A DNA stretch of 64,000 bases from Candidatus Schekmanbacteria bacterium (lineage in GTDB: Bacteria; Schekmanbacteria; GWA2-38-11; J061), in contig JACRJM010000001.1 of NCBI GenBank assembly GCA_016219965.1, forward strand, positions 62,001-126,000, in the 5' to 3' direction. The position numbers and the translations under genes were made by a program. Positions 1-64,000 of the stretch are shown in pieces (the stretch's first letter is position 1; each line of letters starts with the position of its first letter). The notes beneath the pieces were generated by a model. That model had not been told where the DNA came from and did not search any database. It was given only the letters and a program-made list of their open reading frames with translations.

Positions 1-1029
1 ATAGCCGAGCTCATCAACTATAAGGTCCATTGGCGAGCGGTACAGAATCTCGAATGTTCCCTCTCTCAAAGCATGATCGAGGTCAATGGAGTAAGATGTG
101 GCAGAGTTTATTATCTCCTCGGGACGGTTATGAAGGGATATGAAAAGCCCTTTTTCTCCTTCTTCAAATCCTTCATTGAGAAACTGTATTCCCAGCGTCT
201 TTTTGCCGGTCCCGCTTGAGCCTGCTATGAGAGCCGTCTTCCCTTCCTGAATGCCGCCGCCCAGCATTCTGTCCAGGCCGCTTATTCCGGTGCTTAAGCG
301 TTTTATCATTCCTTTTGGTATGTCGCTTAAGTCATAGTTTTTAAGATAACATGAAGGGAATATATTTATTCCGCTTGTATCAAATATAAAAGAATGTTTT
401 CCTGAAATATAATCCTGTCCGCGTGATTTCAGTATTTCCATGAATCGCTCCCTTTTCCTGTCACCGCTCGGCTCATAGCTCAGCCTGATTACGGTATCGA
501 CAACATAGTCTTCAACAGAGGAAAGGTTTTCCTGCGGGGACAACAGCAATTCTCTTGTCAATATGGTCGCAGATTCCCTGGCAGAGACTGCATATATGAC
601 CTTGTTTACCATTTCACGGTAATCGTTCGCTGTCTCCGATATCCTTTTGAACTGTGTTATGGAATCAATGAATATCCTTTTTATGCCGAGCTTTTCGTAT
701 ATGCTGTTAAGATGGCTTTCAGGGTCTGAAAGCATGTCAAGAAGTGCCTTGGGGGATGTCTGTATTACATGGATGCTTCCTTCGCTTTCAAGCTTCTTCA
801 GGTCCCATCCATAGTTGACGGCGTCGCGGTAGAGCATCTTCGGCCTTTCCTCAAGGGTGACTATGATACCTTTTTCATTGAATTTGGTTGCGCCGCTGAC
901 AATGAACTGGAGTCCGAATGTTGTTTTGCCTGAGCCGGCAGGACCTTCAAGGAGTATGCAGTTGTCGCGTGGAACACCGCCGAGGAAGATGTCATCTAAC
1001 CCTGGTATACCTGAATAGAGAACTTCCAT
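1..1029 (-). CDS. KaiC-like RecA-fold ATPase, two domains (3' end off the window)
   Basis: The minus-strand frame opens with ATG at 1029 and has no stop down to position 1, giving 343 residues of a longer protein. It starts MEVLYSGIPGLDDIF, followed by a first Walker A (GPAGSGKTT, about residues 29-37). A second P-loop module, beginning STGISGLDRMLGGG, follows and has Walker A GSSGTGKK. Two tandem KaiC domains with this spacing are typical of the KaiC/RadA-like ATPases found widely in non-cyanobacterial bacteria, where they act in signalling rather than a clock. The ribosome site is unusual: the start is preceded by a run of nine G (C on the plus strand, 1032-1040). The gene lies 51 bp downstream of tilS on the same strand and may be cotranscribed with it. 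Family assignment is firm; the cellular role is not known. Confidence 0.85.
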   Translation of the reverse strand, partial: MEVLYSGIPGLDDIFLGGVPRDNCILLEGPAGSGKTTFGLQFIVSGATKFNEKGIIVTLEERPKMLYRDAVNYGWDLKKLESEGSIHVIQTSPKALLDMLSDPESHLNSIYEKLGIKRIFIDSITQFKRISETANDYREMVNKVIYAVSARESATILTRELLLSPQENLSSVEDYVVDTVIRLSYEPSGDRKRERFMEILKSRGQDYISGKHSFIFDTSGINIFPSCYLKNYDLSDIPKGMIKRLSTGISGLDRMLGGGIQEGKTALIAGSSGTGKKTLGIQFLNEGFEEGEKGLFISLHNRPEEIINSATSYSIDLDHALREGTFEILYRSPMDLIVDELGY

Positions 1030-1045
1030 AACCCCCCCCCGCTAC
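1027..1045 (-). promoter_or_regulatory. Ribosome binding site made of a G9 homopolymer
   Basis: On the minus strand the kaiC-like start codon is preceded at 3 bp by nine consecutive G (plus-strand C9 at 1032-1040). The run would pair with the anti-Shine-Dalgarno and is the only plausible ribosome site. Its homopolymer nature makes its length prone to change. Confidence 0.5.
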
Positions 1046-1080
1046 ATTAATAACATTTTATAGAAATGAAGACTATAAAA

Positions 1081-2481
1081 TCAAGAGATTATCTTAAGCT
1101 GAAGTACACGAGTGGTTTTATCATCAACTTTGAAATGTTCGCTTATCCTGAAACCACCTACCCATATAATATCATCACCTGAAAGAAAAATGGGTACTTT
1201 ATTCCTTTTGTGACGGGGAAATTTTATGTCCACAAAAAAATCCTGTAGCTTTTTCTTTCCTCTGAATCCGAGCGGGGAAAAAAAGTCTCCTTTTTCCCGT
1301 CCTCTTATTTTTAATGGAAGCTTGAGTTTTCCGAGATCAATGAGAGCTGTATCAGAATCTGTTTTTAATGTCTTAAGGTCTTTCCGCTCTAATATCTTAC
1401 CCTCGATTGTAATGCCCAACTTTTCAAGTGAGGTCTCTCCCGGAGGGGTGAAATAAACCTCAATCCCATTTACAGTTGACTTTCCTGTTTCTGCCGAGAA
1501 CATTATCTTCTCATAATTGTTTGTTACCCTTACTCCTCCCGGCAGGTGGAGCATATCTCCGGGATTGGAATAAGAAATGAAGTCTATAATCTTTTTTATG
1601 TGAGCGCTTGTTATCCTTGTCCACGGTTTTTTGAATGCAGACAGGATACCGGCTACTGCTCTTCCGGCAATCGCTTTATCAACCGATGATAATGCGCTTT
1701 TCTCAACTTCAATCTCAACTTCCCCCTTTGGCTTTATCCAGTCATCTTTAAATCTCTGAGCCTCTTTTTTTATGAATTCATCTTCAATAGATGCAATCTC
1801 CATTGTCCTTTGCATTGATTCGTAAAAAGATGGAGCTAATTCAGAAATGACCGGGATGAGTTTTCTTCTTATCCGGTTCCTGATAAAATTGTCAGACAAG
1901 TTGCTTGAATCTGAGATGAAGTCTATTTTAGCTTCTCTAAGATAACTGCGGATATCATAAGCTCTTATATTGATTAATGGCCTTATTATCTTAAGCGTTT
2001 TGTTGTATGGAGAAATTCCCGTAAGTCCTGACACGCTTGTGCCGCGCAACAGGTTTATAAAGAATGTCTCTATACGGTCATCTAACGTGTGCCCTGTTGC
2101 GATCTTATCTGCCCCTGTTTTTTCCGCAGTTTCCTGAAAGAATTTTAGCCTTGCATAATGGCAGGCAGACTCAAGGGAAGTCTTGAGTCTCTTTTTCTCT
2201 TCCATGCCGTTTATTCTTCCAAATGTCCCTTCAATGCCAAGAGTGCCGGCTATATCCCTTACGAATGCCTCATCCCTGTCGCTTTCATCTCCTCTCAGAG
2301 AATGATTGAGGTGGGCTATATGGAGCTTAAGATTTAAAGGTTCCCTGAAATATGAATTCAATGCATGAAGGAGAAAGACAGAATCTGCACCACCTGAAAC
2401 GGCAATGACGATTGTTTCTTCCGGCTCGATCAGGCTGTATTGAGATAGAGCCTCTCTGATTTTGGAAATGATATGGTCCAT
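1081..2481 (-). CDS. tilS: tRNA(Ile)-lysidine synthase TilS
   Basis: A 466-aa PP-loop ATPase. TilS converts C34 of the CAU-anticodon tRNA-Ile2 to lysidine, so that the tRNA reads AUA and is charged with isoleucine. The N-terminal domain carries the PP-loop SGGADS at residues 29-34, followed by HLNHSLRG and the conserved ATGHTLDDRIETFFINLLRG stretch. The C-terminal part, with ...GFRGKKKLQDFFVD..., matches the TilS C-terminal domain of the longer (E. coli-like) form, and the length suits that form. The start ATG at 2481 lies 13 bp from the end of a CAU-anticodon tRNA gene on the same strand, so tRNA and enzyme probably share a transcript. The kaiC-like gene follows. Confidence 0.95.
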   Translation of the reverse strand: MDHIISKIREALSQYSLIEPEETIVIAVSGGADSVFLLHALNSYFREPLNLKLHIAHLNHSLRGDESDRDEAFVRDIAGTLGIEGTFGRINGMEEKKRLKTSLESACHYARLKFFQETAEKTGADKIATGHTLDDRIETFFINLLRGTSVSGLTGISPYNKTLKIIRPLINIRAYDIRSYLREAKIDFISDSSNLSDNFIRNRIRRKLIPVISELAPSFYESMQRTMEIASIEDEFIKKEAQRFKDDWIKPKGEVEIEVEKSALSSVDKAIAGRAVAGILSAFKKPWTRITSAHIKKIIDFISYSNPGDMLHLPGGVRVTNNYEKIMFSAETGKSTVNGIEVYFTPPGETSLEKLGITIEGKILERKDLKTLKTDSDTALIDLGKLKLPLKIRGREKGDFFSPLGFRGKKKLQDFFVDIKFPRHKRNKVPIFLSGDDIIWVGGFRISEHFKVDDKTTRVLQLKIIS

Positions 2482-2494
2482 TTAAATGAAAAAA

Positions 2495-2568
2495 TAGCGG
2501 TGCAGGGAATCGAACCCCGGACACTGCGGATATGAACCGCATGCTCTAACCATCTGAGCTACACCGCC
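2495..2568 (-). tRNA. tRNA with CAU anticodon (Met elongator most likely; Ile2 possible)
   Basis: The minus strand folds into a full cloverleaf. The acceptor is GGCGGTG with CACCGCT, which makes the first pair a G-U wobble. The D stem is GCTC/GAGC, the anticodon stem TGCGG/CCGCA with loop TTCATAT, and the T arm CGGGG-TTCGATT-CCCTG. The anticodon is CAU and no CCA is encoded. The E. coli tRNA-Ile2 determinants C4-G69 and C5-G68 are absent (here G4-C69 and G5-C68), which favours elongator methionine. Because CAU is also the substrate anticodon of TilS, encoded 13 bp downstream, an Ile2 identity is not excluded. Confidence 0.92.
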
Positions 2569-2570
2569 CT

Positions 2571-2699
2571 GCAAAATGCAAAATCTGGCATTATACTTCG
2601 TCAGTGTCCGGTTCGCAAATGCTCACATACGGAAAAGTATGCTCCGCTTTGCTTACCGTCCACTTCCTCGTCTTCCGCTCAGATTTTGCATTTGCGGAA
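2571..2699. repeat. Imperfect inverted repeat around the tRNA promoter
   Basis: GCAAAATGCAAAATCTG (from 2571) recurs in inverted orientation at about 2683-2699 as CAGATTTTGCATTTGC, framing about 95 bp that contain the tRNA promoter. Inside it, GCAAA...CATAC/GTATG...TTTGC (2616-2656) could form a further hairpin. No coding content is convincing here. Confidence 0.45.
2590..2618 (-). promoter_or_regulatory. Sigma70-type promoter of the tRNA-tilS unit
   Basis: On the minus strand TTGCGA (2613-2618) and a perfect TATAAT (2590-2595) are separated by exactly 17 bp. The -10 box ends 21 bp before the first base of the tRNA. This is the best promoter match in the region and would serve the tRNA and probably tilS. 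Confidence 0.7.
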
Positions 2700-2785
2700 A
2701 ACAGGGTTTTTCTAAAGGACGATACGGTATAAAATTTGCAACGGAAGTCTAAAGTTTTAAAGGCAAAAGTCAAGGAGATATTGAG

Positions 2786-2817
2786 AAATAAAAAAGCCCC
2801 GATTTTGCATCGGGGCT
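2786..2817 (-). terminator. Rho-independent terminator of the 2840-3484 gene
   Basis: Read on the minus strand, a 9-bp perfect stem AGCCCCGAT/ATCGGGGCT (2809-2817 with 2795-2803) and a 5-nt loop are followed directly by a run of T. It lies 22 bp after the stop codon of the minus-strand secreted-protein gene. Confidence 0.9.
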
Positions 2818-2839
2818 CCAAAAAGTCTTTTTAATTTTC

Positions 2840-3484
2840 TTATTCTGTTACAGTGAGAGTCCCTGAAATTGTCTCAACTACTTTGGTTCCCTTCTTAAGG
2901 AATGCATTCGCTGCTTCTAATGAATAATTATATGTGCCCACTTCCTGTCCTATTGTCCCGATAGCATCACTCTCCAATGTGCCAACAAGGATTTCAGAAT
3001 CGATTTTTATTCCCTTGTTCCCTGCTTTTGCGAATGAGCCTGTTGCAGGATTAAAACTTACCTCTGCGACAGGATTACCATTTGAATCTGTTCCTTCAGC
3101 TTTAAAGCTTCCTGCTACTACCTGTACTTTTGTGATTTTGGTGCCAGCTGAGTTCACTGTTATCTTGACTTTTCCTGTGATTGTAACTTCTCTTGAATCA
3201 CCTGTGGAAGCAAATTTCATTTCAAGGTTAGCCGTTGTTGTTGTCTTCTTGTTCCTGAGCGTACCAAAATTCATGGTAAGCACTGGGCGGCTGCCTGCAG
3301 GCTGAGAGATATTGGCAATGATTGTTTTGTCTGTTACGCCGGAAAGGCTAAGAGTTGTGGTGCCATTTTTAATATTTTTAATAACAAAATAACTGTTTTT
3401 TGCAAAGGCATCTGAACTTGAAAATGTGAATACAACACCGATCGCAAGCGCTAATAAAAGAACCAGACTTTTTCTTCTCATCAT
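2840..3484 (-). CDS. Secreted protein of unknown function
   Basis: Encodes 214 aa from ATG at 3484. This start follows AGGGAGGAAA at ideal spacing. An upstream in-frame ATG would extend the protein by 16 residues but has no ribosome site and would bury the signal peptide. MMRRKSLVLLLALAIG...SSSDAFA is a clear Sec signal peptide with cleavage after about residue 29. The mature part is rich in Thr, Val, Ile and Gly, with alternating hydrophobic stretches typical of an all-beta fold (e.g. LEMKFASTGDSREVTITGKVKI). It has no cysteine and no anchor. I do not recognise a family. It is monocistronic, with its own terminator, and is probably periplasmic or extracellular. Confidence 0.75.
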   Translation of the reverse strand: MMRRKSLVLLLALAIGVVFTFSSSDAFAKNSYFVIKNIKNGTTTLSLSGVTDKTIIANISQPAGSRPVLTMNFGTLRNKKTTTTANLEMKFASTGDSREVTITGKVKITVNSAGTKITKVQVVAGSFKAEGTDSNGNPVAEVSFNPATGSFAKAGNKGIKIDSEILVGTLESDAIGTIGQEVGTYNYSLEAANAFLKKGTKVVETISGTLTVTE

Positions 3485-3958
3485 TTTCCTCCCTAATAAT
3501 TTTTTAATATGGCTTACTTTATAAAATAACATTGCCTAATAAACAACAACTTCTTTTTACCACCCCCCTTTAAAATGTTCTTCAATATTTATTTCAATAA
3601 AAGGAAATTTGAAATGTTGTTTTAAAAATATGCATTTTTTTAAAATTTTGCCACACTTTAATTTTAACAATTCTATTCCTGCACATTATTATTCTTATGT
3701 CAAGTCCATTATAAATAATAAAACTTTATGTCAATTAGTGTTGTGCATATAGCATAGAATGAAATATTGCAAAATTTTAAACAACAATAAATTTCGTATT
3801 CCATGCTGTCAAGGCGTTTTTTAATTGCGAAGGTATTTTCCTGTTGACGCTATTAGCTTTTTTATGATAGCGAAACAGGCTTCCGGCGCTCCCTTCAAAA
3901 CCTTATTATACATGGTGGGACAGAGGGGCTTTTATATATATAAAATGGAAGGAAACGT
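3485..3958. other. AT-rich divergent intergenic region
   Basis: About 470 bp separate two divergently transcribed secreted-protein genes. The stretch is strongly AT-rich with several A and T runs and should hold promoters for both sides. I see no convincing gene, RNA or long repeat. A short alternating TATATATATAAAA tract sits just before the ribosome site of the plus-strand gene. Confidence 0.5.
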
Positions 3959-5035
3959 TTGGTACTCCGACAACTCCGTTATTATTTGTTGATAGTTTTG
4001 GTAATGATTACCGGTATTATTGCACTTCCTTTTACCGGCAATGCCATGGAACCTCCCGGAAAGCATTTTTCTCTCCAGCTTGACACTCCTATGGCTTACT
4101 CCCTCGGCAAGGGCGTTCTTGAGTTCACCCTCTTTACCGAGGCGATGAATGATACTATTGATGTTTTTGATTTTAAGCAACGCTCAGCAGGAGATAACCT
4201 TGACCTCAAATCCCTTGGAAATTTTGGAAACTATCAAAATTACGGCGGGATTTTTAATTTCGGACTTACCGACAGGATAATGCTGTCAGTGAAACTTGAG
4301 TTCCCCAAGATAGATTACGGTATTGATGACCTCGATATTACGAGGTTAAATGCAGGGCTTAAATGGACTTTCATGGAGGAAGACAACGTCCTTCCCGCGC
4401 TTGCCATTGGAGCAGGTTACAGGAATGACCGCGGGGACAATATAAAGAGACGCTTTAGTTCAATAACTATTAATGCTGAGGGCACTGAGCTTAACTTTAA
4501 TTTTACCAATCCACAGACAATTACCATAAGCGGCGTAAAAGATGAGACGTTTATGGTAAACCTCTATGCAAGCAAGTATCTTTTTAATGACTTTGCAGTA
4601 CATACTTTTGCAGGCTACGGCAAAACAAATGTCACGTCAGACTTTTCAACTTCCCTGAAAATAGACAAGGTTCAGAACCTGCTCAAGAACCTTGAGTATG
4701 ACGAGGATGATTTTACGATAGGCCTTGGTTTCCATTATAAAATAACTGACTGGATGGTGCTTAACGGGAATTACAGGTTTGTCTACCTTGACCGCGACAT
4801 AGATAGTGAGATAAGCAGCGGAGAGAAAAGGAATGACATAGTTGATGTAAAACTGAATTTCATCCTTGGAAAATATATTTCAATGACACTTGACGGCAAA
4901 TATTTGAGACACAATTTTGTCGGAGAGATACCTTTTATTTATAACAAATTCACCGCAAAACAGTCATCCCATGAATACGGCTACGCCGGAGTCGGTTTTA
5001 CAGTTCATTACGACTATACAGACCTTTTTGAATAA
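3959..5035 (+). CDS. Putative outer-membrane beta-barrel protein
   Basis: Encodes 358 aa from TTG at 3959, which has AAGGAA six bases upstream; a later in-frame ATG (about 4004) is the alternative. Residues 1-29 (MVLRQLRYYLLIVLVMITG...TGNA) look like a Sec signal peptide. The rest is a series of amphipathic strands with aromatic girdle residues (GNFGNYQNYGGIFNFGL, MVLNGNYRFVYLDRDID, YGYAGVGFTVHYDYTDLFE). It ends in a hydrophobic strand with a terminal aromatic (F-E), as in outer-membrane barrels. No catalytic motif is visible. A porin-like or assembly-related barrel is inferred from pattern only. Confidence 0.65.
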   Translation: MVLRQLRYYLLIVLVMITGIIALPFTGNAMEPPGKHFSLQLDTPMAYSLGKGVLEFTLFTEAMNDTIDVFDFKQRSAGDNLDLKSLGNFGNYQNYGGIFNFGLTDRIMLSVKLEFPKIDYGIDDLDITRLNAGLKWTFMEEDNVLPALAIGAGYRNDRGDNIKRRFSSITINAEGTELNFNFTNPQTITISGVKDETFMVNLYASKYLFNDFAVHTFAGYGKTNVTSDFSTSLKIDKVQNLLKNLEYDEDDFTIGLGFHYKITDWMVLNGNYRFVYLDRDIDSEISSGEKRNDIVDVKLNFILGKYISMTLDGKYLRHNFVGEIPFIYNKFTAKQSSHEYGYAGVGFTVHYDYTDLFE

Positions 5036-5262
5036 AAACTAAAAACGTTCTTATTTTCCCTTGACATAATTTATAATATTGTTAGTTAGAGTAACTATAT
5101 AGCTGCTGCTGTGAAAAGTGGATATCACACTTTGATTATTGTTAATGCCGGACCTATTTCTGATGGGAAATAAAAGCAGAAGGGTCATGTGCAAAAAAAG
5201 GAAATATAGGAATAAAATGGAAAATAATAATCTTCACTAAATGTATAATATAGGGGAGGGCA

Positions 5263-5418
5263 ATGGGAAAAGATAAAGAAACCAAAATCAATAAGTCCGA
5301 AAAAGAGAAGGAAAGAAAAAAGAAATTCTCAGAGCCTGAATTATTCGTATATGATAATCTGAGCGACATCACACTGTTTACAACTGCATCCAATGCAACA
5401 GGTACGTCATTTTTCTGA
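5263..5418 (+). CDS. Small peptide 1, putative RiPP-type precursor (51 aa)
   Basis: ATG at 5263 follows a strong AGGGGAGGG ribosome site. The N-terminal half is highly charged (MGKDKETKINKSEKEKERKK). The C-terminal half reads EPELFVYDNLSDITLFT followed by TASNATGTSFF. The block P-x-L-x-V-Y-x-x-L-x-D-I-T-L resembles the leader motif of 'lasso RiPP family leader peptide-containing' proteins (PxLxxYGxLxxLT), and the short polar tail would be the core. A paralogue follows 62 bp downstream with the same arrangement. No maturation enzyme (PqqD-like RRE, B1/B2, radical SAM) is adjacent. That this is a gene is well supported by the ribosome site and the conserved paralogue; its being a RiPP precursor is inference. 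Confidence 0.7.
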   Translation: MGKDKETKINKSEKEKERKKKFSEPELFVYDNLSDITLFTTASNATGTSFF

Positions 5419-5480
5419 TGATGTTCTTTATTTGTTTTTTTGCAGGAACTAAAACAATTTTATATGTTCCATGAAAGATT

Positions 5481-5642
5481 ATGAAAAAAAATAAAAAAGA
5501 AAATCAGAAAATCCCATTGGAAAGAAAATCCGAATCAGGAAAAAAACAATTCCATGAACCATCTATCAGGGTTTACAGCAAACTCGAAGACATAACACTT
5601 TTCACCTCAGTGTCCAATGTTAGCGGGACTACGTTCTTTTAA
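5481..5642 (+). CDS. Small peptide 2, paralogue of the 5263 peptide (53 aa)
   Basis: ATG at 5481; the ribosome site is weak (AAAGATT). The peptide begins MKKNKKENQKIPLERKSESG and ends EPSIRVYSKLEDITLFT then SVSNVSGTTFF. Against peptide 1, EP-x-x-x-VY-x-x-L-x-DITLFT-x-x-SN-x-x-GT-x-FF is conserved, while the N-terminal halves share only their lysine-rich composition. Conservation restricted to the C-terminal 28 residues, with the last two being FF in both, argues for selection on this segment. The gene sits 47 bp before the large lipoprotein gene and probably shares its transcript. Confidence 0.7.
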   Translation: MKKNKKENQKIPLERKSESGKKQFHEPSIRVYSKLEDITLFTSVSNVSGTTFF

Positions 5643-5689
5643 TATAAATATGACAGTTGAAAATAAAGAATTTATTTTAGGGGGAGGTT

Positions 5690-8600
5690 ATGAAAAATAA
5701 GTCCGGATTATTTGTTAAGTTCTCAATATTTTGTTTGTCTTTGGCGGTGATACTCTCTGCCTGCGGAGGCGGGGGAGGTAGCGGAGGAAGCGGAGGAGCT
5801 GATTCCTCAAAGGGGAATGTCAAGACTTCATCGAATAAGTCTATACCCTATGGGACCTTCCGTGCTGATGTTAACGCTGCGACTGGAACAATCACTTTTT
5901 CATACCCTGACAGCAAAAGCTCAAAAAGGCGTTCTGCAAGGAAGAATTATTCAGATAATTGGCCAAATGATACCAGCACTCCGGGGCAGAATGTTACACT
6001 TGCAAGCAGCGGTGGGAGCTGGGATGGCACAAATAAAATATTGTCAGGCAATGTCACAATAACCAACAATACGGCTGATACTTTTTATGCAACCCATGTA
6101 GTTATAACATCTGTTTCAGGGGGTGCTTCGGCTTTAAATGAAAACGGCTATGACCCTGATGGCTATGCTTTTTTTAACCATGCCCCTAATGGTGAGAAAA
6201 TAGCCCCGGCCGGCACAGGTTCTGCTGTTAATTGGAAATTTTCTAATCCCTCATCTGTCGATTTTACAATAATAGGCAAAGTCTATGCGGACAACTGGCA
6301 TCAGATAGCAGGTCCGGGTGTAAGCTTTGGCTGGGACAATGCGACAGCAGAAGATGCAACGGATACAGTGGACAACTTTTTCTTTAACAGTGTAGAGAAC
6401 TATAATGGTAAGGTTTATGGTGTAATAGGGAAGATGGACCGTCCAAACCGTGATGATTCAGTCAATACCCGCACCGGCGGAGAGGTTTGGGAATATGACC
6501 CGACATCAACTAATTTTACTCAGGTAAACAGCGACGGGTGGGCCAATATATCTACTGACAGTCATGCTGGTGTTTTGAACACTATGTTTAACAACTGGGG
6601 CGGTGCGACGACTGTATATAACGGCAATCTTTATGTGACCGGCGGCAAGCATAACTTCCTTGGTGGCGTAGAAGACAGGATGAATGACGGCGGTGACCTT
6701 TTCAGATATAACGGAAGTACCTGGACAAAGGTATATACAAATACAGATGCCAATGCGTTATATAATGTTTTTAGTTTTGACGGCAGTATATTTGCAGGTA
6801 CCATAGGAGCAGGTTACGGCAGAACATGGCTTTCAAGCAATCAGGATGCAGACCTTGCCTATTCTATAACAGGTGATGCCGGCACATGGATACTTGTCAT
6901 GACAGATGCCTTTAATGATGATTGCCCGCAGCTCGCTGCTAATAATCCCGGCAAAAGAATTGGCGGCGCGATTTTAGGCGGCGGAACAGTTAAACTTCTT
7001 GATGGCTCGACGCACGGATATACCGGGAAAGGCGGCGGTACAGCTAAGCCCGGTGTTGTCCTTTATATAGCAGATACACAAAATGGCGGAGGCGGAGGTC
7101 GTCTTGAAAGCCAATGGACGCTTGCCAATGATTTTACTTCTGATGATGCATCATCAATCGCAATAACAGCAGTAACACAGCCGTGGAATTCAGGGAGTGC
7201 TGAGTATTCTCTTACCATAAGCGGTACGACCCTTACACCCCATGCCCATGCTCATCATTTCGCGCCTATAACCCATTTAGGGGTAGAACAGGTAAATGTC
7301 ACTGTAATTGACAATACGACAAACCAGCTAATTGTTGGTCTCCACGCAGGAGGATTTACACCAACAACAAGTGATACTATCAGACTTACCACCGGCAACA
7401 ATGAGCGCGGCTGGGGTGAGACAGGAAATGCTACAAGTTCCCAGCTTTATGTATTTACTCCATCACGTGAAGGAGCAGCCGGAACTCAGGAGCAGTTATG
7501 GCTGTTATCATCAAACCTGCCTCAGGGAGTTGGTCCATACATAAATGCAGGCGGTGAGCTGTTTACAGTGAAGAATATGCAGTCTAATAACAGAACGAAT
7601 GACAGTGACTGGATAAGAAGGATGGATAGTTTCAGTATTACAAGTGAGTATGGATATGCGACACCATCAACATCAGGCGGCACAAACAAAGGAGGCACTG
7701 TAATATCTCCTGTTCCTGTTTATGCAGGTTTTGATGCAGGGATAGATCCAAGTAGCCCCAACGATGCTTACGGAAGGAGCGAATTTACAATATTTCCGGG
7801 AACCCATCAGGGTTGGATGTATGTGACAGTCCAGCCATTCCAGAGGATTAGCTCTGGCTGCCGTATGTATAAGACAGCAGATGGTGTGAACTGGATAACA
7901 GTTACAACAGATGGTTTTGGCGACAGCCAACTGGTCATAAAGAATTACACATCTGTAGGCGGGAAGCTTTATGGAGGCGGCGGCAGGCTTGCAAGCAATG
8001 ATGCGCTTTGTGTTAAGAGTCAATTATGGCCATCGCCGGGGCAGTGGATATCAAGCGGTGCTATAACACCGAGTGATAGCACTTATTTCTTACAACCGGC
8101 TGGTGCATTCCCGTCTCCGTCAGCAGAGTATCCCACAGCTGGCACACTTTTGCTTCAGGCAAGGACCCCCCTCGGTGAGCCTGTTCTGCTGAGTTACATT
8201 TATTCTGAGAAGGTGACCTATACTTCTAACAGGGTAGCAACAGCAGCAACCCTTACGAATGCACTTTCAGCAAACAATGGATACCTTGGAAGGACTCTGT
8301 GGGCTACTGACACGACATTAGTTCTAAGCAACATACCCGGAAATCTTGGGCTTGATACAAGCAAGGGAGGAGTCTGCGTAGAAAGTGAAATAATTACCTA
8401 TGACGGTGTTTCAGGGAGCACTCTTGGAACCCTAACGCGGAGCGGCACTGTTGTACATCCCGACTACTCAGGAGTTGGCAATCACAACAAGGGAGCGCCT
8501 GTGTTCAGGACAACGAGGATAGGTACAACTGAAGTAGGACGTAACGACGGGATTGCCGGAGTACCATACAGTATTGTACTGGGTGGTACTGTTGCAGATA

Positions 8601-8905
8601 TTCCTTCTAAGAAAAACGATAACCTGTCTAATATATTAATTGACAATGAAGAGATTAAATTCACGCAGAGAACCACTACAGCGGGTGTGGTTACATGGGA
8701 TGCAACAGGAGTGCAGATAAGGACCCCAGTACGCGCTTTTGACAGTACAAGACAAAGCGCTCATTCAGCCGGTGCGACAATTTATCTGCCAGGTTTTGAC
8801 GGAATTACAAGAGGAGTTTTAGGTACCGCAGCAACCAATTGGGAATCTGCTGAAGACGGGCTTCTCATATCAAATCCGCCAGTTGAAATGTGGGTAACAG
8901 ATTAA
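5690..8905 (+). CDS. Large lipoprotein with Kelch-like and adhesin-type repeats
   Basis: 1071 aa, started by ATG after a very strong GGGGGAGG. A lipoprotein signal peptide ends in the lipobox LSAC (Cys25), followed by a Gly/Ser linker (GGGGGSGGSGG). Residues 230-380 contain Kelch-like blades with the pattern YNGKVYGVIGK...GGEVWEYDP and YNGNLYVTGGK...GGDLFRYNGSTW. Near the C terminus two segments (about 840-945 and 955-1045) resemble repeats of large adhesins and tail fibres: a 'TDTTLVLSNIPG...VESEIITYDGVSGSTL...TRSG' unit and a shorter 'ILIDNEEIKFTQ...RQSAHSAGATIYLPG' unit. It is predicted to be anchored to the outer membrane as a surface recognition protein. It is the last gene before a strong terminator and follows the two small peptides in the same direction. 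Confidence 0.75.
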   Translation: MKNKSGLFVKFSIFCLSLAVILSACGGGGGSGGSGGADSSKGNVKTSSNKSIPYGTFRADVNAATGTITFSYPDSKSSKRRSARKNYSDNWPNDTSTPGQNVTLASSGGSWDGTNKILSGNVTITNNTADTFYATHVVITSVSGGASALNENGYDPDGYAFFNHAPNGEKIAPAGTGSAVNWKFSNPSSVDFTIIGKVYADNWHQIAGPGVSFGWDNATAEDATDTVDNFFFNSVENYNGKVYGVIGKMDRPNRDDSVNTRTGGEVWEYDPTSTNFTQVNSDGWANISTDSHAGVLNTMFNNWGGATTVYNGNLYVTGGKHNFLGGVEDRMNDGGDLFRYNGSTWTKVYTNTDANALYNVFSFDGSIFAGTIGAGYGRTWLSSNQDADLAYSITGDAGTWILVMTDAFNDDCPQLAANNPGKRIGGAILGGGTVKLLDGSTHGYTGKGGGTAKPGVVLYIADTQNGGGGGRLESQWTLANDFTSDDASSIAITAVTQPWNSGSAEYSLTISGTTLTPHAHAHHFAPITHLGVEQVNVTVIDNTTNQLIVGLHAGGFTPTTSDTIRLTTGNNERGWGETGNATSSQLYVFTPSREGAAGTQEQLWLLSSNLPQGVGPYINAGGELFTVKNMQSNNRTNDSDWIRRMDSFSITSEYGYATPSTSGGTNKGGTVISPVPVYAGFDAGIDPSSPNDAYGRSEFTIFPGTHQGWMYVTVQPFQRISSGCRMYKTADGVNWITVTTDGFGDSQLVIKNYTSVGGKLYGGGGRLASNDALCVKSQLWPSPGQWISSGAITPSDSTYFLQPAGAFPSPSAEYPTAGTLLLQARTPLGEPVLLSYIYSEKVTYTSNRVATAATLTNALSANNGYLGRTLWATDTTLVLSNIPGNLGLDTSKGGVCVESEIITYDGVSGSTLGTLTRSGTVVHPDYSGVGNHNKGAPVFRTTRIGTTEVGRNDGIAGVPYSIVLGGTVADIPSKKNDNLSNILIDNEEIKFTQRTTTAGVVTWDATGVQIRTPVRAFDSTRQSAHSAGATIYLPGFDGITRGVLGTAATNWESAEDGLLISNPPVEMWVTD

Positions 8906-8940
8906 TTTTTTAGAAATATCAATAATAGGGGCCAATAATA

Positions 8941-8974
8941 GGGGCATGGATAAAATCCATGCCCCTTTCTTTTT
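8941..8974 (+). terminator. Rho-independent terminator after the lipoprotein gene
   Basis: A perfect 10-bp stem GGGGCATGGA/TCCATGCCCC (8941-8950 and 8956-8965) with loop TAAAA is followed by TTTCTTTTT. A partial copy of its left arm (AATAATAGGGGCCA) precedes it. Confidence 0.93.
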
Positions 8975-8980
8975 CCCATC

Positions 8981-9027
8981 TTTATTGACTCACGTTTATT
9001 GACTCAAGTGTTTTTCTCTGTTAAATT
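8981..9027 (+). promoter_or_regulatory. Candidate promoter and duplicated 12-mer upstream of the first aminotransferase
   Basis: TTTATTGACTCA occurs twice, 14 bp apart (8981 and 8995). The second copy supplies TTGACT (8999-9004), which is 17 bp from TAAATT (9022-9027), a plausible sigma70 promoter for the gene starting at 9070. The duplicated 12-mer may be a regulator site or a duplicated -35 box. Confidence 0.45.
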
Positions 9028-9069
9028 TCATTGTAAAAAAAATTACAACTTTTAACGGAGATATGACAA

Positions 9070-10164
9070 TTGAGCGTCCAATTCTTGAACCTTAAGAAGC
9101 AATATAATGAAATTGAAAGTGAGATAAAAGAGGCCATCGAGCCAATACTTTCGTCACAGAGTTTAATACTTGGAAAGGAAGTAAGTCTTCTCGAGGAGAA
9201 TATCGCCAGATACAGCGGGACAAAATTTGCGGCTGGCGTTGGTTCCGGCACAGATGCGATACTCCTTGCCCTTATGGCTTTGCACATTGGAAGCGGTGAT
9301 GAGGTGATCACTACTCCTTTCACTTTCTTTTCTACTGTTTCCTGTATTGTTCGTGTAGGAGCAAAGCCTGTCTTTGCAGATATCGACCCTCGTACATTCA
9401 ATATAGACCCGGCTTCGATAGAAAAGAAAATAACCTCAAAGACTAAATGCATAATGCCTGTCCACCTTTACGGACAATGCGCTGATATGGAGAAGATAAA
9501 CGCCATTGCCTGCAAGCGTGAGATTAAAGTCGTAGAAGATGCGGCACAGGCGATAGGGGCGAAGTTTAACGGCAGTCCAGCAGGCTCAATGTCGGATGCA
9601 GGGGCTTTGAGCTTTTATCCTACCAAGAACCTTGGAGCTTTCGGAGAGGCAGGAATGGTTGTCACGCTTGATGAAGAAATATATAAAAGAGTGAAGATGC
9701 TCCGCGTGCACGGTGAAGTTACCCGTTATTATCATTCAGAGGTAGGCATAAACAGCCGCCTTGACACACTTCAGGCCGCAGTGCTTCTCGTAAAGTTGAG
9801 ATATCTTGCCAAATGGACAGAAAAGAGACGCGCCATAGCCGACAGATACGACAAAGCTCTTTCCGGGAAAGTCACGGTGCCATACAGAAGCTCTTCGTGT
9901 TATCATGTTTTTAACCAGTATGTGATAAGGATTAAAAACAGGAGCTCGGTTATCAATGAACTGAAAAAGGCTGAGATAGGCCATGGCGTTTATTATCCTC
10001 TGTGTCTTCACCTTCAGGAGTGTTTTAAAAATCTTGGTTACAGGGAAGGAGATTTTCCTGAAAGCGAGCTCGCCTCAAAAGAGGTTCTCGCACTTCCAAT
10101 ATATCCTGAGCTTACGGTTGATGAGCAGGAGCAGGTCATTGCGGCAGTGATAAAAGGGGCTTAA
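9070..10164 (+). CDS. DegT/DnrJ/EryC1 family sugar aminotransferase (first copy)
   Basis: 364 aa. The family transfers an amino group from glutamate to keto-sugar nucleotides using PLP. The N terminus SVQFLNLKKQYNEIESEI is the usual family start. VGSGTDAILLALMAL and the ALSFYPTKNLGAFGEAG block carry the PLP lysine (about residue 186). The start is TTG at 9070 with a GGAG about 10 bases upstream; the ATG at 9063 is in another frame and soon terminates. It opens the nucleotide-sugar gene run. It is clearly a paralogue of the convergent gene at 15062-16207 but not a recent duplicate. Substrate cannot be read from the sequence. Confidence 0.92.
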   Translation: MSVQFLNLKKQYNEIESEIKEAIEPILSSQSLILGKEVSLLEENIARYSGTKFAAGVGSGTDAILLALMALHIGSGDEVITTPFTFFSTVSCIVRVGAKPVFADIDPRTFNIDPASIEKKITSKTKCIMPVHLYGQCADMEKINAIACKREIKVVEDAAQAIGAKFNGSPAGSMSDAGALSFYPTKNLGAFGEAGMVVTLDEEIYKRVKMLRVHGEVTRYYHSEVGINSRLDTLQAAVLLVKLRYLAKWTEKRRAIADRYDKALSGKVTVPYRSSSCYHVFNQYVIRIKNRSSVINELKKAEIGHGVYYPLCLHLQECFKNLGYREGDFPESELASKEVLALPIYPELTVDEQEQVIAAVIKGA

Positions 10165-10187
10165 GAGGAATATATAAATGTGGTAAC

Positions 10188-10250
10188 TGGTTTGACTGCT
10201 CCCGTTCCGGCACTGAACAGCAGGTGCCTTCCGCAGGAGTAGTCAAACCA
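10188..10250 (+). ncRNA. Structured leader: long inverted repeat with nested hairpin
   Basis: TGGTTTGACTGCTCC (10188-10202) pairs with GGAGTAGTCAAACCA (10236-10250) over 15 positions with a single G-U. Inside, GGCAC/GTGCC (10209-10213 and 10224-10228) forms a second stem. There is no U run, so it is not a typical terminator. It sits 24 bp before the next start codon, in the leader of the 10275 gene. It matches no riboswitch class I recognise. Confidence 0.5.
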
Positions 10251-10274
10251 AAATAAATTAATAAAGGTAAAACG

Positions 10275-11210
10275 ATGAGTGTTAATCCAAAACCTGTAAA
10301 AAAATATTCCTTAAAAGAGAGGAAGAACCTTGTAACCTTAAAGAATTTTGCGGAAATAAAAAAAGGCAATTCTATTCCTGCACTCCTCGGTTCTTTCCCA
10401 GATGTTTTAGGTGCGAGAGATTTTAAGTTCCTTGTTGATAATATCTCTAACAGCGTACGCAAAGGAAAACCTGTCTGCCTTGCCATGGGAGCCCATGTCA
10501 TAAAGTGCGGGCTTTCGCCATTCATCATTTCCCTCATCGAAAATGGAGTAATAAACTCTGTTTCAATGAATGGAGCAGGTGCAATCCACGATTACGAGAT
10601 ATCTTTAGCAGGCGGCACATCTGAAGATGTGGCGGAAGGGCTTGAAGAAGGGGAGTTTGGCATGTCGCTTGAGACAGCCGAAGGTCTTTCGCGCGGCGCC
10701 GAGCTAGGAGCCGAGAAAAAAATCGGATTCGGTATGGCGCTTGGAAAAATTATTGAGGAAGACAAGAATCGTTACCGTAATATGAGCATACTTGCAGCAG
10801 CAGCAAGAAAAAAAATCCCTGCCACGATCCATGTCGCACTTGGGACAGATATAGTGCATATGGACCCGCTTGCCGATGGACGATTGATAGGAGAGGCAAG
10901 CCTTCAGGATTTCAGGATAATCGCAGACCATGTAGCAAAACTTGACGGAGGTGTATGGATCAACATGGGTTCTTCCGTGATACTCCCAGAGGTTTTCCTT
11001 AAAGCCCTTACACTTTGCAGGAACAGGGGATACAAAGTCAAAAACTTTATAACAGCGAACATAGATATGATTTCCCATTACCGTCCTCTTACCAATGTCG
11101 TGAGAAGGCCTACGCTGAAAAGCGGCAAAGGGATAAATCTTATTGCGCAGTATGAAATACTTTTTCCGCTTCTCTATTTCGCATTAAGAGAGAAGATCGG
11201 GTTCAGGTGA
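10275..11210 (+). CDS. Deoxyhypusine synthase-like protein of unknown substrate
   Basis: 311 aa. The central region MGAHVIKCGLSPFIISLIENG, then SMNGAGAIHDYEISLAGGTSEDVAEGL, resembles the NAD-binding fold of deoxyhypusine synthase-like proteins, here in a bacterial branch. Bacteria lack eIF5A, so a different substrate is expected; homospermidine-type or unknown chemistry is possible. It lies 3 bp before hldE and is probably translationally linked to it, which suggests a role near heptose or envelope metabolism. It follows the structured leader at 10188-10250. The family call is from pattern recognition only and is moderate; genome-context conservation would decide it. Confidence 0.5.
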   Translation: MSVNPKPVKKYSLKERKNLVTLKNFAEIKKGNSIPALLGSFPDVLGARDFKFLVDNISNSVRKGKPVCLAMGAHVIKCGLSPFIISLIENGVINSVSMNGAGAIHDYEISLAGGTSEDVAEGLEEGEFGMSLETAEGLSRGAELGAEKKIGFGMALGKIIEEDKNRYRNMSILAAAARKKIPATIHVALGTDIVHMDPLADGRLIGEASLQDFRIIADHVAKLDGGVWINMGSSVILPEVFLKALTLCRNRGYKVKNFITANIDMISHYRPLTNVVRRPTLKSGKGINLIAQYEILFPLLYFALREKIGFR

Positions 11211-11213
11211 TAT

Positions 11214-12680
11214 ATGCAAAAAGAGATTGAACTTCTGCACAGCAATATTATAGCCGGCACAGTACCGCGCGTAGTAGTTGTTGGCGATATCATGCTTGAT
11301 GAATATGTCATGGGGAGCGTTGAAAGGATATCTCCTGAAGCGCCTGTCCAGGTTGTGAAGATAAATAAAAAAGAATTCGTTCCCGGCGGTGCGGCTAATG
11401 TTGCCAATAATCTTGCAAGCCTCGGTGCAAAGGTGACTCTTGTTGGGGTTATCGGAGATGATCTGAACGGTGTACAACTTCTTAGAATCCTCGGCTCTTC
11501 CGGCGTTGACTGCTCGGCTGTCTTAGCAGTTTCCGGAAGAAAGACAATCACCAAAACAAGGATAATAGCCCACAGCCAGCAGGTGCTGCGTATTGACGAT
11601 GAGACCTCGGAACCCCTTTCTCCGGCAGTGAGGAGTAAGATTGTATCTTATATGAAGCGTACATTGAGGCGCGCAGATGGAATAATAGTCTCTGATTATG
11701 CGAAGGGGATTGTGGATAAAAGCATATTCAGTGAATTAGTTAAAATGGCAGGCAGCTCGAAAAAACCCATCATAGTGGACCCAAAGGGGAAGGACTATTC
11801 GAAGTACAGGGGAGCATATATCGTGACCCCGAATCTCAAAGAGCTTGAAGAGGCGTCAGGTATAAAGGCTGAGACAGAGGATGATGTATCTGCCGCGCTT
11901 AAAAAAATCCTGAGTATTGTTTCCTGCGCCGGCGTGCTTGTCACAAGAGGAAAAGACGGGATGACTCTTCTGATGAAAGGTGGGAAATCCCTTAATCTCA
12001 AAGCCTCCGCCCGCGAGGTTTACGATGTTTCAGGAGCAGGCGACACTGTCATAGCATCATTCGGATACTGCCTTTTTTCCGGTATGAAGGCTGAGATGGC
12101 GGCGCTATTTGCAAACACTGCCGGCGGCATAGTGGTTGAGAAAGTCGGGACTGCCGTAGTTTCCATTGATGAGGTCATCTCAAGGATTTATGAGGAAAAG
12201 AGCGAGACAAAGGTGATAGCTCAGGGGAAACTTGCTCCCCTTATCAAGCTCCTTAAAGGAAAGCGGAAGAAAATAGTTTTTACAAACGGATGTTTTGACA
12301 TACTGCACATGGGGCACATCTATCTTCTCCAGAAAGCGAAATCATTCGGAGATGTCCTCATTGTAGGCATAAATACAGACAGCTCGATACGCCGCATTAA
12401 AGGAGAGAAAAGGCCGCTAATCGGAGAAGATGAGAGGGCAAGGGTTTTGAGCGCACTTGCCTGTGTGGACTATGTGACGTTCTTTGATGAGGATACACCC
12501 ATTGATATAATAAAGAAGATCACTCCTGATGTGCTTGTCAAAGGAGGAGACTACAAGAAGAATGAAGTCGTAGGAGCAGGCTATGTGGATAATCATGGAG
12601 GACGGGTTGAACTTGTCCCGGTTGTGAATGGTTTATCAACAAGCAATATTATTGAGAAGATTCTGACCCAATATAAATAA
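11214..12680 (+). CDS. hldE: Bifunctional heptose-7-phosphate kinase / heptose-1-phosphate adenylyltransferase HldE
   Basis: 488 aa. The N-terminal ribokinase-type domain (about 1-330) carries VVGDIMLDEYVMG, the GGAANVANNLASLGA motif and the SGAGDTVIASFG anion-hole motif with catalytic Asp. The C-terminal cytidylyltransferase-type domain (about 345-488) carries FTNGCFDILHMGH with the HxGH signature. Together they phosphorylate D-glycero-D-manno-heptose 7-phosphate at O1 and later adenylylate the 1-phosphate, giving ADP-heptose for the LPS core. GmhA, GmhB and HldD are not in the window. Full-length fusion as in enterobacteria. Confidence 0.95.
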   Translation: MQKEIELLHSNIIAGTVPRVVVVGDIMLDEYVMGSVERISPEAPVQVVKINKKEFVPGGAANVANNLASLGAKVTLVGVIGDDLNGVQLLRILGSSGVDCSAVLAVSGRKTITKTRIIAHSQQVLRIDDETSEPLSPAVRSKIVSYMKRTLRRADGIIVSDYAKGIVDKSIFSELVKMAGSSKKPIIVDPKGKDYSKYRGAYIVTPNLKELEEASGIKAETEDDVSAALKKILSIVSCAGVLVTRGKDGMTLLMKGGKSLNLKASAREVYDVSGAGDTVIASFGYCLFSGMKAEMAALFANTAGGIVVEKVGTAVVSIDEVISRIYEEKSETKVIAQGKLAPLIKLLKGKRKKIVFTNGCFDILHMGHIYLLQKAKSFGDVLIVGINTDSSIRRIKGEKRPLIGEDERARVLSALACVDYVTFFDEDTPIDIIKKITPDVLVKGGDYKKNEVVGAGYVDNHGGRVELVPVVNGLSTSNIIEKILTQYK

Positions 12681-12709
12681 ATAAAATAAATAAATGAAAA
12701 AATAAATAA

Positions 12710-13825
12710 ATGAAAAAAATCCTTGTCGTATTCGGTACCCGTCCTGAAGCCATAAAAATGGCTCCTGTCATCCTTAAGCTGAAGCAGGAGAAAGACGCGT
12801 TCAAGACTATTGTTTGCGTCACTGCCCAGCACAGGCAGATGCTTGATCAGGTTACGAGCCTTTTCGGGATAAAGCCTGATTTCGATTTAAACCTGATGCA
12901 GGAAAATCAGGATCTTGAAGGGATAACAGGGCGCGTCATAACAGCGATGAAAGAGGTCCTGCTGAAAGTCAAACCTCACATGATACTTGTTCAGGGGGAC
13001 ACTACCACGACATTTGCTGCTGCGCTTGCCGCTTTTTACCAGCGCATACCGGTTGCGCATATAGAGGCCGGACTTCGCACCAATGATAAGTTCCAGCCTT
13101 TCCCGGAGGAGATAAACAGGAGGCTTACCTCTGCCATAGCCGACATACATTTCCCTCCGACTCCCGAATCAAAAAGAAACCTTCTTCGCGAAGGGATTCC
13201 TTCATCGAAGATTTACGTAACGGGAAATACAGTGATAGATGCGCTGTTCATTACGACTGAGATGATAAAAAAGCGGATAAAGAGCGTGCCCCGCGAGCTT
13301 AAGGGGATAGATTTTTCAAAGAAGGTGATCCTTGTGACTGGCCACAGGCGCGAGAATTTCGGAGAAGGCTTTGAGAACATCTGCCGTGCCTTAAAGGAAA
13401 TTGCCGGGAAAAAAGGAGTTGAGGTAGTCTATCCTGTTCACATGAACCCGAATGTGCGGGAGCCTGTTAACAGACTGCTCGGGAATGTCCCGAATATAAA
13501 ACTTATCGAACCGCTCGACTATTTCCCTTTTGTGTACCTTATGTCCAAAAGCTATATAATCCTTACTGACTCCGGCGGAGTCCAGGAAGAGGCTCCGAGC
13601 CTCGGAAAACCTGTCCTTGTAATGAGAAACACTACCGAGCGTCCCGAAGCTGTCAAAGCGGGAACTGTGAAGCTTGTTGGCACTGATATCAGAAAAATTA
13701 CAGGTGAAGTAAAGAGCCTCCTTGACGATAAGAGGCGCTACCAGAAAATGAGCAAGGCTCACAATCCGTATGGCGACGGAAAAGCATCGCAGAAGATAGT
13801 AACGATTCTGAGGAGGATCAAGTAA
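12710..13825 (+). CDS. wecB: UDP-N-acetylglucosamine 2-epimerase
   Basis: 371 aa of the non-hydrolysing 2-epimerase family, interconverting UDP-GlcNAc and UDP-ManNAc. The signature [16 protein letters not shown] is at the N terminus, [17 protein letters not shown] and HIEAGLRT in the middle, and [20 protein letters not shown] then TERPEAV in the C-terminal nucleotide-binding half. The wecC-like gene overlaps its stop (TAATG), so the pair would make UDP-ManNAcA. With the later dehydrogenase, aminotransferase and acetyltransferase genes a WbpI-like role on a diacetamido uronate is an alternative. No Shine-Dalgarno precedes the ATG; a duplicated AATAAATGAAAAA motif lies there instead. Confidence 0.92.
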
Positions 13826-15069
13826 TGGCAAGAGCAAAGGATGGGAATATCAGACAGGTTTGCATCATGGGACTTGGATATATAGGTTTGCCTACGGCGT
13901 GTATATTCGCTACCAAGGGGCTTAAGGTCATAGGCGTTGATATAAGACACGACGTTGTAAACATTTTAAGCAAAGGTGATACTCATATTTATGAGCCTGA
14001 CCTTGATATCCTTGTCAAAGCCGCCATCGGTTCGAAGAAACTCAAAGTGAGCACAGAGCCGCAGGCAAGCGATGCCTTTATGATATGCGTTCCCACTCCT
14101 TTTAAAGACGGCAAAAAGCCTGACCTCTCTTATGTGAAAAAGTGCATGGAAAGCATTATCCCCCATCTTGAGAAAGGCAACCTCATAGTCCTTGAGTCGA
14201 CATCTCCAATCATGACAACTGAAAACCTTGTGGCCGGCATGGTAAGCAAGGCAGGATTTGTTCCGGGCGAGGATATATATATCGCTTACTGTCCTGAGAG
14301 GGTTCTTCCGGGGAACATATTCAAGGAACTTGTTGAGAATGACAGGGTCATAGGCGGGATAAACGAAAAATCCGCAAGGCTTGCGCAGAAGCTTTACAGC
14401 ACTGTCGTTCAGGGAAAGATATACCTTGCTGATGCAAAGACAGCGGAGATGGTAAAGTTAGTTGAGAACGCATACAGGGATGTGAACATCGCCTTTGCAA
14501 ATGAGATCGCAGGGATTGCCGACAAATTCGGAATAGATGTATGGAGAGTAATAGAGATAGCGAACAGGCATCCAAGGGTGAATATACTTTCTCCCGGAGC
14601 AGGAGTCGGCGGACACTGCATTGCAGTCGACCCCTGGTTCATTGTTGACAGCGCCCCCGGACAGTCAGCCCTCATAAAGACTGCGCGCAATGTCAATGAC
14701 AAAAGGGCTGAGGATGTCTTCAAGAAAGTCATTGCTGCCGCTGCCTCCGAAAAAAAGAGCAGGAGCGGGAAGGTAAAGGTCGCTTGTTTCGGGTTAGCTT
14801 ATAAAGCTGATGTGGATGATTTAAGGGAAAGCCCGGCGCTCAAGATTGCAAAGAAGCTGGCGGCCAGAAAAGATATAGAACTTCTTGTTGTAGAGCCAAA
14901 TGTTGAAAAATGTGCCGGCCTTGAATTGACTACAAAGGAAAAAGCCCTTATAGAATGCGACATTGCAGTATTCCTTGTCAACCATTCAGAGTTTAAAGAG
15001 ATTTCTTCGGAAAACCTCATAGGGATAAAGGTTATTGATGTCTGCGGACTCATGCGCGGCATCAGATAA
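13825..15069 (+). CDS. wecC: UDP-N-acetyl-D-mannosaminuronate dehydrogenase-type nucleotide-sugar dehydrogenase
   Basis: 414 aa. NAD-dependent four-electron oxidation of C6 to a carboxylate. The Rossmann motif is [18 protein letters not shown]. The central domain has [19 protein letters not shown]. The thiohydride motif [17 protein letters not shown] contains the catalytic Cys, and the 'DPWF' variant is that of WecC-type (ManNAc) rather than glucose dehydrogenases. The C-terminal domain has [18 protein letters not shown]. The start overlaps the wecB stop. The 3' end overlaps the convergent aminotransferase gene by 8 bp. Confidence 0.93.
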
Positions 15070-16207
15070 TTTTTTTTATCTCACTGCACACATATTCGAC
15101 CATCTCTGATGACATTTCAGGATACATAGGCAGGCTCAATATTTCCTGCGCCGCATTTTCCGCAACCGGATAATCACCTTTTCTGCATCCAAGATATGAA
15201 TAAGCCGGCTGAAGATGAAGAGGTATCGGATAATGGATTCCTGTCTCTATCCCTGCTTCTTTTAGGCGCTCTGCAAGTTTCTCTCTTTCTTTCGTTCTTA
15301 TGACATAGAGATGGCAGACCGGGGTTATCCATTGAGGGGAGTAGGGGAGTCTGATCTCATCAATCCCATCAAGTAATGATTTGTAAAGCGAAGCATGTTT
15401 TCTGCGGCTCTCATTCCATTTTTCAAGCGATATAAGTTTCACTTTAAGGATTGCCGCCTGCATGGAATCAAGGCGCGAGTTTCTCCCCTCGAATTCATGT
15501 TCATACTTTTTCTTTCTTCCATGGTTGCGTGCCATCATTATGTATTCTGCCGCTTTTCGGTCGTTAGTCACAACAGCTCCTGCATCGCCGAAGGCGCCAA
15601 GATTCTTTGACGGGAAAAAACTGAATCCTGCCGCATCACCCAATGTTCCGGTGCGCTTTCCTTTATAAAGAGCGCCATGCGCCTGTGCAGAATCTTCTAT
15701 TATCCTGAGAGCGTATTTTTGAGCTACCCAGCAGATTCCATCCATTTCAGCGGGCTGTCCGTAAAGATGCACCGGGATTATTGCGCGCGGCAAAGGGCTC
15801 TTGACTGAGCTTTTATCGAATCTCTTTTTCAGATAATCTTCAAGGCACTGGGGACTCATGTTCAGGGTTTTCCCGTCAGCATCTGTGAAAGTTATCTTTG
15901 CTCCTGTCATTGTGATTGCTTCAGTTGTTGCAATGAATGTGTTGGGGACTGTTATGACTTCGTCTCCTTCTCCGATGCCGAATGCCTTAAGGGAGAAATA
16001 GAGAGCATCTGTGCCGTTTCCTACGCCGACCGCATATTTTGCTCCGCAGAAGGAAGCGAATCTCTGCTCGAACTCTTCTGCTTCTTTGCCAAGTATGAAG
16101 CTGCCGGCTTCTATGACGGAATTTACAGCTTCGTTGATTTCCCTGCGAATGGAGTTATACTGTGCCTTAAGGTCAACAAATGGGACTTTCATTTTATTCT
16201 CGATCAT
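15062..16207 (-). CDS. DegT/DnrJ/EryC1 family sugar aminotransferase (second copy, WbpE-like)
   Basis: 381 aa, or 376 if the second ATG ([12 protein letters not shown]) is used; the latter is the usual family start. [15 protein letters not shown] and [16 protein letters not shown] carry the cofactor contacts and PLP lysine. It sits convergent to wecC and divergent from the Gfo/Idh/MocA dehydrogenase. It is the only gene of this cluster on the minus strand, which suggests a local inversion. Next to a UDP-sugar dehydrogenase, a WbpB-like oxidoreductase and a WbpD-like acetyltransferase, it is the natural WbpE-like enzyme converting a 3-keto uronate to the 3-amino sugar, using glutamate. Confidence 0.9.
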
Positions 16208-16314
16208 TTAAAAATAAAAATATCATTTTTTATATAACATATCATAGAATATTTGAAGTCATAAAATATTTGATAGATGGACAATTTTTTAGAAGCAACT
16301 TTTGAGGAGCGGCA

Positions 16315-17346
16315 ATGATAAATATCGCAGTGGCAGGATGCGGTTACTGGGGACCCAATCTCATCAGAAACTTTATAGAGAACAGGGATTGCCGGGTCAC
16401 TCACTGCTGTGACAGTTCGAAAGACAGCGTAGATAAAGTAATAAGAAGCTATCCATCTATTAATGGAGTGAATGATTACGGGGAAATAATCTCATCTCCC
16501 GGGATCGATGCTGTGGTAATAGCCACTCCCGTAAAAACCCATTTTGAGCTTTCGAAAAAAGCGCTTATGTCAGGAAAGCATGTGCTTGTGGAGAAACCTC
16601 TCGCATTCACATCCGGCGAGGCAATGGAGCTTATCGAGCTCTCTGAGAAAATGGGGAAAGTCCTCATGACAGGACATACATTCGAATTTAATCCTGCCGT
16701 AAGGATGCTAAAGGATATAATCCGGTCAACTGCGGTGGGGAGCCCGCTTTACTTCTATTCAACACGGGTGAACCTCGGGATAATAAGGGATGACATAAAT
16801 TCTATGTGGAACCTTGCACCCCATGACATATCAATCCTCATATATCTTATGGAAGAATTCCCTGTCGCTGTCTCGGCTTTCGGCAAGTCGTTCATCCAGA
16901 AAGGGATTGAAGACGTAGTCTTTATGTATATTGAATTTCCGTCAGGGACGGTTGCGCACGTTCATACGAGCTGGCTTGATCCTTCCAAAGTAAGGAAGCT
17001 CACAGTCGTATGTGAAAAAAAGATGGTCGTATATGATGATGTTGACAATGAGGCGAAGCTTAAGATTTATGATAAAGGCTTTGAGACAAAACTTGCAACG
17101 GACGGTGGAATCAGGGATTACATAATCCGCCCCAGAGCAGGCGCAATATTCATTCCTAAGGTCGACAACACAGAGCCTTTGAAGATCGAGTGCTCCCATT
17201 TTATTGAGTGCATAATGGGCGGTAAAAAGCCTTTGACTGACGGATTAAACGGCATGCGCGTTGTAAATGTCCTTGAGACAGCAGGTGAGTCTCTCAGAGA
17301 TGGCGGAGTAAGGAAGGAAACTAATTGGAAGAGGCTCGCCCTCTAA
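16315..17346 (+). CDS. Gfo/Idh/MocA family dehydrogenase (WbpB-like)
   Basis: 343 aa. The N-terminal Rossmann motif is NIAVAGCGYWGPNLIRNF, followed by the family signature KHVLVEKPLAF, with the EKP triad placed as usual near residue 95. GHTFEFNPAV and LAPHDISILIYLM are typical of the nucleotide-sugar branch, as in WbpB, which oxidises C3 of UDP-GlcNAcA. The ribosome site GAGGAG precedes the ATG. The hexapeptide acetyltransferase follows 7 bp later, so the two are cotranscribed. Characterised WbpB keeps its NAD bound and regenerates it with 2-oxoglutarate, which may explain the hydroxyglutarate oxidase two genes downstream. Confidence 0.88.
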   Translation: MINIAVAGCGYWGPNLIRNFIENRDCRVTHCCDSSKDSVDKVIRSYPSINGVNDYGEIISSPGIDAVVIATPVKTHFELSKKALMSGKHVLVEKPLAFTSGEAMELIELSEKMGKVLMTGHTFEFNPAVRMLKDIIRSTAVGSPLYFYSTRVNLGIIRDDINSMWNLAPHDISILIYLMEEFPVAVSAFGKSFIQKGIEDVVFMYIEFPSGTVAHVHTSWLDPSKVRKLTVVCEKKMVVYDDVDNEAKLKIYDKGFETKLATDGGIRDYIIRPRAGAIFIPKVDNTEPLKIECSHFIECIMGGKKPLTDGLNGMRVVNVLETAGESLRDGGVRKETNWKRLAL

Positions 17347-17353
17347 AACATAT

Positions 17354-18061
17354 ATGATAAGCAAAACAGCTATTATTCATCCCAATGTCAGGCTTGGCAG
17401 CAATTGCACAATCGAGGACTTTGCAGTTATTGGTTCTCTGCCAAGTGGTGTTGATGAAAAGAAGCGGAGCGCTGATGAAAGAAAGCTTGAGACAATCATC
17501 GGCGACAATGCCCTCATAAGGTCCCACACAGTTATTTATGCGGGGAACAAGATAGGTGATAATTTCCAGACTGGCAATAAAGCCAACATAAGAGAGTTAA
17601 ATGAGATAGGTGATAATGTCAGCATCGGCACTCTCTCGGTCATTGAACATCATGTTAAAATAGGAAACAACGTCAGGATACATTCGCAAGCATTTATCCC
17701 TGAGTTCACTGTCTTAGAAGACGAGTCATGGATTGGCCCCAATGTTGTTTTTACAAATGTCCTCCATCCCCTTTGCCCGAAGGCCAAGGAGTGCATCAAG
17801 GGAGCTACTGTAAAAAGATGCGCCAAGATAGGCGCCAATTCTACAATTTTACCTGACATAGTGATCGGCGAAGGTTCGTTGATCGGAGCAGGTTCAGTTG
17901 TCACAAAAGATGTCCCTCCTTTCAAAGTCGCTGCCGGCAATCCGGCAAAAGTCATAAAGGATGTAAACGAGCTGAAGTGCCCTTATGATTTACTCAGCAG
18001 TCATGATCAAGAGAATGATCAAGAACATGATCAAAAGCATGATGAAAAACATGAGAAGTGA
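17354..18061 (+). CDS. Left-handed beta-helix acyltransferase (WbpD-like) with repetitive tail
   Basis: 235 aa. Hexapeptide repeats run from HPNVRLGSNCTIEDF through IGDNVSIGTLSVIEHHVKIGNNVRIHS to GANSTILPDIVIGEGSLIGAGSVVTKD. The ending ...GNPAKVI is typical of LbH acetyltransferases on sugars. WbpD N-acetylates the 3-amino group of the uronate made by WbpB and WbpE, which fits the neighbours. The last 19 residues are a low-complexity tail of His, Asp, Gln, Glu and Lys encoded by 12-bp tandem repeats (17999-18057), not part of the fold and probably variable in length. The 3' end is 18 bp from the next start. Confidence 0.88.
   Translation: MISKTAIIHPNVRLGSNCTIEDFAVIGSLPSGVDEKKRSADERKLETIIGDNALIRSHTVIYAGNKIGDNFQTGNKANIRELNEIGDNVSIGTLSVIEHHVKIGNNVRIHSQAFIPEFTVLEDESWIGPNVVFTNVLHPLCPKAKECIKGATVKRCAKIGANSTILPDIVIGEGSLIGAGSVVTKDVPPFKVAAGNPAKVIKDVNELKCPYDLLSSHDQENDQEHDQKHDEKHEK
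18001..18057 (+). repeat. 12-bp tandem repeat in coding sequence
   Basis: About four and a half copies of a 12-mer of the form CATGATCAAGAG, with variation, end the acetyltransferase gene. Each copy encodes a tetrapeptide close to His-Asp-Gln-Glu and includes a TGATCA palindrome in most copies. The array is placed so that unit gain or loss only changes the tail length. Confidence 0.75.
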
Positions 18062-18079
18062 GCTTTCTCCAAATCAGTC

Positions 18080-19291
18080 ATGTTGAACACCGATATTCTG
18101 ATTGCCGGCGCAGGCATCGTGGGGCTTTCCGTTGCACGCGAGATTGCCGCCAGATACCCGGATATCACGATCACGATTCTGGAAAAAGAGCCGACTCTTG
18201 CACGCCATGCAAGCGGAAGGAACAGCGGCGTTCTTCATGCGGGTTTCTATTATTCCCCTGACAGCCTTAAGGCTAAGTTTGTGGTTGATGGGAACAGGCT
18301 TCTCACTCAATATTGTCTTGAAAACGGTCTTTCAATAAACAGATGCGGCAAGGTAGTAGTCGCAAAAAACGAAAATGAAATCGAATCCTTATATGAATTG
18401 AAAAGACGGGGCGACAGCAACGGAGTTGCGATAGAAATTGTTGATGAAGCAGGGTTAAGCGAGCTTGAGCCTAATGCGAAGACGGTTGAGAAAGCATTAT
18501 ATTCCCCTTCAACTTCAACCATTATTCCCTCAGAGGTTGTAGAATGCATCGGCAGCAGTCTTATGAAGAAAAAAAATGTCCGGATTCTTTTTAATGAAAG
18601 ACTTCTAAAAAGAAATGGCAGCGCTTCAATAACAACTAATTCCCAAAAGATAACATTCAGTCATTTAATAAACACGGCAGGGCTCTATGCGGATAAGGTA
18701 GCTCACGAATTCGGTGCAGGTATGAAATATTCGCTCATCCCTTTCAAGGGACTCTATCTGGAATATGAATCTCCTGACCTCATAAGAAAGCATATATATC
18801 CGGTCCCTGATATAGACAATCCATTTCTTGGCATGCATTTCACAAAGTCAGCGGACGGGCATGTAAAAGCCGGACCTACTGCAATACCGGCATTCTGGCG
18901 TGAGAATTATTCAGGGCTTTCCAATTTCAGCCTTTCAGAGGCTCTGGAGATCCTTCCGGTTGAGGCTAAACTTTTTGCCCATAACAGTTTCAATTTCAGG
19001 AAGATTGCCTTTGAAGAGTTGAGGAAGTATTATAGAAAAAACTTTATAAGCCTTGCATCACGCCTCGTAAAGACGATAGATGAAAGAAAGTTTGGGCGCT
19101 GGCTTACACCCGGAATAAGGGCTCAGTTGTATAATCGCAAGCAGTGCAGGCTTGAAATGGATTTTGTCGTTGAAGAGGCTGAGAACTCGACTCATGTTTT
19201 AAACGCAGTTTCACCGGCTTTTACGTGCGCTTTTTCATTCAGCAGGTTTGTAGCTGATGAAGTGGAGAAAAGGTTGAATAAAAAAAGGTAA
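18080..19291 (+). CDS. lhgO: L-2-hydroxyglutarate oxidase-like FAD enzyme
   Basis: 403 aa of the DAO/GlpO FAD family. The dinucleotide motif is ILIAGAGIVGLSVAREIA, followed by ILEKEPTLARHASGRNSGVLHAGFYY. The HxSGRNSGVLHAG(I/F)YY block is characteristic of L-2-hydroxyglutarate dehydrogenase/oxidase, and KAGPTAIPAFWREN near residue 265 agrees. The reaction would return 2-hydroxyglutarate to 2-oxoglutarate, passing electrons to quinone or oxygen. In a sugar locus this fits recycling of the hydroxyglutarate that WbpB-type dehydrogenases release; the enantiomer needs checking. Start ATG at 18080; Gmd follows after 63 bp. Confidence 0.8.
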   Translation: MLNTDILIAGAGIVGLSVAREIAARYPDITITILEKEPTLARHASGRNSGVLHAGFYYSPDSLKAKFVVDGNRLLTQYCLENGLSINRCGKVVVAKNENEIESLYELKRRGDSNGVAIEIVDEAGLSELEPNAKTVEKALYSPSTSTIIPSEVVECIGSSLMKKKNVRILFNERLLKRNGSASITTNSQKITFSHLINTAGLYADKVAHEFGAGMKYSLIPFKGLYLEYESPDLIRKHIYPVPDIDNPFLGMHFTKSADGHVKAGPTAIPAFWRENYSGLSNFSLSEALEILPVEAKLFAHNSFNFRKIAFEELRKYYRKNFISLASRLVKTIDERKFGRWLTPGIRAQLYNRKQCRLEMDFVVEEAENSTHVLNAVSPAFTCAFSFSRFVADEVEKRLNKKR

Positions 19292-19354
19292 CATGGTAGA
19301 AATCTAACTTAATAAAATAATAAGACAACAGCTACTTAAAGGACAAATAATCTT

Positions 19355-20383
19355 ATGGCAAAAAAAGCACTTATTACAGGTATCACCGGACAGGATGGAG
19401 CCTATTTATCGAAACTGCTCCTTGAAAAGGGATATGAAGTTTACGGTGCGTTCAGGAGAACTTCTGACCTCCATCTGGAGAGACTGAAATTCCTTGGTAT
19501 TGATAAGCAGATCAATTATGTCCCTTTTGAACTTCTGGAGTTTACGAATATATACCGCACAATTGAGAAGCTTCAGCCTGCTGAGATTTATAATCTTGGA
19601 GCACAGAGCTTTGTTGCGCTGTCTTTCGAGGAGCCCATATTCACTTCAGATGTGACAGGCATCGGACCACTGCGCGTGCTTGAGGCGATAAGAGCCGTAA
19701 ACCCTAAGATAAAATTCTATCAGGCTTCGTCGAGCGAGATGTTCGGAAGGGTTCAGGAAGTTCCTCAAAACGAGAAGACCCCCTTCTATCCCAGAAGCCC
19801 TTATGCGGTTTCAAAGGCGTTTGGGCATCACATCACTGTTAATTACCGTGAGTCTTACAAACTTTTTGCCTGCTCAGGGATACTTTTTAACCATGAGTCC
19901 CCGCTCAGAGGGTTTGAGTTTGTGACAAGGAAGATAAGCTATGGCATTGCGAAAATAAGGTGCGGGCTTGAGAAACAGATAGTGTTGGGGAACATTGATG
20001 CCAAAAGGGACTGGGGATATGCTCCGGAATATGTAGATGCCATGTGGAGAATGCTTCAGCAGAAAACTGCAGATGATTATGTCGTCGCAACAGGCGAGAC
20101 TCATTCAGTAAGGGAGTTTATTGAATTTGCGTTCAAGCATATTAATATTAATATTGTTTGGAAGGGTAAAGGCGTTAACGAAAAAGGAATTGATAAAAAG
20201 ACCGGCAAAGCGGTTGTAGTGCTTTCTCCGGAATTTTTCAGACCAGCAGAGGTCGATCTCCTCATAGGTGATTTTTCCAAGGCGAAGAACAAACTGAAAT
20301 GGTCTCCAAAAACCAAGTTTGAAGAGCTTGGAAGGATAATGGTTGAAAGCGATATAAAAAGGATTGAGAACGAACGGCGCTGA
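19355..20383 (+). CDS. gmd: GDP-mannose 4,6-dehydratase
   Basis: 342 aa, extended SDR. The N terminus ALITGITGQDGAYLSKLLLEKGYEVYGAFRR is diagnostic of Gmd. SSSEMFGRVQE contains the catalytic Ser/Glu, SPYAVSKAFGH the YxxxK, and GILFNHESPLRG the dimer/NADP loop. KRDWGYAPEYVDAMWRML is also conserved. The product is GDP-4-keto-6-deoxy-D-mannose, the precursor of GDP-fucose, rhamnose or perosamine. No reductase or aminotransferase for the next step is adjacent; the RmlD-like reductase at 51748-52632 and the DegT enzymes are candidates. A 61-bp tail with no clear gene separates it from the next start. Confidence 0.94.
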   Translation: MAKKALITGITGQDGAYLSKLLLEKGYEVYGAFRRTSDLHLERLKFLGIDKQINYVPFELLEFTNIYRTIEKLQPAEIYNLGAQSFVALSFEEPIFTSDVTGIGPLRVLEAIRAVNPKIKFYQASSSEMFGRVQEVPQNEKTPFYPRSPYAVSKAFGHHITVNYRESYKLFACSGILFNHESPLRGFEFVTRKISYGIAKIRCGLEKQIVLGNIDAKRDWGYAPEYVDAMWRMLQQKTADDYVVATGETHSVREFIEFAFKHININIVWKGKGVNEKGIDKKTGKAVVVLSPEFFRPAEVDLLIGDFSKAKNKLKWSPKTKFEELGRIMVESDIKRIENERR

Positions 20384-20447
20384 AAAAGCAGTTAACTTAG
20401 CAGAACGGATCCTGAAGAATGCCAAAACTGTTTTGAAAAGAAAATAA

Positions 20448-21578
20448 TTGCGGAAAGAATCTTATAATAAATTCCAGTTTTCCCCTGAATATCTCTTCCT
20501 TACAAAATTCTCTGCCTATACGCTTACGGAAAAACTTAAAGTTGAGTGCGAAGAGCTTCTCTCAGAAAAGCTCGATTGGGATTTGATAATAGAGCTTGCC
20601 AATTACCATGCAGTTTCGCCTGTCATCTATCGCAACCTCAAATATCTGGATGCCATCGCTCTTTTAGCTCCCGAACACTCAAAGGCTCTCCGCAAAGAAT
20701 ACCACGCCAATTTTATCAAAAACACAACGTTAATAGAGCAGTTCGGCATTCTGAAAAAAGAGATTTTTTCAGCCGGTCTTAAATTCCTTCCCATCAAGGG
20801 AATCCTTTTTTTGTATCTTTTTCCTGAGCATACGGCGTTGAGGCAGATGTCTGACATAGATATCCTGATAAACCCTGACGATGCCCGTCAGTTCATAGAT
20901 ATAATATCAGCACACGGCTATGTTCCCAAAGGGGATACAAATCTTTTTAAAAAATTCGGCAATGAAATTTCTCTTACCAAAGAAGTCAATAAGATCTTCA
21001 TTCATATAGAATTGCAGTGCAGGGTAAAAGCCCTCAATGAGAAGCTCTGGTTCGATTTCGGCAGTGTTATGCAGGGCTCTTCATTCGATGCGGAATTAGC
21101 TTTATATCTCCCATCTCCGGCTGATTCATTCATGATGAATTTCATTCATATTCAGAAACATATCTATCAGGGGAAGGAGATATTCAAATGGATTGCCTCA
21201 GATGCTGAGTTCCTGAGAAGATATTTGTCCTCCTCTGAAATTGAAACTCTTTCAGAACGCCTTGGACTTTCGTATAGAAAAAAATTTCTCCGCTATTGCA
21301 GACAGCTTGACGCATGGTTTGATCTTGGGAAGTTTGAACACCCGGATGAGCTTGAGGTCTTATCCCCTGCATTTGATTTCTCAAAGAAAGAGGAAAAAAA
21401 TTTCTTAAAACTTGCAATAGGCACTTTTGCATATACGAGAGGGTTGAAGGAAAAGATATTGTTTGCTTTCAGCAGATTATCGCCGGGCACAGGGAAAGAC
21501 ACAAATGGCGATGAATCAGGAATCCGCAGCCGTCTGAAGCGAATCATGTATCTGATCAAAAAATTGTTCATAAGATGA
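20448..21578 (+). CDS. NTP_transf_5-type putative nucleotidyltransferase
   Basis: 376 aa from TTG at 20448 with a weak GAAAAGAAA before it. The central part ILKKEIFSAGLKFLPIKGILFLYLFPEHTALRQMSDIDILI holds the D-x-D pair of a nucleotidyltransferase-fold active site, and the 'PIKG' turn is typical of the uncharacterised PF14907 family. Family members often sit in polysaccharide loci with asparagine synthetase-like genes, and in lasso-peptide clusters. Here asnB lies 2.5 kb downstream, separated only by TA modules. The activity of the family is not established. The last residues are basic (RSRLKRIMYLIKKLFIR), suggesting membrane association. Confidence 0.75.
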   Translation: MRKESYNKFQFSPEYLFLTKFSAYTLTEKLKVECEELLSEKLDWDLIIELANYHAVSPVIYRNLKYLDAIALLAPEHSKALRKEYHANFIKNTTLIEQFGILKKEIFSAGLKFLPIKGILFLYLFPEHTALRQMSDIDILINPDDARQFIDIISAHGYVPKGDTNLFKKFGNEISLTKEVNKIFIHIELQCRVKALNEKLWFDFGSVMQGSSFDAELALYLPSPADSFMMNFIHIQKHIYQGKEIFKWIASDAEFLRRYLSSSEIETLSERLGLSYRKKFLRYCRQLDAWFDLGKFEHPDELEVLSPAFDFSKKEEKNFLKLAIGTFAYTRGLKEKILFAFSRLSPGTGKDTNGDESGIRSRLKRIMYLIKKLFIR

Positions 21579-21586
21579 GCGTGCCG

Positions 21587-21988
21587 TCATATAAATAATG
21601 CTTCAAAGTCCCTTGGAGTTATGATTTTAACGTCCTCATAGTATTTTATATCCAGCAGATCAGAGTCTCCTGTTACAAGATAATCTGCCTTTGCAGCAAA
21701 GGCACAGGCGAGGATGTTGTCATCATCAGAATCCCGGCAAATGTTAGAGATTTTGAGGTTGTGTTCTATGATTTCCTCAATTGCTTCACTAATGGGTTCC
21801 ATTGCTAAGCTTATGTCATTATGTGAAAAGTGAAATTTTTTTGAGAGTACTCTCCGGATTTCTGTCATAATGAAGGGACATGCAACAAGGCAAAACTCTC
21901 TGCTGCGCGCTCTGTACAATAATTTCGAGCAGACCCCTTGAGTTATAATTGACGCGACGAAAACATTTGTATCAAATACGACAATCAT
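21587..21988 (-). CDS. PIN-domain toxin (VapC-like, COG1569 type)
   Basis: 133 aa. MIVVFDTNVFVASIITQG opens the PIN fold with the first acidic residue. MTEIRRVLSKKF gives the second, and DSDDDNILACAFAAKADYLVTGDSDLL the third cluster, so the metal site is complete. This is the 'putative toxin-antitoxin system toxin component, PIN family' type. The antitoxin gene is directly upstream and overlaps by 4 bp (ATGA). It starts the first TA island, 9 bp beyond the convergent NTP_transf_5 gene. Confidence 0.88.
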   Translation of the reverse strand: MIVVFDTNVFVASIITQGVCSKLLYRARSREFCLVACPFIMTEIRRVLSKKFHFSHNDISLAMEPISEAIEEIIEHNLKISNICRDSDDDNILACAFAAKADYLVTGDSDLLDIKYYEDVKIITPRDFEALFI

Positions 21989-22203
21989 GATACTGCTTTA
22001 AAAACATCTTCCTCGCTGACAATGCCAACTTTTTTTGCTTTTGGACCAAGTTTCTTCTGCACTGCCCTGAGTTTCATTTCCCAAAGAAACAGACTCAGAG
22101 ATTCTTTCACAATATCACTCTTGTTGCGTCCTGTTTTTTTTGCAAAACAGTCAAGTTCCTCTGAAATGTTCTTGGGAAGACTCACGGATAAAACGGTTCT
22201 CAT
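21985..22203 (-). CDS. Ribbon-helix-helix antitoxin partner of the PIN toxin
   Basis: 72 aa from ATG at 22203, chosen because CAGGAGGA lies at ideal distance; a longer frame to 22254 lacks a site. MRTVLSVSLPKNISEELDCFAKKTGRNKSDIVKESL is a CopG/RHH fold: a beta strand, then two helices. The C-terminal part should bind the toxin. As usual for such pairs it likely represses its own promoter. Confidence 0.85.
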   Translation of the reverse strand: MRTVLSVSLPKNISEELDCFAKKTGRNKSDIVKESLSLFLWEMKLRAVQKKLGPKAKKVGIVSEEDVFKAVS

Positions 22204-22282
22204 AGTTATCCTCCTGTATGACAATACAATACAACACAGAGGCAAATATTTCAATTAATCTTTTTCATGCAGTAATGCCAGC

Positions 22283-22406
22283 CTCTTCCTCCCCCCAATC
22301 TCCGCCTTTGCTTTTTAAATTCTAATATCCTTATATTAATATTCTTATGTGTGGAATCGTTGCTATATAGTCTTACAAGGAGCTATCGCCTCCGGTTGAC
22401 CGCGCC
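22283..22406 (+). pseudogene. Relic A: copy of the asnB upstream region and first codons
   Basis: This 124-bp stretch matches the region around the true asnB start (about 24066-24186) almost base for base, from the CTCCGCCTTTGCTTTTT stretch through TTATATTAATATTCTTATG. Its frame from ATG 22347 reads MCGIVAI then TAG where asnB has Tyr8, and resumes S-x-x-x-x-SPPVDRA as in asnB. Homology ends at 22406, where the sequence continues in frame into a HEPN domain. It is a scar of an asnB 5' end, not a functional gene. Confidence 0.85.
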
Positions 22407-22433
22407 CAATATGATTGGGAAACTGCCAAGGCA

Positions 22434-22760
22434 ATGTTAGATGCAGGGCGTTATGTCTATGTTGCTTTTATGTGCCAGCAGGTTATTGAAAAGAAATTAA
22501 AAGCATACATTGAAAATAATGGGATAACCCCTCCGCGCGTTCATAATCTTATCAATCTGTCAAAAATGGCTGGGAATTACGAGGAACTGCCGGACAATAT
22601 AAAGGATTTCTTGCAGGATCTTACCACATATTATCTTGATTCAAGGTATAAGGAAGATATTTCAAAGTTGTCAATTTTCATGAATAAAGATAAAGCTGGA
22701 GAATATTTGCAAAAGACTCAGGAGGTCTTGAAATGGCTGACACAAAAGATGAAATTCTAA
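22434..22760 (+). CDS. HEPN-domain protein joined to an asnB relic
   Basis: 108 aa from ATG at 22434. GRYVYVAFMCQQVIEKKLKAYIENNG, then PPRVHNLINL and YYLDSRYKED, is the HEPN pattern of the toxin side of HEPN/MNT pairs. The family usually starts about 15-20 residues earlier, and the missing part is readable upstream in frame (QYDWETAKAMLDAG) but joins the asnB relic, with a stop codon at 22368 and no start codon in between. The gene has probably lost its native start; whether the ATG at 22434 restores activity is uncertain. The MNT partner overlaps its 3' end by 28 bp. Confidence 0.8.
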   Translation: MLDAGRYVYVAFMCQQVIEKKLKAYIENNGITPPRVHNLINLSKMAGNYEELPDNIKDFLQDLTTYYLDSRYKEDISKLSIFMNKDKAGEYLQKTQEVLKWLTQKMKF

Positions 22761-23053
22761 TTCTTTTAAGAAAATTTCGTGAAACAATTGAAGGGATAAT
22801 TCATGCAGACAAAATAATTTTATTTGGTTCTTATGCTTTAGGTTCAGAGAAAGAATACAGTGATATAGATATAGCTGTTGTTTCAGCAGATATAAATGAT
22901 GAAAACTATTATGATTTGAGGAAAGCCATATTCAGAAAAGCAATGGAAATCGACTGTCGCATGGAAACCCTTTGTTTTTCAAAAGAAGAGTTTGAGAATG
23001 ACTGGCTTCCAATAATTCCTGAAATTAAGCGTACAGGGGTTGAAGTACTCTAA
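22733..23053 (+). CDS. MNT-type minimal nucleotidyltransferase (antitoxin)
   Basis: 106 aa, ATG preceded by CAGGAGG. KIILFGSYALGSEKEYSDIDIAVVS is the GSx10DxD catalytic motif of minimal nucleotidyltransferases. In characterised MntA-HepT pairs the MNT protein AMPylates the HEPN toxin and neutralises it. It overlaps the HEPN gene, as expected for a coupled pair. Complete in length. Confidence 0.88.
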   Translation: MADTKDEILILLRKFRETIEGIIHADKIILFGSYALGSEKEYSDIDIAVVSADINDENYYDLRKAIFRKAMEIDCRMETLCFSKEEFENDWLPIIPEIKRTGVEVL

Positions 23054-23081
23054 TAAATGTTTTTTCCTATCTCCTTGATCT

Positions 23082-23112
23082 GTCATTGCAAGCGTAGCGA
23101 AGCAATCTCATC
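23082..23112. repeat. Short dispersed repeat (GCGAAGCAATCTCAT type)
   Basis: GTCATTGCAAGCG-TAGCGAAGCAATCTCATC. Related copies lie at 36446-36475 and 41298-41327, and a variant at 37397-37425, all in the gene-poor parts of the TA islands. Confidence 0.7.
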
Positions 23113-23127
23113 TTTTATTCCCCCTGT

Positions 23128-23204
23128 AATCCTCCCCCTCAAATCTCCGCCTTTGCTTTTTGAATTCTAATATGCTTATGTGCGAAATCGTTGCTCCCCG
23201 CTGA
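23128..23204 (+). pseudogene. Relic B: second, more degenerate asnB 5' end
   Basis: CTCCGCCTTTGCTTTTTGAA and the following AT-rich leader match the true asnB upstream region, with a 14-bp deletion just before the start. From ATG 23178 the frame reads MCEIVAPR then TGA, against MCGIVAIY in asnB. It separates two HEPN/MNT modules. Confidence 0.78.
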
Positions 23205-23232
23205 ACAGAATACATTATTATTCTAAGAAATT

Positions 23233-23553
23233 CTATATGGCGAGTTCAATCGAATCTTCCAGAGCACCTGATATTAACGAAGATGCATCTTTAATTTTTT
23301 TGTATTCATCAGGTGTATAGCAGATATAATCAACATGCTTTTGAAAAGGTACTTTTTTTAATATTAAAGGCATTCGTTTTAAGAACGGAATTTTTTCGAA
23401 ATAATTGGAAATCACTATAATGTCAATATCAGAATCCTTTTTTGCAACACCTCTGACTCTTGAACCAAATATGATTACTTTTTCCGGCTTGAATTTCTTT
23501 ACAAGAGAAGGAAATGCATCTTTTCTGAACTTATCTATCCAGCGGTCAGCCAT
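23233..23553 (-). CDS. MNT-type minimal nucleotidyltransferase (antitoxin, module 2)
   Basis: 106 aa. PEKVIIFGSRVRGVAKKDSDIDIIVIS carries the GSx10DxD active site. ATG at 23553 follows GGAGAA and starts 1 bp after the HEPN stop, so the two are cotranslated. It is the partner of the HEPN gene at 23555-23950, in the opposite orientation to module 1. It differs from the 22733 protein well beyond the motif, so the modules were acquired independently and are not a tandem duplication. Confidence 0.88.
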   Translation of the reverse strand: MADRWIDKFRKDAFPSLVKKFKPEKVIIFGSRVRGVAKKDSDIDIIVISNYFEKIPFLKRMPLILKKVPFQKHVDYICYTPDEYKKIKDASSLISGALEDSIELAI

Positions 23554-23554
23554 A

Positions 23555-23950
23555 TCATTTCTCCAGAAGCCTGTTGTATATTTTTTTTAATGACTTAAAA
23601 AATATTTTTGCCATTGTTACTTTTTCTCTTGCGATATTTTCATCGTATTCTTCATAAGGAACGTTTTCACTTACGTCCGGATACCGGGAAAATGTATAAT
23701 CTGCAGTAAGTTCTGAAGCAGCATCTATGAGTCTCTTTTCTAATTTAAGTTCTCTTGCCAATTCATCAATATAATGTGTTCTTGGAATTTTCTTTCCATT
23801 GATGGCAAAAATTGATTTCAGCAGTTTTTCTACAGATTGATGAGCAAGAAAAGCAGCTACATCATAACCGCCTATAGCAATATTTTTTTCTGCCATTTCC
23901 AAATCATGCAAAGCTTGTTTAAGCCATTTAATGGCTATTTTCTCATTCAT
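23555..23950 (-). CDS. HEPN-domain toxin (module 2)
   Basis: 131 aa, full length: MNEKIAIKWLKQALHDLEMAEKNI, GGYDVAAFLAHQSVEKLLKSIFA, PRTHYIDELARELKL and YTFSRYPDVSE, in HEPN order. The SRYPD segment is characteristic of the PF05168 group. Toxicity of this group comes from RNA cleavage; activity here is inferred from family. It is intact, unlike the HEPN genes at 22434 and 36899. Confidence 0.87.
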   Translation of the reverse strand: MNEKIAIKWLKQALHDLEMAEKNIAIGGYDVAAFLAHQSVEKLLKSIFAINGKKIPRTHYIDELARELKLEKRLIDAASELTADYTFSRYPDVSENVPYEEYDENIAREKVTMAKIFFKSLKKIYNRLLEK

Positions 23951-24126
23951 TATAATTTTTTAATTAAAATAGTATTTTTTAACAAATTGCGTAATCTAAG
24001 AAATTATTATAACCAATTGATATTATTCTTTAAAGAAGTTTTTTTTCTTATTCTCTCCTGAATTCCTCCTCCCCTCAATCTCCGCCTTTGCTTTTTGAAT
24101 TCTAATATGCTTATATTAATATTCTT

Positions 24127-27084
24127 ATGTGCGGAATCGTTGCTATATACTCTTACAGACAATCATCGCCTCCAGTTGACCGCGCCGAGCTTCTCCGCAT
24201 CCGCGACCGGATGACTGCCCGCGGCCCTGACGGCTGCGGTGAATGGTATTCGGCAGACGGCAAAGTAGGCATGGGACACCGCCGCCTTGCCATCATAGAC
24301 CTTTCCGAAACCGGCGCCCAGCCTATGCAAAGCTCCGATGGCAATCTCGTGATAGTATTCAACGGAGAGATTTACAATTACCGCGCTCTCCGCAGCTCCC
24401 TTGAGAAAAAGGGCTATCGTTTTCGCTCGGCCAGCGACACTGAAGTCCTGCTTAATCTCTATGCAGAAAAAGGCGCAGACATGCTGAACGACCTTCGCGG
24501 CATGTACGCCTTTGCCATCTGGGACGAGCGTGACAAGAGCCTTTTCCTTGCCCGCGACCCCTTTGGCATCAAACCACTCTACTATTCAGATAACGGGAAT
24601 ACGTTCCGCGTAGCATCACAGGTAAAGGCTCTCATTGCCGGCGGCGCCATAGACACCTCACCGGAGCCTGCTGGTCATGTAGGCTTCTTCCTCTGGGGGC
24701 ATGTCCCGGAACCTTTCACGTTCTTCAAGAGCATTAGCTCACTTCCTGCCGGTACATATATGCAGATTCGAGGCGGACAGAGACGCACAAAAACATTTTT
24801 CAGCATAAGGGATGAGCTTGCAGAGGCAAGCCTTACTCCGCTTGAACTGCCGCGCGAAAAGATAAGGGAAAGATTGCGGGATGCTCTTCTTGACAGTGTC
24901 AGCCATCATCTTGTGGCTGATGTGCCTGTGGGAGTTTTTCTCTCATCAGGACTTGATTCGACCACTCTCACTGCGCTTGCAACAGAAGCAGGTGCGGCGC
25001 AACTTCATTCAGCCACACTTGGTTTTAGGGAATACAAGGGTACAGAAGCTGATGAAACTATCCTCGCAGCAGAGGTTGCAAGGATTTACGGGACAACACA
25101 CAGCACAATATGGACAGAAAAAGCAGATTTTCAGGATGAGCTTACAAACATACTTGATGCAATGGACCGCCCTACCATTGACGGCGTTAACAGCTATTTT
25201 GTCAGCAGAGCCGCAGTGAAGGCAGGCTTAAAAGTTGCCCTTTCAGGGCTTGGCGGGGATGAATTATTCGGAAGCTATGAAAGTTTCAGACAGATACCGC
25301 AGATGGTAAGATTTCTTCGCCCATTTTCAACAATACCCGGTTTTGGTAAAGCATTTCGCGTTGTAAGTGCTCCTTTTCTAAAGCGCTTTACATCTCCCAA
25401 ATACGCGAGCCTCTTTGAGTATGGGGGAACTTACGGCGGCACATATCTGCTTCGCCGCGGGATGTTCATGCCCTGGGAGCTCCCAGAGTTACTTGACGGG
25501 GAAATGGTAAAAGAAGGCTGGCAGAAACTTCAGACGTTAATCAGACTTGAAGAAATTGTAAAAAATATTAGCTCGCCTTATTTAAAAGTTTCTGCCCTTG
25601 AGATGTGCTTGTATATGCGAAACCAGCTCCTTCGTGACACTGACTGGGCGAGCATGGCTCATTCGCTTGAAGTGCGTGTCCCTTTTCTAGATATGGGATT
25701 GCTTCATACTTTAGCGCCGCTCATGGCGTCCGGACATCCGCCAAATAAGCAGGATATGGCTTCAAGCCCGGTAAAAGCCCTTCCAGAAAAAGTCCTCAAC
25801 CGTGGGAAAACCGGATTTTCTGTGCCTGTCTATGAGTGGCTTTTGCAGGATCGCGAAGCTAAGGGAGAGAGGGGCTTGCGAGGATGGGCGAAGAAAGTTT
25901 ATCAAAGCTATACCCCCGCAAAACAGACATCACATTATCATGCGCCAATTTTACAGGATAGCCTTCAAAGTGAAACTGTAAAGAAAAATGCTCAAAAAGA
26001 ATCATTCAGTATTTTAACTCTTGTAACTGATGGCTTTGGAGGTCATGGCGGTATAGCTAAATTCAACCGGGATTTATTGACAGCGCTTTGCAAAATTTCA
26101 GGATGCAAAGAAGTAGTTGCAATTGCAAGGCTTATGCCTAATCAAAGCGAGCCAAAGCCTGCTAAACTTTCCTATGTAACAGATGGATTGAACAGCAAAA
26201 CAAAGTACATGTTCACTGTTTTAAAACAATTAACCTCAAATAAAAGCTACGATATCATTATATGCTGTCATATAAACCTTCTTCCTATCGCATATATTTG
26301 CAAGCTGATATGCAAAGCTCCTTTAGTTCTTATGCTCTACGGGATAGATGCATGGAATCCTGTAAACAAATACTTAATAAACAAGATTGATGGTTTTATT
26401 TCAATAAGCGAGATAACAACATCCCGTTTTCTTGCGTGGGCAAAAATTGATAAAAATAAGGGCTTCATTCTACCCTGCTCTGTTGATATAAATAGTTATG
26501 GCTCCGGACCTAAAAATCCTGCCTTACTGAAACGTTACGGCCTTGAAGGAAAAACTGTGCTTATGACCTTTGGGCGTCTTGTATCGAAAGAAAGATACAA
26601 AGGCTTTGACGAAGTTCTTGAAATATTACCTGACCTCGCAAAAGAGATTTCCAATATCGCCTACCTTATTGTTGGAGACGGCGATGACAGAAAACGGCTT
26701 GAGGCAAAAGCAGAACTGCTTGGTGTAAAAAATAGAGTAGTTTTTGCAGGAAAAATTTCGGAAGCAGAGAAAGCAGACCATTACCGGCTTGCAGATGTTT
26801 ATGTAATGCCAAGCCGTGGGGAGGGTTTTGGGATAGTCTATCTTGAAGCTATGGCATGCGGCATACCGGTCATTGGAAGTAAAGTTGACGGAAGCCGCGA
26901 GGCATTGAGAAATGGGGAATTGGGTATATTGGTTGACCCGAGCAATTGTTCTGAGTTAAAACAAGCCATTCTTACAGCCATCCTTAACAAGGAGAGGGTT
27001 GTGCCTGCCGGATTGTGCTATTTTTCTTTTGAGAGTTTTACCGGCTATTGCAACAATATAATGAAACAATTGCTTAAAGCTTAA
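24127..27084 (+). CDS. asnB: Asparagine synthetase-like protein fused to a GT4 glycosyltransferase
   Basis: 985 aa in one uninterrupted frame. Residues 1-190 are a class II glutamine amidotransferase with catalytic Cys2 (MCGIVAIY) and RMTARGPDG. Residues about 240-615 are the asparagine synthase domain with pyrophosphate loop SSGLDS at 273-278 and ALSGLGGDELFGSY. From about residue 626 a second protein begins (FSILTLVTDGFGGHGGIAKFNRDLL) and runs as a GT4 glycosyltransferase with donor motif PSRGEGFGIVYLEAMACGIPVIG. Stand-alone AsnB proteins of polysaccharide loci end near 620-640 aa, so this is a true fusion. It might amidate a sugar carboxylate and glycosylate the same intermediate. No Shine-Dalgarno is visible. 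Copies of its 5' end lie at 22283 and 23128. Confidence 0.88.
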   Translation: MCGIVAIYSYRQSSPPVDRAELLRIRDRMTARGPDGCGEWYSADGKVGMGHRRLAIIDLSETGAQPMQSSDGNLVIVFNGEIYNYRALRSSLEKKGYRFRSASDTEVLLNLYAEKGADMLNDLRGMYAFAIWDERDKSLFLARDPFGIKPLYYSDNGNTFRVASQVKALIAGGAIDTSPEPAGHVGFFLWGHVPEPFTFFKSISSLPAGTYMQIRGGQRRTKTFFSIRDELAEASLTPLELPREKIRERLRDALLDSVSHHLVADVPVGVFLSSGLDSTTLTALATEAGAAQLHSATLGFREYKGTEADETILAAEVARIYGTTHSTIWTEKADFQDELTNILDAMDRPTIDGVNSYFVSRAAVKAGLKVALSGLGGDELFGSYESFRQIPQMVRFLRPFSTIPGFGKAFRVVSAPFLKRFTSPKYASLFEYGGTYGGTYLLRRGMFMPWELPELLDGEMVKEGWQKLQTLIRLEEIVKNISSPYLKVSALEMCLYMRNQLLRDTDWASMAHSLEVRVPFLDMGLLHTLAPLMASGHPPNKQDMASSPVKALPEKVLNRGKTGFSVPVYEWLLQDREAKGERGLRGWAKKVYQSYTPAKQTSHYHAPILQDSLQSETVKKNAQKESFSILTLVTDGFGGHGGIAKFNRDLLTALCKISGCKEVVAIARLMPNQSEPKPAKLSYVTDGLNSKTKYMFTVLKQLTSNKSYDIIICCHINLLPIAYICKLICKAPLVLMLYGIDAWNPVNKYLINKIDGFISISEITTSRFLAWAKIDKNKGFILPCSVDINSYGSGPKNPALLKRYGLEGKTVLMTFGRLVSKERYKGFDEVLEILPDLAKEISNIAYLIVGDGDDRKRLEAKAELLGVKNRVVFAGKISEAEKADHYRLADVYVMPSRGEGFGIVYLEAMACGIPVIGSKVDGSREALRNGELGILVDPSNCSELKQAILTAILNKERVVPAGLCYFSFESFTGYCNNIMKQLLKA

Positions 27085-27106
27085 TTAATTGAAAGCATTT
27101 TTGTAA

Positions 27107-28558
27107 ATGAAATTTAAAAAAGTCTTACTTGTTAACTCAAACTATCCTAACAGTTTTTATACTATCCCGGTATGGCCCTTAGGTTTAGGATATATTGCTG
27201 AAACTCTGAAGCAAAGAGGTATTGAGTATAAAGTGATAGACTTAGGTTTTGCTGACAACTTGAAAAACTTTCATAAAAATATTTCTGATTTCCGCCCTGA
27301 TTTAATTGGTATCAGTTGCATGACGTCAAGATACAAACATCATTATGAGAAAATTAGAAATATAAAGAAAGCATTTCCTGATATCCCTATAGTCGCGGGT
27401 GGACCTCATATTTCAACTTTAAGGGAGAAAGTGCTTATTGACTGCCCAGAATTAGATTATGGGATCTCAGGGGAAGGTGAAGAAGCAATTATAGAGCTGT
27501 GCGAAGGTGCGGAGCATAAAGATATAAAAGGTCTATATTATAGAAACGGAAAAGAGGGTAAATATGAAGGTGACCGTGCGCGAATATCGGAGTTGGATAA
27601 TATCCCATTTCCAACATACGACGGATTTGAAATTGAAAAATACGATACAAAATCTATGAATATTCTTTCTTCAAGAGGCTGTCCTTATGATTGTATCTAT
27701 TGCTCTGTTAAACTTGCCATTGGCAGGAAGTGGAAGGCAAGAACAGCGATGAATGTTGTTGACGAGATAACATATTGGTATGAACTGGGGTATAGATTTT
27801 TTAATTTCAATGATGATGCCTTTAACGTTAATACAAAAAGGGTATATGATATCTGCGATGAAATAGAAAAAAGAAATCTGAAGATTGAACTGAATGCACC
27901 CAACGGGATGCGGGCTGACAAGGCAGACCTGGCATTACTGAAAAGAATGAAGGAAACAGGATTTAGTCATATTGCTTTGGGAGTAGAATCAGCTGATAAC
28001 AGAGTGCTTGAAAATATAAAAAAGGGCGAACGTATTGAGGAAATCGAAGAAACAATAAAAAACGCTTGCAATCTGGGCTTTGAAGTTGCGCTGTTTTTTC
28101 TTATTGGTTCTCCGGGTGAAGGAGAAAAAGAAATAGAAAAGTCATTTAAGCTGGCTAAGAAATATCCAATTGTTGATGTTAGGTTCTATAATCTTGTGCC
28201 TTTCCCAAATACTGAACTATTTGAATGGATTGACAGGAACAATTATTTTGTTCAGCTCCCTGAGGATTATCTTAATGGCAACATGCAGTGGCTGAACGAG
28301 CCAATTTTCTTTACTCCTGAGTTGAGTAGAGAAGCAAGGAAAAGCACATATAAGCGGGGATTGAAGATAGGGAAAAAACTGCGACGGCAATATACATTCA
28401 ATTATTATAATAAATGTCTTAAAAAACTTGGGCTGTTCAGCAAGCTATTTGCTTTCATGGCATCAAGAGATTTCGTGCAGTTTGTATTGTCTAAAAGCAA
28501 TGTCCTGAAGAAGGTTAGAATCTTATTTAAAAAGTATGAAATCTTTAAAAGAGTTTGA
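27107..28558 (+). CDS. B12-binding radical SAM protein (first)
   Basis: 483 aa. Residues 1-130 form a cobalamin-binding-type domain (PVWPLGLGYIAETLKQRG, PDLIGISCMTSRY, PIVAGGPHIST). The radical SAM CxxxCxxC motif is Cys192, Cys196, Cys199 in SSRGCPYDCIYC. ELNAPNGMRADKAD and ALGVESADNRVLENIKKG are typical of the BchE/P-methylase-like class. In polysaccharide loci such enzymes may methylate or rearrange sugars or lipid carriers; the substrate is not readable. Its stop overlaps the flippase start (TTGA). Confidence 0.87.
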   Translation: MKFKKVLLVNSNYPNSFYTIPVWPLGLGYIAETLKQRGIEYKVIDLGFADNLKNFHKNISDFRPDLIGISCMTSRYKHHYEKIRNIKKAFPDIPIVAGGPHISTLREKVLIDCPELDYGISGEGEEAIIELCEGAEHKDIKGLYYRNGKEGKYEGDRARISELDNIPFPTYDGFEIEKYDTKSMNILSSRGCPYDCIYCSVKLAIGRKWKARTAMNVVDEITYWYELGYRFFNFNDDAFNVNTKRVYDICDEIEKRNLKIELNAPNGMRADKADLALLKRMKETGFSHIALGVESADNRVLENIKKGERIEEIEETIKNACNLGFEVALFFLIGSPGEGEKEIEKSFKLAKKYPIVDVRFYNLVPFPNTELFEWIDRNNYFVQLPEDYLNGNMQWLNEPIFFTPELSREARKSTYKRGLKIGKKLRRQYTFNYYNKCLKKLGLFSKLFAFMASRDFVQFVLSKSNVLKKVRILFKKYEIFKRV

Positions 28559-29859
28559 TTATTTTTAAAGAAAATAAAATAAAACTTAAATCAGCACCAA
28601 TAAAAAAGCGCCTTTTGGGCGAGGGGTTATGGGTCGCATCAGGTCAAATTATGGCTGCTTTAGGTCTTCTCATCGGTACTCGTTTTTTAACAGAGTATTT
28701 CCCTCCAGCTGTTTTCGGCAAGGTTAATCTGCTTCTGGGTGTGTCCGCGTTTTTCTACAGCCTGTTATGTGTGCCTTTAATGCAAGCAATGTTCAAGTTA
28801 TATCCCACCATGTCAGGGGAAGGGAAAGTGCCGCATTTGAGGCGTAACATAACCTCATTATTGTCCCGGATCACCGGTTCATTAGTTATCATTATACTTT
28901 TAACTGGCGGCATTTATAGTTTTATTTATGAGACTTCGATTTGGATATTCATTATCCTTGCTGGTTTGCTTGCAGTTGACGTGACACGTGGGACTGAGAC
29001 AAATTTCTTTAGTGCAGCCAGAAGGCATAAACCTTTTGCGCTTTGGATTTCTGCGGAGGCGTGGTTGAGACCTGCAATCGCAATATTATTATTGGGTTTT
29101 TTTAATGTTGAAGCACAAACCTTGTTATTTGGATATTTAATTGCTTCTTCAATTATTATACTAATTTATTTTATATTTATAAAACGTGAAGGTGTAGCAG
29201 AGGAGGCTAACAAAGCAAAGATAGACAAACAGCTGGTTCAGGAAATAAAACAGTATGCATTACCTTTAATGCCTTTGGCTGTTTTAGGATGGATCAGTGG
29301 GCTAAGTGATAGATATTTCATTGGCGGACTTATAGGTTTCGAACAAGTTGGAATTTATGCTGCAATTTACGGGTTAATAAGCCGTCCATTCCTAATGCTA
29401 AGCACTATTATGGATTACACTTTACGACCTCTGTATTTTGATGCAATATATAAAGAAGATAAAGTTCTTGAAAAAAAGACATTTAGATATTGGATTTTGT
29501 TTGTTATTTTAGCGTGTTTTTCAGGCGTGCTGGTTGTTGCAATCTTTAGTGATACTATAGTTTATATTTTACTGGCTGAGAAGTATCGTTCAGGAAGTCA
29601 ACTTATTCCATGGATTGCAATTGGCTATAGTCTGTTTGTAATAAGCCAGGTTTTTGAAAAGCCATGCTATGCTTACAAAAAAACAAATTTTATACTTGCT
29701 ATACAGATAACTGGTGCAATAGCAAGTTTTTGCATAGAAATACCTGCAATTTATTACTTCGGCTTAATCGGGGCAGCAATGGCAATACCAATTTATTTCA
29801 GTATTCAGCTTGTAACATCAATCTATTGCGCTAAAAAAGTTCTTGGAGATTTTATATAG
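28555..29859 (+). CDS. Oligosaccharide flippase (Wzx-like)
   Basis: 434 aa with about 12 hydrophobic segments and the N-terminal LLGEGLWVASGQIMAALGLLIGTRFL typical of MOP-superfamily polysaccharide flippases. The second half opens with QYALPLMPLAVLGWISGLSDRYFIGG, matching the internal repeat of the family. It is predicted to move the lipid-linked repeat unit across the inner membrane. The TTG start overlaps the stop of the radical SAM gene. The gene is markedly AT-rich, like the polymerase after it. Confidence 0.85.
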   Translation: MIIFKENKIKLKSAPIKKRLLGEGLWVASGQIMAALGLLIGTRFLTEYFPPAVFGKVNLLLGVSAFFYSLLCVPLMQAMFKLYPTMSGEGKVPHLRRNITSLLSRITGSLVIIILLTGGIYSFIYETSIWIFIILAGLLAVDVTRGTETNFFSAARRHKPFALWISAEAWLRPAIAILLLGFFNVEAQTLLFGYLIASSIIILIYFIFIKREGVAEEANKAKIDKQLVQEIKQYALPLMPLAVLGWISGLSDRYFIGGLIGFEQVGIYAAIYGLISRPFLMLSTIMDYTLRPLYFDAIYKEDKVLEKKTFRYWILFVILACFSGVLVVAIFSDTIVYILLAEKYRSGSQLIPWIAIGYSLFVISQVFEKPCYAYKKTNFILAIQITGAIASFCIEIPAIYYFGLIGAAMAIPIYFSIQLVTSIYCAKKVLGDFI

Positions 29860-29892
29860 AAGGTCAGTCAACATAACTAACAAAATAAATCT

Positions 29893-31308
29893 ATGATATA
29901 TTGTATATCTATTCTAATTTTAACAATAAATCTATCATTTGTTTTTTATATATTTTTCATTAAAAAAGCCAATTTGATATTGGCATTTCATTTGACAGAG
30001 TTTTTTGTTTTATACAATCTGTTAACTGTCTTAAATATTTTTACACAGATGACAAGATATGAGCTGTCTATATATATTGGCATGTTATCTTATAGCATAA
30101 TATATTCAATCATCTTTTTATTTTTATGGATGGTTTTATCAAATCATTTGCCCAAAAATTATAAGATATTAAGTTGTTTAAAAAATATTAATCTAAATAT
30201 TATATCATACACAGTAAGTAGCTGGGTATTTTTCAAAGCATATCTATTTATAAAATATGGCTATAGAAGTTTAAGAATTTTCCAGCTATTCATATATAGA
30301 GGTGAGTCAGAGGCTCTTGCATATTGGGAATATGTAACAAGTGGATTATTAACATATATGGCAATTGGATGTTTTTTTGTTTTTATGGTTCATGTTCTTA
30401 TTGAACCTGCCAGAACACTTAAATTAAGAAATATATTACCTCTAAGTTTTTTTGCTTTATTCTATATTTTATTGGGAGAGGCTTCAGTTGGTGCAAGGAG
30501 ATTTATTTTAGCAAGCATAATTTTTTCAGTTTTAACTTATGTCTTGGAAAAAAATTATAATATTAAACAGTTTATTAAACCGAAGTATTTTACAACCTTA
30601 TTACTTATCTGTTTAATTCCATTTATTTTTTCTTTCTATTACCAGCATATCAGAACAAATTTTTATAACTCGGATATCTCAGCACTTCTTGCATCTGATA
30701 GTCTTTCTAACAGGTTAAAAGGAATGGTCATGTATTTAACTCCGTCTATGGTGGAAGAAGTTACGCAAGCAGAGCAGATAACACAACTCAGAAAGGGAGT
30801 TTTTGATTTACTTTATAGCGTCGTTGAAAAACAGTGGGATGTTGGAAAAAAAGGTTATGGTGTTATTACATTAAGTACTCTTGATAACATAGTTCCGAGA
30901 GCTTTTAATTCAGAGAAACAATATAAATCTGCTGACGAGCTAACGGTAAATATTATTGGCATTTCCCCCGGAGAATTTGACTATACCGAGTTAGATCTTC
31001 CAACAAGTGTTATGTCAATTTTTGAGGCGGATTTTGGGCTGATAGGGCTTTTATTTGCGCCAATTCTTTATTTTGTATTTATAGTTTTTTATATTTTGCA
31101 GTTTGTAAAATACAATGACAAAAATCAGGTTATAAGTCTTGCTGCATTGGGCTTGCTATTAGTTACTGCAAGCAATATAGAAGTTCAAATAGATACCTTC
31201 TTCTCAAATTTAAGAGATTATATATTGCTGATAATTATATTAACAATTTTAAGCTTTTTAAAACTTAGTATCTTTGAAATATTTAATCAAAAGAAAGTTG
31301 CTAAATAG
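29893..31308 (+). CDS. Polytopic membrane protein, putative O-antigen polymerase (Wzy-like)
   Basis: 471 aa, about 10-12 transmembrane segments with a large loop between the late segments (about residues 240-345, ending ...NIIGISPGEFDYTELDLPTS). Topology, size and position just after a flippase and before glycosyltransferases match Wzy polymerases, whose sequences are otherwise too divergent to recognise. Very low GC, the lowest in the window by eye, consistent with transfer. Function inferred mainly from topology and context. Confidence 0.7.
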   Translation: MIYCISILILTINLSFVFYIFFIKKANLILAFHLTEFFVLYNLLTVLNIFTQMTRYELSIYIGMLSYSIIYSIIFLFLWMVLSNHLPKNYKILSCLKNINLNIISYTVSSWVFFKAYLFIKYGYRSLRIFQLFIYRGESEALAYWEYVTSGLLTYMAIGCFFVFMVHVLIEPARTLKLRNILPLSFFALFYILLGEASVGARRFILASIIFSVLTYVLEKNYNIKQFIKPKYFTTLLLICLIPFIFSFYYQHIRTNFYNSDISALLASDSLSNRLKGMVMYLTPSMVEEVTQAEQITQLRKGVFDLLYSVVEKQWDVGKKGYGVITLSTLDNIVPRAFNSEKQYKSADELTVNIIGISPGEFDYTELDLPTSVMSIFEADFGLIGLLFAPILYFVFIVFYILQFVKYNDKNQVISLAALGLLLVTASNIEVQIDTFFSNLRDYILLIIILTILSFLKLSIFEIFNQKKVAK

Positions 31309-31336
31309 TCATACAAAATAATTTTAATAAATAGAA

Positions 31337-32470
31337 ATGAAAATCCTTATTCATGCTCTCGGCGCAAATATGGGCGGCGCAATGCGTCATCTCACCAACT
31401 TCATACCTGAACTTGGCAGTCAGGATAAAGAAAATGAATATGTTTTTCTGGTGCGAAACTCTTTCCCTGAAATTCACTCATCTCAAAATATAAAAATTGA
31501 GCTCACGGCAGATTCAAGAGCATCCTCCCCATTTGCCCGTCTGATTGATGATATATGGTATTTGCCTAAGAAAATAGAAAAAGAAAACTTTGATGTGGTT
31601 GTCTCATTGACTAATTTTGGTCCTGTGTGGTGCCCGGTGCCGCATATATTTTTTCAGCGGAATCCTCTTTATTACTGCAAATATTATCTTTCACAGATCA
31701 AGGGGAAAACAAAAAGGGAAATTTTTCTTAGGAGAAAAGTAGCTGTTGAATCAATAAAACGGGCTGATTTGGTTGTAACGCCAAGCGATGCTATGACTGA
31801 CATGATAAAAGAAACATGTCCATCAGTAAGGAATAAGAAATTTAAAACACTTTATCATGGATTTGATAAGCAATCTTTGCAGGAACAGCTTGATGAACAA
31901 TATGCGAAGCTTCTTAAAGTCAATGGATATAAAATTCTTTATCCCACGCATCCGGGACTGCATAAAGGATTTGACGTATTATTTGAAATACTCGCTTCTC
32001 TAAAAAATGAGGGATTGAACTATTGTTTTTTCTCAACAATAGCTCATGAAGATTTGCCCCGTGAAGTGGAACGGTATGAAAGAATAATAGATAAACTTGG
32101 TATTAATGACCGCGTTGTTTTTATGGGCAGAGTCCCGCAAAGACAAATGGGAACTCTTTATGAGCAGTGCGATTTAATGCTTTATCCTTCTTTGTGCGAG
32201 TCTTTTGGATTCTCAATGATTGAAGCAATGGGGCATGGGTTGCCTATAGTTGCAGCAGAGACCGCTATCAACAAGGAGATTTGCGGCACCGGGGCAAATT
32301 ATTATGAACCTCTTGATGTACGTTCAGGGGTAGAAGCTGTTTTAAAAACTTTAAAACCTGATGCTTCAGAGGCGCTTAGAAAAAATGGCGAAGCAAGAGT
32401 AAAGTCATTTGACTGGAGCTGGAAGAGATATACAAGAGAGTTTATTGAAACAGTATCAAGTGTCTTATAA
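31337..32470 (+). CDS. GT4-family glycosyltransferase
   Basis: 377 aa, GT-B fold. MKILIHALGANMGGAMRHLTNFIPEL provides the acceptor-side glycine-rich turn, and CDLMLYPSLCESFGFSMIEAMGHGLPIVAAE the EX7E donor-binding motif. HPGLHKGFDVLFEIL is the linker before the nucleotide domain. Predicted cytoplasmic, adding one sugar of the repeat unit. Confidence 0.9.
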   Translation: MKILIHALGANMGGAMRHLTNFIPELGSQDKENEYVFLVRNSFPEIHSSQNIKIELTADSRASSPFARLIDDIWYLPKKIEKENFDVVVSLTNFGPVWCPVPHIFFQRNPLYYCKYYLSQIKGKTKREIFLRRKVAVESIKRADLVVTPSDAMTDMIKETCPSVRNKKFKTLYHGFDKQSLQEQLDEQYAKLLKVNGYKILYPTHPGLHKGFDVLFEILASLKNEGLNYCFFSTIAHEDLPREVERYERIIDKLGINDRVVFMGRVPQRQMGTLYEQCDLMLYPSLCESFGFSMIEAMGHGLPIVAAETAINKEICGTGANYYEPLDVRSGVEAVLKTLKPDASEALRKNGEARVKSFDWSWKRYTREFIETVSSVL

Positions 32471-32491
32471 ACAAATTTATTGATTAGAGAT

Positions 32492-33961
32492 ATGAAAATA
32501 CTTTTCTATTATCCGACATCCTGTAGCACAGAGCCTGAACCTACCGGCGGTATCGGAATCTTAATTGCCATAGCACGCGAGTTGGGCCATGAAATTGAAT
32601 TCTATGATTATGACCATCATAGAAAGCTTTTTAACTTTGAGGATATTTTTAAAGAATTCAATCCTGATGTTTTTGCCGTTAGCTGCATGACGCCGCAGTA
32701 TTATTTTGCTCAGCAGGCTATCAGTTTTGCAAAAGAAAAATCTCCATCCTGTATTACGATTATTGGGGGTCCTCATGCATCAGCATTACCGGTTGAGACA
32801 CTTCAGGAAATCAATGGGCTGGATTTTCTGTGTGAAGGGGAAGGAGAAAAAACATTTAAAGATTTTTTAAATTACCTTGAGCAAGGCCAAAACTCTTCTC
32901 CTGATATTAGTGGTCTTTATTATAAAAAAAATGGGAAAATCATTGTCCCAAAACCACAGACATTATTGACTTCAGCTGAATTAGACAATCTCCCAATGGC
33001 TGCATGGGATGTCATTTTTAAGCATGGTCCTTACAAGCAAAAAGTCAATTATACAGAAGATGCAGTGCCTGTATTTTCCGTAATTACAGCGAGGGGTTGT
33101 CCATATGAATGTACTTTTTGCGATGAAAAAAGTATTTGGAAAAGGAAAATCAGGGAAAGAAGCATTGAGAATGTAATAAAAGAAATTCAGTACTTAGTAC
33201 AAAACTATAAAGCGGAACATTTTAATATCCTTGATGATACTTTCACTATGAAAGCAGAACGGGTGAAGGAGTTCTGCAGTAAAGTTAAAGCTCTTAACAT
33301 CTCTTACAGGATAACTGCGAAAGTGAATACAGTAAATAGTGAGATGCTGGAAGCACTCGCAGGAAGCGGCTGTAAACTGGTTGCATATGGCGTGGAATCG
33401 GGGGATGAGAATGTTTTAAAGATAATGAAAAAACACCAAAGCCTGGACAGCGTACGGAAGGCTTTTGAGCTGACCAATAACGCAGGCATGACATCTTATG
33501 CTTTATGTATGGTGGGAAATATTGGAGAAGACTTTGAAGCAGTAAAAAAGACCGCGCAGTTTGTTAAGGATATCAATGCAACGCTTTTTTCAGCAGCAAT
33601 TATGACGCCCTATCCCGGCAGTGAAAACTATAAAATTTGCGAGCAAAATAACTGGATCATCACAAAAGATTGGAGCAAGTGGTGCCCTTCGCCTATCAGA
33701 CTGAAAAATTGGGAACCGGTGGCAAGAACTGACAAGATGGATAAGGAATTGATGCTTAAATCTTACTACTATTTGAATAACAGGTTCATGTATATACGTT
33801 TTCGCAGAAGGTATGGGACATTTTATTTATTGAATCCTAATTTTTACAGAACAGAAATTTTAAAAAGACTTCAGGGAATTGGGTTAACAGCATTTCTTAA
33901 ACATATCATACAACTCATAAAAGTTTCTTTTTCAAATAATAGTACCAAACAGGAATCATAA
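32492..33961 (+). CDS. B12-binding radical SAM protein (second)
   Basis: 489 aa from ATG 32492; a TTG four codons upstream is less likely. The N-terminal B12-binding-type domain shows PDVFAVSCMTPQYYFAQQ and ITIIGGPHASALPVETL. The cluster motif is Cys203, Cys207, Cys210 in TARGCPYECTFC. VAYGVESGDENVLKIMKKHQ is the substrate-side TIM-barrel region. Similar architecture to the 27107 gene but clearly diverged, so the two probably act on different positions or steps. Flanked by glycosyltransferases. Confidence 0.87.
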   Translation: MKILFYYPTSCSTEPEPTGGIGILIAIARELGHEIEFYDYDHHRKLFNFEDIFKEFNPDVFAVSCMTPQYYFAQQAISFAKEKSPSCITIIGGPHASALPVETLQEINGLDFLCEGEGEKTFKDFLNYLEQGQNSSPDISGLYYKKNGKIIVPKPQTLLTSAELDNLPMAAWDVIFKHGPYKQKVNYTEDAVPVFSVITARGCPYECTFCDEKSIWKRKIRERSIENVIKEIQYLVQNYKAEHFNILDDTFTMKAERVKEFCSKVKALNISYRITAKVNTVNSEMLEALAGSGCKLVAYGVESGDENVLKIMKKHQSLDSVRKAFELTNNAGMTSYALCMVGNIGEDFEAVKKTAQFVKDINATLFSAAIMTPYPGSENYKICEQNNWIITKDWSKWCPSPIRLKNWEPVARTDKMDKELMLKSYYYLNNRFMYIRFRRRYGTFYLLNPNFYRTEILKRLQGIGLTAFLKHIIQLIKVSFSNNSTKQES

Positions 33962-33981
33962 CAGATAAGAGTTTTTTAAGA

Positions 33982-34845
33982 ATGAAGACTAATCTTTCAG
34001 TAATTATTTTAACCTATAACGAGGAACAAAACATCGCTCAGGTGCTTGGTTCAGTCTGCGGGTGGGCTGAAGATGTTTTAATCCTTGATTCATTCAGTAC
34101 CGACCGCACTCTCGAAATTGCGAGAGAATTCAAATGCTCTATATCCCAGAATAAATTTGAAAACTATGCAATACAGAGAAATTATGCACTTCAAAAACTT
34201 CCTGTCAAAACTGAATGGGTACTTTTCCTTGATGCAGATGAATGGGCACCGGATGATTTAAAAAATGAGATAACATCTCTGATTGCTTCTAATCCTGAGG
34301 AGAATGGGTATTTTATTAAATGGCGGCTTATATGGATGGGAAAATGGATAAAACGCGGCTATTATCCAACATGGATGCTGAGATTATTTCGTTATGGCAA
34401 AGCGCATTGTGAAGGGCGTTCCATGAATGAACATATTATAGTTGAAGGAAAGACCGGATACTTGAAGTTTGATTTTATCCATGAGGATAAAAAAGGAATA
34501 ACTGACTGGATTGAAAAACATAACAAATATGCAAGCCGCGAGGCTGAGGAATTATTTAAAAATCCTGAAGAGGAAGGTCAGATTGATGTAAGCTTATTTG
34601 GAACACAGGCTCAGAGGAAACGATGGCTGCGTTATAGAATCTGGAACAACCTGCCTCCATTGATAAGACCATTTATATATTTTTTCTACCGTTATGTTTT
34701 GACGGGTGGTTTCCTTGACGGGCGCGCCGCATTCATTTACCACTTTCTGCAGGGACTCTGGTTCCAGTTTCTCATAGATGTAAAGTATCTGGAACTGAAA
34801 ACAAAGCGGAGGGTTGATAGAGGCGACAGGGTGGATAACAAATGA
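33982..34845 (+). CDS. GT2-family glycosyltransferase (KdtX/WaaE-like)
   Basis: 287 aa, GT-A fold. SVIILTYNEEQNIAQVLGSV begins the nucleotide-binding half. FLDADEWAPDDL holds the metal-binding D-x-D. The arrangement VLILDSFSTDRTLEIA...AIQRNYAL is typical of the LPS-core WaaE/KdtX-like subgroup. The C-terminal region (RPFIYFFYRYVLTGGFLDGRAAFIYHFLQGLWFQFLI) is hydrophobic and probably membrane-associated. The TGA stop overlaps an ATG (ATGA at 34842) that looks like the true start of the next gene. Confidence 0.9.
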   Translation: MKTNLSVIILTYNEEQNIAQVLGSVCGWAEDVLILDSFSTDRTLEIAREFKCSISQNKFENYAIQRNYALQKLPVKTEWVLFLDADEWAPDDLKNEITSLIASNPEENGYFIKWRLIWMGKWIKRGYYPTWMLRLFRYGKAHCEGRSMNEHIIVEGKTGYLKFDFIHEDKKGITDWIEKHNKYASREAEELFKNPEEEGQIDVSLFGTQAQRKRWLRYRIWNNLPPLIRPFIYFFYRYVLTGGFLDGRAAFIYHFLQGLWFQFLIDVKYLELKTKRRVDRGDRVDNK

Positions 34846-35389
34846 GACTGCGTCGTATTTTTTTTTTGTTATTCTTCTGCTTCTTTGCTGGGGCTTAATA
34901 GGAAGCTTGATGTCAGGTGAAGATCCGATTGAGAAGGCTGATGCAATGGTTATATTGGGTGGCGGCAGCGGCGGCGAGCGGGAGGAAAAAGCCTGTGAGA
35001 TTTACAGCGCAGGTTATGTTAAAGGAAAGGTTATCCTGACAGGAGGGAATAGAGAAGATTTTATCTCTGACAGGCAGGCTTTTATGAAAAATTGCGGTGT
35101 ACCAGCAAGAGATATCTCTGTATGGCAACAAGATAAAAATACTTATGAAGAAATGCTGTCTGTAAAAAACTTTATTCAGTCAGAAAAAATCAAAAAAGTT
35201 ATTGTAGTAAGTGATGCCCCACATATGCCAAGACTGAGGTACTTGAAAAAAGTATTAGAGCTTGAAGAAAATGTGATTTTACAGGAAAGCACCCTTGTTT
35301 ATTATCCGACAGTTTTCCGTACGACTGTTATGCTGTCTTTCTGGTACCGTGAGCCACTTGCCTATCTTTATTACAGGATAAGGTATTGA
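34814..35389 (+). CDS. YdcF/ElyC-like DUF218 protein with poly-T frameshift at its start
   Basis: The continuous frame gives 191 aa from TTG 34814. One TM segment (FFFVILLLLCWGLIGSL) is followed by the DUF218 core: ADAMVILGGGSGGEREEKACEIYSAGYVKGKVILTGG, QDKNTYEEMLSVKNF and VVSDAPHMPRLRYLKKVL. The TTG start has no properly spaced ribosome site. The natural start is ATG 34842, overlapping the previous stop; it encodes MRLRRIFF and then runs into ten T (34858-34867), after which it is one base out of frame. With eleven T the protein would read MRLRRIFFFVILLLLCWGL, a normal N terminus. Either the gene is phase-variable, uses slippage, or the run is miscounted. Its 3' end is the source type of the four relics to the right. 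Confidence 0.78.
   Translation: MIEATGWITNETASYFFFVILLLLCWGLIGSLMSGEDPIEKADAMVILGGGSGGEREEKACEIYSAGYVKGKVILTGGNREDFISDRQAFMKNCGVPARDISVWQQDKNTYEEMLSVKNFIQSEKIKKVIVVSDAPHMPRLRYLKKVLELEENVILQESTLVYYPTVFRTTVMLSFWYREPLAYLYYRIRY
34858..34867 (+). repeat. T10 homopolymer at the frameshift point
   Basis: Ten consecutive T, six codons into the ATGA-coupled reading frame. One more T would join the ATG at 34842 to the DUF218 frame. Confidence 0.85.
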
Positions 35390-35394
35390 TGGGT

Positions 35395-35697
35395 TAATTA
35401 TCCTGATTTTTTCGTGTTCTCTAAATTATTGTTTGTTGCAAAAAACTAAAAGTAGTAATATTTAAATATATAACAAGTGAAAAAATCTTTAAGAGAGGAA
35501 TTGTCATGAACTTGCAGCAATTACTTCAAGAATTATCTCCCGAGATGCAAAAAGAAGTTGAGGATTTTGCTAAATTCTTGTTAGCAAAAACAACAAAACA
35601 AGTGCATCGCAAACCTTCCTTTTCCTGGGCCGGAGCACTTGAAGATTTGAAAGAACAATACACCTCAGTTGAGCTTCAACATAAGATTTCAGAATTG
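35395..35697 (+). repeat. 303-bp direct repeat, copy 1
   Basis: Collinear with 40430-40732 at constant offset 5035 and only scattered substitutions. It contains a promoter-like AT-rich leader and all but the last codons of a DUF2281-type gene. Copy 1 begins six bases after the ydcF-like stop. Confidence 0.9.
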
Positions 35698-35739
35698 CAA
35701 AGAATTCAAGGAGGAAATAACAGTGCTCATAAATGTTAG
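35506..35739 (+). CDS. DUF2281-type antitoxin-like protein with hybrid C terminus
   Basis: 77 aa. MNLQQLLQELSPEMQKEVEDFAKFLLAKT and RKPSFSWAGALEDLKEQYTSVELQHKIS match the DUF2281 small proteins that accompany PIN toxins. The intact relative at 40541-40750 ends ...HKISDLMIGGK; here homology stops at HKISEL and the frame reads on into the leader of the next gene (QRIQGGNNSAHKC). Its own PIN partner has been lost at this junction, leaving the antitoxin beside an unrelated DUF104/PIN pair. Confidence 0.75.
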   Translation: MNLQQLLQELSPEMQKEVEDFAKFLLAKTTKQVHRKPSFSWAGALEDLKEQYTSVELQHKISELQRIQGGNNSAHKC

Positions 35740-35959
35740 AGCAAGGATTTCGAAAGGCATAATAGAACCGGATGAAAAGATAAACATTCCTGAAGGAACC
35801 AAGGTCATTGTTACAATAAAAGAAATAACTGCCAAGTCAAGAAAGGATGCGTTTGATAGAGCGGCTGGCTCTTGGAAAGGAACTATTGATGCTGAAAGGT
35901 TAATCAAAAATATTTACGATAGCCGTTGTGTCTCAACAAGGAAGTTGCCCAGGTTATGA
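35723..35959 (+). CDS. DUF104/AF2212-like antitoxin
   Basis: 78 aa from GTG 35723, chosen because AAGGAGG lies eight bases before it. VRARISKGIIEPDEKINIPEGTKVIVTIKE is the beta-hairpin core of the AF2212-like antitoxin family. The following helix (KDAFDRAAGSWKGTIDAERLIKNIYDSR) should bind the toxin. The stop overlaps the toxin start (ATGA). Confidence 0.85.
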   Translation: MLINVRARISKGIIEPDEKINIPEGTKVIVTIKEITAKSRKDAFDRAAGSWKGTIDAERLIKNIYDSRCVSTRKLPRL

Positions 35960-36357
35960 AACTGGCTTATCTAATTGATACTGACTGGATAATTCACTAT
36001 TTGAATGGGAATGAAGGAATTGTTGGAAATCTTAAGGAATTAAAAATAGAGGGTTTATCAATCAGCGTTGTTTCCTTGGCTGAAGTTTATGAAGGTATTT
36101 ATTATTCTACTAATCCTATTGATAATGAAAAAGGATTAAACGATTTCTTGACAAGAGTCTCAATTCTGGGAATTGACAACGAGATATGTAAAGTTTTTGG
36201 TAAAGAGCGAGGGCGATTGAGAAAAACAAAAAACTTGATAGATGATTTTGACCTTCTGATAGCCTCAACCTGCCTTTGCCATAAACTCACCTTACTAACC
36301 AATAATCGAAAACACTTTGAGAAAATAGACGGGCTAAAAATAATATCTTTTCCATAA
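35956..36357 (+). CDS. PIN-domain toxin (VapC-like)
   Basis: 133 aa from ATG 35956, overlapping the antitoxin stop. MKLAYLIDTDWIIHYLNGNE holds the first Asp, ISVVSLAEVYEGIYYS the Glu, and LIDDFDLLIASTCLCHKLTLLTNNRKHF the remaining acidic residues and the NNRKHF end typical of VapC. Complete PIN active site. Predicted RNase of tRNA or rRNA; target unknown. Confidence 0.9.
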   Translation: MKLAYLIDTDWIIHYLNGNEGIVGNLKELKIEGLSISVVSLAEVYEGIYYSTNPIDNEKGLNDFLTRVSILGIDNEICKVFGKERGRLRKTKNLIDDFDLLIASTCLCHKLTLLTNNRKHFEKIDGLKIISFP

Positions 36358-36393
36358 TGCATTAATTCCTAAGAAGATTCCTTCAACTGTTGC

Positions 36394-36443
36394 TTCCGCG
36401 AACCACTTGCCTATCTTTATTACAGGATAAGGTATTGAGGGGG
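36394..36443 (+). pseudogene. Relic R1 of the ydcF-like 3' end
   Basis: Fifty bases match the end of the ydcF-like gene from CCGCGAACCACTTGCC through CAGGATAAGGTATTGA and a following G run. The frame would read YREPLAYLYYRIRY and stop, as in the true gene. It separates the DUF104/PIN module from the MNT/HEPN module. Confidence 0.85.
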
Positions 36444-36445
36444 AT

Positions 36446-36475
36446 GTCATTGCGAACGAAGTGAAGCAATCTCAT
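36446..36475. repeat. Short dispersed repeat
   Basis: GTCATTGCGAACGAAGTGAAGCAATCTCAT. Placed 3 bp after relic R1; the same order (ydcF relic then this repeat) recurs at 41181-41327. Confidence 0.7.
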
Positions 36476-36581
36476 AAAGCTATACTATAGAAAAAATAAC
36501 TTTACCTACGCGCTCCATTGTAATTATATTATATTTGATTATAACTTTTATCCTTACCATTTAAGGAGAAGAAGAAAAGCA

Positions 36582-36902
36582 ATGAATGAAGTTGAAAGAA
36601 CTATACTTGGCAAATTTAAGTCGCTCATTATGAAAAAAATCAATTTATATAAGATGATTTTGTTCGGCTCGAGGGCACGTGGTGATGCTTTTGCTTTTTC
36701 AGACATGGATGTGATGATTATAATAAATAATTCAGTTTCTGAAAATGAACTTGATTATATTAGTGATTGTGCATGGGAAGCAGGCTTTGAGTATGGAATT
36801 GTTGTAGTTCCTGTAGTTTTCAGCAGGGATGAATGGGAAAACAGCCCGGAACGTTATTCACTACTTGCTCAAGCCATAGTCACTGATGGCGTGCAATTAT
36901 GA
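36582..36902 (+). CDS. MNT-type minimal nucleotidyltransferase
   Basis: 106 aa. MILFGSRARGDAFAFSDMDVMIII gives the GSx10DxD site, here with D-M-D. The C-terminal VPVVFSRDEWENSPERYSLLAQAIVTDGVQL is typical of this antitoxin group. AAGGAGAAGAAG precedes the ATG. The HEPN partner starts by ATGA overlap but is frameshifted. Confidence 0.88.
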   Translation: MNEVERTILGKFKSLIMKKINLYKMILFGSRARGDAFAFSDMDVMIIINNSVSENELDYISDCAWEAGFEYGIVVVPVVFSRDEWENSPERYSLLAQAIVTDGVQL

Positions 36903-37296
36903 AAGATGATGAAATAGCAAGCCTTATACAATACAGGTTGGAGCAGGCGCAGATTGCCCTCGATGATGCACGCTTTTTATTTTCTGGGAACGCAGTCCCC
37001 AGAGCATTGTAAACAGGGCTTATTATGCAATGTATTATGCGGTTCTTGCTTTACTTCAAAAGATAGGCAAGATTCCATCAAAACACACTGGTGTGATTAG
37101 CCTATTCGACACTGAATTTGTCTTAAAAGGAATTTTCTCAAAGGAACTCTCAAAAGATTTTCATAAAGCATTCGAGCTCCGTCAGGTTTCTGATTATAAA
37201 ACATTAACGCCAATATCACTGGACAAGACAGAAGATACTTTAAACAAGGCAGAAAAGTTTGTCGCAGCCGTTCGATGCTATCTTATTAAGAGATAA
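36899..37296 (+). pseudogene. Frameshifted HEPN toxin gene
   Basis: From ATG 36899 the frame reads MKDDEIASLIQYRLEQAQIALDDARFLFSGNAVPRAL and stops at 37012. The neighbouring frame then continues SIVNRAYYAMYYAVLALLQ through SLFDTEFVLKGIFS to KFVAAVRCYLIKR, the expected rest of the HEPN domain. A one-base loss (or equivalent) near 37000, at CCCCAGAGC, breaks the gene. Loss of the toxin with an intact MNT antitoxin is a plausible safe decay order. Confidence 0.85.
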
Positions 37297-37626
37297 TTTT
37301 TTTCATCCCCTCACCTTAATTCTCTCCCCGGAGGGGAGAGGAAAAAAGAGGAAGCACGAAGACCCTTCACCGTCTGTCATTCTGAGCCCTTCGCTTGTCA
37401 TTCTGAGCGTAGCGAAGAATCTCATATTTCGGCTCAGGATAAACTCCGTGAAAAATCTAAATAATAAGAGGAAGAACGAAACCCTTCGTTGCACTCAGGG
37501 TGACAGAAAAAATGTGACAGAAAAAAATCAAATATGGGAAACGGTTTCGCCGCGATGTTCCTCGCAGTGACAGGACGTAGGATGTCATTGTGTGCGGCAG
37601 GTTCTGTAATTAAAGCCAATATCAGG
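37297..37626. repeat. Gene-free patchwork of short dispersed repeats
   Basis: About 330 bp with no supported gene. It holds a perfect hairpin CTCTCCCC/GGGGAGAG (37322-37340) in a 'CCCTCACCTTAATTCTCTCCCC' context, a GTCATTCTGAGCG-TAGCGAAGAATCTCAT element (37397-37425), and inverted fragments of similar elements around 37484-37590. The composition is of repeat-derived debris between two TA modules. Confidence 0.65.
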
Positions 37627-37785
37627 TCAGCCAGCATGTGTCTTCAATTTCTTTTCCCGCAAATGTCCATACTTCTTCTTTAACAACTTAAGCTGTTCGA
37701 TTTCAGACAACGCAGATAATTTGATTTCTGCTTTAGCTTGAAGATTGCGCTTCATTTCTACGGCATTAAGTTTATTAACTTTCAT
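37627..37785 (-). CDS. Small protein, putative antitoxin of the adjacent PIN toxin
   Basis: 52 aa from ATG 37785, which follows GAGAGG; the longer frame has no site. MKVNKLNAVEMKRNLQAKAEIKLSALSEIEQLKLLKKKYGHLRE is charged and helical. It is downstream of and overlaps the PIN gene by 11 bp. It matches the short partner often annotated next to this PIN subtype. Function inferred from context. Confidence 0.65.
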   Translation of the reverse strand: MKVNKLNAVEMKRNLQAKAEIKLSALSEIEQLKLLKKKYGHLREKKLKTHAG

Positions 37786-38236
37786 AAAGCACCTCTCTCG
37801 GGCTCCTAATCTCAATCATAGGATATCCAAGTTTAAGATTCAATGAGTTTATCAGGTGAATACGGTTTAAATTTACAATGTGTTTGAAATTCCAACTAAC
37901 AAGAATGTCTGCTTTTTCCACAGTTGCTATCGCAATATGACGTGCATCTGAAAGACTATTTTCAGTTACAGCGCCGTTTTTCAAGTAAGCCCTTGCAAGT
38001 TCAATTGACTCCTCATTAAGAAAAACATATTCGGTATATTTATAAGGTACATCATTCAAGACGCTTTTAACATTTTCAGGGGCTTCTTCAAGTTCGAATA
38101 ATACCAAATCTGATATCACAATTCTCTTCTTGCCTGAAATAAACTCGGAAAAAAGCTGGTTGGAATAGTCTTTAAATTCATCGTCAAAACATCCTCCGAT
38201 TACAGATGTGTCAACATATACGCGAGGTTTAATCAT
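37775..38236 (-). CDS. PIN-domain toxin
   Basis: 153 aa from ATG 38236; a TTG four codons upstream (38248) is possible. MIKPRVYVDTSVIGGCFDDEF gives the first Asp, ISDLVLFELEEAP the Glu, and NSLSDARHIAIATVEKADILVSWNFKHIVN the third acidic group. The motif series, ending SWNFKHIVN...GYPMIEIRSPREVL, is a recognisable PIN subfamily. Here the toxin gene precedes the partner gene, the reverse of classical vapBC. Confidence 0.85.
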   Translation of the reverse strand: MIKPRVYVDTSVIGGCFDDEFKDYSNQLFSEFISGKKRIVISDLVLFELEEAPENVKSVLNDVPYKYTEYVFLNEESIELARAYLKNGAVTENSLSDARHIAIATVEKADILVSWNFKHIVNLNRIHLINSLNLKLGYPMIEIRSPREVLYES

Positions 38237-38314
38237 CACTGATTCCAATCAGGAATTGAATCCTTATAGTAAATTATGACTGAAAAATCTGTTAATTGGT
38301 TAAAATTATAATAA

Positions 38315-38520
38315 ATTAATAATCTTCTTTAAAGAAGTATTTTTACTAAGGCAAACAACTTTTTTATATTTTTCCGATCCGGTTGAGGTAATTGTTGTTT
38401 TAAGAGACAAAAAAGCACTCTTGTTTATTATCCCGCATTTTTCCGCACGTCTGTTATGCTGTCTTTCTGGTACCGCGAACCTCTTGCCTATCTTTATTAC
38501 AGGATAAGGTATTGAGGGGG
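38315..38520 (+). repeat. 206-bp direct repeat, left copy (contains ydcF relic R2)
   Basis: Matches 39553-39758 at constant offset 1238. It starts ATTAATAATCTTC, includes the palindrome TTCTTTAAAGAA, and from 38414 is a copy of the last ~100 bp of a ydcF-like gene whose frame encodes STLVYYPAFFRTSVMLSFW, then the conserved YREPLAYLYYRIRY end. The two copies flank a HEPN/MNT pair. Confidence 0.88.
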
Positions 38521-38545
38521 GATGTTGTTGGTTACGTAAGTCATC

Positions 38546-38953
38546 CTATGATAATATATATTTACTCGCCCATTTCAATATCTTTTCAGCGAGTTCAATT
38601 GATTCATCGGCATCTTCATTGGTAAGATCTCCCCAATAACCGGGATAACGCGTTTCAACAGCATAAGGAGTTAGTTTACCTGCTTCAGTAAGCATTGAAA
38701 TGAGTTTAATGCCTGAGTTCTCTAATATATCTAACAGTTCTTCCAAATCATGTGTAAGTGGAAAATCAATTTCTTTGAACAGCAAAACTGCTTTCACTGC
38801 TTTTTCAGCACACTGCTGAGAGTGAAAACAAATTTGTTCATTCATGACCATTTTGCTTTTTCTTCCCAGTTTGGCAAGTTCCAAATCGCTTTGGGCATGC
38901 TTCATCCATTCTTCAGGCGAAGACGGCAGTCTCTTTTTAGGCGGCGGATTCAT
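38546..38953 (-). CDS. HEPN-domain toxin (module flanked by 206-bp repeats)
   Basis: 135 aa. PEEWMKHAQSDLELAKLG, ICFHSQQCAEKAVKAVLLFKEIDFPLTHDLEELLDIL and YAVETRYPGYWGDL are in HEPN order. The TRYP segment is intact. It overlaps the 3' end of the MNT gene by 17 bp, the order MNT-HEPN being reversed relative to modules 22434 and 23233. Confidence 0.88.
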   Translation of the reverse strand: MNPPPKKRLPSSPEEWMKHAQSDLELAKLGRKSKMVMNEQICFHSQQCAEKAVKAVLLFKEIDFPLTHDLEELLDILENSGIKLISMLTEAGKLTPYAVETRYPGYWGDLTNEDADESIELAEKILKWASKYILS

Positions 38954-39293
38954 AAACCACTTTCCCAGTTCTAATGGCTTCTCTATAGATCAAGCCCGGA
39001 GTATTAGCAAGTTCAGTGAATTTACTTTCAGGGATAACTATAATATCAATTGAAAGCAATATTCCCTTTAAAGCGCGCCTTATGCGCACGCTTTCTTTTC
39101 GCGGATTTTCGATGCTATTATTAACTACTACAAGTACATCGAGGTCGCTATTCAGGTTAATTTTCCCTTTAGCATATGAACCAAAAATAATAAGTTTGGA
39201 GGGATTGCTTATCTCGATGATCTTCCTTATTACCTGCTCTACCTTTTTAGAAGTTATCATCCATGAAATATTGTTTATTTTATTGGCTTTCAC
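38937..39293 (-). CDS. MNT-type minimal nucleotidyltransferase
   Basis: 118 aa; a second ATG 11 codons later is possible as start. SKLIIFGSYAKGKINLNSDLDVLVVV is the GSx10DxD motif. PGLIYREAIRTGKVVYESAA is the usual end of this family. Pairs with the overlapping HEPN gene. Confidence 0.88.
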   Translation of the reverse strand: MKANKINNISWMITSKKVEQVIRKIIEISNPSKLIIFGSYAKGKINLNSDLDVLVVVNNSIENPRKESVRIRRALKGILLSIDIIVIPESKFTELANTPGLIYREAIRTGKVVYESAA

Positions 39294-39419
39294 TTATATC
39301 CCCATAATAATTTTTCCTTGTAATAATTTTAGCTTTAAAACTCTTTGTTAATCAAGTTCTTTTAATCAAAAGAAATATTTGTAGTTCTGCATAGGGGTGA
39401 ATTATTATCATTTTTTTAT

Positions 39420-39489
39420 GTCATCCTCGCAAAAGCGGGGATCCAGAAATAATGAGCAAAACTGGATTCCGCATCAAGTGCGGAATGAC
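39420..39489. repeat. Imperfect inverted-repeat element (GTCAT...ATGAC)
   Basis: GTCATCCTCGCAAAAGCGGG-GATCCAG at the left faces CTGGATTCCGCATCAAGTGC-GGAATGAC at the right. It is a small REP- or MITE-like element without coding capacity, in the 570-bp gene-free gap between the MNT gene and the UPF0175 gene. Confidence 0.65.
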
Positions 39490-39552
39490 AACCTTGCATT
39501 AGCATTTGGATGCCTCGTAGCTCTGCATACGAGAAATGCCATTTAAATTATA

Positions 39553-39758
39553 ATTAATAATCTTCTTTAAAGAAGTATTTTTACTAAGGCAAACAACTTT
39601 TTTATATTTTCCCGATCCGGTTGAGGTAATTGTTGTTTTAAGAGACAAAAAAGCACTCTTGTTTATTATCCCGCATTTTTCCGCACGACTGTTATGTTGT
39701 CTTTCTGGTACCGCGAACCTCTTGCCTATCTTTATTACAGGATAAGGTATTGATGGGG
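39553..39758 (+). repeat. 206-bp direct repeat, right copy (contains ydcF relic R3)
   Basis: Second copy of the 38315-38520 repeat, with ydcF-like 3' end from 39653 to its TGA at 39751. Differs from the left copy at a handful of positions. Confidence 0.88.
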
Positions 39759-39865
39759 GATGGCATTGCCACTTGACAGCTTTTATTATTCAATTAAACT
39801 ATAAATCAATATAGATGGTTGATATCTGAATAAGAAGTTTATTCTACACTTCGGAGGAAACAACA

Positions 39866-40144
39866 ATGGCAAAGGAATATGTGTTTAAATTAAAGATACC
39901 TGATGAGACTTTTAACAGGAAATTTAAAGAGGAAGAATTCACAGCGAGGGTACGAGAAAGAGTCGTAATGGATTTGTTACGAGATAGGAAAATATCTCAA
40001 GGCAAGGCAGCTGAACTCTTAGTGATAAGCAGGAGTGAACTTGTGGACTTGATGACTAAATATAATATCCCTGCTTTTGTAGCGGCGTCAGATGAACTTA
40101 AGGAGGGACTTAAGAATCTGAAAAGTGCTTTAGGAGGAAAATAA
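39866..40144 (+). CDS. UPF0175-type antitoxin
   Basis: 92 aa; CGGAGGA precedes the ATG. RVRERVVMDLLRDRKISQGKAAELLVISRSELVDLMTKYNIPAF is the winged or helix-turn-helix core of UPF0175 proteins, which pair with DUF3368 PIN toxins. The C-terminal helix DELKEGLKNLKSAL is the likely toxin-binding part. The toxin gene follows after 2 bp. Confidence 0.87.
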   Translation: MAKEYVFKLKIPDETFNRKFKEEEFTARVRERVVMDLLRDRKISQGKAAELLVISRSELVDLMTKYNIPAFVAASDELKEGLKNLKSALGGK

Positions 40145-40146
40145 GA

Positions 40147-40500
40147 TTGCTCATTGCCGATTCTAGTTCTATCATTTCTTTTGCCAGGGCTAAGAAGTTG
40201 GAGCTATTAAAAAAGGTAGTTCAAAAGTTAACCATCCCGGAAGGAGTTTACAAAGAAATTGTATTTAAAGGCAGAGGAAAGCCAGGCGCCAAAGAAATCG
40301 CGACTGCATCCTGGATTGATGTTAGAAAAGTCAAAAATAAAGAGAGGCTGGCAGATTTATCTGCAAAATTAGGCCAGGGCGAGAAAGAGGCAATTGTTTT
40401 ATGCGAAGAGTTAGATGCCGTTCTCTTAATAATTATCCTGATTTTTTCGTGTTCTCTAAATTATTGTTTGTTGCAAAAAACTAAAAGTGGTAATATTTAA
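40147..40500 (+). pseudogene. DUF3368 PIN toxin truncated by the 303-bp repeat
   Basis: From TTG 40147 (AGGAGGA upstream) the frame reads MLIADSSSIISFARAKKLELL through PEGVYKEIVFKGRGKPGAKEI and GQGEKEAIVLCEELDAVLL, the first two thirds of a DUF3368 PIN protein. At 40430 the 303-bp repeat begins, and the frame ends in unrelated IIILIFSCSLNYC... The family normally continues with the D(D/E)xxAR acidic cluster, so the metal site is incomplete and the toxin is almost certainly inactive. Confidence 0.85.
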
Positions 40501-40732
40501 ATATATAACAAGTGAAAAAATCTTTAAGAGAGGAATTGCCATGAAATTACAGCAATTAATTCAAGAATTACCTCCTGAGATGCAAAAAGAAGTGGAGGAT
40601 TTTGCTAAATTCTTGTTAGCAAAGACCACAAAGCAAGTTCGTCGCAAACCTTCCTTTTCCTGGGCCGGTGCACTTGAAGATTTGAAAGATCAATACACCT
40701 CAGTTGAGCTTCAGCATAAGATTTCAGACTTG
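40430..40732 (+). repeat. 303-bp direct repeat, copy 2
   Basis: Second copy of 35395-35697. It carries the leader and most of a DUF2281 gene and lies directly inside the DUF3368 gene. Confidence 0.9.
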
Positions 40733-40750
40733 ATGATCGGCGGGAAATAA
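40541..40750 (+). CDS. DUF2281-type antitoxin (intact copy)
   Basis: 69 aa from ATG 40541 after GAGAGGAA; the upstream in-frame start has no site. MKLQQLIQELPPEMQKEVEDFAKFLLAKT then RKPSFSWAGALEDLKDQYTSVELQHKISDLMIGGK. Intact and followed at once by the PIN toxin, whose TTG start is the next codon after the stop. This shows the original pairing that was lost in the copy at 35506. Confidence 0.85.
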   Translation: MKLQQLIQELPPEMQKEVEDFAKFLLAKTTKQVRRKPSFSWAGALEDLKDQYTSVELQHKISDLMIGGK

Positions 40751-41152
40751 TTGAAGTTACTAATAGATACAAATGTGTTTCTTGAGATTCTTCTTCAGCA
40801 GGAAAAAACGGAGGAAGCACGCAAGCTATTATCAATGGTTGAAAAACATGAATTTTATGTTACTGATTTCTCTTTTCATTCAATAGGTGTTCTTCTTTTC
40901 CGTCGTTCCCAGCATCAAATATTTCGAAAGTTTGTAAATGAAATGATACTGGAGATGGGAGTGACATTAATGGTTCCAACATTGGAAGAGATGGATGCGA
41001 TAACTAATATTGCCGAAGAATTTAAGCTCGATTTCGATGATGCCTACCAATATGCATGTGCTAAGAAATATGGATTAACAATTGTTAGTTTCGACTCGGA
41101 TTTTGATCGTACAAGACTTGGTCGAAAATCTCCAGTAGAAATACTTTCTTAA
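40751..41152 (+). CDS. PIN-domain toxin
   Basis: 133 aa from TTG 40751, immediately after the antitoxin stop, so expression depends on the antitoxin gene being translated. MKLLIDTNVFLEILLQQEKTEEA, VTDFSFHSIGVLLF and LDFDDAYQYACAKKYGLTIVSFDSDF provide the PIN acidic residues. Complete. Partner of the DUF2281 protein. Confidence 0.88.
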   Translation: MKLLIDTNVFLEILLQQEKTEEARKLLSMVEKHEFYVTDFSFHSIGVLLFRRSQHQIFRKFVNEMILEMGVTLMVPTLEEMDAITNIAEEFKLDFDDAYQYACAKKYGLTIVSFDSDFDRTRLGRKSPVEILS

Positions 41153-41180
41153 TTTTTAAAAAATAGAGTTCAATAGATTT

Positions 41181-41275
41181 TATCCAACAATTTCCCACGC
41201 GTCTGTTATGTTATCTTTCTGGTGCCGCGAGCCACTTGCCTATCTTTATTACAGGATAAGGTATTGAGGGAGATG
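41181..41275 (+). pseudogene. Relic R4 of the ydcF-like 3' end
   Basis: About 95 bp from TATCCAACAATTTCCCACGC through CGTCTGTTATGTTATCTTTC to CAGGATAAGGTATTGA. Slightly more diverged than R2/R3 (GGTGCCGCGAGCC instead of GGTACCGCGAACC). Followed by a GTCGTTGCGAACG-AAGTGAAGCAATCTC repeat at 41298-41327. Confidence 0.83.
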
Positions 41276-41297
41276 GTCAATGCAAATTCGACCCCTT

Positions 41298-41327
41298 GTC
41301 GTTGCGAACGAAGTGAAGCAATCTCAT
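41298..41327. repeat. Short dispersed repeat
   Basis: GTCGTTGCGAACGAAGTGAAGCAATCTCAT, differing from the 36446 copy at one base. Both copies sit just right of a ydcF relic. Confidence 0.7.
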
Positions 41328-41421
41328 TGCTATATTACAGCGGATTATTCTGGCTTTAGATATTGATAGATTATTTTGAGTAAATATTTCTTTTCTCAGA
41401 AAAATTTGTTAAAATATTATA

Positions 41422-41610
41422 ATGATTCAAAAAATTATTACAAAACGGAGCGCTCGGGAATCTTCAGATGTACAAAGCGACCTTGCCTACTGGTTGAGTA
41501 AAATGCCTGAGGAACGCGTCGCTGCCGTTGACTATTTGCGCAAACAATACTATGGAAGCACAACCAGACTTCAGAGAGTTACTCGCGTTATTCAACGTCC
41601 ATCACGTTGA
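41422..41610 (+). CDS. Small protein, likely partner of a nucleotidyltransferase
   Basis: 62 aa. MIQKIITKRSARESSDVQSDLAYWLSKMPEERVAAVDYLRKQYYGSTTRLQRVTRVIQR resembles the short upstream proteins that overlap DUF6036/AbiEii-type nucleotidyltransferase genes. The nucleotidyltransferase start at 41552 lies within it. No good ribosome site is seen. Function unknown. Confidence 0.65.
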   Translation: MIQKIITKRSARESSDVQSDLAYWLSKMPEERVAAVDYLRKQYYGSTTRLQRVTRVIQRPSR

Positions 41611-41710
41611 ATATCTGATAGTGGTGAGGTAAAACACAATTCATTGCAAACAAACGTGCCATAGGCAGAAAAAAGGATATGGCAGACATTGAAGCGCTAG
41701 AAGAAGATTA
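41552..41710 (+). pseudogene. Nucleotidyltransferase (DUF6036-like) with a large internal deletion
   Basis: From ATG 41552 the frame reads MEAQPDFRELLALFNVHHVEYLIVV then stops. Forty bases on, another frame reads FIANKRAIGRKKDMADIEALEED and stop. These are the recognisable first and last ~23 residues of a DUF6036-type nucleotidyltransferase. The middle ~100+ residues, with the active site, are gone. A deletion scar of a TA-like pair. Confidence 0.75.
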
Positions 41711-41782
41711 GGTCCATGATTATATAGCGTAAATCTTGCCCCATTTATTAATGATTCCATTATTGAGGTGAACATCTAAAAC

Positions 41783-43087
41783 ATGAACGTCTATATTTAC
41801 AGAGAGAAGATAGATTTATCATTTATAAAAATCATTCCCGGCGACAGTGTGGTGATCAAGCCGAACCTCATCAAAGAATCTAAAGAAACTGACCCGAATG
41901 AGTGGGAGTCGGTTATAACCTCGCCTAAAATCATTGAGCTTGTCTGCGAAGACGCCTGCAAAAAGCTTTCAGGGAAAGGGATGGTGACTATCTGCGATGC
42001 ACCTCAGACAGATTCTTCTTTTGCTAAGATAGCAGAGAAAACCGGACTTTATGGAATAGCAAAACGCTGCTCTGAAAAATACTCCGTGAAAGTCGAAGTC
42101 CTCGATTTAAGGAATGAGGAATGGGTTAATGAAGGAGGCGTCATCACTGAACGGCGCAAGCTCCCCGGAGATCCAAAGGGGACTATTGCATTCAATCTTG
42201 GCAAAGACAGCTTTTTTTACAAGTTCAAAGGTGAGGGACGTTATTATGGGGCTGACTACGATACAAGTGTTGTGAACAGGCATCACCGCCGAGAAGTGCA
42301 GGAATATTTGATCTCTGCTACTCCGGTTCTCGCTGATGTTTTTATAAATCTTCCAAAGATGAAAACACACAAAAAAACCGGTGTGACTCTGAATCTTAAA
42401 AATCTTGTCGGTATAAACGCTGATAAGAACTGGCTGCCGCATCATACTGAAGGACACCCTGAAAACGGAGGTGACCAGTTTCCTGAATTCGCTCTTAAGA
42501 ACTTCATTGAACAATGGTCGGCAAAATTTACAAGATATCTTGCGCTCAATCTGCCATTCATTGGAACAGGAATAGCAAAGAAATTAAGAAGAGCGGGGAC
42601 AAGCACTTTTGGAGACGGAAGACAGGTAATCAGAAGCGGTAACTGGCATGGCAATGACACGACGTGGAGGATGGTGCTCGACCTTAATAAATGCCTGCTT
42701 TATGGAAATGCAGACGGCACATTAAGGAAGGAGAATCCGAAGCGCTATTATTCATTGATTGATGGTATTAAAGGAATGGAAGGGATGGGTCCCATGCAGG
42801 GAGAGCCTGTTAACAGTAATATAGTGATTGGAGGAAATGACCCTGTGGCTGTTGATACAGTCGCGGCAAGGTTAATGGGATTTGACTGGCGCAAAATCCC
42901 GGTGATCCGGGAGGCTTATAATCTAAACAGACTGCCCATAACTAATATTTCGCCTGACAGCATTAATGTCATCAGCGATGTTCCGGAATGGAATGGAAAA
43001 TTTTCTGATATGGAAGAAAAAACCTTTTTCAATTTCAAACCTCATTTTGGCTGGGCAGGACATATAGAGTATGAAAAAAAATATTGA
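41783..43087 (+). CDS. DUF362 family protein
   Basis: 434 aa. GDSVVIKPNLIKESKETDPNEWESVITSPKIIELVCEDACK, then ISATPVLADVFINLPKMKTHKKTGVTLNLKNLVGIN, is the DUF362 core. VNSNIVIGGNDPVAVDTVAARLMGFDWRKIPVIREA is its conserved C-terminal block. Members occur in exopolysaccharide loci next to CapK-like, bidomain oxidoreductase and heparinase-like genes, as here. Biochemical role unknown. The following gene overlaps it by 17 bp. No signal peptide. Confidence 0.85.
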   Translation: MNVYIYREKIDLSFIKIIPGDSVVIKPNLIKESKETDPNEWESVITSPKIIELVCEDACKKLSGKGMVTICDAPQTDSSFAKIAEKTGLYGIAKRCSEKYSVKVEVLDLRNEEWVNEGGVITERRKLPGDPKGTIAFNLGKDSFFYKFKGEGRYYGADYDTSVVNRHHRREVQEYLISATPVLADVFINLPKMKTHKKTGVTLNLKNLVGINADKNWLPHHTEGHPENGGDQFPEFALKNFIEQWSAKFTRYLALNLPFIGTGIAKKLRRAGTSTFGDGRQVIRSGNWHGNDTTWRMVLDLNKCLLYGNADGTLRKENPKRYYSLIDGIKGMEGMGPMQGEPVNSNIVIGGNDPVAVDTVAARLMGFDWRKIPVIREAYNLNRLPITNISPDSINVISDVPEWNGKFSDMEEKTFFNFKPHFGWAGHIEYEKKY

Positions 43088-44471
43088 TACTGAAGCGATT
43101 TACCTGAGTTTGCCTGTTCCCTTTCAAAATCTCCTGATAACACTGGAAGGGTGGAGATTGAAAAAACGGCGCTATGGGAATGAGTATGAGAATGTATGCA
43201 GGGAAGTCCTTGAGCGAAGCCTTTTTAATGATGAAAAGCTCATTCAATATCAGGATAAGAGACTGCGCGTATTTCTTGCTCTTGCTACTAAGTCTCCTTT
43301 CTGGAAGAGACGTTTCAGCGAATACAAAATCAGAATAGATGGCGAAGATATTTTCTCTGAAATAAAGAAACTCCCTGTTCTTACAAAAGATGAAGTGAAG
43401 AAACATGCTGATGAAATCCTGGATAAAAGCACTTCGCAGAGTGAGTGTATCTCATGCCATACAAGCGGAACCACAGGAAGCGGACTTGTTTTCAAGACCA
43501 CCAGAAAGGCTGAGATGGAGCAGTGGGCGACATGGTGGCGTTACAGGAGCTGGCATAATATCAGCTTTGATACATGGTGCGGATACTTCGGTGGAAGGTC
43601 AATCGTTCCATTAAAGCAGAAGACACCTCCTTTCTGGAGAGTTAACAGGGCAGGAAAACAGCTTATGTTCAGCACCTATCACCTCAGGGCAGAAACATCT
43701 GTGCATTATTTTAAAGCCCTGCGCGAACATAAAATCGAATGGCTCCACGGATATCCTTCAGTTCTGGCACTGCTGGCATCTTTTTTTCTGGAGCTGAAAA
43801 TGCCGCCGCTGTCTTCACTGAAAATTATCACTACAGGAGCTGAAAGCTTATTGCCGCAGCAGAGAAAGATTATTGAAAAGGCTTTTGAGGTTTCAGTCCG
43901 CCAGCATTACGGGCAGGCAGAAGCAGTCGCCAATATCTCTGAGTGTGAGGAAGGGGATTTCCATGTGGATGAAGACTTTTCTCTTGTGGAATTTATACCG
44001 GTTGATGCAGATTCTAAAAAATACAGAATTGCCGGAACCAACTGGACCAATCCGGTTTTCCCTCTTATCAGGTATGATACCGGAGATATAGCGACATTGG
44101 GCGATGACAGGTGTTCATGCGGGAAAGTGGGAAGGATGGTTAAAGAGATTGACGGTAGAATAGAAGATTATGTCACTCTTCCTGATGGCTCAAAAGTTGG
44201 TCGTATGGACCATATCTTTAAAGACCTTATCCATATAAGGGAAGCGCAAGTTTACCAGAAAGAAGCAGGAGAGATTATCTTCCGGGTTGTAAAAGGTGAT
44301 GGCTATGATGAATGCCGTGAAGAACAGAAGCTTATTTCTGAAGGAAAAAAACGACTCGGAAATGATATTAAAATATCTGTTCATTATGCAGATAAACTTC
44401 CAAGAACATCGAGCGGAAAACTGCGGCTCGTAGTTTCTGAAATAAGCAGGATTGAAAGCAATATAGAATAA
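43071..44471 (+). CDS. CapK/PaaK-like adenylate-forming protein
   Basis: 466 aa. SCHTSGTTGSGLVFKTT is the phosphate-binding loop of the acyl-adenylate superfamily. GAESLLPQQRKIIEKAF and HYGQAEAVANISECEEG then LIRYDTGDIATLGD match phenylacetate-CoA ligase-like (CapK) proteins, which are common in capsule loci without a proven substrate. ADKLPRTSSGKLRLVVS holds the C-terminal catalytic-lysine region. Probably activates an acid used to decorate the polysaccharide. Confidence 0.87.
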   Translation: MKKNIDTEAIYLSLPVPFQNLLITLEGWRLKKRRYGNEYENVCREVLERSLFNDEKLIQYQDKRLRVFLALATKSPFWKRRFSEYKIRIDGEDIFSEIKKLPVLTKDEVKKHADEILDKSTSQSECISCHTSGTTGSGLVFKTTRKAEMEQWATWWRYRSWHNISFDTWCGYFGGRSIVPLKQKTPPFWRVNRAGKQLMFSTYHLRAETSVHYFKALREHKIEWLHGYPSVLALLASFFLELKMPPLSSLKIITTGAESLLPQQRKIIEKAFEVSVRQHYGQAEAVANISECEEGDFHVDEDFSLVEFIPVDADSKKYRIAGTNWTNPVFPLIRYDTGDIATLGDDRCSCGKVGRMVKEIDGRIEDYVTLPDGSKVGRMDHIFKDLIHIREAQVYQKEAGEIIFRVVKGDGYDECREEQKLISEGKKRLGNDIKISVHYADKLPRTSSGKLRLVVSEISRIESNIE

Positions 44472-44532
44472 CGCCTCTGATTATGCTGGTCAGTTGACTT
44501 TGCAGGGTCAATATGTTTTTATTTATTCTCAA

Positions 44533-46689
44533 ATGAAACAACTTATTCAATCATACAAAACCGGTGAGCTTGGGATTTTTGATGTCCCTGCGCCGACCTG
44601 CGGCAAAAACGGAATCGTCATTAAAACTTCAGCCTCACTTGTCTCTGCAGGCACGGAGAAGATGATAGTTGACCTTGCCAAAAAATCCCTGGCTGGAAAA
44701 GCGATGGCAAGACCCGACCTCGTAAAGCAGGTTATTGATAAGATGAAACAGGAAGGGATAATGAATGCGCTGGAGAAGGTATTCACCAAACTCGATAATC
44801 CCATTCCTCTTGGCTATAGCTGTGCCGGCAGGGTTGTCCATGCAGGCGAAAATGTGAGCGGTGTTTCTGCCGGCATGAGAGTCGCCTGCGGAGGTGCAGG
44901 TTATGCAAATCACAGCGAGATAAATTTTATCCCCAAGAATCTGTTTGTAAAAATCCCTGATGGCGTAGATGACATTGATGCGTCATTTGTCACTGTCGGA
45001 GCCATAGCCCTTCAGGGTGTTCGTCAGGCAGAGCCGTCTTTGGGGGAGATATTCGCTGTCATAGGATTGGGGCTTATCGGGCAGATAACAGTCCAGCTTT
45101 TAAAAGCAAATGGATGCAGGGTTCTTGGTGTTGATGTTGACCCTGAGAAACTTGCGCTGGCAGAGAAATTAGGCGCAGACATGACATGCAGTGCAGATGA
45201 GCTTGTTGAGGCCGCTAAATCATTCAGCAGCGGATACGGTGTTGATGCTGTCATTATCACGGCATCGACGTTGAGCAACCAGCCCATAGTTGATGCAGGC
45301 GAGATAACGCGTCTTCGCGGCAGGGTGGTTGTTGTAGGTATGGTGGGGATGGATATACCGAGAAACATCTATTATAAAAAGGAACTCGATGTCAGACTGT
45401 CAATGGCGTACGGCCCCGGCAGATACGATCCTGAATATGAAGAAAAAGGAATAGACTATCCTTACAGTTATGTAAGATGGACTGAGCAGCGCAATTTCGA
45501 AGCTTTCCTCGCACTCGTAAACGAGGGAAAGATCACTCCCAAGGAATTGATCACTCACAAGTTTGATTTTAATGATGCGCTTAAGGCTTATGAGTTGTTT
45601 GAAGGAAAGATCAAAGAGAAATATCTGGGGATTGTCCTTTTATATCCTGATAAGGCCGGCATTGAAGAAGACCGGGTAATAAGGCTGTCAGAGAGAATTA
45701 CACCGGCAGGGGATGTATCTGTCGGATTGATCGGAGCAGGTAATTTCGCAAAATCCGTTATCATTCCGACCCTGAAAAAAATAGATGGGATTCAATTGAC
45801 CGGGCTTTGCACTTCCACAGGTGTTAGTGCGCAGGGTGCCGGCAGCAAACATGATTTTAAATTCATAACAACTGATAGCAGAGAGATTTTAGCAAACAAT
45901 GAGATTAATTCAGTTGTAATCACCACAAGACATAATACCCATGCAAAACTGGTCTGCGATTCTCTAAGGGCCGGAAAAAATGTATTTGTGGAGAAGCCTC
46001 TCTGTATAAATGCGCTGGAGCTTTTAGAGATTGAGAAGATATATTATTCCTTTAGCTCCGGCCAGTCTGTTCCTCTCCTGATGGTTGGCTTTAACCGCCG
46101 TTTTTCCCCGCTCATCCGGAAAATGAAATCAAAGGTTAATGATAAGCCTCTCTCTGTTGTTTACAGGATAAATGCCGGCGTGATACCGCGTGAAAGCTGG
46201 ATTCAGGACTTTGAGACAGGAGGCGGCAGGATAATCGGTGAAGTATGTCACTTTATAGATACCTGCTCATATCTTGCGGGAGCAGACCCTGTTGCAGTTT
46301 ACGCAAGATGCGTAAATAAAGATGACAGGTCAATCCCTGACGAGGATAATGTGAATATAGTTTTAACCTACGAAAATGGCTCAACTGCTTCCATCAATTA
46401 TTTTGCTTTCGGGAACAAGCAGATGCCAAAGGAATATATCGAACTCTTTGCCGGGAATATCTCGATGCAGATGAGGGATTTCAGGGAACTGACGATATAC
46501 AGCGGAAATAAAAAGGAACAGATAAAATCATCCAATCAGGACAAAGGATTTATAAACGAGTTTACCGCATTCAAAGAAGCGCTTAAAACCGGAGTACCTG
46601 CTGTTTCATTTGCATCAATCTGCAAGACTACGAGGACTACTTTTAAAATATTGGAGTCTCTCCGTCTCAATCAGGCTGTCTCCATCTAA
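44533..46689 (+). CDS. Bidomain oxidoreductase: MDR dehydrogenase fused to Gfo/Idh/MocA
   Basis: 718 aa from ATG 44533; an upstream TTG gives 13 more residues with no support. Residues 1-365 are a zinc-type medium-chain dehydrogenase (LGYSCAGRVVHAGENVSGVSAGMRVACGG, IGLGLIGQITVQLL). Residues about 395-700 are a Gfo/Idh/MocA dehydrogenase (VGLIGAGNFAKSVIIPTL, KNVFVEKPLCI, GGRIIGEVCHFIDTC). This fusion is a known type, recurrent in polysaccharide loci upstream of heparinase-like genes. Two NAD(P)-dependent steps on a sugar are implied; substrate unknown. The heparinase gene follows after 9 bp. Confidence 0.9.
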   Translation: MKQLIQSYKTGELGIFDVPAPTCGKNGIVIKTSASLVSAGTEKMIVDLAKKSLAGKAMARPDLVKQVIDKMKQEGIMNALEKVFTKLDNPIPLGYSCAGRVVHAGENVSGVSAGMRVACGGAGYANHSEINFIPKNLFVKIPDGVDDIDASFVTVGAIALQGVRQAEPSLGEIFAVIGLGLIGQITVQLLKANGCRVLGVDVDPEKLALAEKLGADMTCSADELVEAAKSFSSGYGVDAVIITASTLSNQPIVDAGEITRLRGRVVVVGMVGMDIPRNIYYKKELDVRLSMAYGPGRYDPEYEEKGIDYPYSYVRWTEQRNFEAFLALVNEGKITPKELITHKFDFNDALKAYELFEGKIKEKYLGIVLLYPDKAGIEEDRVIRLSERITPAGDVSVGLIGAGNFAKSVIIPTLKKIDGIQLTGLCTSTGVSAQGAGSKHDFKFITTDSREILANNEINSVVITTRHNTHAKLVCDSLRAGKNVFVEKPLCINALELLEIEKIYYSFSSGQSVPLLMVGFNRRFSPLIRKMKSKVNDKPLSVVYRINAGVIPRESWIQDFETGGGRIIGEVCHFIDTCSYLAGADPVAVYARCVNKDDRSIPDEDNVNIVLTYENGSTASINYFAFGNKQMPKEYIELFAGNISMQMRDFRELTIYSGNKKEQIKSSNQDKGFINEFTAFKEALKTGVPAVSFASICKTTRTTFKILESLRLNQAVSI

Positions 46690-46698
46690 CTTTGTGTC

Positions 46699-48315
46699 AT
46701 GGAGAAAATATTTCTCTACATCAACACAGTAAAATTCCTTAAGACAGAGCAGGTCTGTTACAGGATTTATTACATCGCACGAAATCTTCTAAGAAGACTG
46801 ACAGGATACAGATATAAACTTTCTATTGATTCTAATTTAAGCAATTCTAATTCAAGCGATTCTGATTCTATTGATGCTGATTTAAAAGAGTTAGTTTTAG
46901 AAAATACTATTTCACGAAGCTCGTCTTATGCGAATGGCACCTTCACATTCCTTAACCTTTCAAAAAAGTTCGATGGTTCTGTTGATTGGCAGTATTCCGG
47001 GCATGGCGCTCTATGGGCTTATAACCTCAATTATTTCGATTACCTGAATCAGTCTGATATAACCCGTGAAGAGGGGCTAAGACTTATCTACGGTTTCATT
47101 GAAAAACTTCCCGGCAACAAAACAGGACTTGAACCATATCCAACATCATTAAGGATTATTAACTGGATAAAGTTTCTCAGACGCAACAAAATCAAAGATA
47201 AGAAGATAGATGCAAGCCTCCATGCTCAGGGAATGATTTTGACAGACAACATTGAATATCATCTACTTGGCAACCATCTTCTGGAAAATGCCTTTGCTCT
47301 TGTTTTTGCTGGCTATTACTTTGGAGATGAATTTATTTATCAGAAAGGGAAGGAAATCCTTGTAAAAGAACTGCCGGAACAGGTACTTCCCGACGGGGGG
47401 CATTTTGAATTAAGCCCCATGTATCACCAGATAATTCTTGAGAGGATTCTTGACTGCATAAATCTTGTTCAAAACAACGAGGGGTTTCGCAGGGAACTCA
47501 ATAGACTGCTATCTGAAACGGCTGAGCTTATGCTTGGCTGGCTTAAGAATATGACATTCAGGAATGGTGATATTCCTCTTGTCAATGACTCTGCAAATGG
47601 GATTGCAGCGACGAGTGCAGAGTTGTTTGATTATGCAGGGAAGCTTGGAATAAAAGAAAAGGTCCTGCCTCTTGGCGAAAGCGGTTACAGGAAGATAGAG
47701 CGGAATAAATATGAGGCAGTTGTTGATGTTGGTCCTATTGGTCCTGATTACCAGCCCGGTCATTCACACAGCGATACTTTTAGTTTTGTCCTTTATGCTG
47801 ATGGAAAGCCATTCATTGTTGATACAGGAGTTTCAACTTATGAATCCAATGAAAGGCGGCTTTCGGAGAGGGGGACCTCAGCGCACAATACTGTGCGTAT
47901 TGAAAACACTGAGCAAAGCGAAGTATGGGAAAGCTTTAGGGTAGGACGAAGGGCTTCTGTAAGGAAGCTGAAAGAAGCGCCTGACAGCATTACTGCAGAG
48001 CATACCGGGTATATGAGGATAGGCGCTGTACACCGGAGGGAGTTTGAATTCCATGATACTAAAGTAGTGATAAGTGATTCGATTATTTCAAATCGAAAAT
48101 ATTTAAGCTTTGCATTCCTTCACTTTCACCCTGAAGTGAATGTAAATGTTGAGAACAACATGGTGATTGCAGATGGTAAACAAATTATAATTACCGGTTA
48201 TGAAAATATTGAAATGAATGATTTTGATTATGCTATCGGGTTTAACAGACTTCTCAAGGCAAAGATGGTGAAGGTGTCTTTTTACAAAAATTTAACAATT
48301 GAAATCCTTGTATGA
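46699..48315 (+). CDS. Heparinase II/III-like polysaccharide lyase
   Basis: 538 aa. The N-terminal alpha/alpha toroid (about 90-330) includes WAYNLNYFDYL and the GNHLLENAFALVFAGYYFGD / GGHFELSPMYHQIILERILD blocks. The C-terminal beta domain contains PGHSHSDTFSFVLYADGKPFIVDTGVSTYES and RGTSAHNTVRIEN, the Heparinase II/III signature with its histidines. No signal peptide is visible, unusual for a lyase expected in the periplasm. It may trim or modify the uronate polymer. Residues 50-68 are a Ser/Asn/Asp run encoded by a degenerate GATTCTAATT-like repeat. It overlaps the next gene by 4 bp. Confidence 0.88.
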   Translation: MEKIFLYINTVKFLKTEQVCYRIYYIARNLLRRLTGYRYKLSIDSNLSNSNSSDSDSIDADLKELVLENTISRSSSYANGTFTFLNLSKKFDGSVDWQYSGHGALWAYNLNYFDYLNQSDITREEGLRLIYGFIEKLPGNKTGLEPYPTSLRIINWIKFLRRNKIKDKKIDASLHAQGMILTDNIEYHLLGNHLLENAFALVFAGYYFGDEFIYQKGKEILVKELPEQVLPDGGHFELSPMYHQIILERILDCINLVQNNEGFRRELNRLLSETAELMLGWLKNMTFRNGDIPLVNDSANGIAATSAELFDYAGKLGIKEKVLPLGESGYRKIERNKYEAVVDVGPIGPDYQPGHSHSDTFSFVLYADGKPFIVDTGVSTYESNERRLSERGTSAHNTVRIENTEQSEVWESFRVGRRASVRKLKEAPDSITAEHTGYMRIGAVHRREFEFHDTKVVISDSIISNRKYLSFAFLHFHPEVNVNVENNMVIADGKQIIITGYENIEMNDFDYAIGFNRLLKAKMVKVSFYKNLTIEILV

Positions 48316-49529
48316 AAATCCTTTTCATTACAGATAATTTTCCCCCTGAAACTAATGCGCCTTCTTCAAGGACCTATGAACATTGCAGGGAATGGGTAAA
48401 GCTTGGAGCTGATATAACGCTAATAACCTGCGTGCCTAATTTTCCTCAAGGTAAACTTTATAAAGGCTACAGCAATAAACTTTATCAGACAGAAAATATG
48501 GATGGGATTAAAGTCATAAGAGTTTGGAGCTATATCACTGCAAATGAAGGTTTTTTAAAAAGGATTTTGGATTATGTAAGTTTTGGATTCACTTCTTTTA
48601 TGGCAGGCTTATTCGTTAAAGCGGATGTCATCATTGCCACATCGCCTCAGTTTTTCACTACAGTTTCTGCATTCTGCCTTAGCGCGCTTAAAAGGAAACC
48701 ATGGATATTTGAGTTAAGAGACCTGTGGCCTGAATCTATAAAAACTGTGGGAGCAATGAAAAATGGGACAGCCATACGTTTTTTAGAACGGCTGGAGCTT
48801 TATCTTTACAAAAAATCTGACATGGTTATTGCAGTCGCCTATGCATTGAAAAAAAATCTTGTTTCAAGAGGGATTGATGGTGAGAAGATAAATGTTGTTA
48901 CAAATGGTGCCAATCTTGAGCTGTTCTCGCAGCGTGTGAAAAATCAGGAGATTTTGAATGCGCATAATTTAGAAAATAAATTTGTGATAGCATATATTGG
49001 CACACATGGAATGGCCCACAGCCTTGAATTCATTGTAAAGTGCACTGATAAGATTCCGGATGAAGATATCCGTTTCCTATTTATTGGAGACGGTGCAAGA
49101 AAATCAGAAGTTCTTAAAATCGCTGAAACAAAAAAAATAAAAAACTGCATATTCCTGAACTCAGTGCAAAGGGATGCGGTAGCCGACTATTTGTCAGTAA
49201 CGGATGTGTCACTGGTACCTTTGATAAAATCTGATACATTCAGGACAGTAATCCCTTCAAAGATATTTGAGTCATGCGCTATGGGAAAGCCAATACTTCT
49301 TGGAGTGGAAGGGCAGGCAAAGGAAATCATAGACAAGTATGATTGCGGTATCTGCTTTGAGCCTGAGAATGAAACTGATTTTATCGCGAAGGTTATGATG
49401 ATGAAAAAAGATAGCGCATTATATAAAAGACTTCAGGATAATTGTGCAATATTGGCGAAGGACTATGACAGACAAAATCTTGCCTCTGAGATGTTTGTTT
49501 ATATAAATAGACTGGTACGTAAGTCTTGA
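48312..49529 (+). CDS. WbuB-like GT4 glycosyltransferase
   Basis: 405 aa. MKILFITDNFPPETNAPSSRTYEHCREWVKLGADITLITCVPNFPQGKLYKGYSN is the hallmark N terminus of WbuB/WcaI-type transferases. PWIFELRDLWPESIKTVGAM and VIPSKIFESCAMGKPILLGVEGQAKEII complete the GT-B pattern. Members add fucosamine-type or glucose residues to O-antigen; the donor cannot be fixed here. Start by ATGA overlap with the lyase gene. It ends 1 bp from the convergent wzz, with no room for a terminator. Confidence 0.9.
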   Translation: MKILFITDNFPPETNAPSSRTYEHCREWVKLGADITLITCVPNFPQGKLYKGYSNKLYQTENMDGIKVIRVWSYITANEGFLKRILDYVSFGFTSFMAGLFVKADVIIATSPQFFTTVSAFCLSALKRKPWIFELRDLWPESIKTVGAMKNGTAIRFLERLELYLYKKSDMVIAVAYALKKNLVSRGIDGEKINVVTNGANLELFSQRVKNQEILNAHNLENKFVIAYIGTHGMAHSLEFIVKCTDKIPDEDIRFLFIGDGARKSEVLKIAETKKIKNCIFLNSVQRDAVADYLSVTDVSLVPLIKSDTFRTVIPSKIFESCAMGKPILLGVEGQAKEIIDKYDCGICFEPENETDFIAKVMMMKKDSALYKRLQDNCAILAKDYDRQNLASEMFVYINRLVRKS

Positions 49530-49530
49530 G

Positions 49531-50754
49531 CTAATTGTTCTTTTTATTCCGGATGCTGTTTATATATTCAATGAAAAAAGCAATGAAAATTCCCAATAAA
49601 ATCGAAATCATGCCTGCAATGAAAACCATCATTGTTCGTGCAGGCTTATATTTCAGTTCCGGCACTCTCGCGCTGTCTATTACAATGAAATCTACAATTT
49701 CTTTTGTTTCCTCTATCTTGGCAAGTTCGTACTGTTGAGTAAGAAGGGCAAAGATGTTCTCGTATCTTGCGAGGTCCCTTCTAAGTCTCAGGAAATTGAG
49801 TCCAACATCCGGAAACTCTGAGATCGGTGTGAATATATCTGAACTATCAGATTGCTTCCCCGCCGGTTTCTGTTCTGATTCTATCATTGCTATCTGTTTA
49901 TTGATTTCCCTTATTTCATCGTTTAATGCTATGACATCCGGATTTTTATCAGTGGCATAGCTTTTGAGTACACCAAGCTGCATTTCCTTGGAAACTAACG
50001 ACGACTTCAATACATTTAAAGCCCCGATAACAGTGCCAAGTTGTGCGTCCGGGACAACAACCTTAGATTTACCCTGGAATTTCGTGAAGTTCTGTTCTGC
50101 ATCGTTAAGGGATTTTTGAGTTTCTTCAAGTTTTTTCTCAAGCTCTATTCTGTTCTTCTTTGCTATGGAGAAGGTTTTTGTGCGAAGAACATTCTGACAT
50201 TCCAGTAAATATTGATTGGCTGTCTTTGCAGAAAGCTCTGCATCAGGAAATTCTATGGCGAGTGTAATAAGCCCAGTTCTGTCTTCTTTACTCATTGCTG
50301 TGATACCTTTAAGCTTCCTTAGAGCAGTATCCATCAGAGGTTCTTTTTTTATCCACTTGTTGTTTTTACTGTCCCATGCGCTTTCAAAGAAAACCTTTTT
50401 TAAGTCAAGGGAGTTTATAACGCTTTCAGCAACAGTCCTGCTTTTAAGGACATTGAATATCTTGTTCAGGTTTCCGGTTTGGGCTCCTCCACCTGTCAGC
50501 AGATCACCTAACGGGTTTTCACTTAATTTTGCTGCAAGCGCCTGCTGGGCACCTCCGGGAGCTAACGGCATGAGCGTTGTCTCGGCGCGGTAGATGTTTT
50601 TCATGAAAAGGCTATATACAGCAGTAAATATGACAGTGATTAAAAACAGGTTTCGGATAAGTTTCCGGTGTTTGACGATGACCTTCCAGTATGAAAGAAG
50701 GTCTATCCCTTCATCCTCAGACTGTTGAACGGTCTTTTCTTCAGGCTGTTCCAT
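49531..50754 (-). CDS. wzz: Wzz/GumC-type polysaccharide co-polymerase
   Basis: 407 aa. A TM helix lies at about residues 33-53 (LFLITVIFTAVYSLFM) and a second near the C terminus (PARTMMVFIAGMISILLGIFIAFFIEYI), with a long periplasmic region between them, coiled coil at about 185-285. This is the Wzz chain-length-regulator layout. There is no C-terminal tyrosine-kinase domain. The Pro-rich 'YKPARTMMVFIAG' before TM2 is conserved in the family. The start codon shares a base with the stop of an AbiEii-like gene (TAATG), so it appears translationally coupled to a TA module. Confidence 0.88.
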   Translation of the reverse strand: MEQPEEKTVQQSEDEGIDLLSYWKVIVKHRKLIRNLFLITVIFTAVYSLFMKNIYRAETTLMPLAPGGAQQALAAKLSENPLGDLLTGGGAQTGNLNKIFNVLKSRTVAESVINSLDLKKVFFESAWDSKNNKWIKKEPLMDTALRKLKGITAMSKEDRTGLITLAIEFPDAELSAKTANQYLLECQNVLRTKTFSIAKKNRIELEKKLEETQKSLNDAEQNFTKFQGKSKVVVPDAQLGTVIGALNVLKSSLVSKEMQLGVLKSYATDKNPDVIALNDEIREINKQIAMIESEQKPAGKQSDSSDIFTPISEFPDVGLNFLRLRRDLARYENIFALLTQQYELAKIEETKEIVDFIVIDSARVPELKYKPARTMMVFIAGMISILLGIFIAFFIEYINSIRNKKNN

Positions 50755-51443
50755 TAAAAGCTCACTTGTTTATATAACCACTTAATCAAACCGTCATAAA
50801 AATGATAAAAATCTTCTCTGCTAAAACTCTTTGTTAAGAGAGGTATAACTCTCTCATTGTCTCTTAAAAATTTAAGCCCTTCTTCTATTTGAAACGCGAC
50901 GGTTGGAACATCCTCAAATATAGCATCTTTCTTTTTTGCATTCTTATATATTTGCTCAATATTACTTTCATTTAACATTTTTTGTATGAAATAGAAATCA
51001 ATAAAGTCCTTTGGTTCAGTTCTGCTGACTAATGTGCAAAATTTGTTTGAAACAATATTATCAATTGTATCAAGTAGAAGGGTGTGCCCGTTCTCAAAGT
51101 GAAATTTGAACCGTGATTCTGCGATTGAAAGAGGGTCGATAACAAAATCAACTTTTACCTCCCTTATCATCAAGGAAAGAAAATGCGGACCTTCTTTTAG
51201 TTTCGTGCATTCATTGACCCATTCTCTTCTGATCCAGAAATCTATTTCTGAAAGTTGTTCCCGTTCCAGTGTAAAAAAATCAAGGTCGTTTGATATTCTA
51301 TGGTGCAGATAAAAAACTGAAAGAGCAGTACCACCTGTCAAAAAAAAAGTCTTTTCTATATCCGGGTTAGTTATTAAATGGAGAAGCACTTCTCTCTGTG
51401 CTTTTGATGCGTAACAATCTTTATTCTCTGAGGGAAGTGCCAT
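50754..51443 (-). CDS. AbiEii-like nucleotidyltransferase (toxin side)
   Basis: 229 aa. FFLTGGTALSVFYLHHRISNDLDFFTLE is the AbiEii/PF08843 active-site block with GGTAL and DLDFF. IREVKVDFVIDPL and DFIDFYFIQKML agree with the family. It pairs with the upstream small gene, which it overlaps by 23 bp. It sits inside an exopolysaccharide operon, its stop fused to the start of wzz. Type IV TA toxins of this fold are GTP- or CTP-dependent nucleotidyltransferases; activity here is inferred. Confidence 0.82.
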   Translation of the reverse strand: MALPSENKDCYASKAQREVLLHLITNPDIEKTFFLTGGTALSVFYLHHRISNDLDFFTLEREQLSEIDFWIRREWVNECTKLKEGPHFLSLMIREVKVDFVIDPLSIAESRFKFHFENGHTLLLDTIDNIVSNKFCTLVSRTEPKDFIDFYFIQKMLNESNIEQIYKNAKKKDAIFEDVPTVAFQIEEGLKFLRDNERVIPLLTKSFSREDFYHFYDGLIKWLYKQVSF

Positions 51444-51687
51444 AAACTTCTATCATTCTCCTCCATTTTTTTGCTGCATACTTGCTTAATCTGAGTTTTT
51501 GCAAATTTACTGCAATTTCTTCGAGACTAAAAAAATTCAAAGTGTCAATAACTCTACCATACTCAAGAAATCTTTTCAAAACCCATAAATAAATACTATT
51601 GTTTTTATTTTCAGCAATAAGCTTTTTCAGCTTTTGCAAGTCTGTGAATTCTGGATAATCCCAGAATACTGCATTAAGATAGTTCAT
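51421..51687 (-). CDS. Small partner protein of the AbiEii-like gene
   Basis: 88 aa. MNYLNAVFWDYPEFTDLQKLKKLIAENKNNSIYLWVLKRFLEYGRVIDTLNFFSLEEI is the usual short partner seen with this nucleotidyltransferase type, distinct from the larger AbiEi repressor. Helical, no DNA-binding motif recognised. The overlap with the downstream gene supports a two-gene TA unit. Confidence 0.72.
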   Translation of the reverse strand: MNYLNAVFWDYPEFTDLQKLKKLIAENKNNSIYLWVLKRFLEYGRVIDTLNFFSLEEIAVNLQKLRLSKYAAKKWRRMIEVYGTSLRE

Positions 51688-51747
51688 AATATGAATTAAA
51701 TATTACATCATCCCTCTGATTGTCAACGGGAATGAAGAAGGATTGGG

Positions 51748-52632
51748 TTACTTCACATACATGCTGAGGTATTTTTTCAGCGATTCTTCCCAATGGGGCA
51801 TCTGGTTTATGCCGAGCATTTCAAGCTTCATGTTTACCATAGCCTCAGACCTTCCGCGCGGCGCGGACAGAGGGAAATGCGCTGATGAAACCGGTATTAC
51901 CCGTTTTTTATCTTTCAACCCCATAAGTTCTAAAAGCTTTAAAGCATATTCATACCTTGAACACATCCCTTTGTTTGCGGAATGATACAGCCCGGGCCTG
52001 CCATTTTTTACGATTCTTACGATTGATTGTGCTATGTCAAAAGTGAAGGTGGGGCTTCCAACCTTGTCTGAGACAGCCTTTATCTCATCCTGCGTGCGGA
52101 GGAGTTCTATTATTTTCCTTGTGAATTTCTTGTCAATGTCCCAGCCGCCTACCATCCATCCTGCCCTTATGATGAAATGATTCTTTATGAAACGTTCCAC
52201 TACAAGTTCGCCTGCATATTTGCTTCTTGCGTAAATATTGGAAGGATTAGGTGTGTCGAATTCAGTATATGGTTCCGGGGATGTCCCATCAAAGACAGCC
52301 GAGGTTGATATATAGACCATAGGAATATTGAGCGCACTGCAAGTGAGGGCTATGTTCTCTGTGCCTATGGAATTGGTCATATATGAATGACGGTGGTCGC
52401 GCTCGCAGAGGTCCACATCCGTTTCCGCCGCAAGATGAAACACTATCTCAGGGGAGAAACTTTTAATCGTGTTTTCCACACTTTCTTTTTCCCTGATGTC
52501 GAGCTTACTGATACTCTTGTCGCGAAGATTTATATCAGTTTTGAGAATCTCATAACCTGCATCGCAAAGTACGGGACAAAGGTCATTGGCTAACATCCCG
52601 GCTGCACCTGTCACTAATGCTTTTACTGGCAA
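51748..52632 (-). CDS. RmlD-like NAD(P)-dependent sugar reductase
   Basis: 294 aa, extended SDR of the RmlD substrate-binding family. KALVTGAAGMLANDLCPVLCDAGYE is the Rossmann turn, FHLAAETDVDLCERD the conserved second block, and YARSKYAGELVVE the YxxxK. RmlA, B and C are not in the window, so it may instead reduce the Gmd product (GDP-4-keto-6-deoxymannose) or work with rml genes elsewhere. It lies between the SLBB export gene and the TA pair on the same strand. Confidence 0.85.
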   Translation of the reverse strand: MPVKALVTGAAGMLANDLCPVLCDAGYEILKTDINLRDKSISKLDIREKESVENTIKSFSPEIVFHLAAETDVDLCERDHRHSYMTNSIGTENIALTCSALNIPMVYISTSAVFDGTSPEPYTEFDTPNPSNIYARSKYAGELVVERFIKNHFIIRAGWMVGGWDIDKKFTRKIIELLRTQDEIKAVSDKVGSPTFTFDIAQSIVRIVKNGRPGLYHSANKGMCSRYEYALKLLELMGLKDKKRVIPVSSAHFPLSAPRGRSEAMVNMKLEMLGINQMPHWEESLKKYLSMYVK

Positions 52633-52658
52633 AATATATCTCCTTCAATTTATTGCAT

Positions 52659-55235
52659 TTATCTCACTACTGCCCCGATTACAATACCTGCTGACAATGC
52701 TATGTTTCCTATTGTCCTTGCTACAGTATCTGCAACTTTAAGAAAATCAATTTTTTCAAACTGCTGAGGAACTATGACAGTGTCTCCCGGTTCGACCTTT
52801 ATGTTCATGAAACCCGGTGTGAACCAGCCGAATCCTTCCGAATTCCACGAGCTCCCCTGAAGCCTTGATATGGTCGTGCCGTCTGCCCGTACAAGATATA
52901 TCTCATCAGTATTGGCATTCTGCGTAGGTCCTCCGACCTGGCTGAGATAATAAGAAACTGTTTTCCCTTTCTTGAAAAGCAGTGCCTGTCTGGTATAAAC
53001 CTCTCCGAGTATTCCGACACTGTTTGATACTTTCGGTATATTGAGGGAATCGCCGGGTTCCATCTCAAAATCAAATGGCGAGCCTTCAAACTGCTCTAAA
53101 GGCATTAGCTTTACTACCATTCTCCCTGTAACTGCAGTTAGCTTCAATTTGCCCAGAAGCTGTTCTTTGTATTTGAGCTGGTCCTGTTTTGCAGCGACTT
53201 GTTCCGGTGTGCTTTCAGCATACTCTCCTGTAATTGATGACTGTAAAATATCTTTTTCAAGGTTCGTGATTAATTCATCCACTTTTGACCTTACCTGTTC
53301 TTCCACAGATTTTCTCGAGAAAAATGCACCCTTCAAATAGGCGCTGTCAGTGTATCCTCCTGCTCTTTTTATCACAGAGCTGATCTTTTCACCCTTTAAG
53401 AAAGCATAAGTTCCGGGGAATTTTACCTCTCCTCCGAGAGTAATGGTCATGCCTGTATTGTCCCAGTCAGGGATGCCGCGGATAAATAACAGGTCATCTG
53501 GCTCAAGCGGAATGTTTTGTTCCGGGTTGTTGTTTAAAGCCTCGACAAGATTTATCTGGATGCTTTTCTGAACAATACCTTCCTCGCTTCTTTCAATCCT
53601 TACAAGCTCTGCATTAGTTTTATATGCCTTTCGCAGGATATTCCCTGAAAGATACACAAGGTCTGCAATTTTCATATTTTCCACATACTTATACATGCCG
53701 GGTTTTTTTACTTCCCCGAAGATCGTGACTTTGAACTTCTCTTTCATATCATTTTTTGAATAGATTGTTATTCTGTCAAGCGGTGAAAGCTCAAGGTTGT
53801 CCTCTTCACTCCCGTTTAAAAGTTTCTCGAGATTGAACGAATGCTGCTCTTCATGGTTATCCGGAGGCGCAAGACGTATGAGCCTTCCAAAACTGAAATA
53901 AGTTTCAGCGAGCAGGTCACCATAAGATGAAATCAGGTCTTTAAGATGCATGCCGGGCTTAAACTCATAGCCCCCCGGTCTTTTTACATTCCCCTCAAGG
54001 TAGACGATGTTTTCTATCTTGCCGAATACCGGATAGATTTTAACAAGGTCTCCGTCGTTTATATTTATGTTCCACTGGCTGTTTTGCAGGAGCTCCCCGG
54101 TGTCAGTAATATTAATATCAAGTACTATCCTGTGTTCGTGGGCAACGATTCTTTCCACCTGAATTCTTTTAGTGAAAGAGTAAGGGGTTATCCCTCCTCC
54201 GTAATTTAAAAGTTCATAAAGGTCTATCTGGTCTGAGAATTCGTATATAGCAGGGCGTTTTACGATTCCGGCTGTTGCCGCAGTCTTGTTGATAAGAGGA
54301 ACAAATATAGTGTCCCCTGACTGCAAGGTTTTATCCTGAGTTTTGTCCCCCTTCAGGAGAAAATTATAGAGGTCAACTTTAAATGTCTCATTGTTTCTTA
54401 TGAGCTTTATATCGCGCATAGAGCCGTTCTTGGTAGGTCCTCCAGCGGCATAAAGCGAATTAAGCACTGTTGAAAGGGATGAGACTGTATATGTGCCGGG
54501 TCTTCCTACTTCACCTACGATAAAAACCTTTATGACTCTTATCCTATCCATGACAATATTCATTTCAAAGCCAGTGTAATACTTTGAAAATGTCTCATTG
54601 AGGAATTTGCGCATTCCCTCCATTGTCATACCCCAGACCTTGATTGTGCCTATCTTAGGGATGGATATCTCTCCGTTCCTGTCAACAGTGACGGAATACT
54701 TTGCCTCGAACCTTCCCCATAAATTGATGGTAAAACTGTCATCAGGACCTATGACATAGTCAGGACCTACAGGGACATCTGTCACAGGTGCAAAGCTTGA
54801 TGCAGGCTGGCTGAAGAAATCATAACCGAACTGCCTGACCTGTCTGGATATTTCAGTGGGTAACTGTTCGGAATATACTTTTTCAATAATGGAGAGTTCC
54901 TTTGTTGTTATAGGTGCTTCTGGGGAAAATGTCTCATTAGCGGGAATCCCTTTTTTCTCAGGGGATATTTCTAATGTTCCTTCCATCTCCTTCTGCTTAA
55001 ACATTTCCTCAAATGTTTCCTTTTGCTGGCTTGAGAGCTTATCTAAATCTTCTGTTGTGACATCCTTTGTTTTTATTTTATCCTCAATTGCCGTTTTCTG
55101 GTCAGCCGGCAGTTTATAGAGGTTGTCAATGGTATCTTGCTGGAATTGTCCGGAAAAAGCGGGGATGCAGATAGTGAGAGATGCGAATAGTGCCGCTATA
55201 TAAATGATATAAACGATTGGACTCTTTTTTAACAT
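52659..55235 (-). CDS. Polysaccharide export protein with multiple SLBB domains (Wza-like)
   Basis: 858 aa from ATG 55235, chosen for GAGAGGGAG just upstream; an upstream in-frame extension of 43 residues would mask the signal peptide. MLKKSPIVYIIYIAALFASLTICIPAFSG is a Sec signal peptide without a lipobox cysteine. PVGPDYVIGPDDSFTINLWGRFEAKYSVTVDRNGEISIPKIG is the PES domain. It is followed by about five to six SLBB repeats, recognisable by V-x-G-E-V-x-x-P-G-x-Y (VFIVGEVGRPGTYTVS, VTIFGEVKKPGMYKYV, ITLGGEVKFPGTYAFL). The C terminus has a hydrophobic segment. Predicted outer-membrane export channel of the polysaccharide. Longer than E. coli Wza (379 aa), as in many non-enterobacteria. Confidence 0.92.
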   Translation of the reverse strand: MLKKSPIVYIIYIAALFASLTICIPAFSGQFQQDTIDNLYKLPADQKTAIEDKIKTKDVTTEDLDKLSSQQKETFEEMFKQKEMEGTLEISPEKKGIPANETFSPEAPITTKELSIIEKVYSEQLPTEISRQVRQFGYDFFSQPASSFAPVTDVPVGPDYVIGPDDSFTINLWGRFEAKYSVTVDRNGEISIPKIGTIKVWGMTMEGMRKFLNETFSKYYTGFEMNIVMDRIRVIKVFIVGEVGRPGTYTVSSLSTVLNSLYAAGGPTKNGSMRDIKLIRNNETFKVDLYNFLLKGDKTQDKTLQSGDTIFVPLINKTAATAGIVKRPAIYEFSDQIDLYELLNYGGGITPYSFTKRIQVERIVAHEHRIVLDINITDTGELLQNSQWNININDGDLVKIYPVFGKIENIVYLEGNVKRPGGYEFKPGMHLKDLISSYGDLLAETYFSFGRLIRLAPPDNHEEQHSFNLEKLLNGSEEDNLELSPLDRITIYSKNDMKEKFKVTIFGEVKKPGMYKYVENMKIADLVYLSGNILRKAYKTNAELVRIERSEEGIVQKSIQINLVEALNNNPEQNIPLEPDDLLFIRGIPDWDNTGMTITLGGEVKFPGTYAFLKGEKISSVIKRAGGYTDSAYLKGAFFSRKSVEEQVRSKVDELITNLEKDILQSSITGEYAESTPEQVAAKQDQLKYKEQLLGKLKLTAVTGRMVVKLMPLEQFEGSPFDFEMEPGDSLNIPKVSNSVGILGEVYTRQALLFKKGKTVSYYLSQVGGPTQNANTDEIYLVRADGTTISRLQGSSWNSEGFGWFTPGFMNIKVEPGDTVIVPQQFEKIDFLKVADTVARTIGNIALSAGIVIGAVVR

Positions 55236-55400
55236 TTTACTCCCTCTCATATTACCTTTTGATTTAATTGGTGAATATACATGCCATCTTTTTGATTTGT
55301 CAATTATTTTCGGATGGAGAAAATCATATTGACTTTGCTCATATTTTAAACTTATTAATAGCACAAAATTAAGGGTATATAAAACATTGAGGTAAATGGA

Positions 55401-56270
55401 ATGAAATTAAAACTTGGTCTCCCAAAGGGGAGTTTGCAGGAATCTACATTCAGTATCTTCAAAAAAGCGGGATTTAATATCTCTGTATCTTCACGGTCTT
55501 ATGTTCCTTATATCGATGACCCTGAGATTGAATGCCTGTTAATCCGTGCGCAGGAGATGGCGCGCTATGTTGAGGACGGTGTCCTTGATGCCGGTATTAC
55601 GGGGAAAGACTGGATCCTTGAACAGGGGGCAAAGGTCGTTGATGTTGCAGACCTCTATTATGCCAAGGGGGGACTGCGCCCGGTCAGATGGGTTGTGGCT
55701 GTGCCCAATGATTCTCCTATCAAAACGATAAAAGACCTTAAGGGGAAGCGTGTTGCCACAGAGCTTTTGAAATTCACAAAGAGTTACTTCAAAAAACATA
55801 AAATTGACTGTGATGTCGAATTCTCATGGGGAGCCACAGAGGTGAAACCTCCGAAGCTTGCCGATGCCATAGTTGAGATTACAGAGACCGGTTCGTCTTT
55901 GCGGGCGAATAATCTCAGGATCATCGAGACCATCCTTGAATCAACTACAAAGCTTATCGCAAATAAAAGCTCCTGGGAAGTTGCGTCAAAGAGGAAAAAG
56001 ATTGAAGACCTTACTCTTCTCCTGCAAGGTGCATTGAATGCTGAGGAGAAAGTCGGGCTTAAAATGAATGTTGAAAGAAAAAATCTCACAAAGATAACAT
56101 CTCTTCTTCCATCGCTTCATGCGCCAACAATATCAGGCCTCCTCGATGATCCGTGGGTTGCGATAGAAGTGATAATCGATGAAAAGATAGTTCGGGACAT
56201 TGTGCCGAAGTTAAAGAGTGCCGGCGCAACAGGCATCGTAGAATATCCGCTTAACAAGGTGATACCATAA
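55401..56270 (+). CDS. hisG: ATP phosphoribosyltransferase, long form HisG
   Basis: 289 aa. First step of histidine synthesis. [24 protein letters not shown] is the N terminus. [28 protein letters not shown] and [26 protein letters not shown] hold the PRPP-binding region. The C-terminal ~75 residues ([26 protein letters not shown]...) form the histidine-binding regulatory domain of long-form HisG. It is alone: no other his gene is adjacent. Start ATG after GAGG. Confidence 0.95.
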
Positions 56271-56358
56271 AGAACTATCCGGTCTGCTCGGGGAGCAGAC
56301 CCTACATATTTTCAGAGACCCTACATCATGTTCACGGGCTCTATATCATTTTTTGTAG

Positions 56359-56390
56359 GGCACGTTCCCCGAACGTGCCATCTTAATTTT
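56359..56390 (+). terminator. Hairpin after hisG, possibly terminator
   Basis: GGCACGTTC-CCC-GAACGTGCC is a perfect 9-bp stem followed by ATCTTAATTTTTT. Upstream, GTCTGCTC/GAGCAGAC (56282-56300) forms another perfect stem, and 'GACCCTACAT' occurs twice between them. The sequence is of a dispersed-repeat type ('GTAGGGCACGTTCCCCGAACGTGCC') but could terminate hisG. Confidence 0.5.
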
Positions 56391-56557
56391 TTAAATCATA
56401 ACTGCAGTAAATCCAGCTTTGTATACTTTTTATAAATAATAATAAAAAAACTGTGGAAACCATCCCTTCACTTGGGTATAGTTAACCATGAATATTTGCA
56501 AATTCACAGACTGAAAAATATTATTTTCAAAGTATACTAAAAGAAGGAATCCATTAT

Positions 56558-57331
56558 ATGAAGAATCTTCTTGAATTTATAGGTGACAGCGTAGCTTACC
56601 TTCTCGAGGAAGTGGGAAAAGTTGTTATCCTTTTCTGGCGCTTTTTAACCTGGCTTTTCAAGCCTTCTTTTAAATTCCGCAACACCTTCAAGCAGATGGA
56701 AGTAATAGGAGTAAACTCCGTGCTGGTAATAATCCTCACAGGTTTTTTCACGGGCTCGGTGTTTGCCCTCCAGACTTACAGAGGATTTCATCAGTTCAGT
56801 GCTGAATATCTTGTAGGATATGTAGTAGCCCTTGCCATTACAAGAGAGCTTGGTCCTGTGCTTACAGGACTCATGGTCACAGGAAGGGCAGGCTCGCTGA
56901 TTGCAGCCGAGCTTGGAACAATGAAAGTTACCGAGCAGATTGATGCAATGGAAGTGATGGCTGTAAACCCTGTCCAGTATCTTATAGTCCCGAGGATCGT
57001 TGCAGCAATAATAGTTGTACCTCTTCTTACGATAATCACCGACTTCATAGGCATACTTGGAGGTTATGTGATAGCTGTGAAAATGCTGGGGCAGAGTTCC
57101 GTTATTTACTGGACTGGAATCAGGGACAACCTCGAATTCTCGGATCTGATGCAGGGGATCTACAAGGCGATGGTGTTCGGCGGGATATTAGCTCTCATAG
57201 GATGTTACAAAGGGTTTTATACTGAAGGCGGAGCAGAAGGTGTTGGCAAAGCCACGACAAGCGCTGTTGTTGTAGCTTCAGTTCTTATACTGATTTCTGA
57301 CTATATCCTTACTACTGTATTTTTCTCATGA
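56558..57331 (+). CDS. mlaE: MlaE-type ABC transporter permease
   Basis: 257 aa, about five TM segments. ALAITRELGPVLTGLMVTGRAGSLIAAELGTMKVTEQIDAMEVMAVNPVQYLIVPR is the diagnostic MlaE block with the EQIDAM coupling region. Inner-membrane part of the Mla phospholipid (or related lipid) transport system. Two unrelated genes separate it from the ATPase gene; it overlaps the first by 4 bp. Confidence 0.93.
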   Translation: MKNLLEFIGDSVAYLLEEVGKVVILFWRFLTWLFKPSFKFRNTFKQMEVIGVNSVLVIILTGFFTGSVFALQTYRGFHQFSAEYLVGYVVALAITRELGPVLTGLMVTGRAGSLIAAELGTMKVTEQIDAMEVMAVNPVQYLIVPRIVAAIIVVPLLTIITDFIGILGGYVIAVKMLGQSSVIYWTGIRDNLEFSDLMQGIYKAMVFGGILALIGCYKGFYTEGGAEGVGKATTSAVVVASVLILISDYILTTVFFS

Positions 57332-58035
57332 CAACACAGGAAAACTGCTATTTCAAAGAGATCGAACAGCATGTCCTCAGGGCAAGAGGCAGGGGGCTGA
57401 TGCTGGGGGGCGCAGATTACGCTGTTATGGAAAGATGGGAAAAAATGGGTATCCCCGTAGATATCGTAAAAAGGGGAATTGACATTTCCATAGACGGCAT
57501 AAGGTTTAACGGTAAAGGTAATATTAATGGTGTAGTGCAGCTTTCATCATGCAGCAGAAAGGTCCTGGAACTTTGGAAAGGAAGAAAAGAGTCATTTATT
57601 GGGAAAAATGATATTGGAAGAAGTGATGCCGGAAGAAATAATAATGAGGTGGCTGAAGATCAGTTTTATTCAGAAAATAAATTGCCGCATGAGATAAGAA
57701 GAATGGCAGAAAAGCTCGCCTCAGGGGATTTATGTTTATGGCTCCCGTCTGCCATAAATGTGGTTAAAGATTCAGAAGAACAACTTGACGGGCTTATGGA
57801 AGCAGTAACGGAAAAAAGAATACCTCATGTTCAGGCAGCTGAAATGTTAGAGAAGATAAGGGATGAGTTTTACTGGAATATCCGGATGTTTCTCACAAGA
57901 GAGCAGGAAAGTGAACTGCTCGGGAAAAGAGAAAAGATGCTGCAGAATCTCAGAAAAAATATGAGCGCGCAGGAATATGAGAGAACAGTCGAGGAATTGC
58001 TTCTTGTCGCTCTTGCGGAAAGAACAGGGATATAA
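57328..58035 (+). CDS. Uncharacterised protein upstream of a DnaC-like ATPase
   Basis: 235 aa, start by ATGA overlap with mlaE. EIEQHVLRARGRGLMLGGADYAVMERWEKMGIPVDIVKRGIDISID resembles a family in which a 'ready-to-bind W...GIP...V..GI' helical region precedes a DnaC/IstB-like partner, common in deltaproteobacteria and relatives. Residues 85-112 are a low-complexity Gly/Asn/Asp insert (GKNDIGRSDAGRNNNE) with degenerate repeats. The remainder is charged and helical (EQESELLGKREKMLQNLRKNM). No membrane segment. Function unknown. Confidence 0.7.
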   Translation: MTTQENCYFKEIEQHVLRARGRGLMLGGADYAVMERWEKMGIPVDIVKRGIDISIDGIRFNGKGNINGVVQLSSCSRKVLELWKGRKESFIGKNDIGRSDAGRNNNEVAEDQFYSENKLPHEIRRMAEKLASGDLCLWLPSAINVVKDSEEQLDGLMEAVTEKRIPHVQAAEMLEKIRDEFYWNIRMFLTREQESELLGKREKMLQNLRKNMSAQEYERTVEELLLVALAERTGI

Positions 58036-58038
58036 ATA

Positions 58039-58791
58039 ATGGCTAAGGGAACAGGGGCTTTAAAGCAAAAAGAAGAATGCAGCTTCTGCCAGGGGACAGG
58101 ATGGATACCTGATGATCAGGAAGGGTTGAGGCAGGTTCGCCGCTGCTCCTGCTTTACAGATCTTGTCAAAAAAAGGATAAATGAGAGGTGCAATATTCCT
58201 TCAAGATATATTGATTGCAGTTTCGACAATTATGAGATGCACGATCCAAGCCACAACAAAGCAAAGAAGATCGCAGAAAAATTTGTCGCCACATACCCCG
58301 GTATTGATACAGGCCTTTTTTTTATAGGGAGCTGCGGTGTAGGAAAGACCCATCTTGCAGTTGCCATTCTTAAAAGCCTTATAGACAGGAAGATGGTTGA
58401 CGGGATCTTCTATGATTCATGGGAGCTGTTAAAAGCCATACAAAATACCTTCAGCAGTGATTCAGCGCTTTCGGAATCTCAGGTTCTTTCTCCTGTTATT
58501 GAAAAAGAGCTGGTGGTACTCGATGACCTCGGTGCGCAGAAGGTGACGGACTGGAGACGCGACATACTGATGTACATACTGAACAAGAGGTACAATGACA
58601 AGAAACCTACTATCATAACATCTAACTGGAAGCTTGCGCATGGTGATGTCGAGGGGGAGGAATCTCTGGAGGAAAGGGTAGGTGCAAGGCTCCTTTCCAG
58701 ACTTTATGAGATGTGTGTGATAGTTGAAATTAAAGGTAAAGACTACAGAAAGTCTTTTAAACAAGACGGTTACAGGCAAAATCTGAGGTAA
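58039..58791 (+). CDS. DnaC/IstB-like AAA+ ATPase with N-terminal zinc-binding cysteines
   Basis: 250 aa. N-terminal CSFCQGTGWI...RRCSCF gives a CxxC...CxC zinc site. Walker A GSCGVGKTHLAVAIL, Walker B LVVLDDLGAQ, sensor-type IITSNW and the C-terminal arginine LLSRLYEM follow the helicase-loader pattern. It has no transposase partner, so it is not an IS21 helper. It follows the unknown 57328 gene after 3 bp and precedes mlaF by 7 bp. Probably a chromosomal helicase-loader-like protein carried in the operon. Confidence 0.85.
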   Translation: MAKGTGALKQKEECSFCQGTGWIPDDQEGLRQVRRCSCFTDLVKKRINERCNIPSRYIDCSFDNYEMHDPSHNKAKKIAEKFVATYPGIDTGLFFIGSCGVGKTHLAVAILKSLIDRKMVDGIFYDSWELLKAIQNTFSSDSALSESQVLSPVIEKELVVLDDLGAQKVTDWRRDILMYILNKRYNDKKPTIITSNWKLAHGDVEGEESLEERVGARLLSRLYEMCVIVEIKGKDYRKSFKQDGYRQNLR

Positions 58792-58798
58792 AAAGGGA

Positions 58799-59545
58799 AT
58801 GATACAGTTAAAAAATGTTTCGAAGTCCTTTAACGGAAAAAAAGTTTTAAATAACATTAACCTTACTATTGAAAAAGGGAAGACTACAGTCATCATTGGC
58901 GGCAGTGGTCAGGGGAAGAGCGTAATCCTGAAACATATAATCGGACTCCTTAAGCCTGATGAAGGCGAGATTCTCTATAATGGGAAAGATATCGGGAAGA
59001 TGAGTGAGATGGAACTGAAAGAGACTAGAAGGAACTTCGGATTCCTTTTCCAGTTCGCCGCTCTTTTTGACTCTATGACAGTATGGGAGAACGTCGCGTT
59101 CCCGTTAAGGGAAAATACGAATATGAAGGACAAAGAGATAAATGAGATAGTCTTGCAGAGGCTGCATGATGTAGGTCTTAAAGACGTTGAAGATAAGATG
59201 ACTTCAGAGTTGTCAGGAGGAATGAAACGCAGGGTAGGGCTTGCAAGGGCTCTTGCTTTGACCCCTCAAGTTATACTTTATGACGAACCTACGACAGGGC
59301 TTGATCCGGTCCTTTCAGATACAATCAATAGCCTTATAGAGGATACGCAGAAAAAGTTCGGGGTTACATCTATCGTAGCAAGCCACGATATCCCGGGATT
59401 ATACAAGATTGCCCAACATGTGGCGATGATATATGAAACAGAGATAAAGTTTGCCGGGACACCTGAGGAATTAAAGAAAACAGATAATCCTTATGTAGTG
59501 CAGTTTTTAAGCGGGTCATCACAAGGTCCAATAAAAATTTTATAG
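58799..59545 (+). CDS. mlaF: MlaF-type ABC transporter ATPase
   Basis: 248 aa. Walker A GGSGQGKSVILKHI, Q-loop FLFQFAALFDSMTVWENV, signature LSGGMKRRVGLARALAL, Walker B VILYDEPTTGLDP and switch ASHDI are all present. The FQFAALFDS region is typical of MlaF. Energises lipid transport with MlaE. MlaD follows after 33 bp, with AAGGAGAG before its start. Confidence 0.94.
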   Translation: MIQLKNVSKSFNGKKVLNNINLTIEKGKTTVIIGGSGQGKSVILKHIIGLLKPDEGEILYNGKDIGKMSEMELKETRRNFGFLFQFAALFDSMTVWENVAFPLRENTNMKDKEINEIVLQRLHDVGLKDVEDKMTSELSGGMKRRVGLARALALTPQVILYDEPTTGLDPVLSDTINSLIEDTQKKFGVTSIVASHDIPGLYKIAQHVAMIYETEIKFAGTPEELKKTDNPYVVQFLSGSSQGPIKIL

Positions 59546-59578
59546 AAACTTTTTTTATACAGAATAAGGAGAGTCAGT

Positions 59579-60562
59579 ATGAAAAACAGAGGATTTAAGG
59601 TTGAAACTAAAGTCGGGCTGTTCACTATTGGAGCCCTTGTAATCCTGGTTTGGCTTTCAATGCAGTTCGGCGAGATTAGTTGGCTCAAGCCCCATGGCTA
59701 TATGCTTACTGCTGACCTTGACAGTGTTGCAGGACTTGAAAAGGAATCACCTGTCAAACTTGCGGGAGTAAGAGTAGGAAGGGTTGAGGACTTGACAATC
59801 AAGGACGGAAAAGCCGCAGTCGCAATGAGAATAGACGACGGAGTGCAAATACATAAGGGTTCCAAAGTTGCCGTAAGATCCGACAGCCTGCTGGGGCAGA
59901 AGTACCTTGAACTCTCTTATGGAGACCCTTCTCAGGCTATGGTATCGGATGGTGAGTCTCTCGGACATGGCACTAGTCCGGCGGATATTGATGCTCTTGT
60001 TGACCAGCTTACAAATGTAGCAAAGGGTCTTGATGAGGTGGTGGCGCAGAACAAGGAAGGTCTAAACAGCATGATAACCAACATCAATGATGCTACAAAA
60101 TCTTTAAACAGGATTCTTGTAGATAATGAAACGCATATAAACAGCGCCATTGCTAATATTGACAGCTTTTCAGGGAGGCTTAATAATCTTGTGGCAAAAA
60201 ACGAGAATTCAGTGACCAAGGCCATAAAGAACTTTGAAACACTTTCAACTGACCTTAAAGAAAAAGCCCCGGAAGTAATTGATCAATTCTCTAAGGTTGG
60301 AAAAGATCTTAACGGCGTTATCTCGGAAAACAGGGAAAACCTGAAAGAAACGATAGTAAAGGTAAAGGAAACATCAGAGAATCTGAACTCAATCCTTACC
60401 AAGGTGAATAAGGGTGAAGGAACTCTTGGAAAGCTTGTGAACGATACAGAGCTTTATGATACAGCCAAGAAATCTTTAAAGGAACTTGGCGATTCTGCTG
60501 AGCAGGCAAGCGAACTTTCGCCGATCAGCACTTTCATGGGCTCGCTCTTATTCCTGTTCTAA
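59579..60562 (+). CDS. mlaD: MlaD-type MCE-domain substrate-binding protein
   Basis: 327 aa. One N-terminal TM helix (VGLFTIGALVILVWLSMQF) and an MCE domain at about 38-115 (LDSVAGLEKESPVKLAGVRVGRVEDL, SDSLLGQKYLELSYG). From about residue 135 to 300 a long helical, coiled-coil-like stretch with repeated NIN, NIDSF and NENLNSI units forms the stalk. Periplasmic lipid-carrying component anchored to the inner membrane. No MlaB or MlaC is adjacent; the 60580 secreted protein may take the next role. Confidence 0.92.
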   Translation: MKNRGFKVETKVGLFTIGALVILVWLSMQFGEISWLKPHGYMLTADLDSVAGLEKESPVKLAGVRVGRVEDLTIKDGKAAVAMRIDDGVQIHKGSKVAVRSDSLLGQKYLELSYGDPSQAMVSDGESLGHGTSPADIDALVDQLTNVAKGLDEVVAQNKEGLNSMITNINDATKSLNRILVDNETHINSAIANIDSFSGRLNNLVAKNENSVTKAIKNFETLSTDLKEKAPEVIDQFSKVGKDLNGVISENRENLKETIVKVKETSENLNSILTKVNKGEGTLGKLVNDTELYDTAKKSLKELGDSAEQASELSPISTFMGSLLFLF

Positions 60563-60579
60563 AGAAGAAAATTTACTTA

Positions 60580-61896
60580 ATGAAAAAAGTAATTTTAATT
60601 GGAATTATAGGAATATCTCTGTTCCTAAATCTTATTTCCAGTTCATTTGGCGAAGAAAAGGAAACAAGCTATACCCCTTTTTTCTCATTTAAGAAAAGCG
60701 ACGTGCACCGGGAATACCGCCTCCTTCCTTTTTTCGGATATGAATCAGATACCGAAAAAGATAAGACTCAGCTCGATATTCTCTGGCCTATAAGCAAATA
60801 CAGCAGGGAGAAAGACACTGTCAATCTCCGCGTTCTCCCATTCTTATTTTACAAGAATGATATGAATCGTACATGGATGAAAAGAAAATATCTCTATGCT
60901 CTGCCTTTATATATCTCCAGTGAGAAAGACAACCAGAAGTCGCAGGTTTTTTTCCCTTTCTACGGAAAGTTTGAAGGATGGTTTGGCAGAGACAGTCTGG
61001 ACATATATATGTTCCCTCTCTATACAAAGTCAGTTAAAGATGATGAGACATCATATAATTATCTTTGGCCTATCGTACAAAAAGGAAAAGGGGCGGGGAA
61101 AGAAAGCTTCAGGGTATGGCCGCTCTATGGAATGGACAAGGTTGAAGGAAAACATGACAAGGTTTTTTACATGTGGCCTTTTTTCAACCGTCAGAAGTTC
61201 TATGGAGATGACGGGCAGCTTTCGAAGGACAGATTGCTCTTTCTTCCTTTTTACGGCTATTTGAAGTCAAAGGACCGGCAGATAGACATGTTTATGTTCC
61301 CGATTTATATGGGAGAAAAAAGGCCGGGTCAGGATTATATAAGGCGTGATATTGTCTGGCCTATTGTTTCATACACAAGGAGTGAGAAGAGGAATGTAAC
61401 ACAAGCCTTCCCGCTTTTTAGAATCGATAAAAAAGATGATTCAACGCGCAATTTTTTTCTCTGGCCAATAGTCTGGGCGAATGATCTTCAACTTGCTAAT
61501 ACACATGAAAAGATGTGCATGGTACTTCCCATTTACTATGACAAGAAAACTGAGACTAAGAAGAAAAATAAGGAAACGCCTGAGACACCGGAAATAATAA
61601 ATGAGAGGATAACAAAAGTCTGGCCCCTTGGTTCCTACAGAAGAGATAATGACAAGGCATTGTTCAGGACACTTGATCTTCTTCCATTTGATGAGAAGGG
61701 GCTATTCGGTGAGGCTTTTTATAAAAACATAGGAGCTATTTTTTCGCTCTGTGAATATGAAAAAGGGAAGACAGATGGAAGCCTCAGGTTCTCAATATTG
61801 AAGGGGCTTTTCGGATATGAAAGAGATTTGGGAAATAAGACATATAAGTTATTTTATTTCCCTGTTTATAAGAAAAAGATAGAAGCCTCCCAGTAA
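60580..61896 (+). CDS. Secreted protein with repeated W-P strands, at the end of the mla operon
   Basis: 438 aa. Signal peptide MKKVILIGIIGISLFLNLISSSFG. The mature part is a repetition of short strands with 'LWPI', 'VWPL' or 'MWPF' followed by 'FPLY', 'FLPFYGY' and charged turns (LDILWPISKYSREKD, YNYLWPIVQKG, YMWPFFNRQ, RDIVWPIVSYTRSEKRN, FLWPIVWAND, KVWPLGSYRRDND), seven W-P units in all. This suggests a beta-solenoid or outer-membrane barrel with a regular repeat. Located 17 bp after mlaD, it is a candidate outer-membrane or periplasmic partner. I do not recognise a named family. Confidence 0.72.
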   Translation: MKKVILIGIIGISLFLNLISSSFGEEKETSYTPFFSFKKSDVHREYRLLPFFGYESDTEKDKTQLDILWPISKYSREKDTVNLRVLPFLFYKNDMNRTWMKRKYLYALPLYISSEKDNQKSQVFFPFYGKFEGWFGRDSLDIYMFPLYTKSVKDDETSYNYLWPIVQKGKGAGKESFRVWPLYGMDKVEGKHDKVFYMWPFFNRQKFYGDDGQLSKDRLLFLPFYGYLKSKDRQIDMFMFPIYMGEKRPGQDYIRRDIVWPIVSYTRSEKRNVTQAFPLFRIDKKDDSTRNFFLWPIVWANDLQLANTHEKMCMVLPIYYDKKTETKKKNKETPETPEIINERITKVWPLGSYRRDNDKALFRTLDLLPFDEKGLFGEAFYKNIGAIFSLCEYEKGKTDGSLRFSILKGLFGYERDLGNKTYKLFYFPVYKKKIEASQ

Positions 61897-61915
61897 GTTT
61901 TACCATGCAATATAA

Positions 61916-63931
<2,016 letters not shown>

Positions 63932-63932
63932 A

Positions 63933-64000
63933 ATGGAAATAATCTTTCTTGGTACAGGGACGTCGCATGGCATTCCCAAGATTGCGTGCAGATGTGCTGT
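63933..64000 (+). CDS. Metallo-beta-lactamase-fold hydrolase, 5' end only
   Basis: ATG at 63933 begins 1 bp after the ligA stop and is open to the window edge. The visible residues MEIIFLGTGTSHGIPKIACRC are the N terminus of PhnP-like MBL-fold phosphodiesterases. The AAGGAATAGA before it serves as ribosome site. The histidine motif lies beyond the window. Confidence 0.75.
   Translation, partial: MEIIFLGTGTSHGIPKIACRCA

Follow-up and report, generated by a model that had tools for sequence, protein, structure and literature searches.

Two described groups of RiPP systems come closest to the locus considered here. In phosphorylated lasso peptides with split B1 and B2 (paeninodin, Bradymonas BsfA and pseudomycoidin), the precursor leader carries characteristic residues at positions −17, −14, −12 and −2, and the enzymes comprise a free-standing PqqD-type B1, a B2 protease and an HPr-kinase homologue (PMC10368454, PMC8498205, PMC5067487). 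B1 binds the leader with nanomolar affinity and presents it to B2 (PMC5067487). Published mutations show that the action of B1, B2 and kinase is sensitive to changes at Tyr(−17), Pro(−14), Leu(−12) and residue −2; the kinase BsfK, an HPr-kinase homologue, phosphorylates core position 3 of BsfA (PMC10368454). The second group, the PqqD-dependent radical SAM RiPPs (PQQ, mycofactocin, SynChlorMet and GeoRSP types), combines a PqqD and a radical SAM enzyme with a small precursor.

The two tandem small ORFs examined here lie in a window of 64,000 nucleotides (the whole stretch of DNA that was analysed) from Candidatus Schekmanbacteria. The leader residues and the three enzyme types of the phosphorylated lasso systems are found again in this genome; unlike those systems, the cores have no Asp or Glu, Phe replaces Tyr(−17), the enzyme cassette on contig C14 has a radical SAM enzyme and no lasso cyclase, and the precursors are unlinked from the enzymes. 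A free-standing B1 (PqqD) and a B2 occur together on C14, at a distance from the peptides. With the second group the system shares PqqD and a radical SAM enzyme in one cassette and a small precursor as the predicted substrate. It differs in that the cassette also encodes a B2 protease and an HPrK-like kinase, that none of the NCBIfam radical SAM and PqqD models reaches its cut-off, and that the precursor is remote, whereas homologues in two other genomes (G192, G043) do lie within their cassettes. The best overall explanation, with a probability of roughly 0.7, is that the ORFs encode precursors matured in trans by the C14 cassette, to give a product other than a lasso peptide.

Two small ORFs and their leader register

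The features of the two ORFs are as follows.
5263..5418, + strand: putative precursor peptide 1, 51 aa; ATG ORF with GGGGAGGG ribosome site, matched by the family profile and under purifying selection
5326..5376, + strand: predicted RRE-binding leader block of peptide 1, FSEPELFVYDNLSDITL, positions −17 to −1 in lasso leader numbering
5377..5415, + strand: predicted core of peptide 1, FTTASNATGTSFF, assuming a cut after the residue following Thr(−2)
5481..5642, + strand: putative precursor peptide 2, 53 aa; ATG ORF, matched by the family profile and under purifying selection
5550..5600, + strand: predicted RRE-binding leader block of peptide 2, FHEPSIRVYSKLEDITL, positions −17 to −1 in lasso leader numbering
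5601..5639, + strand: predicted core of peptide 2, FTSVSNVSGTTFF, assuming a cut after the residue following Thr(−2)

The original prediction described two paralogous ORFs of 51 and 53 aa with a common C-terminal motif. Both are present; they share 49% identity over 49 residues (pair E=5e-15), and most of the 25 invariant columns fall in the C-terminal half, which is under strong purifying selection. Homologues in related genomes, on which that prediction depended, were found by profile search: beyond the window pair, the family has two members in the same genome and one in a relative (E 1.6e-18 to 5.8e-14), which puts the motif beyond chance. Across the final 31 codons of these five members, synonymous change is near saturation (pS 0.69–1.10) and non-synonymous change is 0.12–0.35, which identifies both ORFs as genes that are translated and selected for. 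The peptides belong to no family in Pfam or NCBIfam, no Rfam element lies close to them, and a tblastn search of plasmids with one peptide gave no match.

It had also been suggested that the peptides might serve as export tags or short secreted signals. This does not fit their N termini, which in the alignment are highly charged and rich in Lys, Glu and Asn; by inspection, no family member has a hydrophobic signal sequence. An unmodified secreted signal peptide would suit the closeness to surface lipoproteins (see below), and is nevertheless very improbable, with such N termini and with homologues located in modification cassettes.

The conserved block corresponds, without a gap, to the lasso/B1 leader register [FYW](−17)xxP(−14)x[ILVT](−12)x9T(−2)x(−1). 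The original prediction had noted a likeness to lasso-type leaders; the register is in fact exact in all members, with Phe in place of Tyr(−17). The ungapped 17-residue register occurs in 21/21 precursors compared, a set gathered partly by means of the motif, and in 66/6,814 control small ORFs. Sister precursors within enzyme cassettes have Gly or other residues at position −8, and the missing Gly(−8) is therefore no argument against a lasso-type leader.

The predicted core comprises 13 residues, F[TS][ST]xxN[VA]xG[TG][TS]FF, with Ser or Thr at position 3, where BsfK phosphorylates BsfA. None of the five Schekmanbacteria cores contains Asp or Glu, and hence none has the acidic residue at core positions 7–9 that a lasso macrolactam requires. 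Together with the absence of a lasso cyclase from the cassette, this led to rejection of a lasso peptide as the product. Very likely, then, the ORFs encode RiPP precursors in which a lasso-type leader is joined to a core of another kind.

Relatives inside enzyme cassettes, and the enzymes of the genome

Precursor-like peptides of this kind also occur beside enzymes. A first scan of 386 genomes with a profile of six peptides returned, beyond the family, weak matches of which five (G192, G043, G100, G366, G099) lie beside HPrK-like genes. In a second test, for which loci were fetched by radical SAM similarity, an HMM of seven peptides from outside enzyme cassettes was run against 9,573 small ORFs from 22 loci with a cassette and 66 controls, the controls contributing 6,814 ORFs. 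Each of the top 11 matches is a cassette ORF, with E values between 8.5e-7 and 0.77 against 6.1 for the best control. They are situated beside PqqD, HPrK, radical SAM or B2 genes, among others in Nitrospira, Loosdrechtia, Deltaproteobacteria and HR33. Eight of the 11 loci were obtained through the radical SAM enzyme and not through the peptide, L082, L084 and L085 having come from the peptide search and so not being independent; among the eight, L098 is identical with the G043 locus that the peptide profile had already matched, which leaves seven fully independent loci.

In G192, B2, precursor, HPrK and radical SAM genes follow in a row. The single G043 locus reads PqqD, lipoprotein, precursor, HPrK, radical SAM, lipoprotein, B2, and links all kinds of part, though with lipoproteins that may be unrelated to that of the window. 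The PqqD–HPrK–radical SAM(–B2) loci of Nitrospira, Ca. Loosdrechtia, Deltaproteobacteria RBG_13_61_14, UASB270 and HR33 share with the present system the leader register, the cassette enzymes and short cores, several of which contain FFG[ST]F; they differ in having the precursor beside the enzymes, other cores and, in some precursors, a repeated xxEPKL motif. A natural PqqD fusion was also noted in G099 (L085:1524-1967), with a C-terminal stretch, KKPFCVPTIEKYTDLEELLLLDPIHEVDESGWPKQSLNTK, resembling a leader and core of its own, and is followed by an HPrK-like gene; its AF2 model (mean pLDDT 43.5) was too poor for a fold search. In G002, a precursor-like ORF, MKYEKPELKSLNLKNPEPKSPNDEKIETAGGDVCTEGGNAGTCNIGYDDGHLTGG, has two radical-SAM-like ORFs and one PqqD as neighbours (L092:4159-4326, contig C36).

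The genome of the window encodes four PqqD proteins and one B2-type transglutaminase. On C14, genes for PqqD, an HPrK-like kinase, a radical SAM enzyme and lasso B2 stand in a row. The B2 scores above its NCBIfam cut-off and, by inspection, contains the family's expected Cys, His and Asp; in the kinase, likewise by inspection, the His, P-loop and Asp-Asp positions given for BsfK are present with the same spacing. The cassette has no precursor ORF within or beside it and no transporter, and no asparagine-synthetase-like cyclase occurs within the 18 kb around it. Cassettes of the same type are found in G001, G002 and G003, and near coaD/rsmD-type genes in G001, G002 and the genome of the window (G000).

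In a PqqD tree, the C14 protein, those of the precursor-cassette loci and those of the peptide-bearing G023 and G308 group together (2 label changes against 7.3 when shuffled, 0/500); moderate support (83/85) separates this group from the genome's remaining PqqDs. It is probable that the C14 set matures the peptides. The original proposal of RiPP-like precursors served by enzymes encoded elsewhere is supported by the leader register, by remote homology to precursors encoded in cassettes and by a precursor-less cassette in the same genome, all as read from sequence.

The peptides might instead be RRE-dependent precursors acted on by another PqqD system. One candidate is a second PqqD locus on C4 (132k), with an S8 protease, a radical SAM enzyme, an HPrK and a signal peptidase, which like C14 has no obvious precursor of its own. 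We consider this unlikely: the locus has no B2 protease, its PqqD falls in a separate supported group (98/97), and family-like precursors elsewhere sit with C14-group PqqDs. The two remaining PqqD loci (C4:210k and C15:233k) already have candidate precursors. The former (L031:8443-13307) is a separate candidate RiPP locus, combining PqqD and a 58-aa peptide ending in KYVQPEVITYTNDDVIKHLGPAQACSTTPCTVSPSGSGF with a 573-aa protein that weakly matches FG-GAP, a radical SAM/SPASM protein and an HPrK-like protein; here, too, a small precursor adjoins a large exported protein.

Several observations weigh against the pairing with C14, among them the moderate tree support, the second PqqD locus without an obvious precursor and the lack of a transporter in the cassette. 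G001 and G003 have the cassette, yet no peptide was detected in them, either by a relaxed profile or in front of proteins that share the N-terminal domain of the lipoprotein; in G391 (a draft, 84% complete) a peptide is present and no PqqD was found; and at the PqqD locus of G023 and G308 kinase and radical SAM genes are absent. PqqD is present in 47/98 background genomes, so that co-occurrence alone is weak, and it was rejected as proof of pairing.

Lipoprotein neighbours

The large surface lipoprotein predicted downstream of the ORFs, in the same direction, was found.
5690..8905, + strand: 1071-aa lipoprotein with lipobox LSAC and an N-terminal domain at about residues 50–205; paralogues lie downstream of the other peptides

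Its ORF starts 48 nt past the stop of peptide 2, behind AGGGGGAGG. Of the four peptide copies in the genome, two form the window pair and the others lie at C15:16.7 kb and C3:350 kb; each of these three loci has a same-strand lipoprotein of one family (1048–1071 aa) starting 48–75 nt after the peptide. The single copy in G002, a member of the same order, is likewise upstream of a lipoprotein. The peptide also occurs in five of nine genomes of another phylum. In four of these it adjoins a large lipoprotein, preceding it in G023 and G386 and following it in G391 and G387; in G308 none is directly beside the peptide. Three full-length lipoprotein paralogues have no upstream peptide, two in the genome of the window (L034:14283-17474, L206:5266-8445) and one at a contig end in G002 (C16:1-3093). 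That of L034 comes after a peptide-bearing copy at the same locus.

This arrangement also bears on whether the peptides could be regulatory, acting as leader (arrest) peptides whose conserved C terminus governs how the lipoprotein is translated. The position directly upstream of the lipoprotein at all three loci of the genome and in G002, and the invariant Phe-Phe-stop end of the Schekmanbacteria members, would suit such a role. It is improbable all the same, in view of the tandem copies, the downstream or separate positions in G391, G387 and G308, the three lipoproteins without a peptide, the homologues that precede kinase genes in Nitrospira, Loosdrechtia and G192, and the 17-residue leader register.

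The chance that the lipoprotein is a functional partner is about even. Across the two phyla, hhalign gives no more than a suggestion of homology for its N-terminal domain (probability 52%, P 1.5e-4); the AF2 model of the lipoprotein (mean pLDDT 33.5) was too poor for a fold search. The strong conservation of the core and the presence of the lipoprotein suggest a function in housekeeping or at the surface, and not a variable antibiotic. The C3 peptide locus is preceded on its own strand, at a distance of about 1.3 kb, by a molybdenum/tungsten riboswitch (Rfam RF01055; L035:10479-10600), and between the two is a 268-aa ORF with a C-terminal PEP-type motif.

Proposed maturation and other gene clusters of the window

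In the proposed scheme, a free-standing PqqD (B1/RRE) would bind the leader block F(−17)xxP(−14)x[IL](−12)...T(−2), the B2 transglutaminase-like cysteine protease would cleave after residue −1, and the HPr-kinase-like and radical SAM enzymes would modify the 13-aa core. These enzymes are most likely those of the C14 cassette; as it has no neighbouring precursor, maturation would proceed in trans, with scattered precursors supplying one enzyme set. Peptide 2 is probably cotranscribed with the large surface lipoprotein, which, at a guess, displays, binds or carries the presumably exported product.

The lasso B1/B2/kinase logic and the radical SAM logic, usually found apart, would thus be joined on substrates unable to form a lasso. 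Somewhat speculatively, this could represent an uncharacterised RiPP class, in which lasso-type recognition and cleavage are reused without the cyclase to make a short, Phe-rich peptide modified by a radical SAM enzyme and a kinase, which giant surface lipoproteins would sense or carry as a load. One stationary cassette, inherited across a phylum, would feed the dispersed precursor–lipoprotein operons. Precursors unlinked from their likely enzymes would be missed by cluster-based mining. A search of the open literature found no paper describing such a combination.

The original prediction also held that no RRE, protease or cyclase gene is adjacent to the peptides. This stands in so far as the PqqD and Transglut_core3 matches are on other contigs, but the window itself does contain an asparagine-synthase gene (24127-27084) and a nucleotidyltransferase gene (20448-21578), within an exopolysaccharide-type cluster that shows no apparent connection with the peptides. 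The former is a single 985-aa ORF in which a glutamine-hydrolysing asparagine synthase is fused to a GT4 glycosyltransferase, and in view of this fusion and its setting it was set aside as a lasso cyclase. Inside the same cluster, stretches 21587-23950 and 35506-41152 are, by eye, densely packed with small PIN-toxin-like, antitoxin-like and HEPN/minimal-nucleotidyltransferase-like ORFs.
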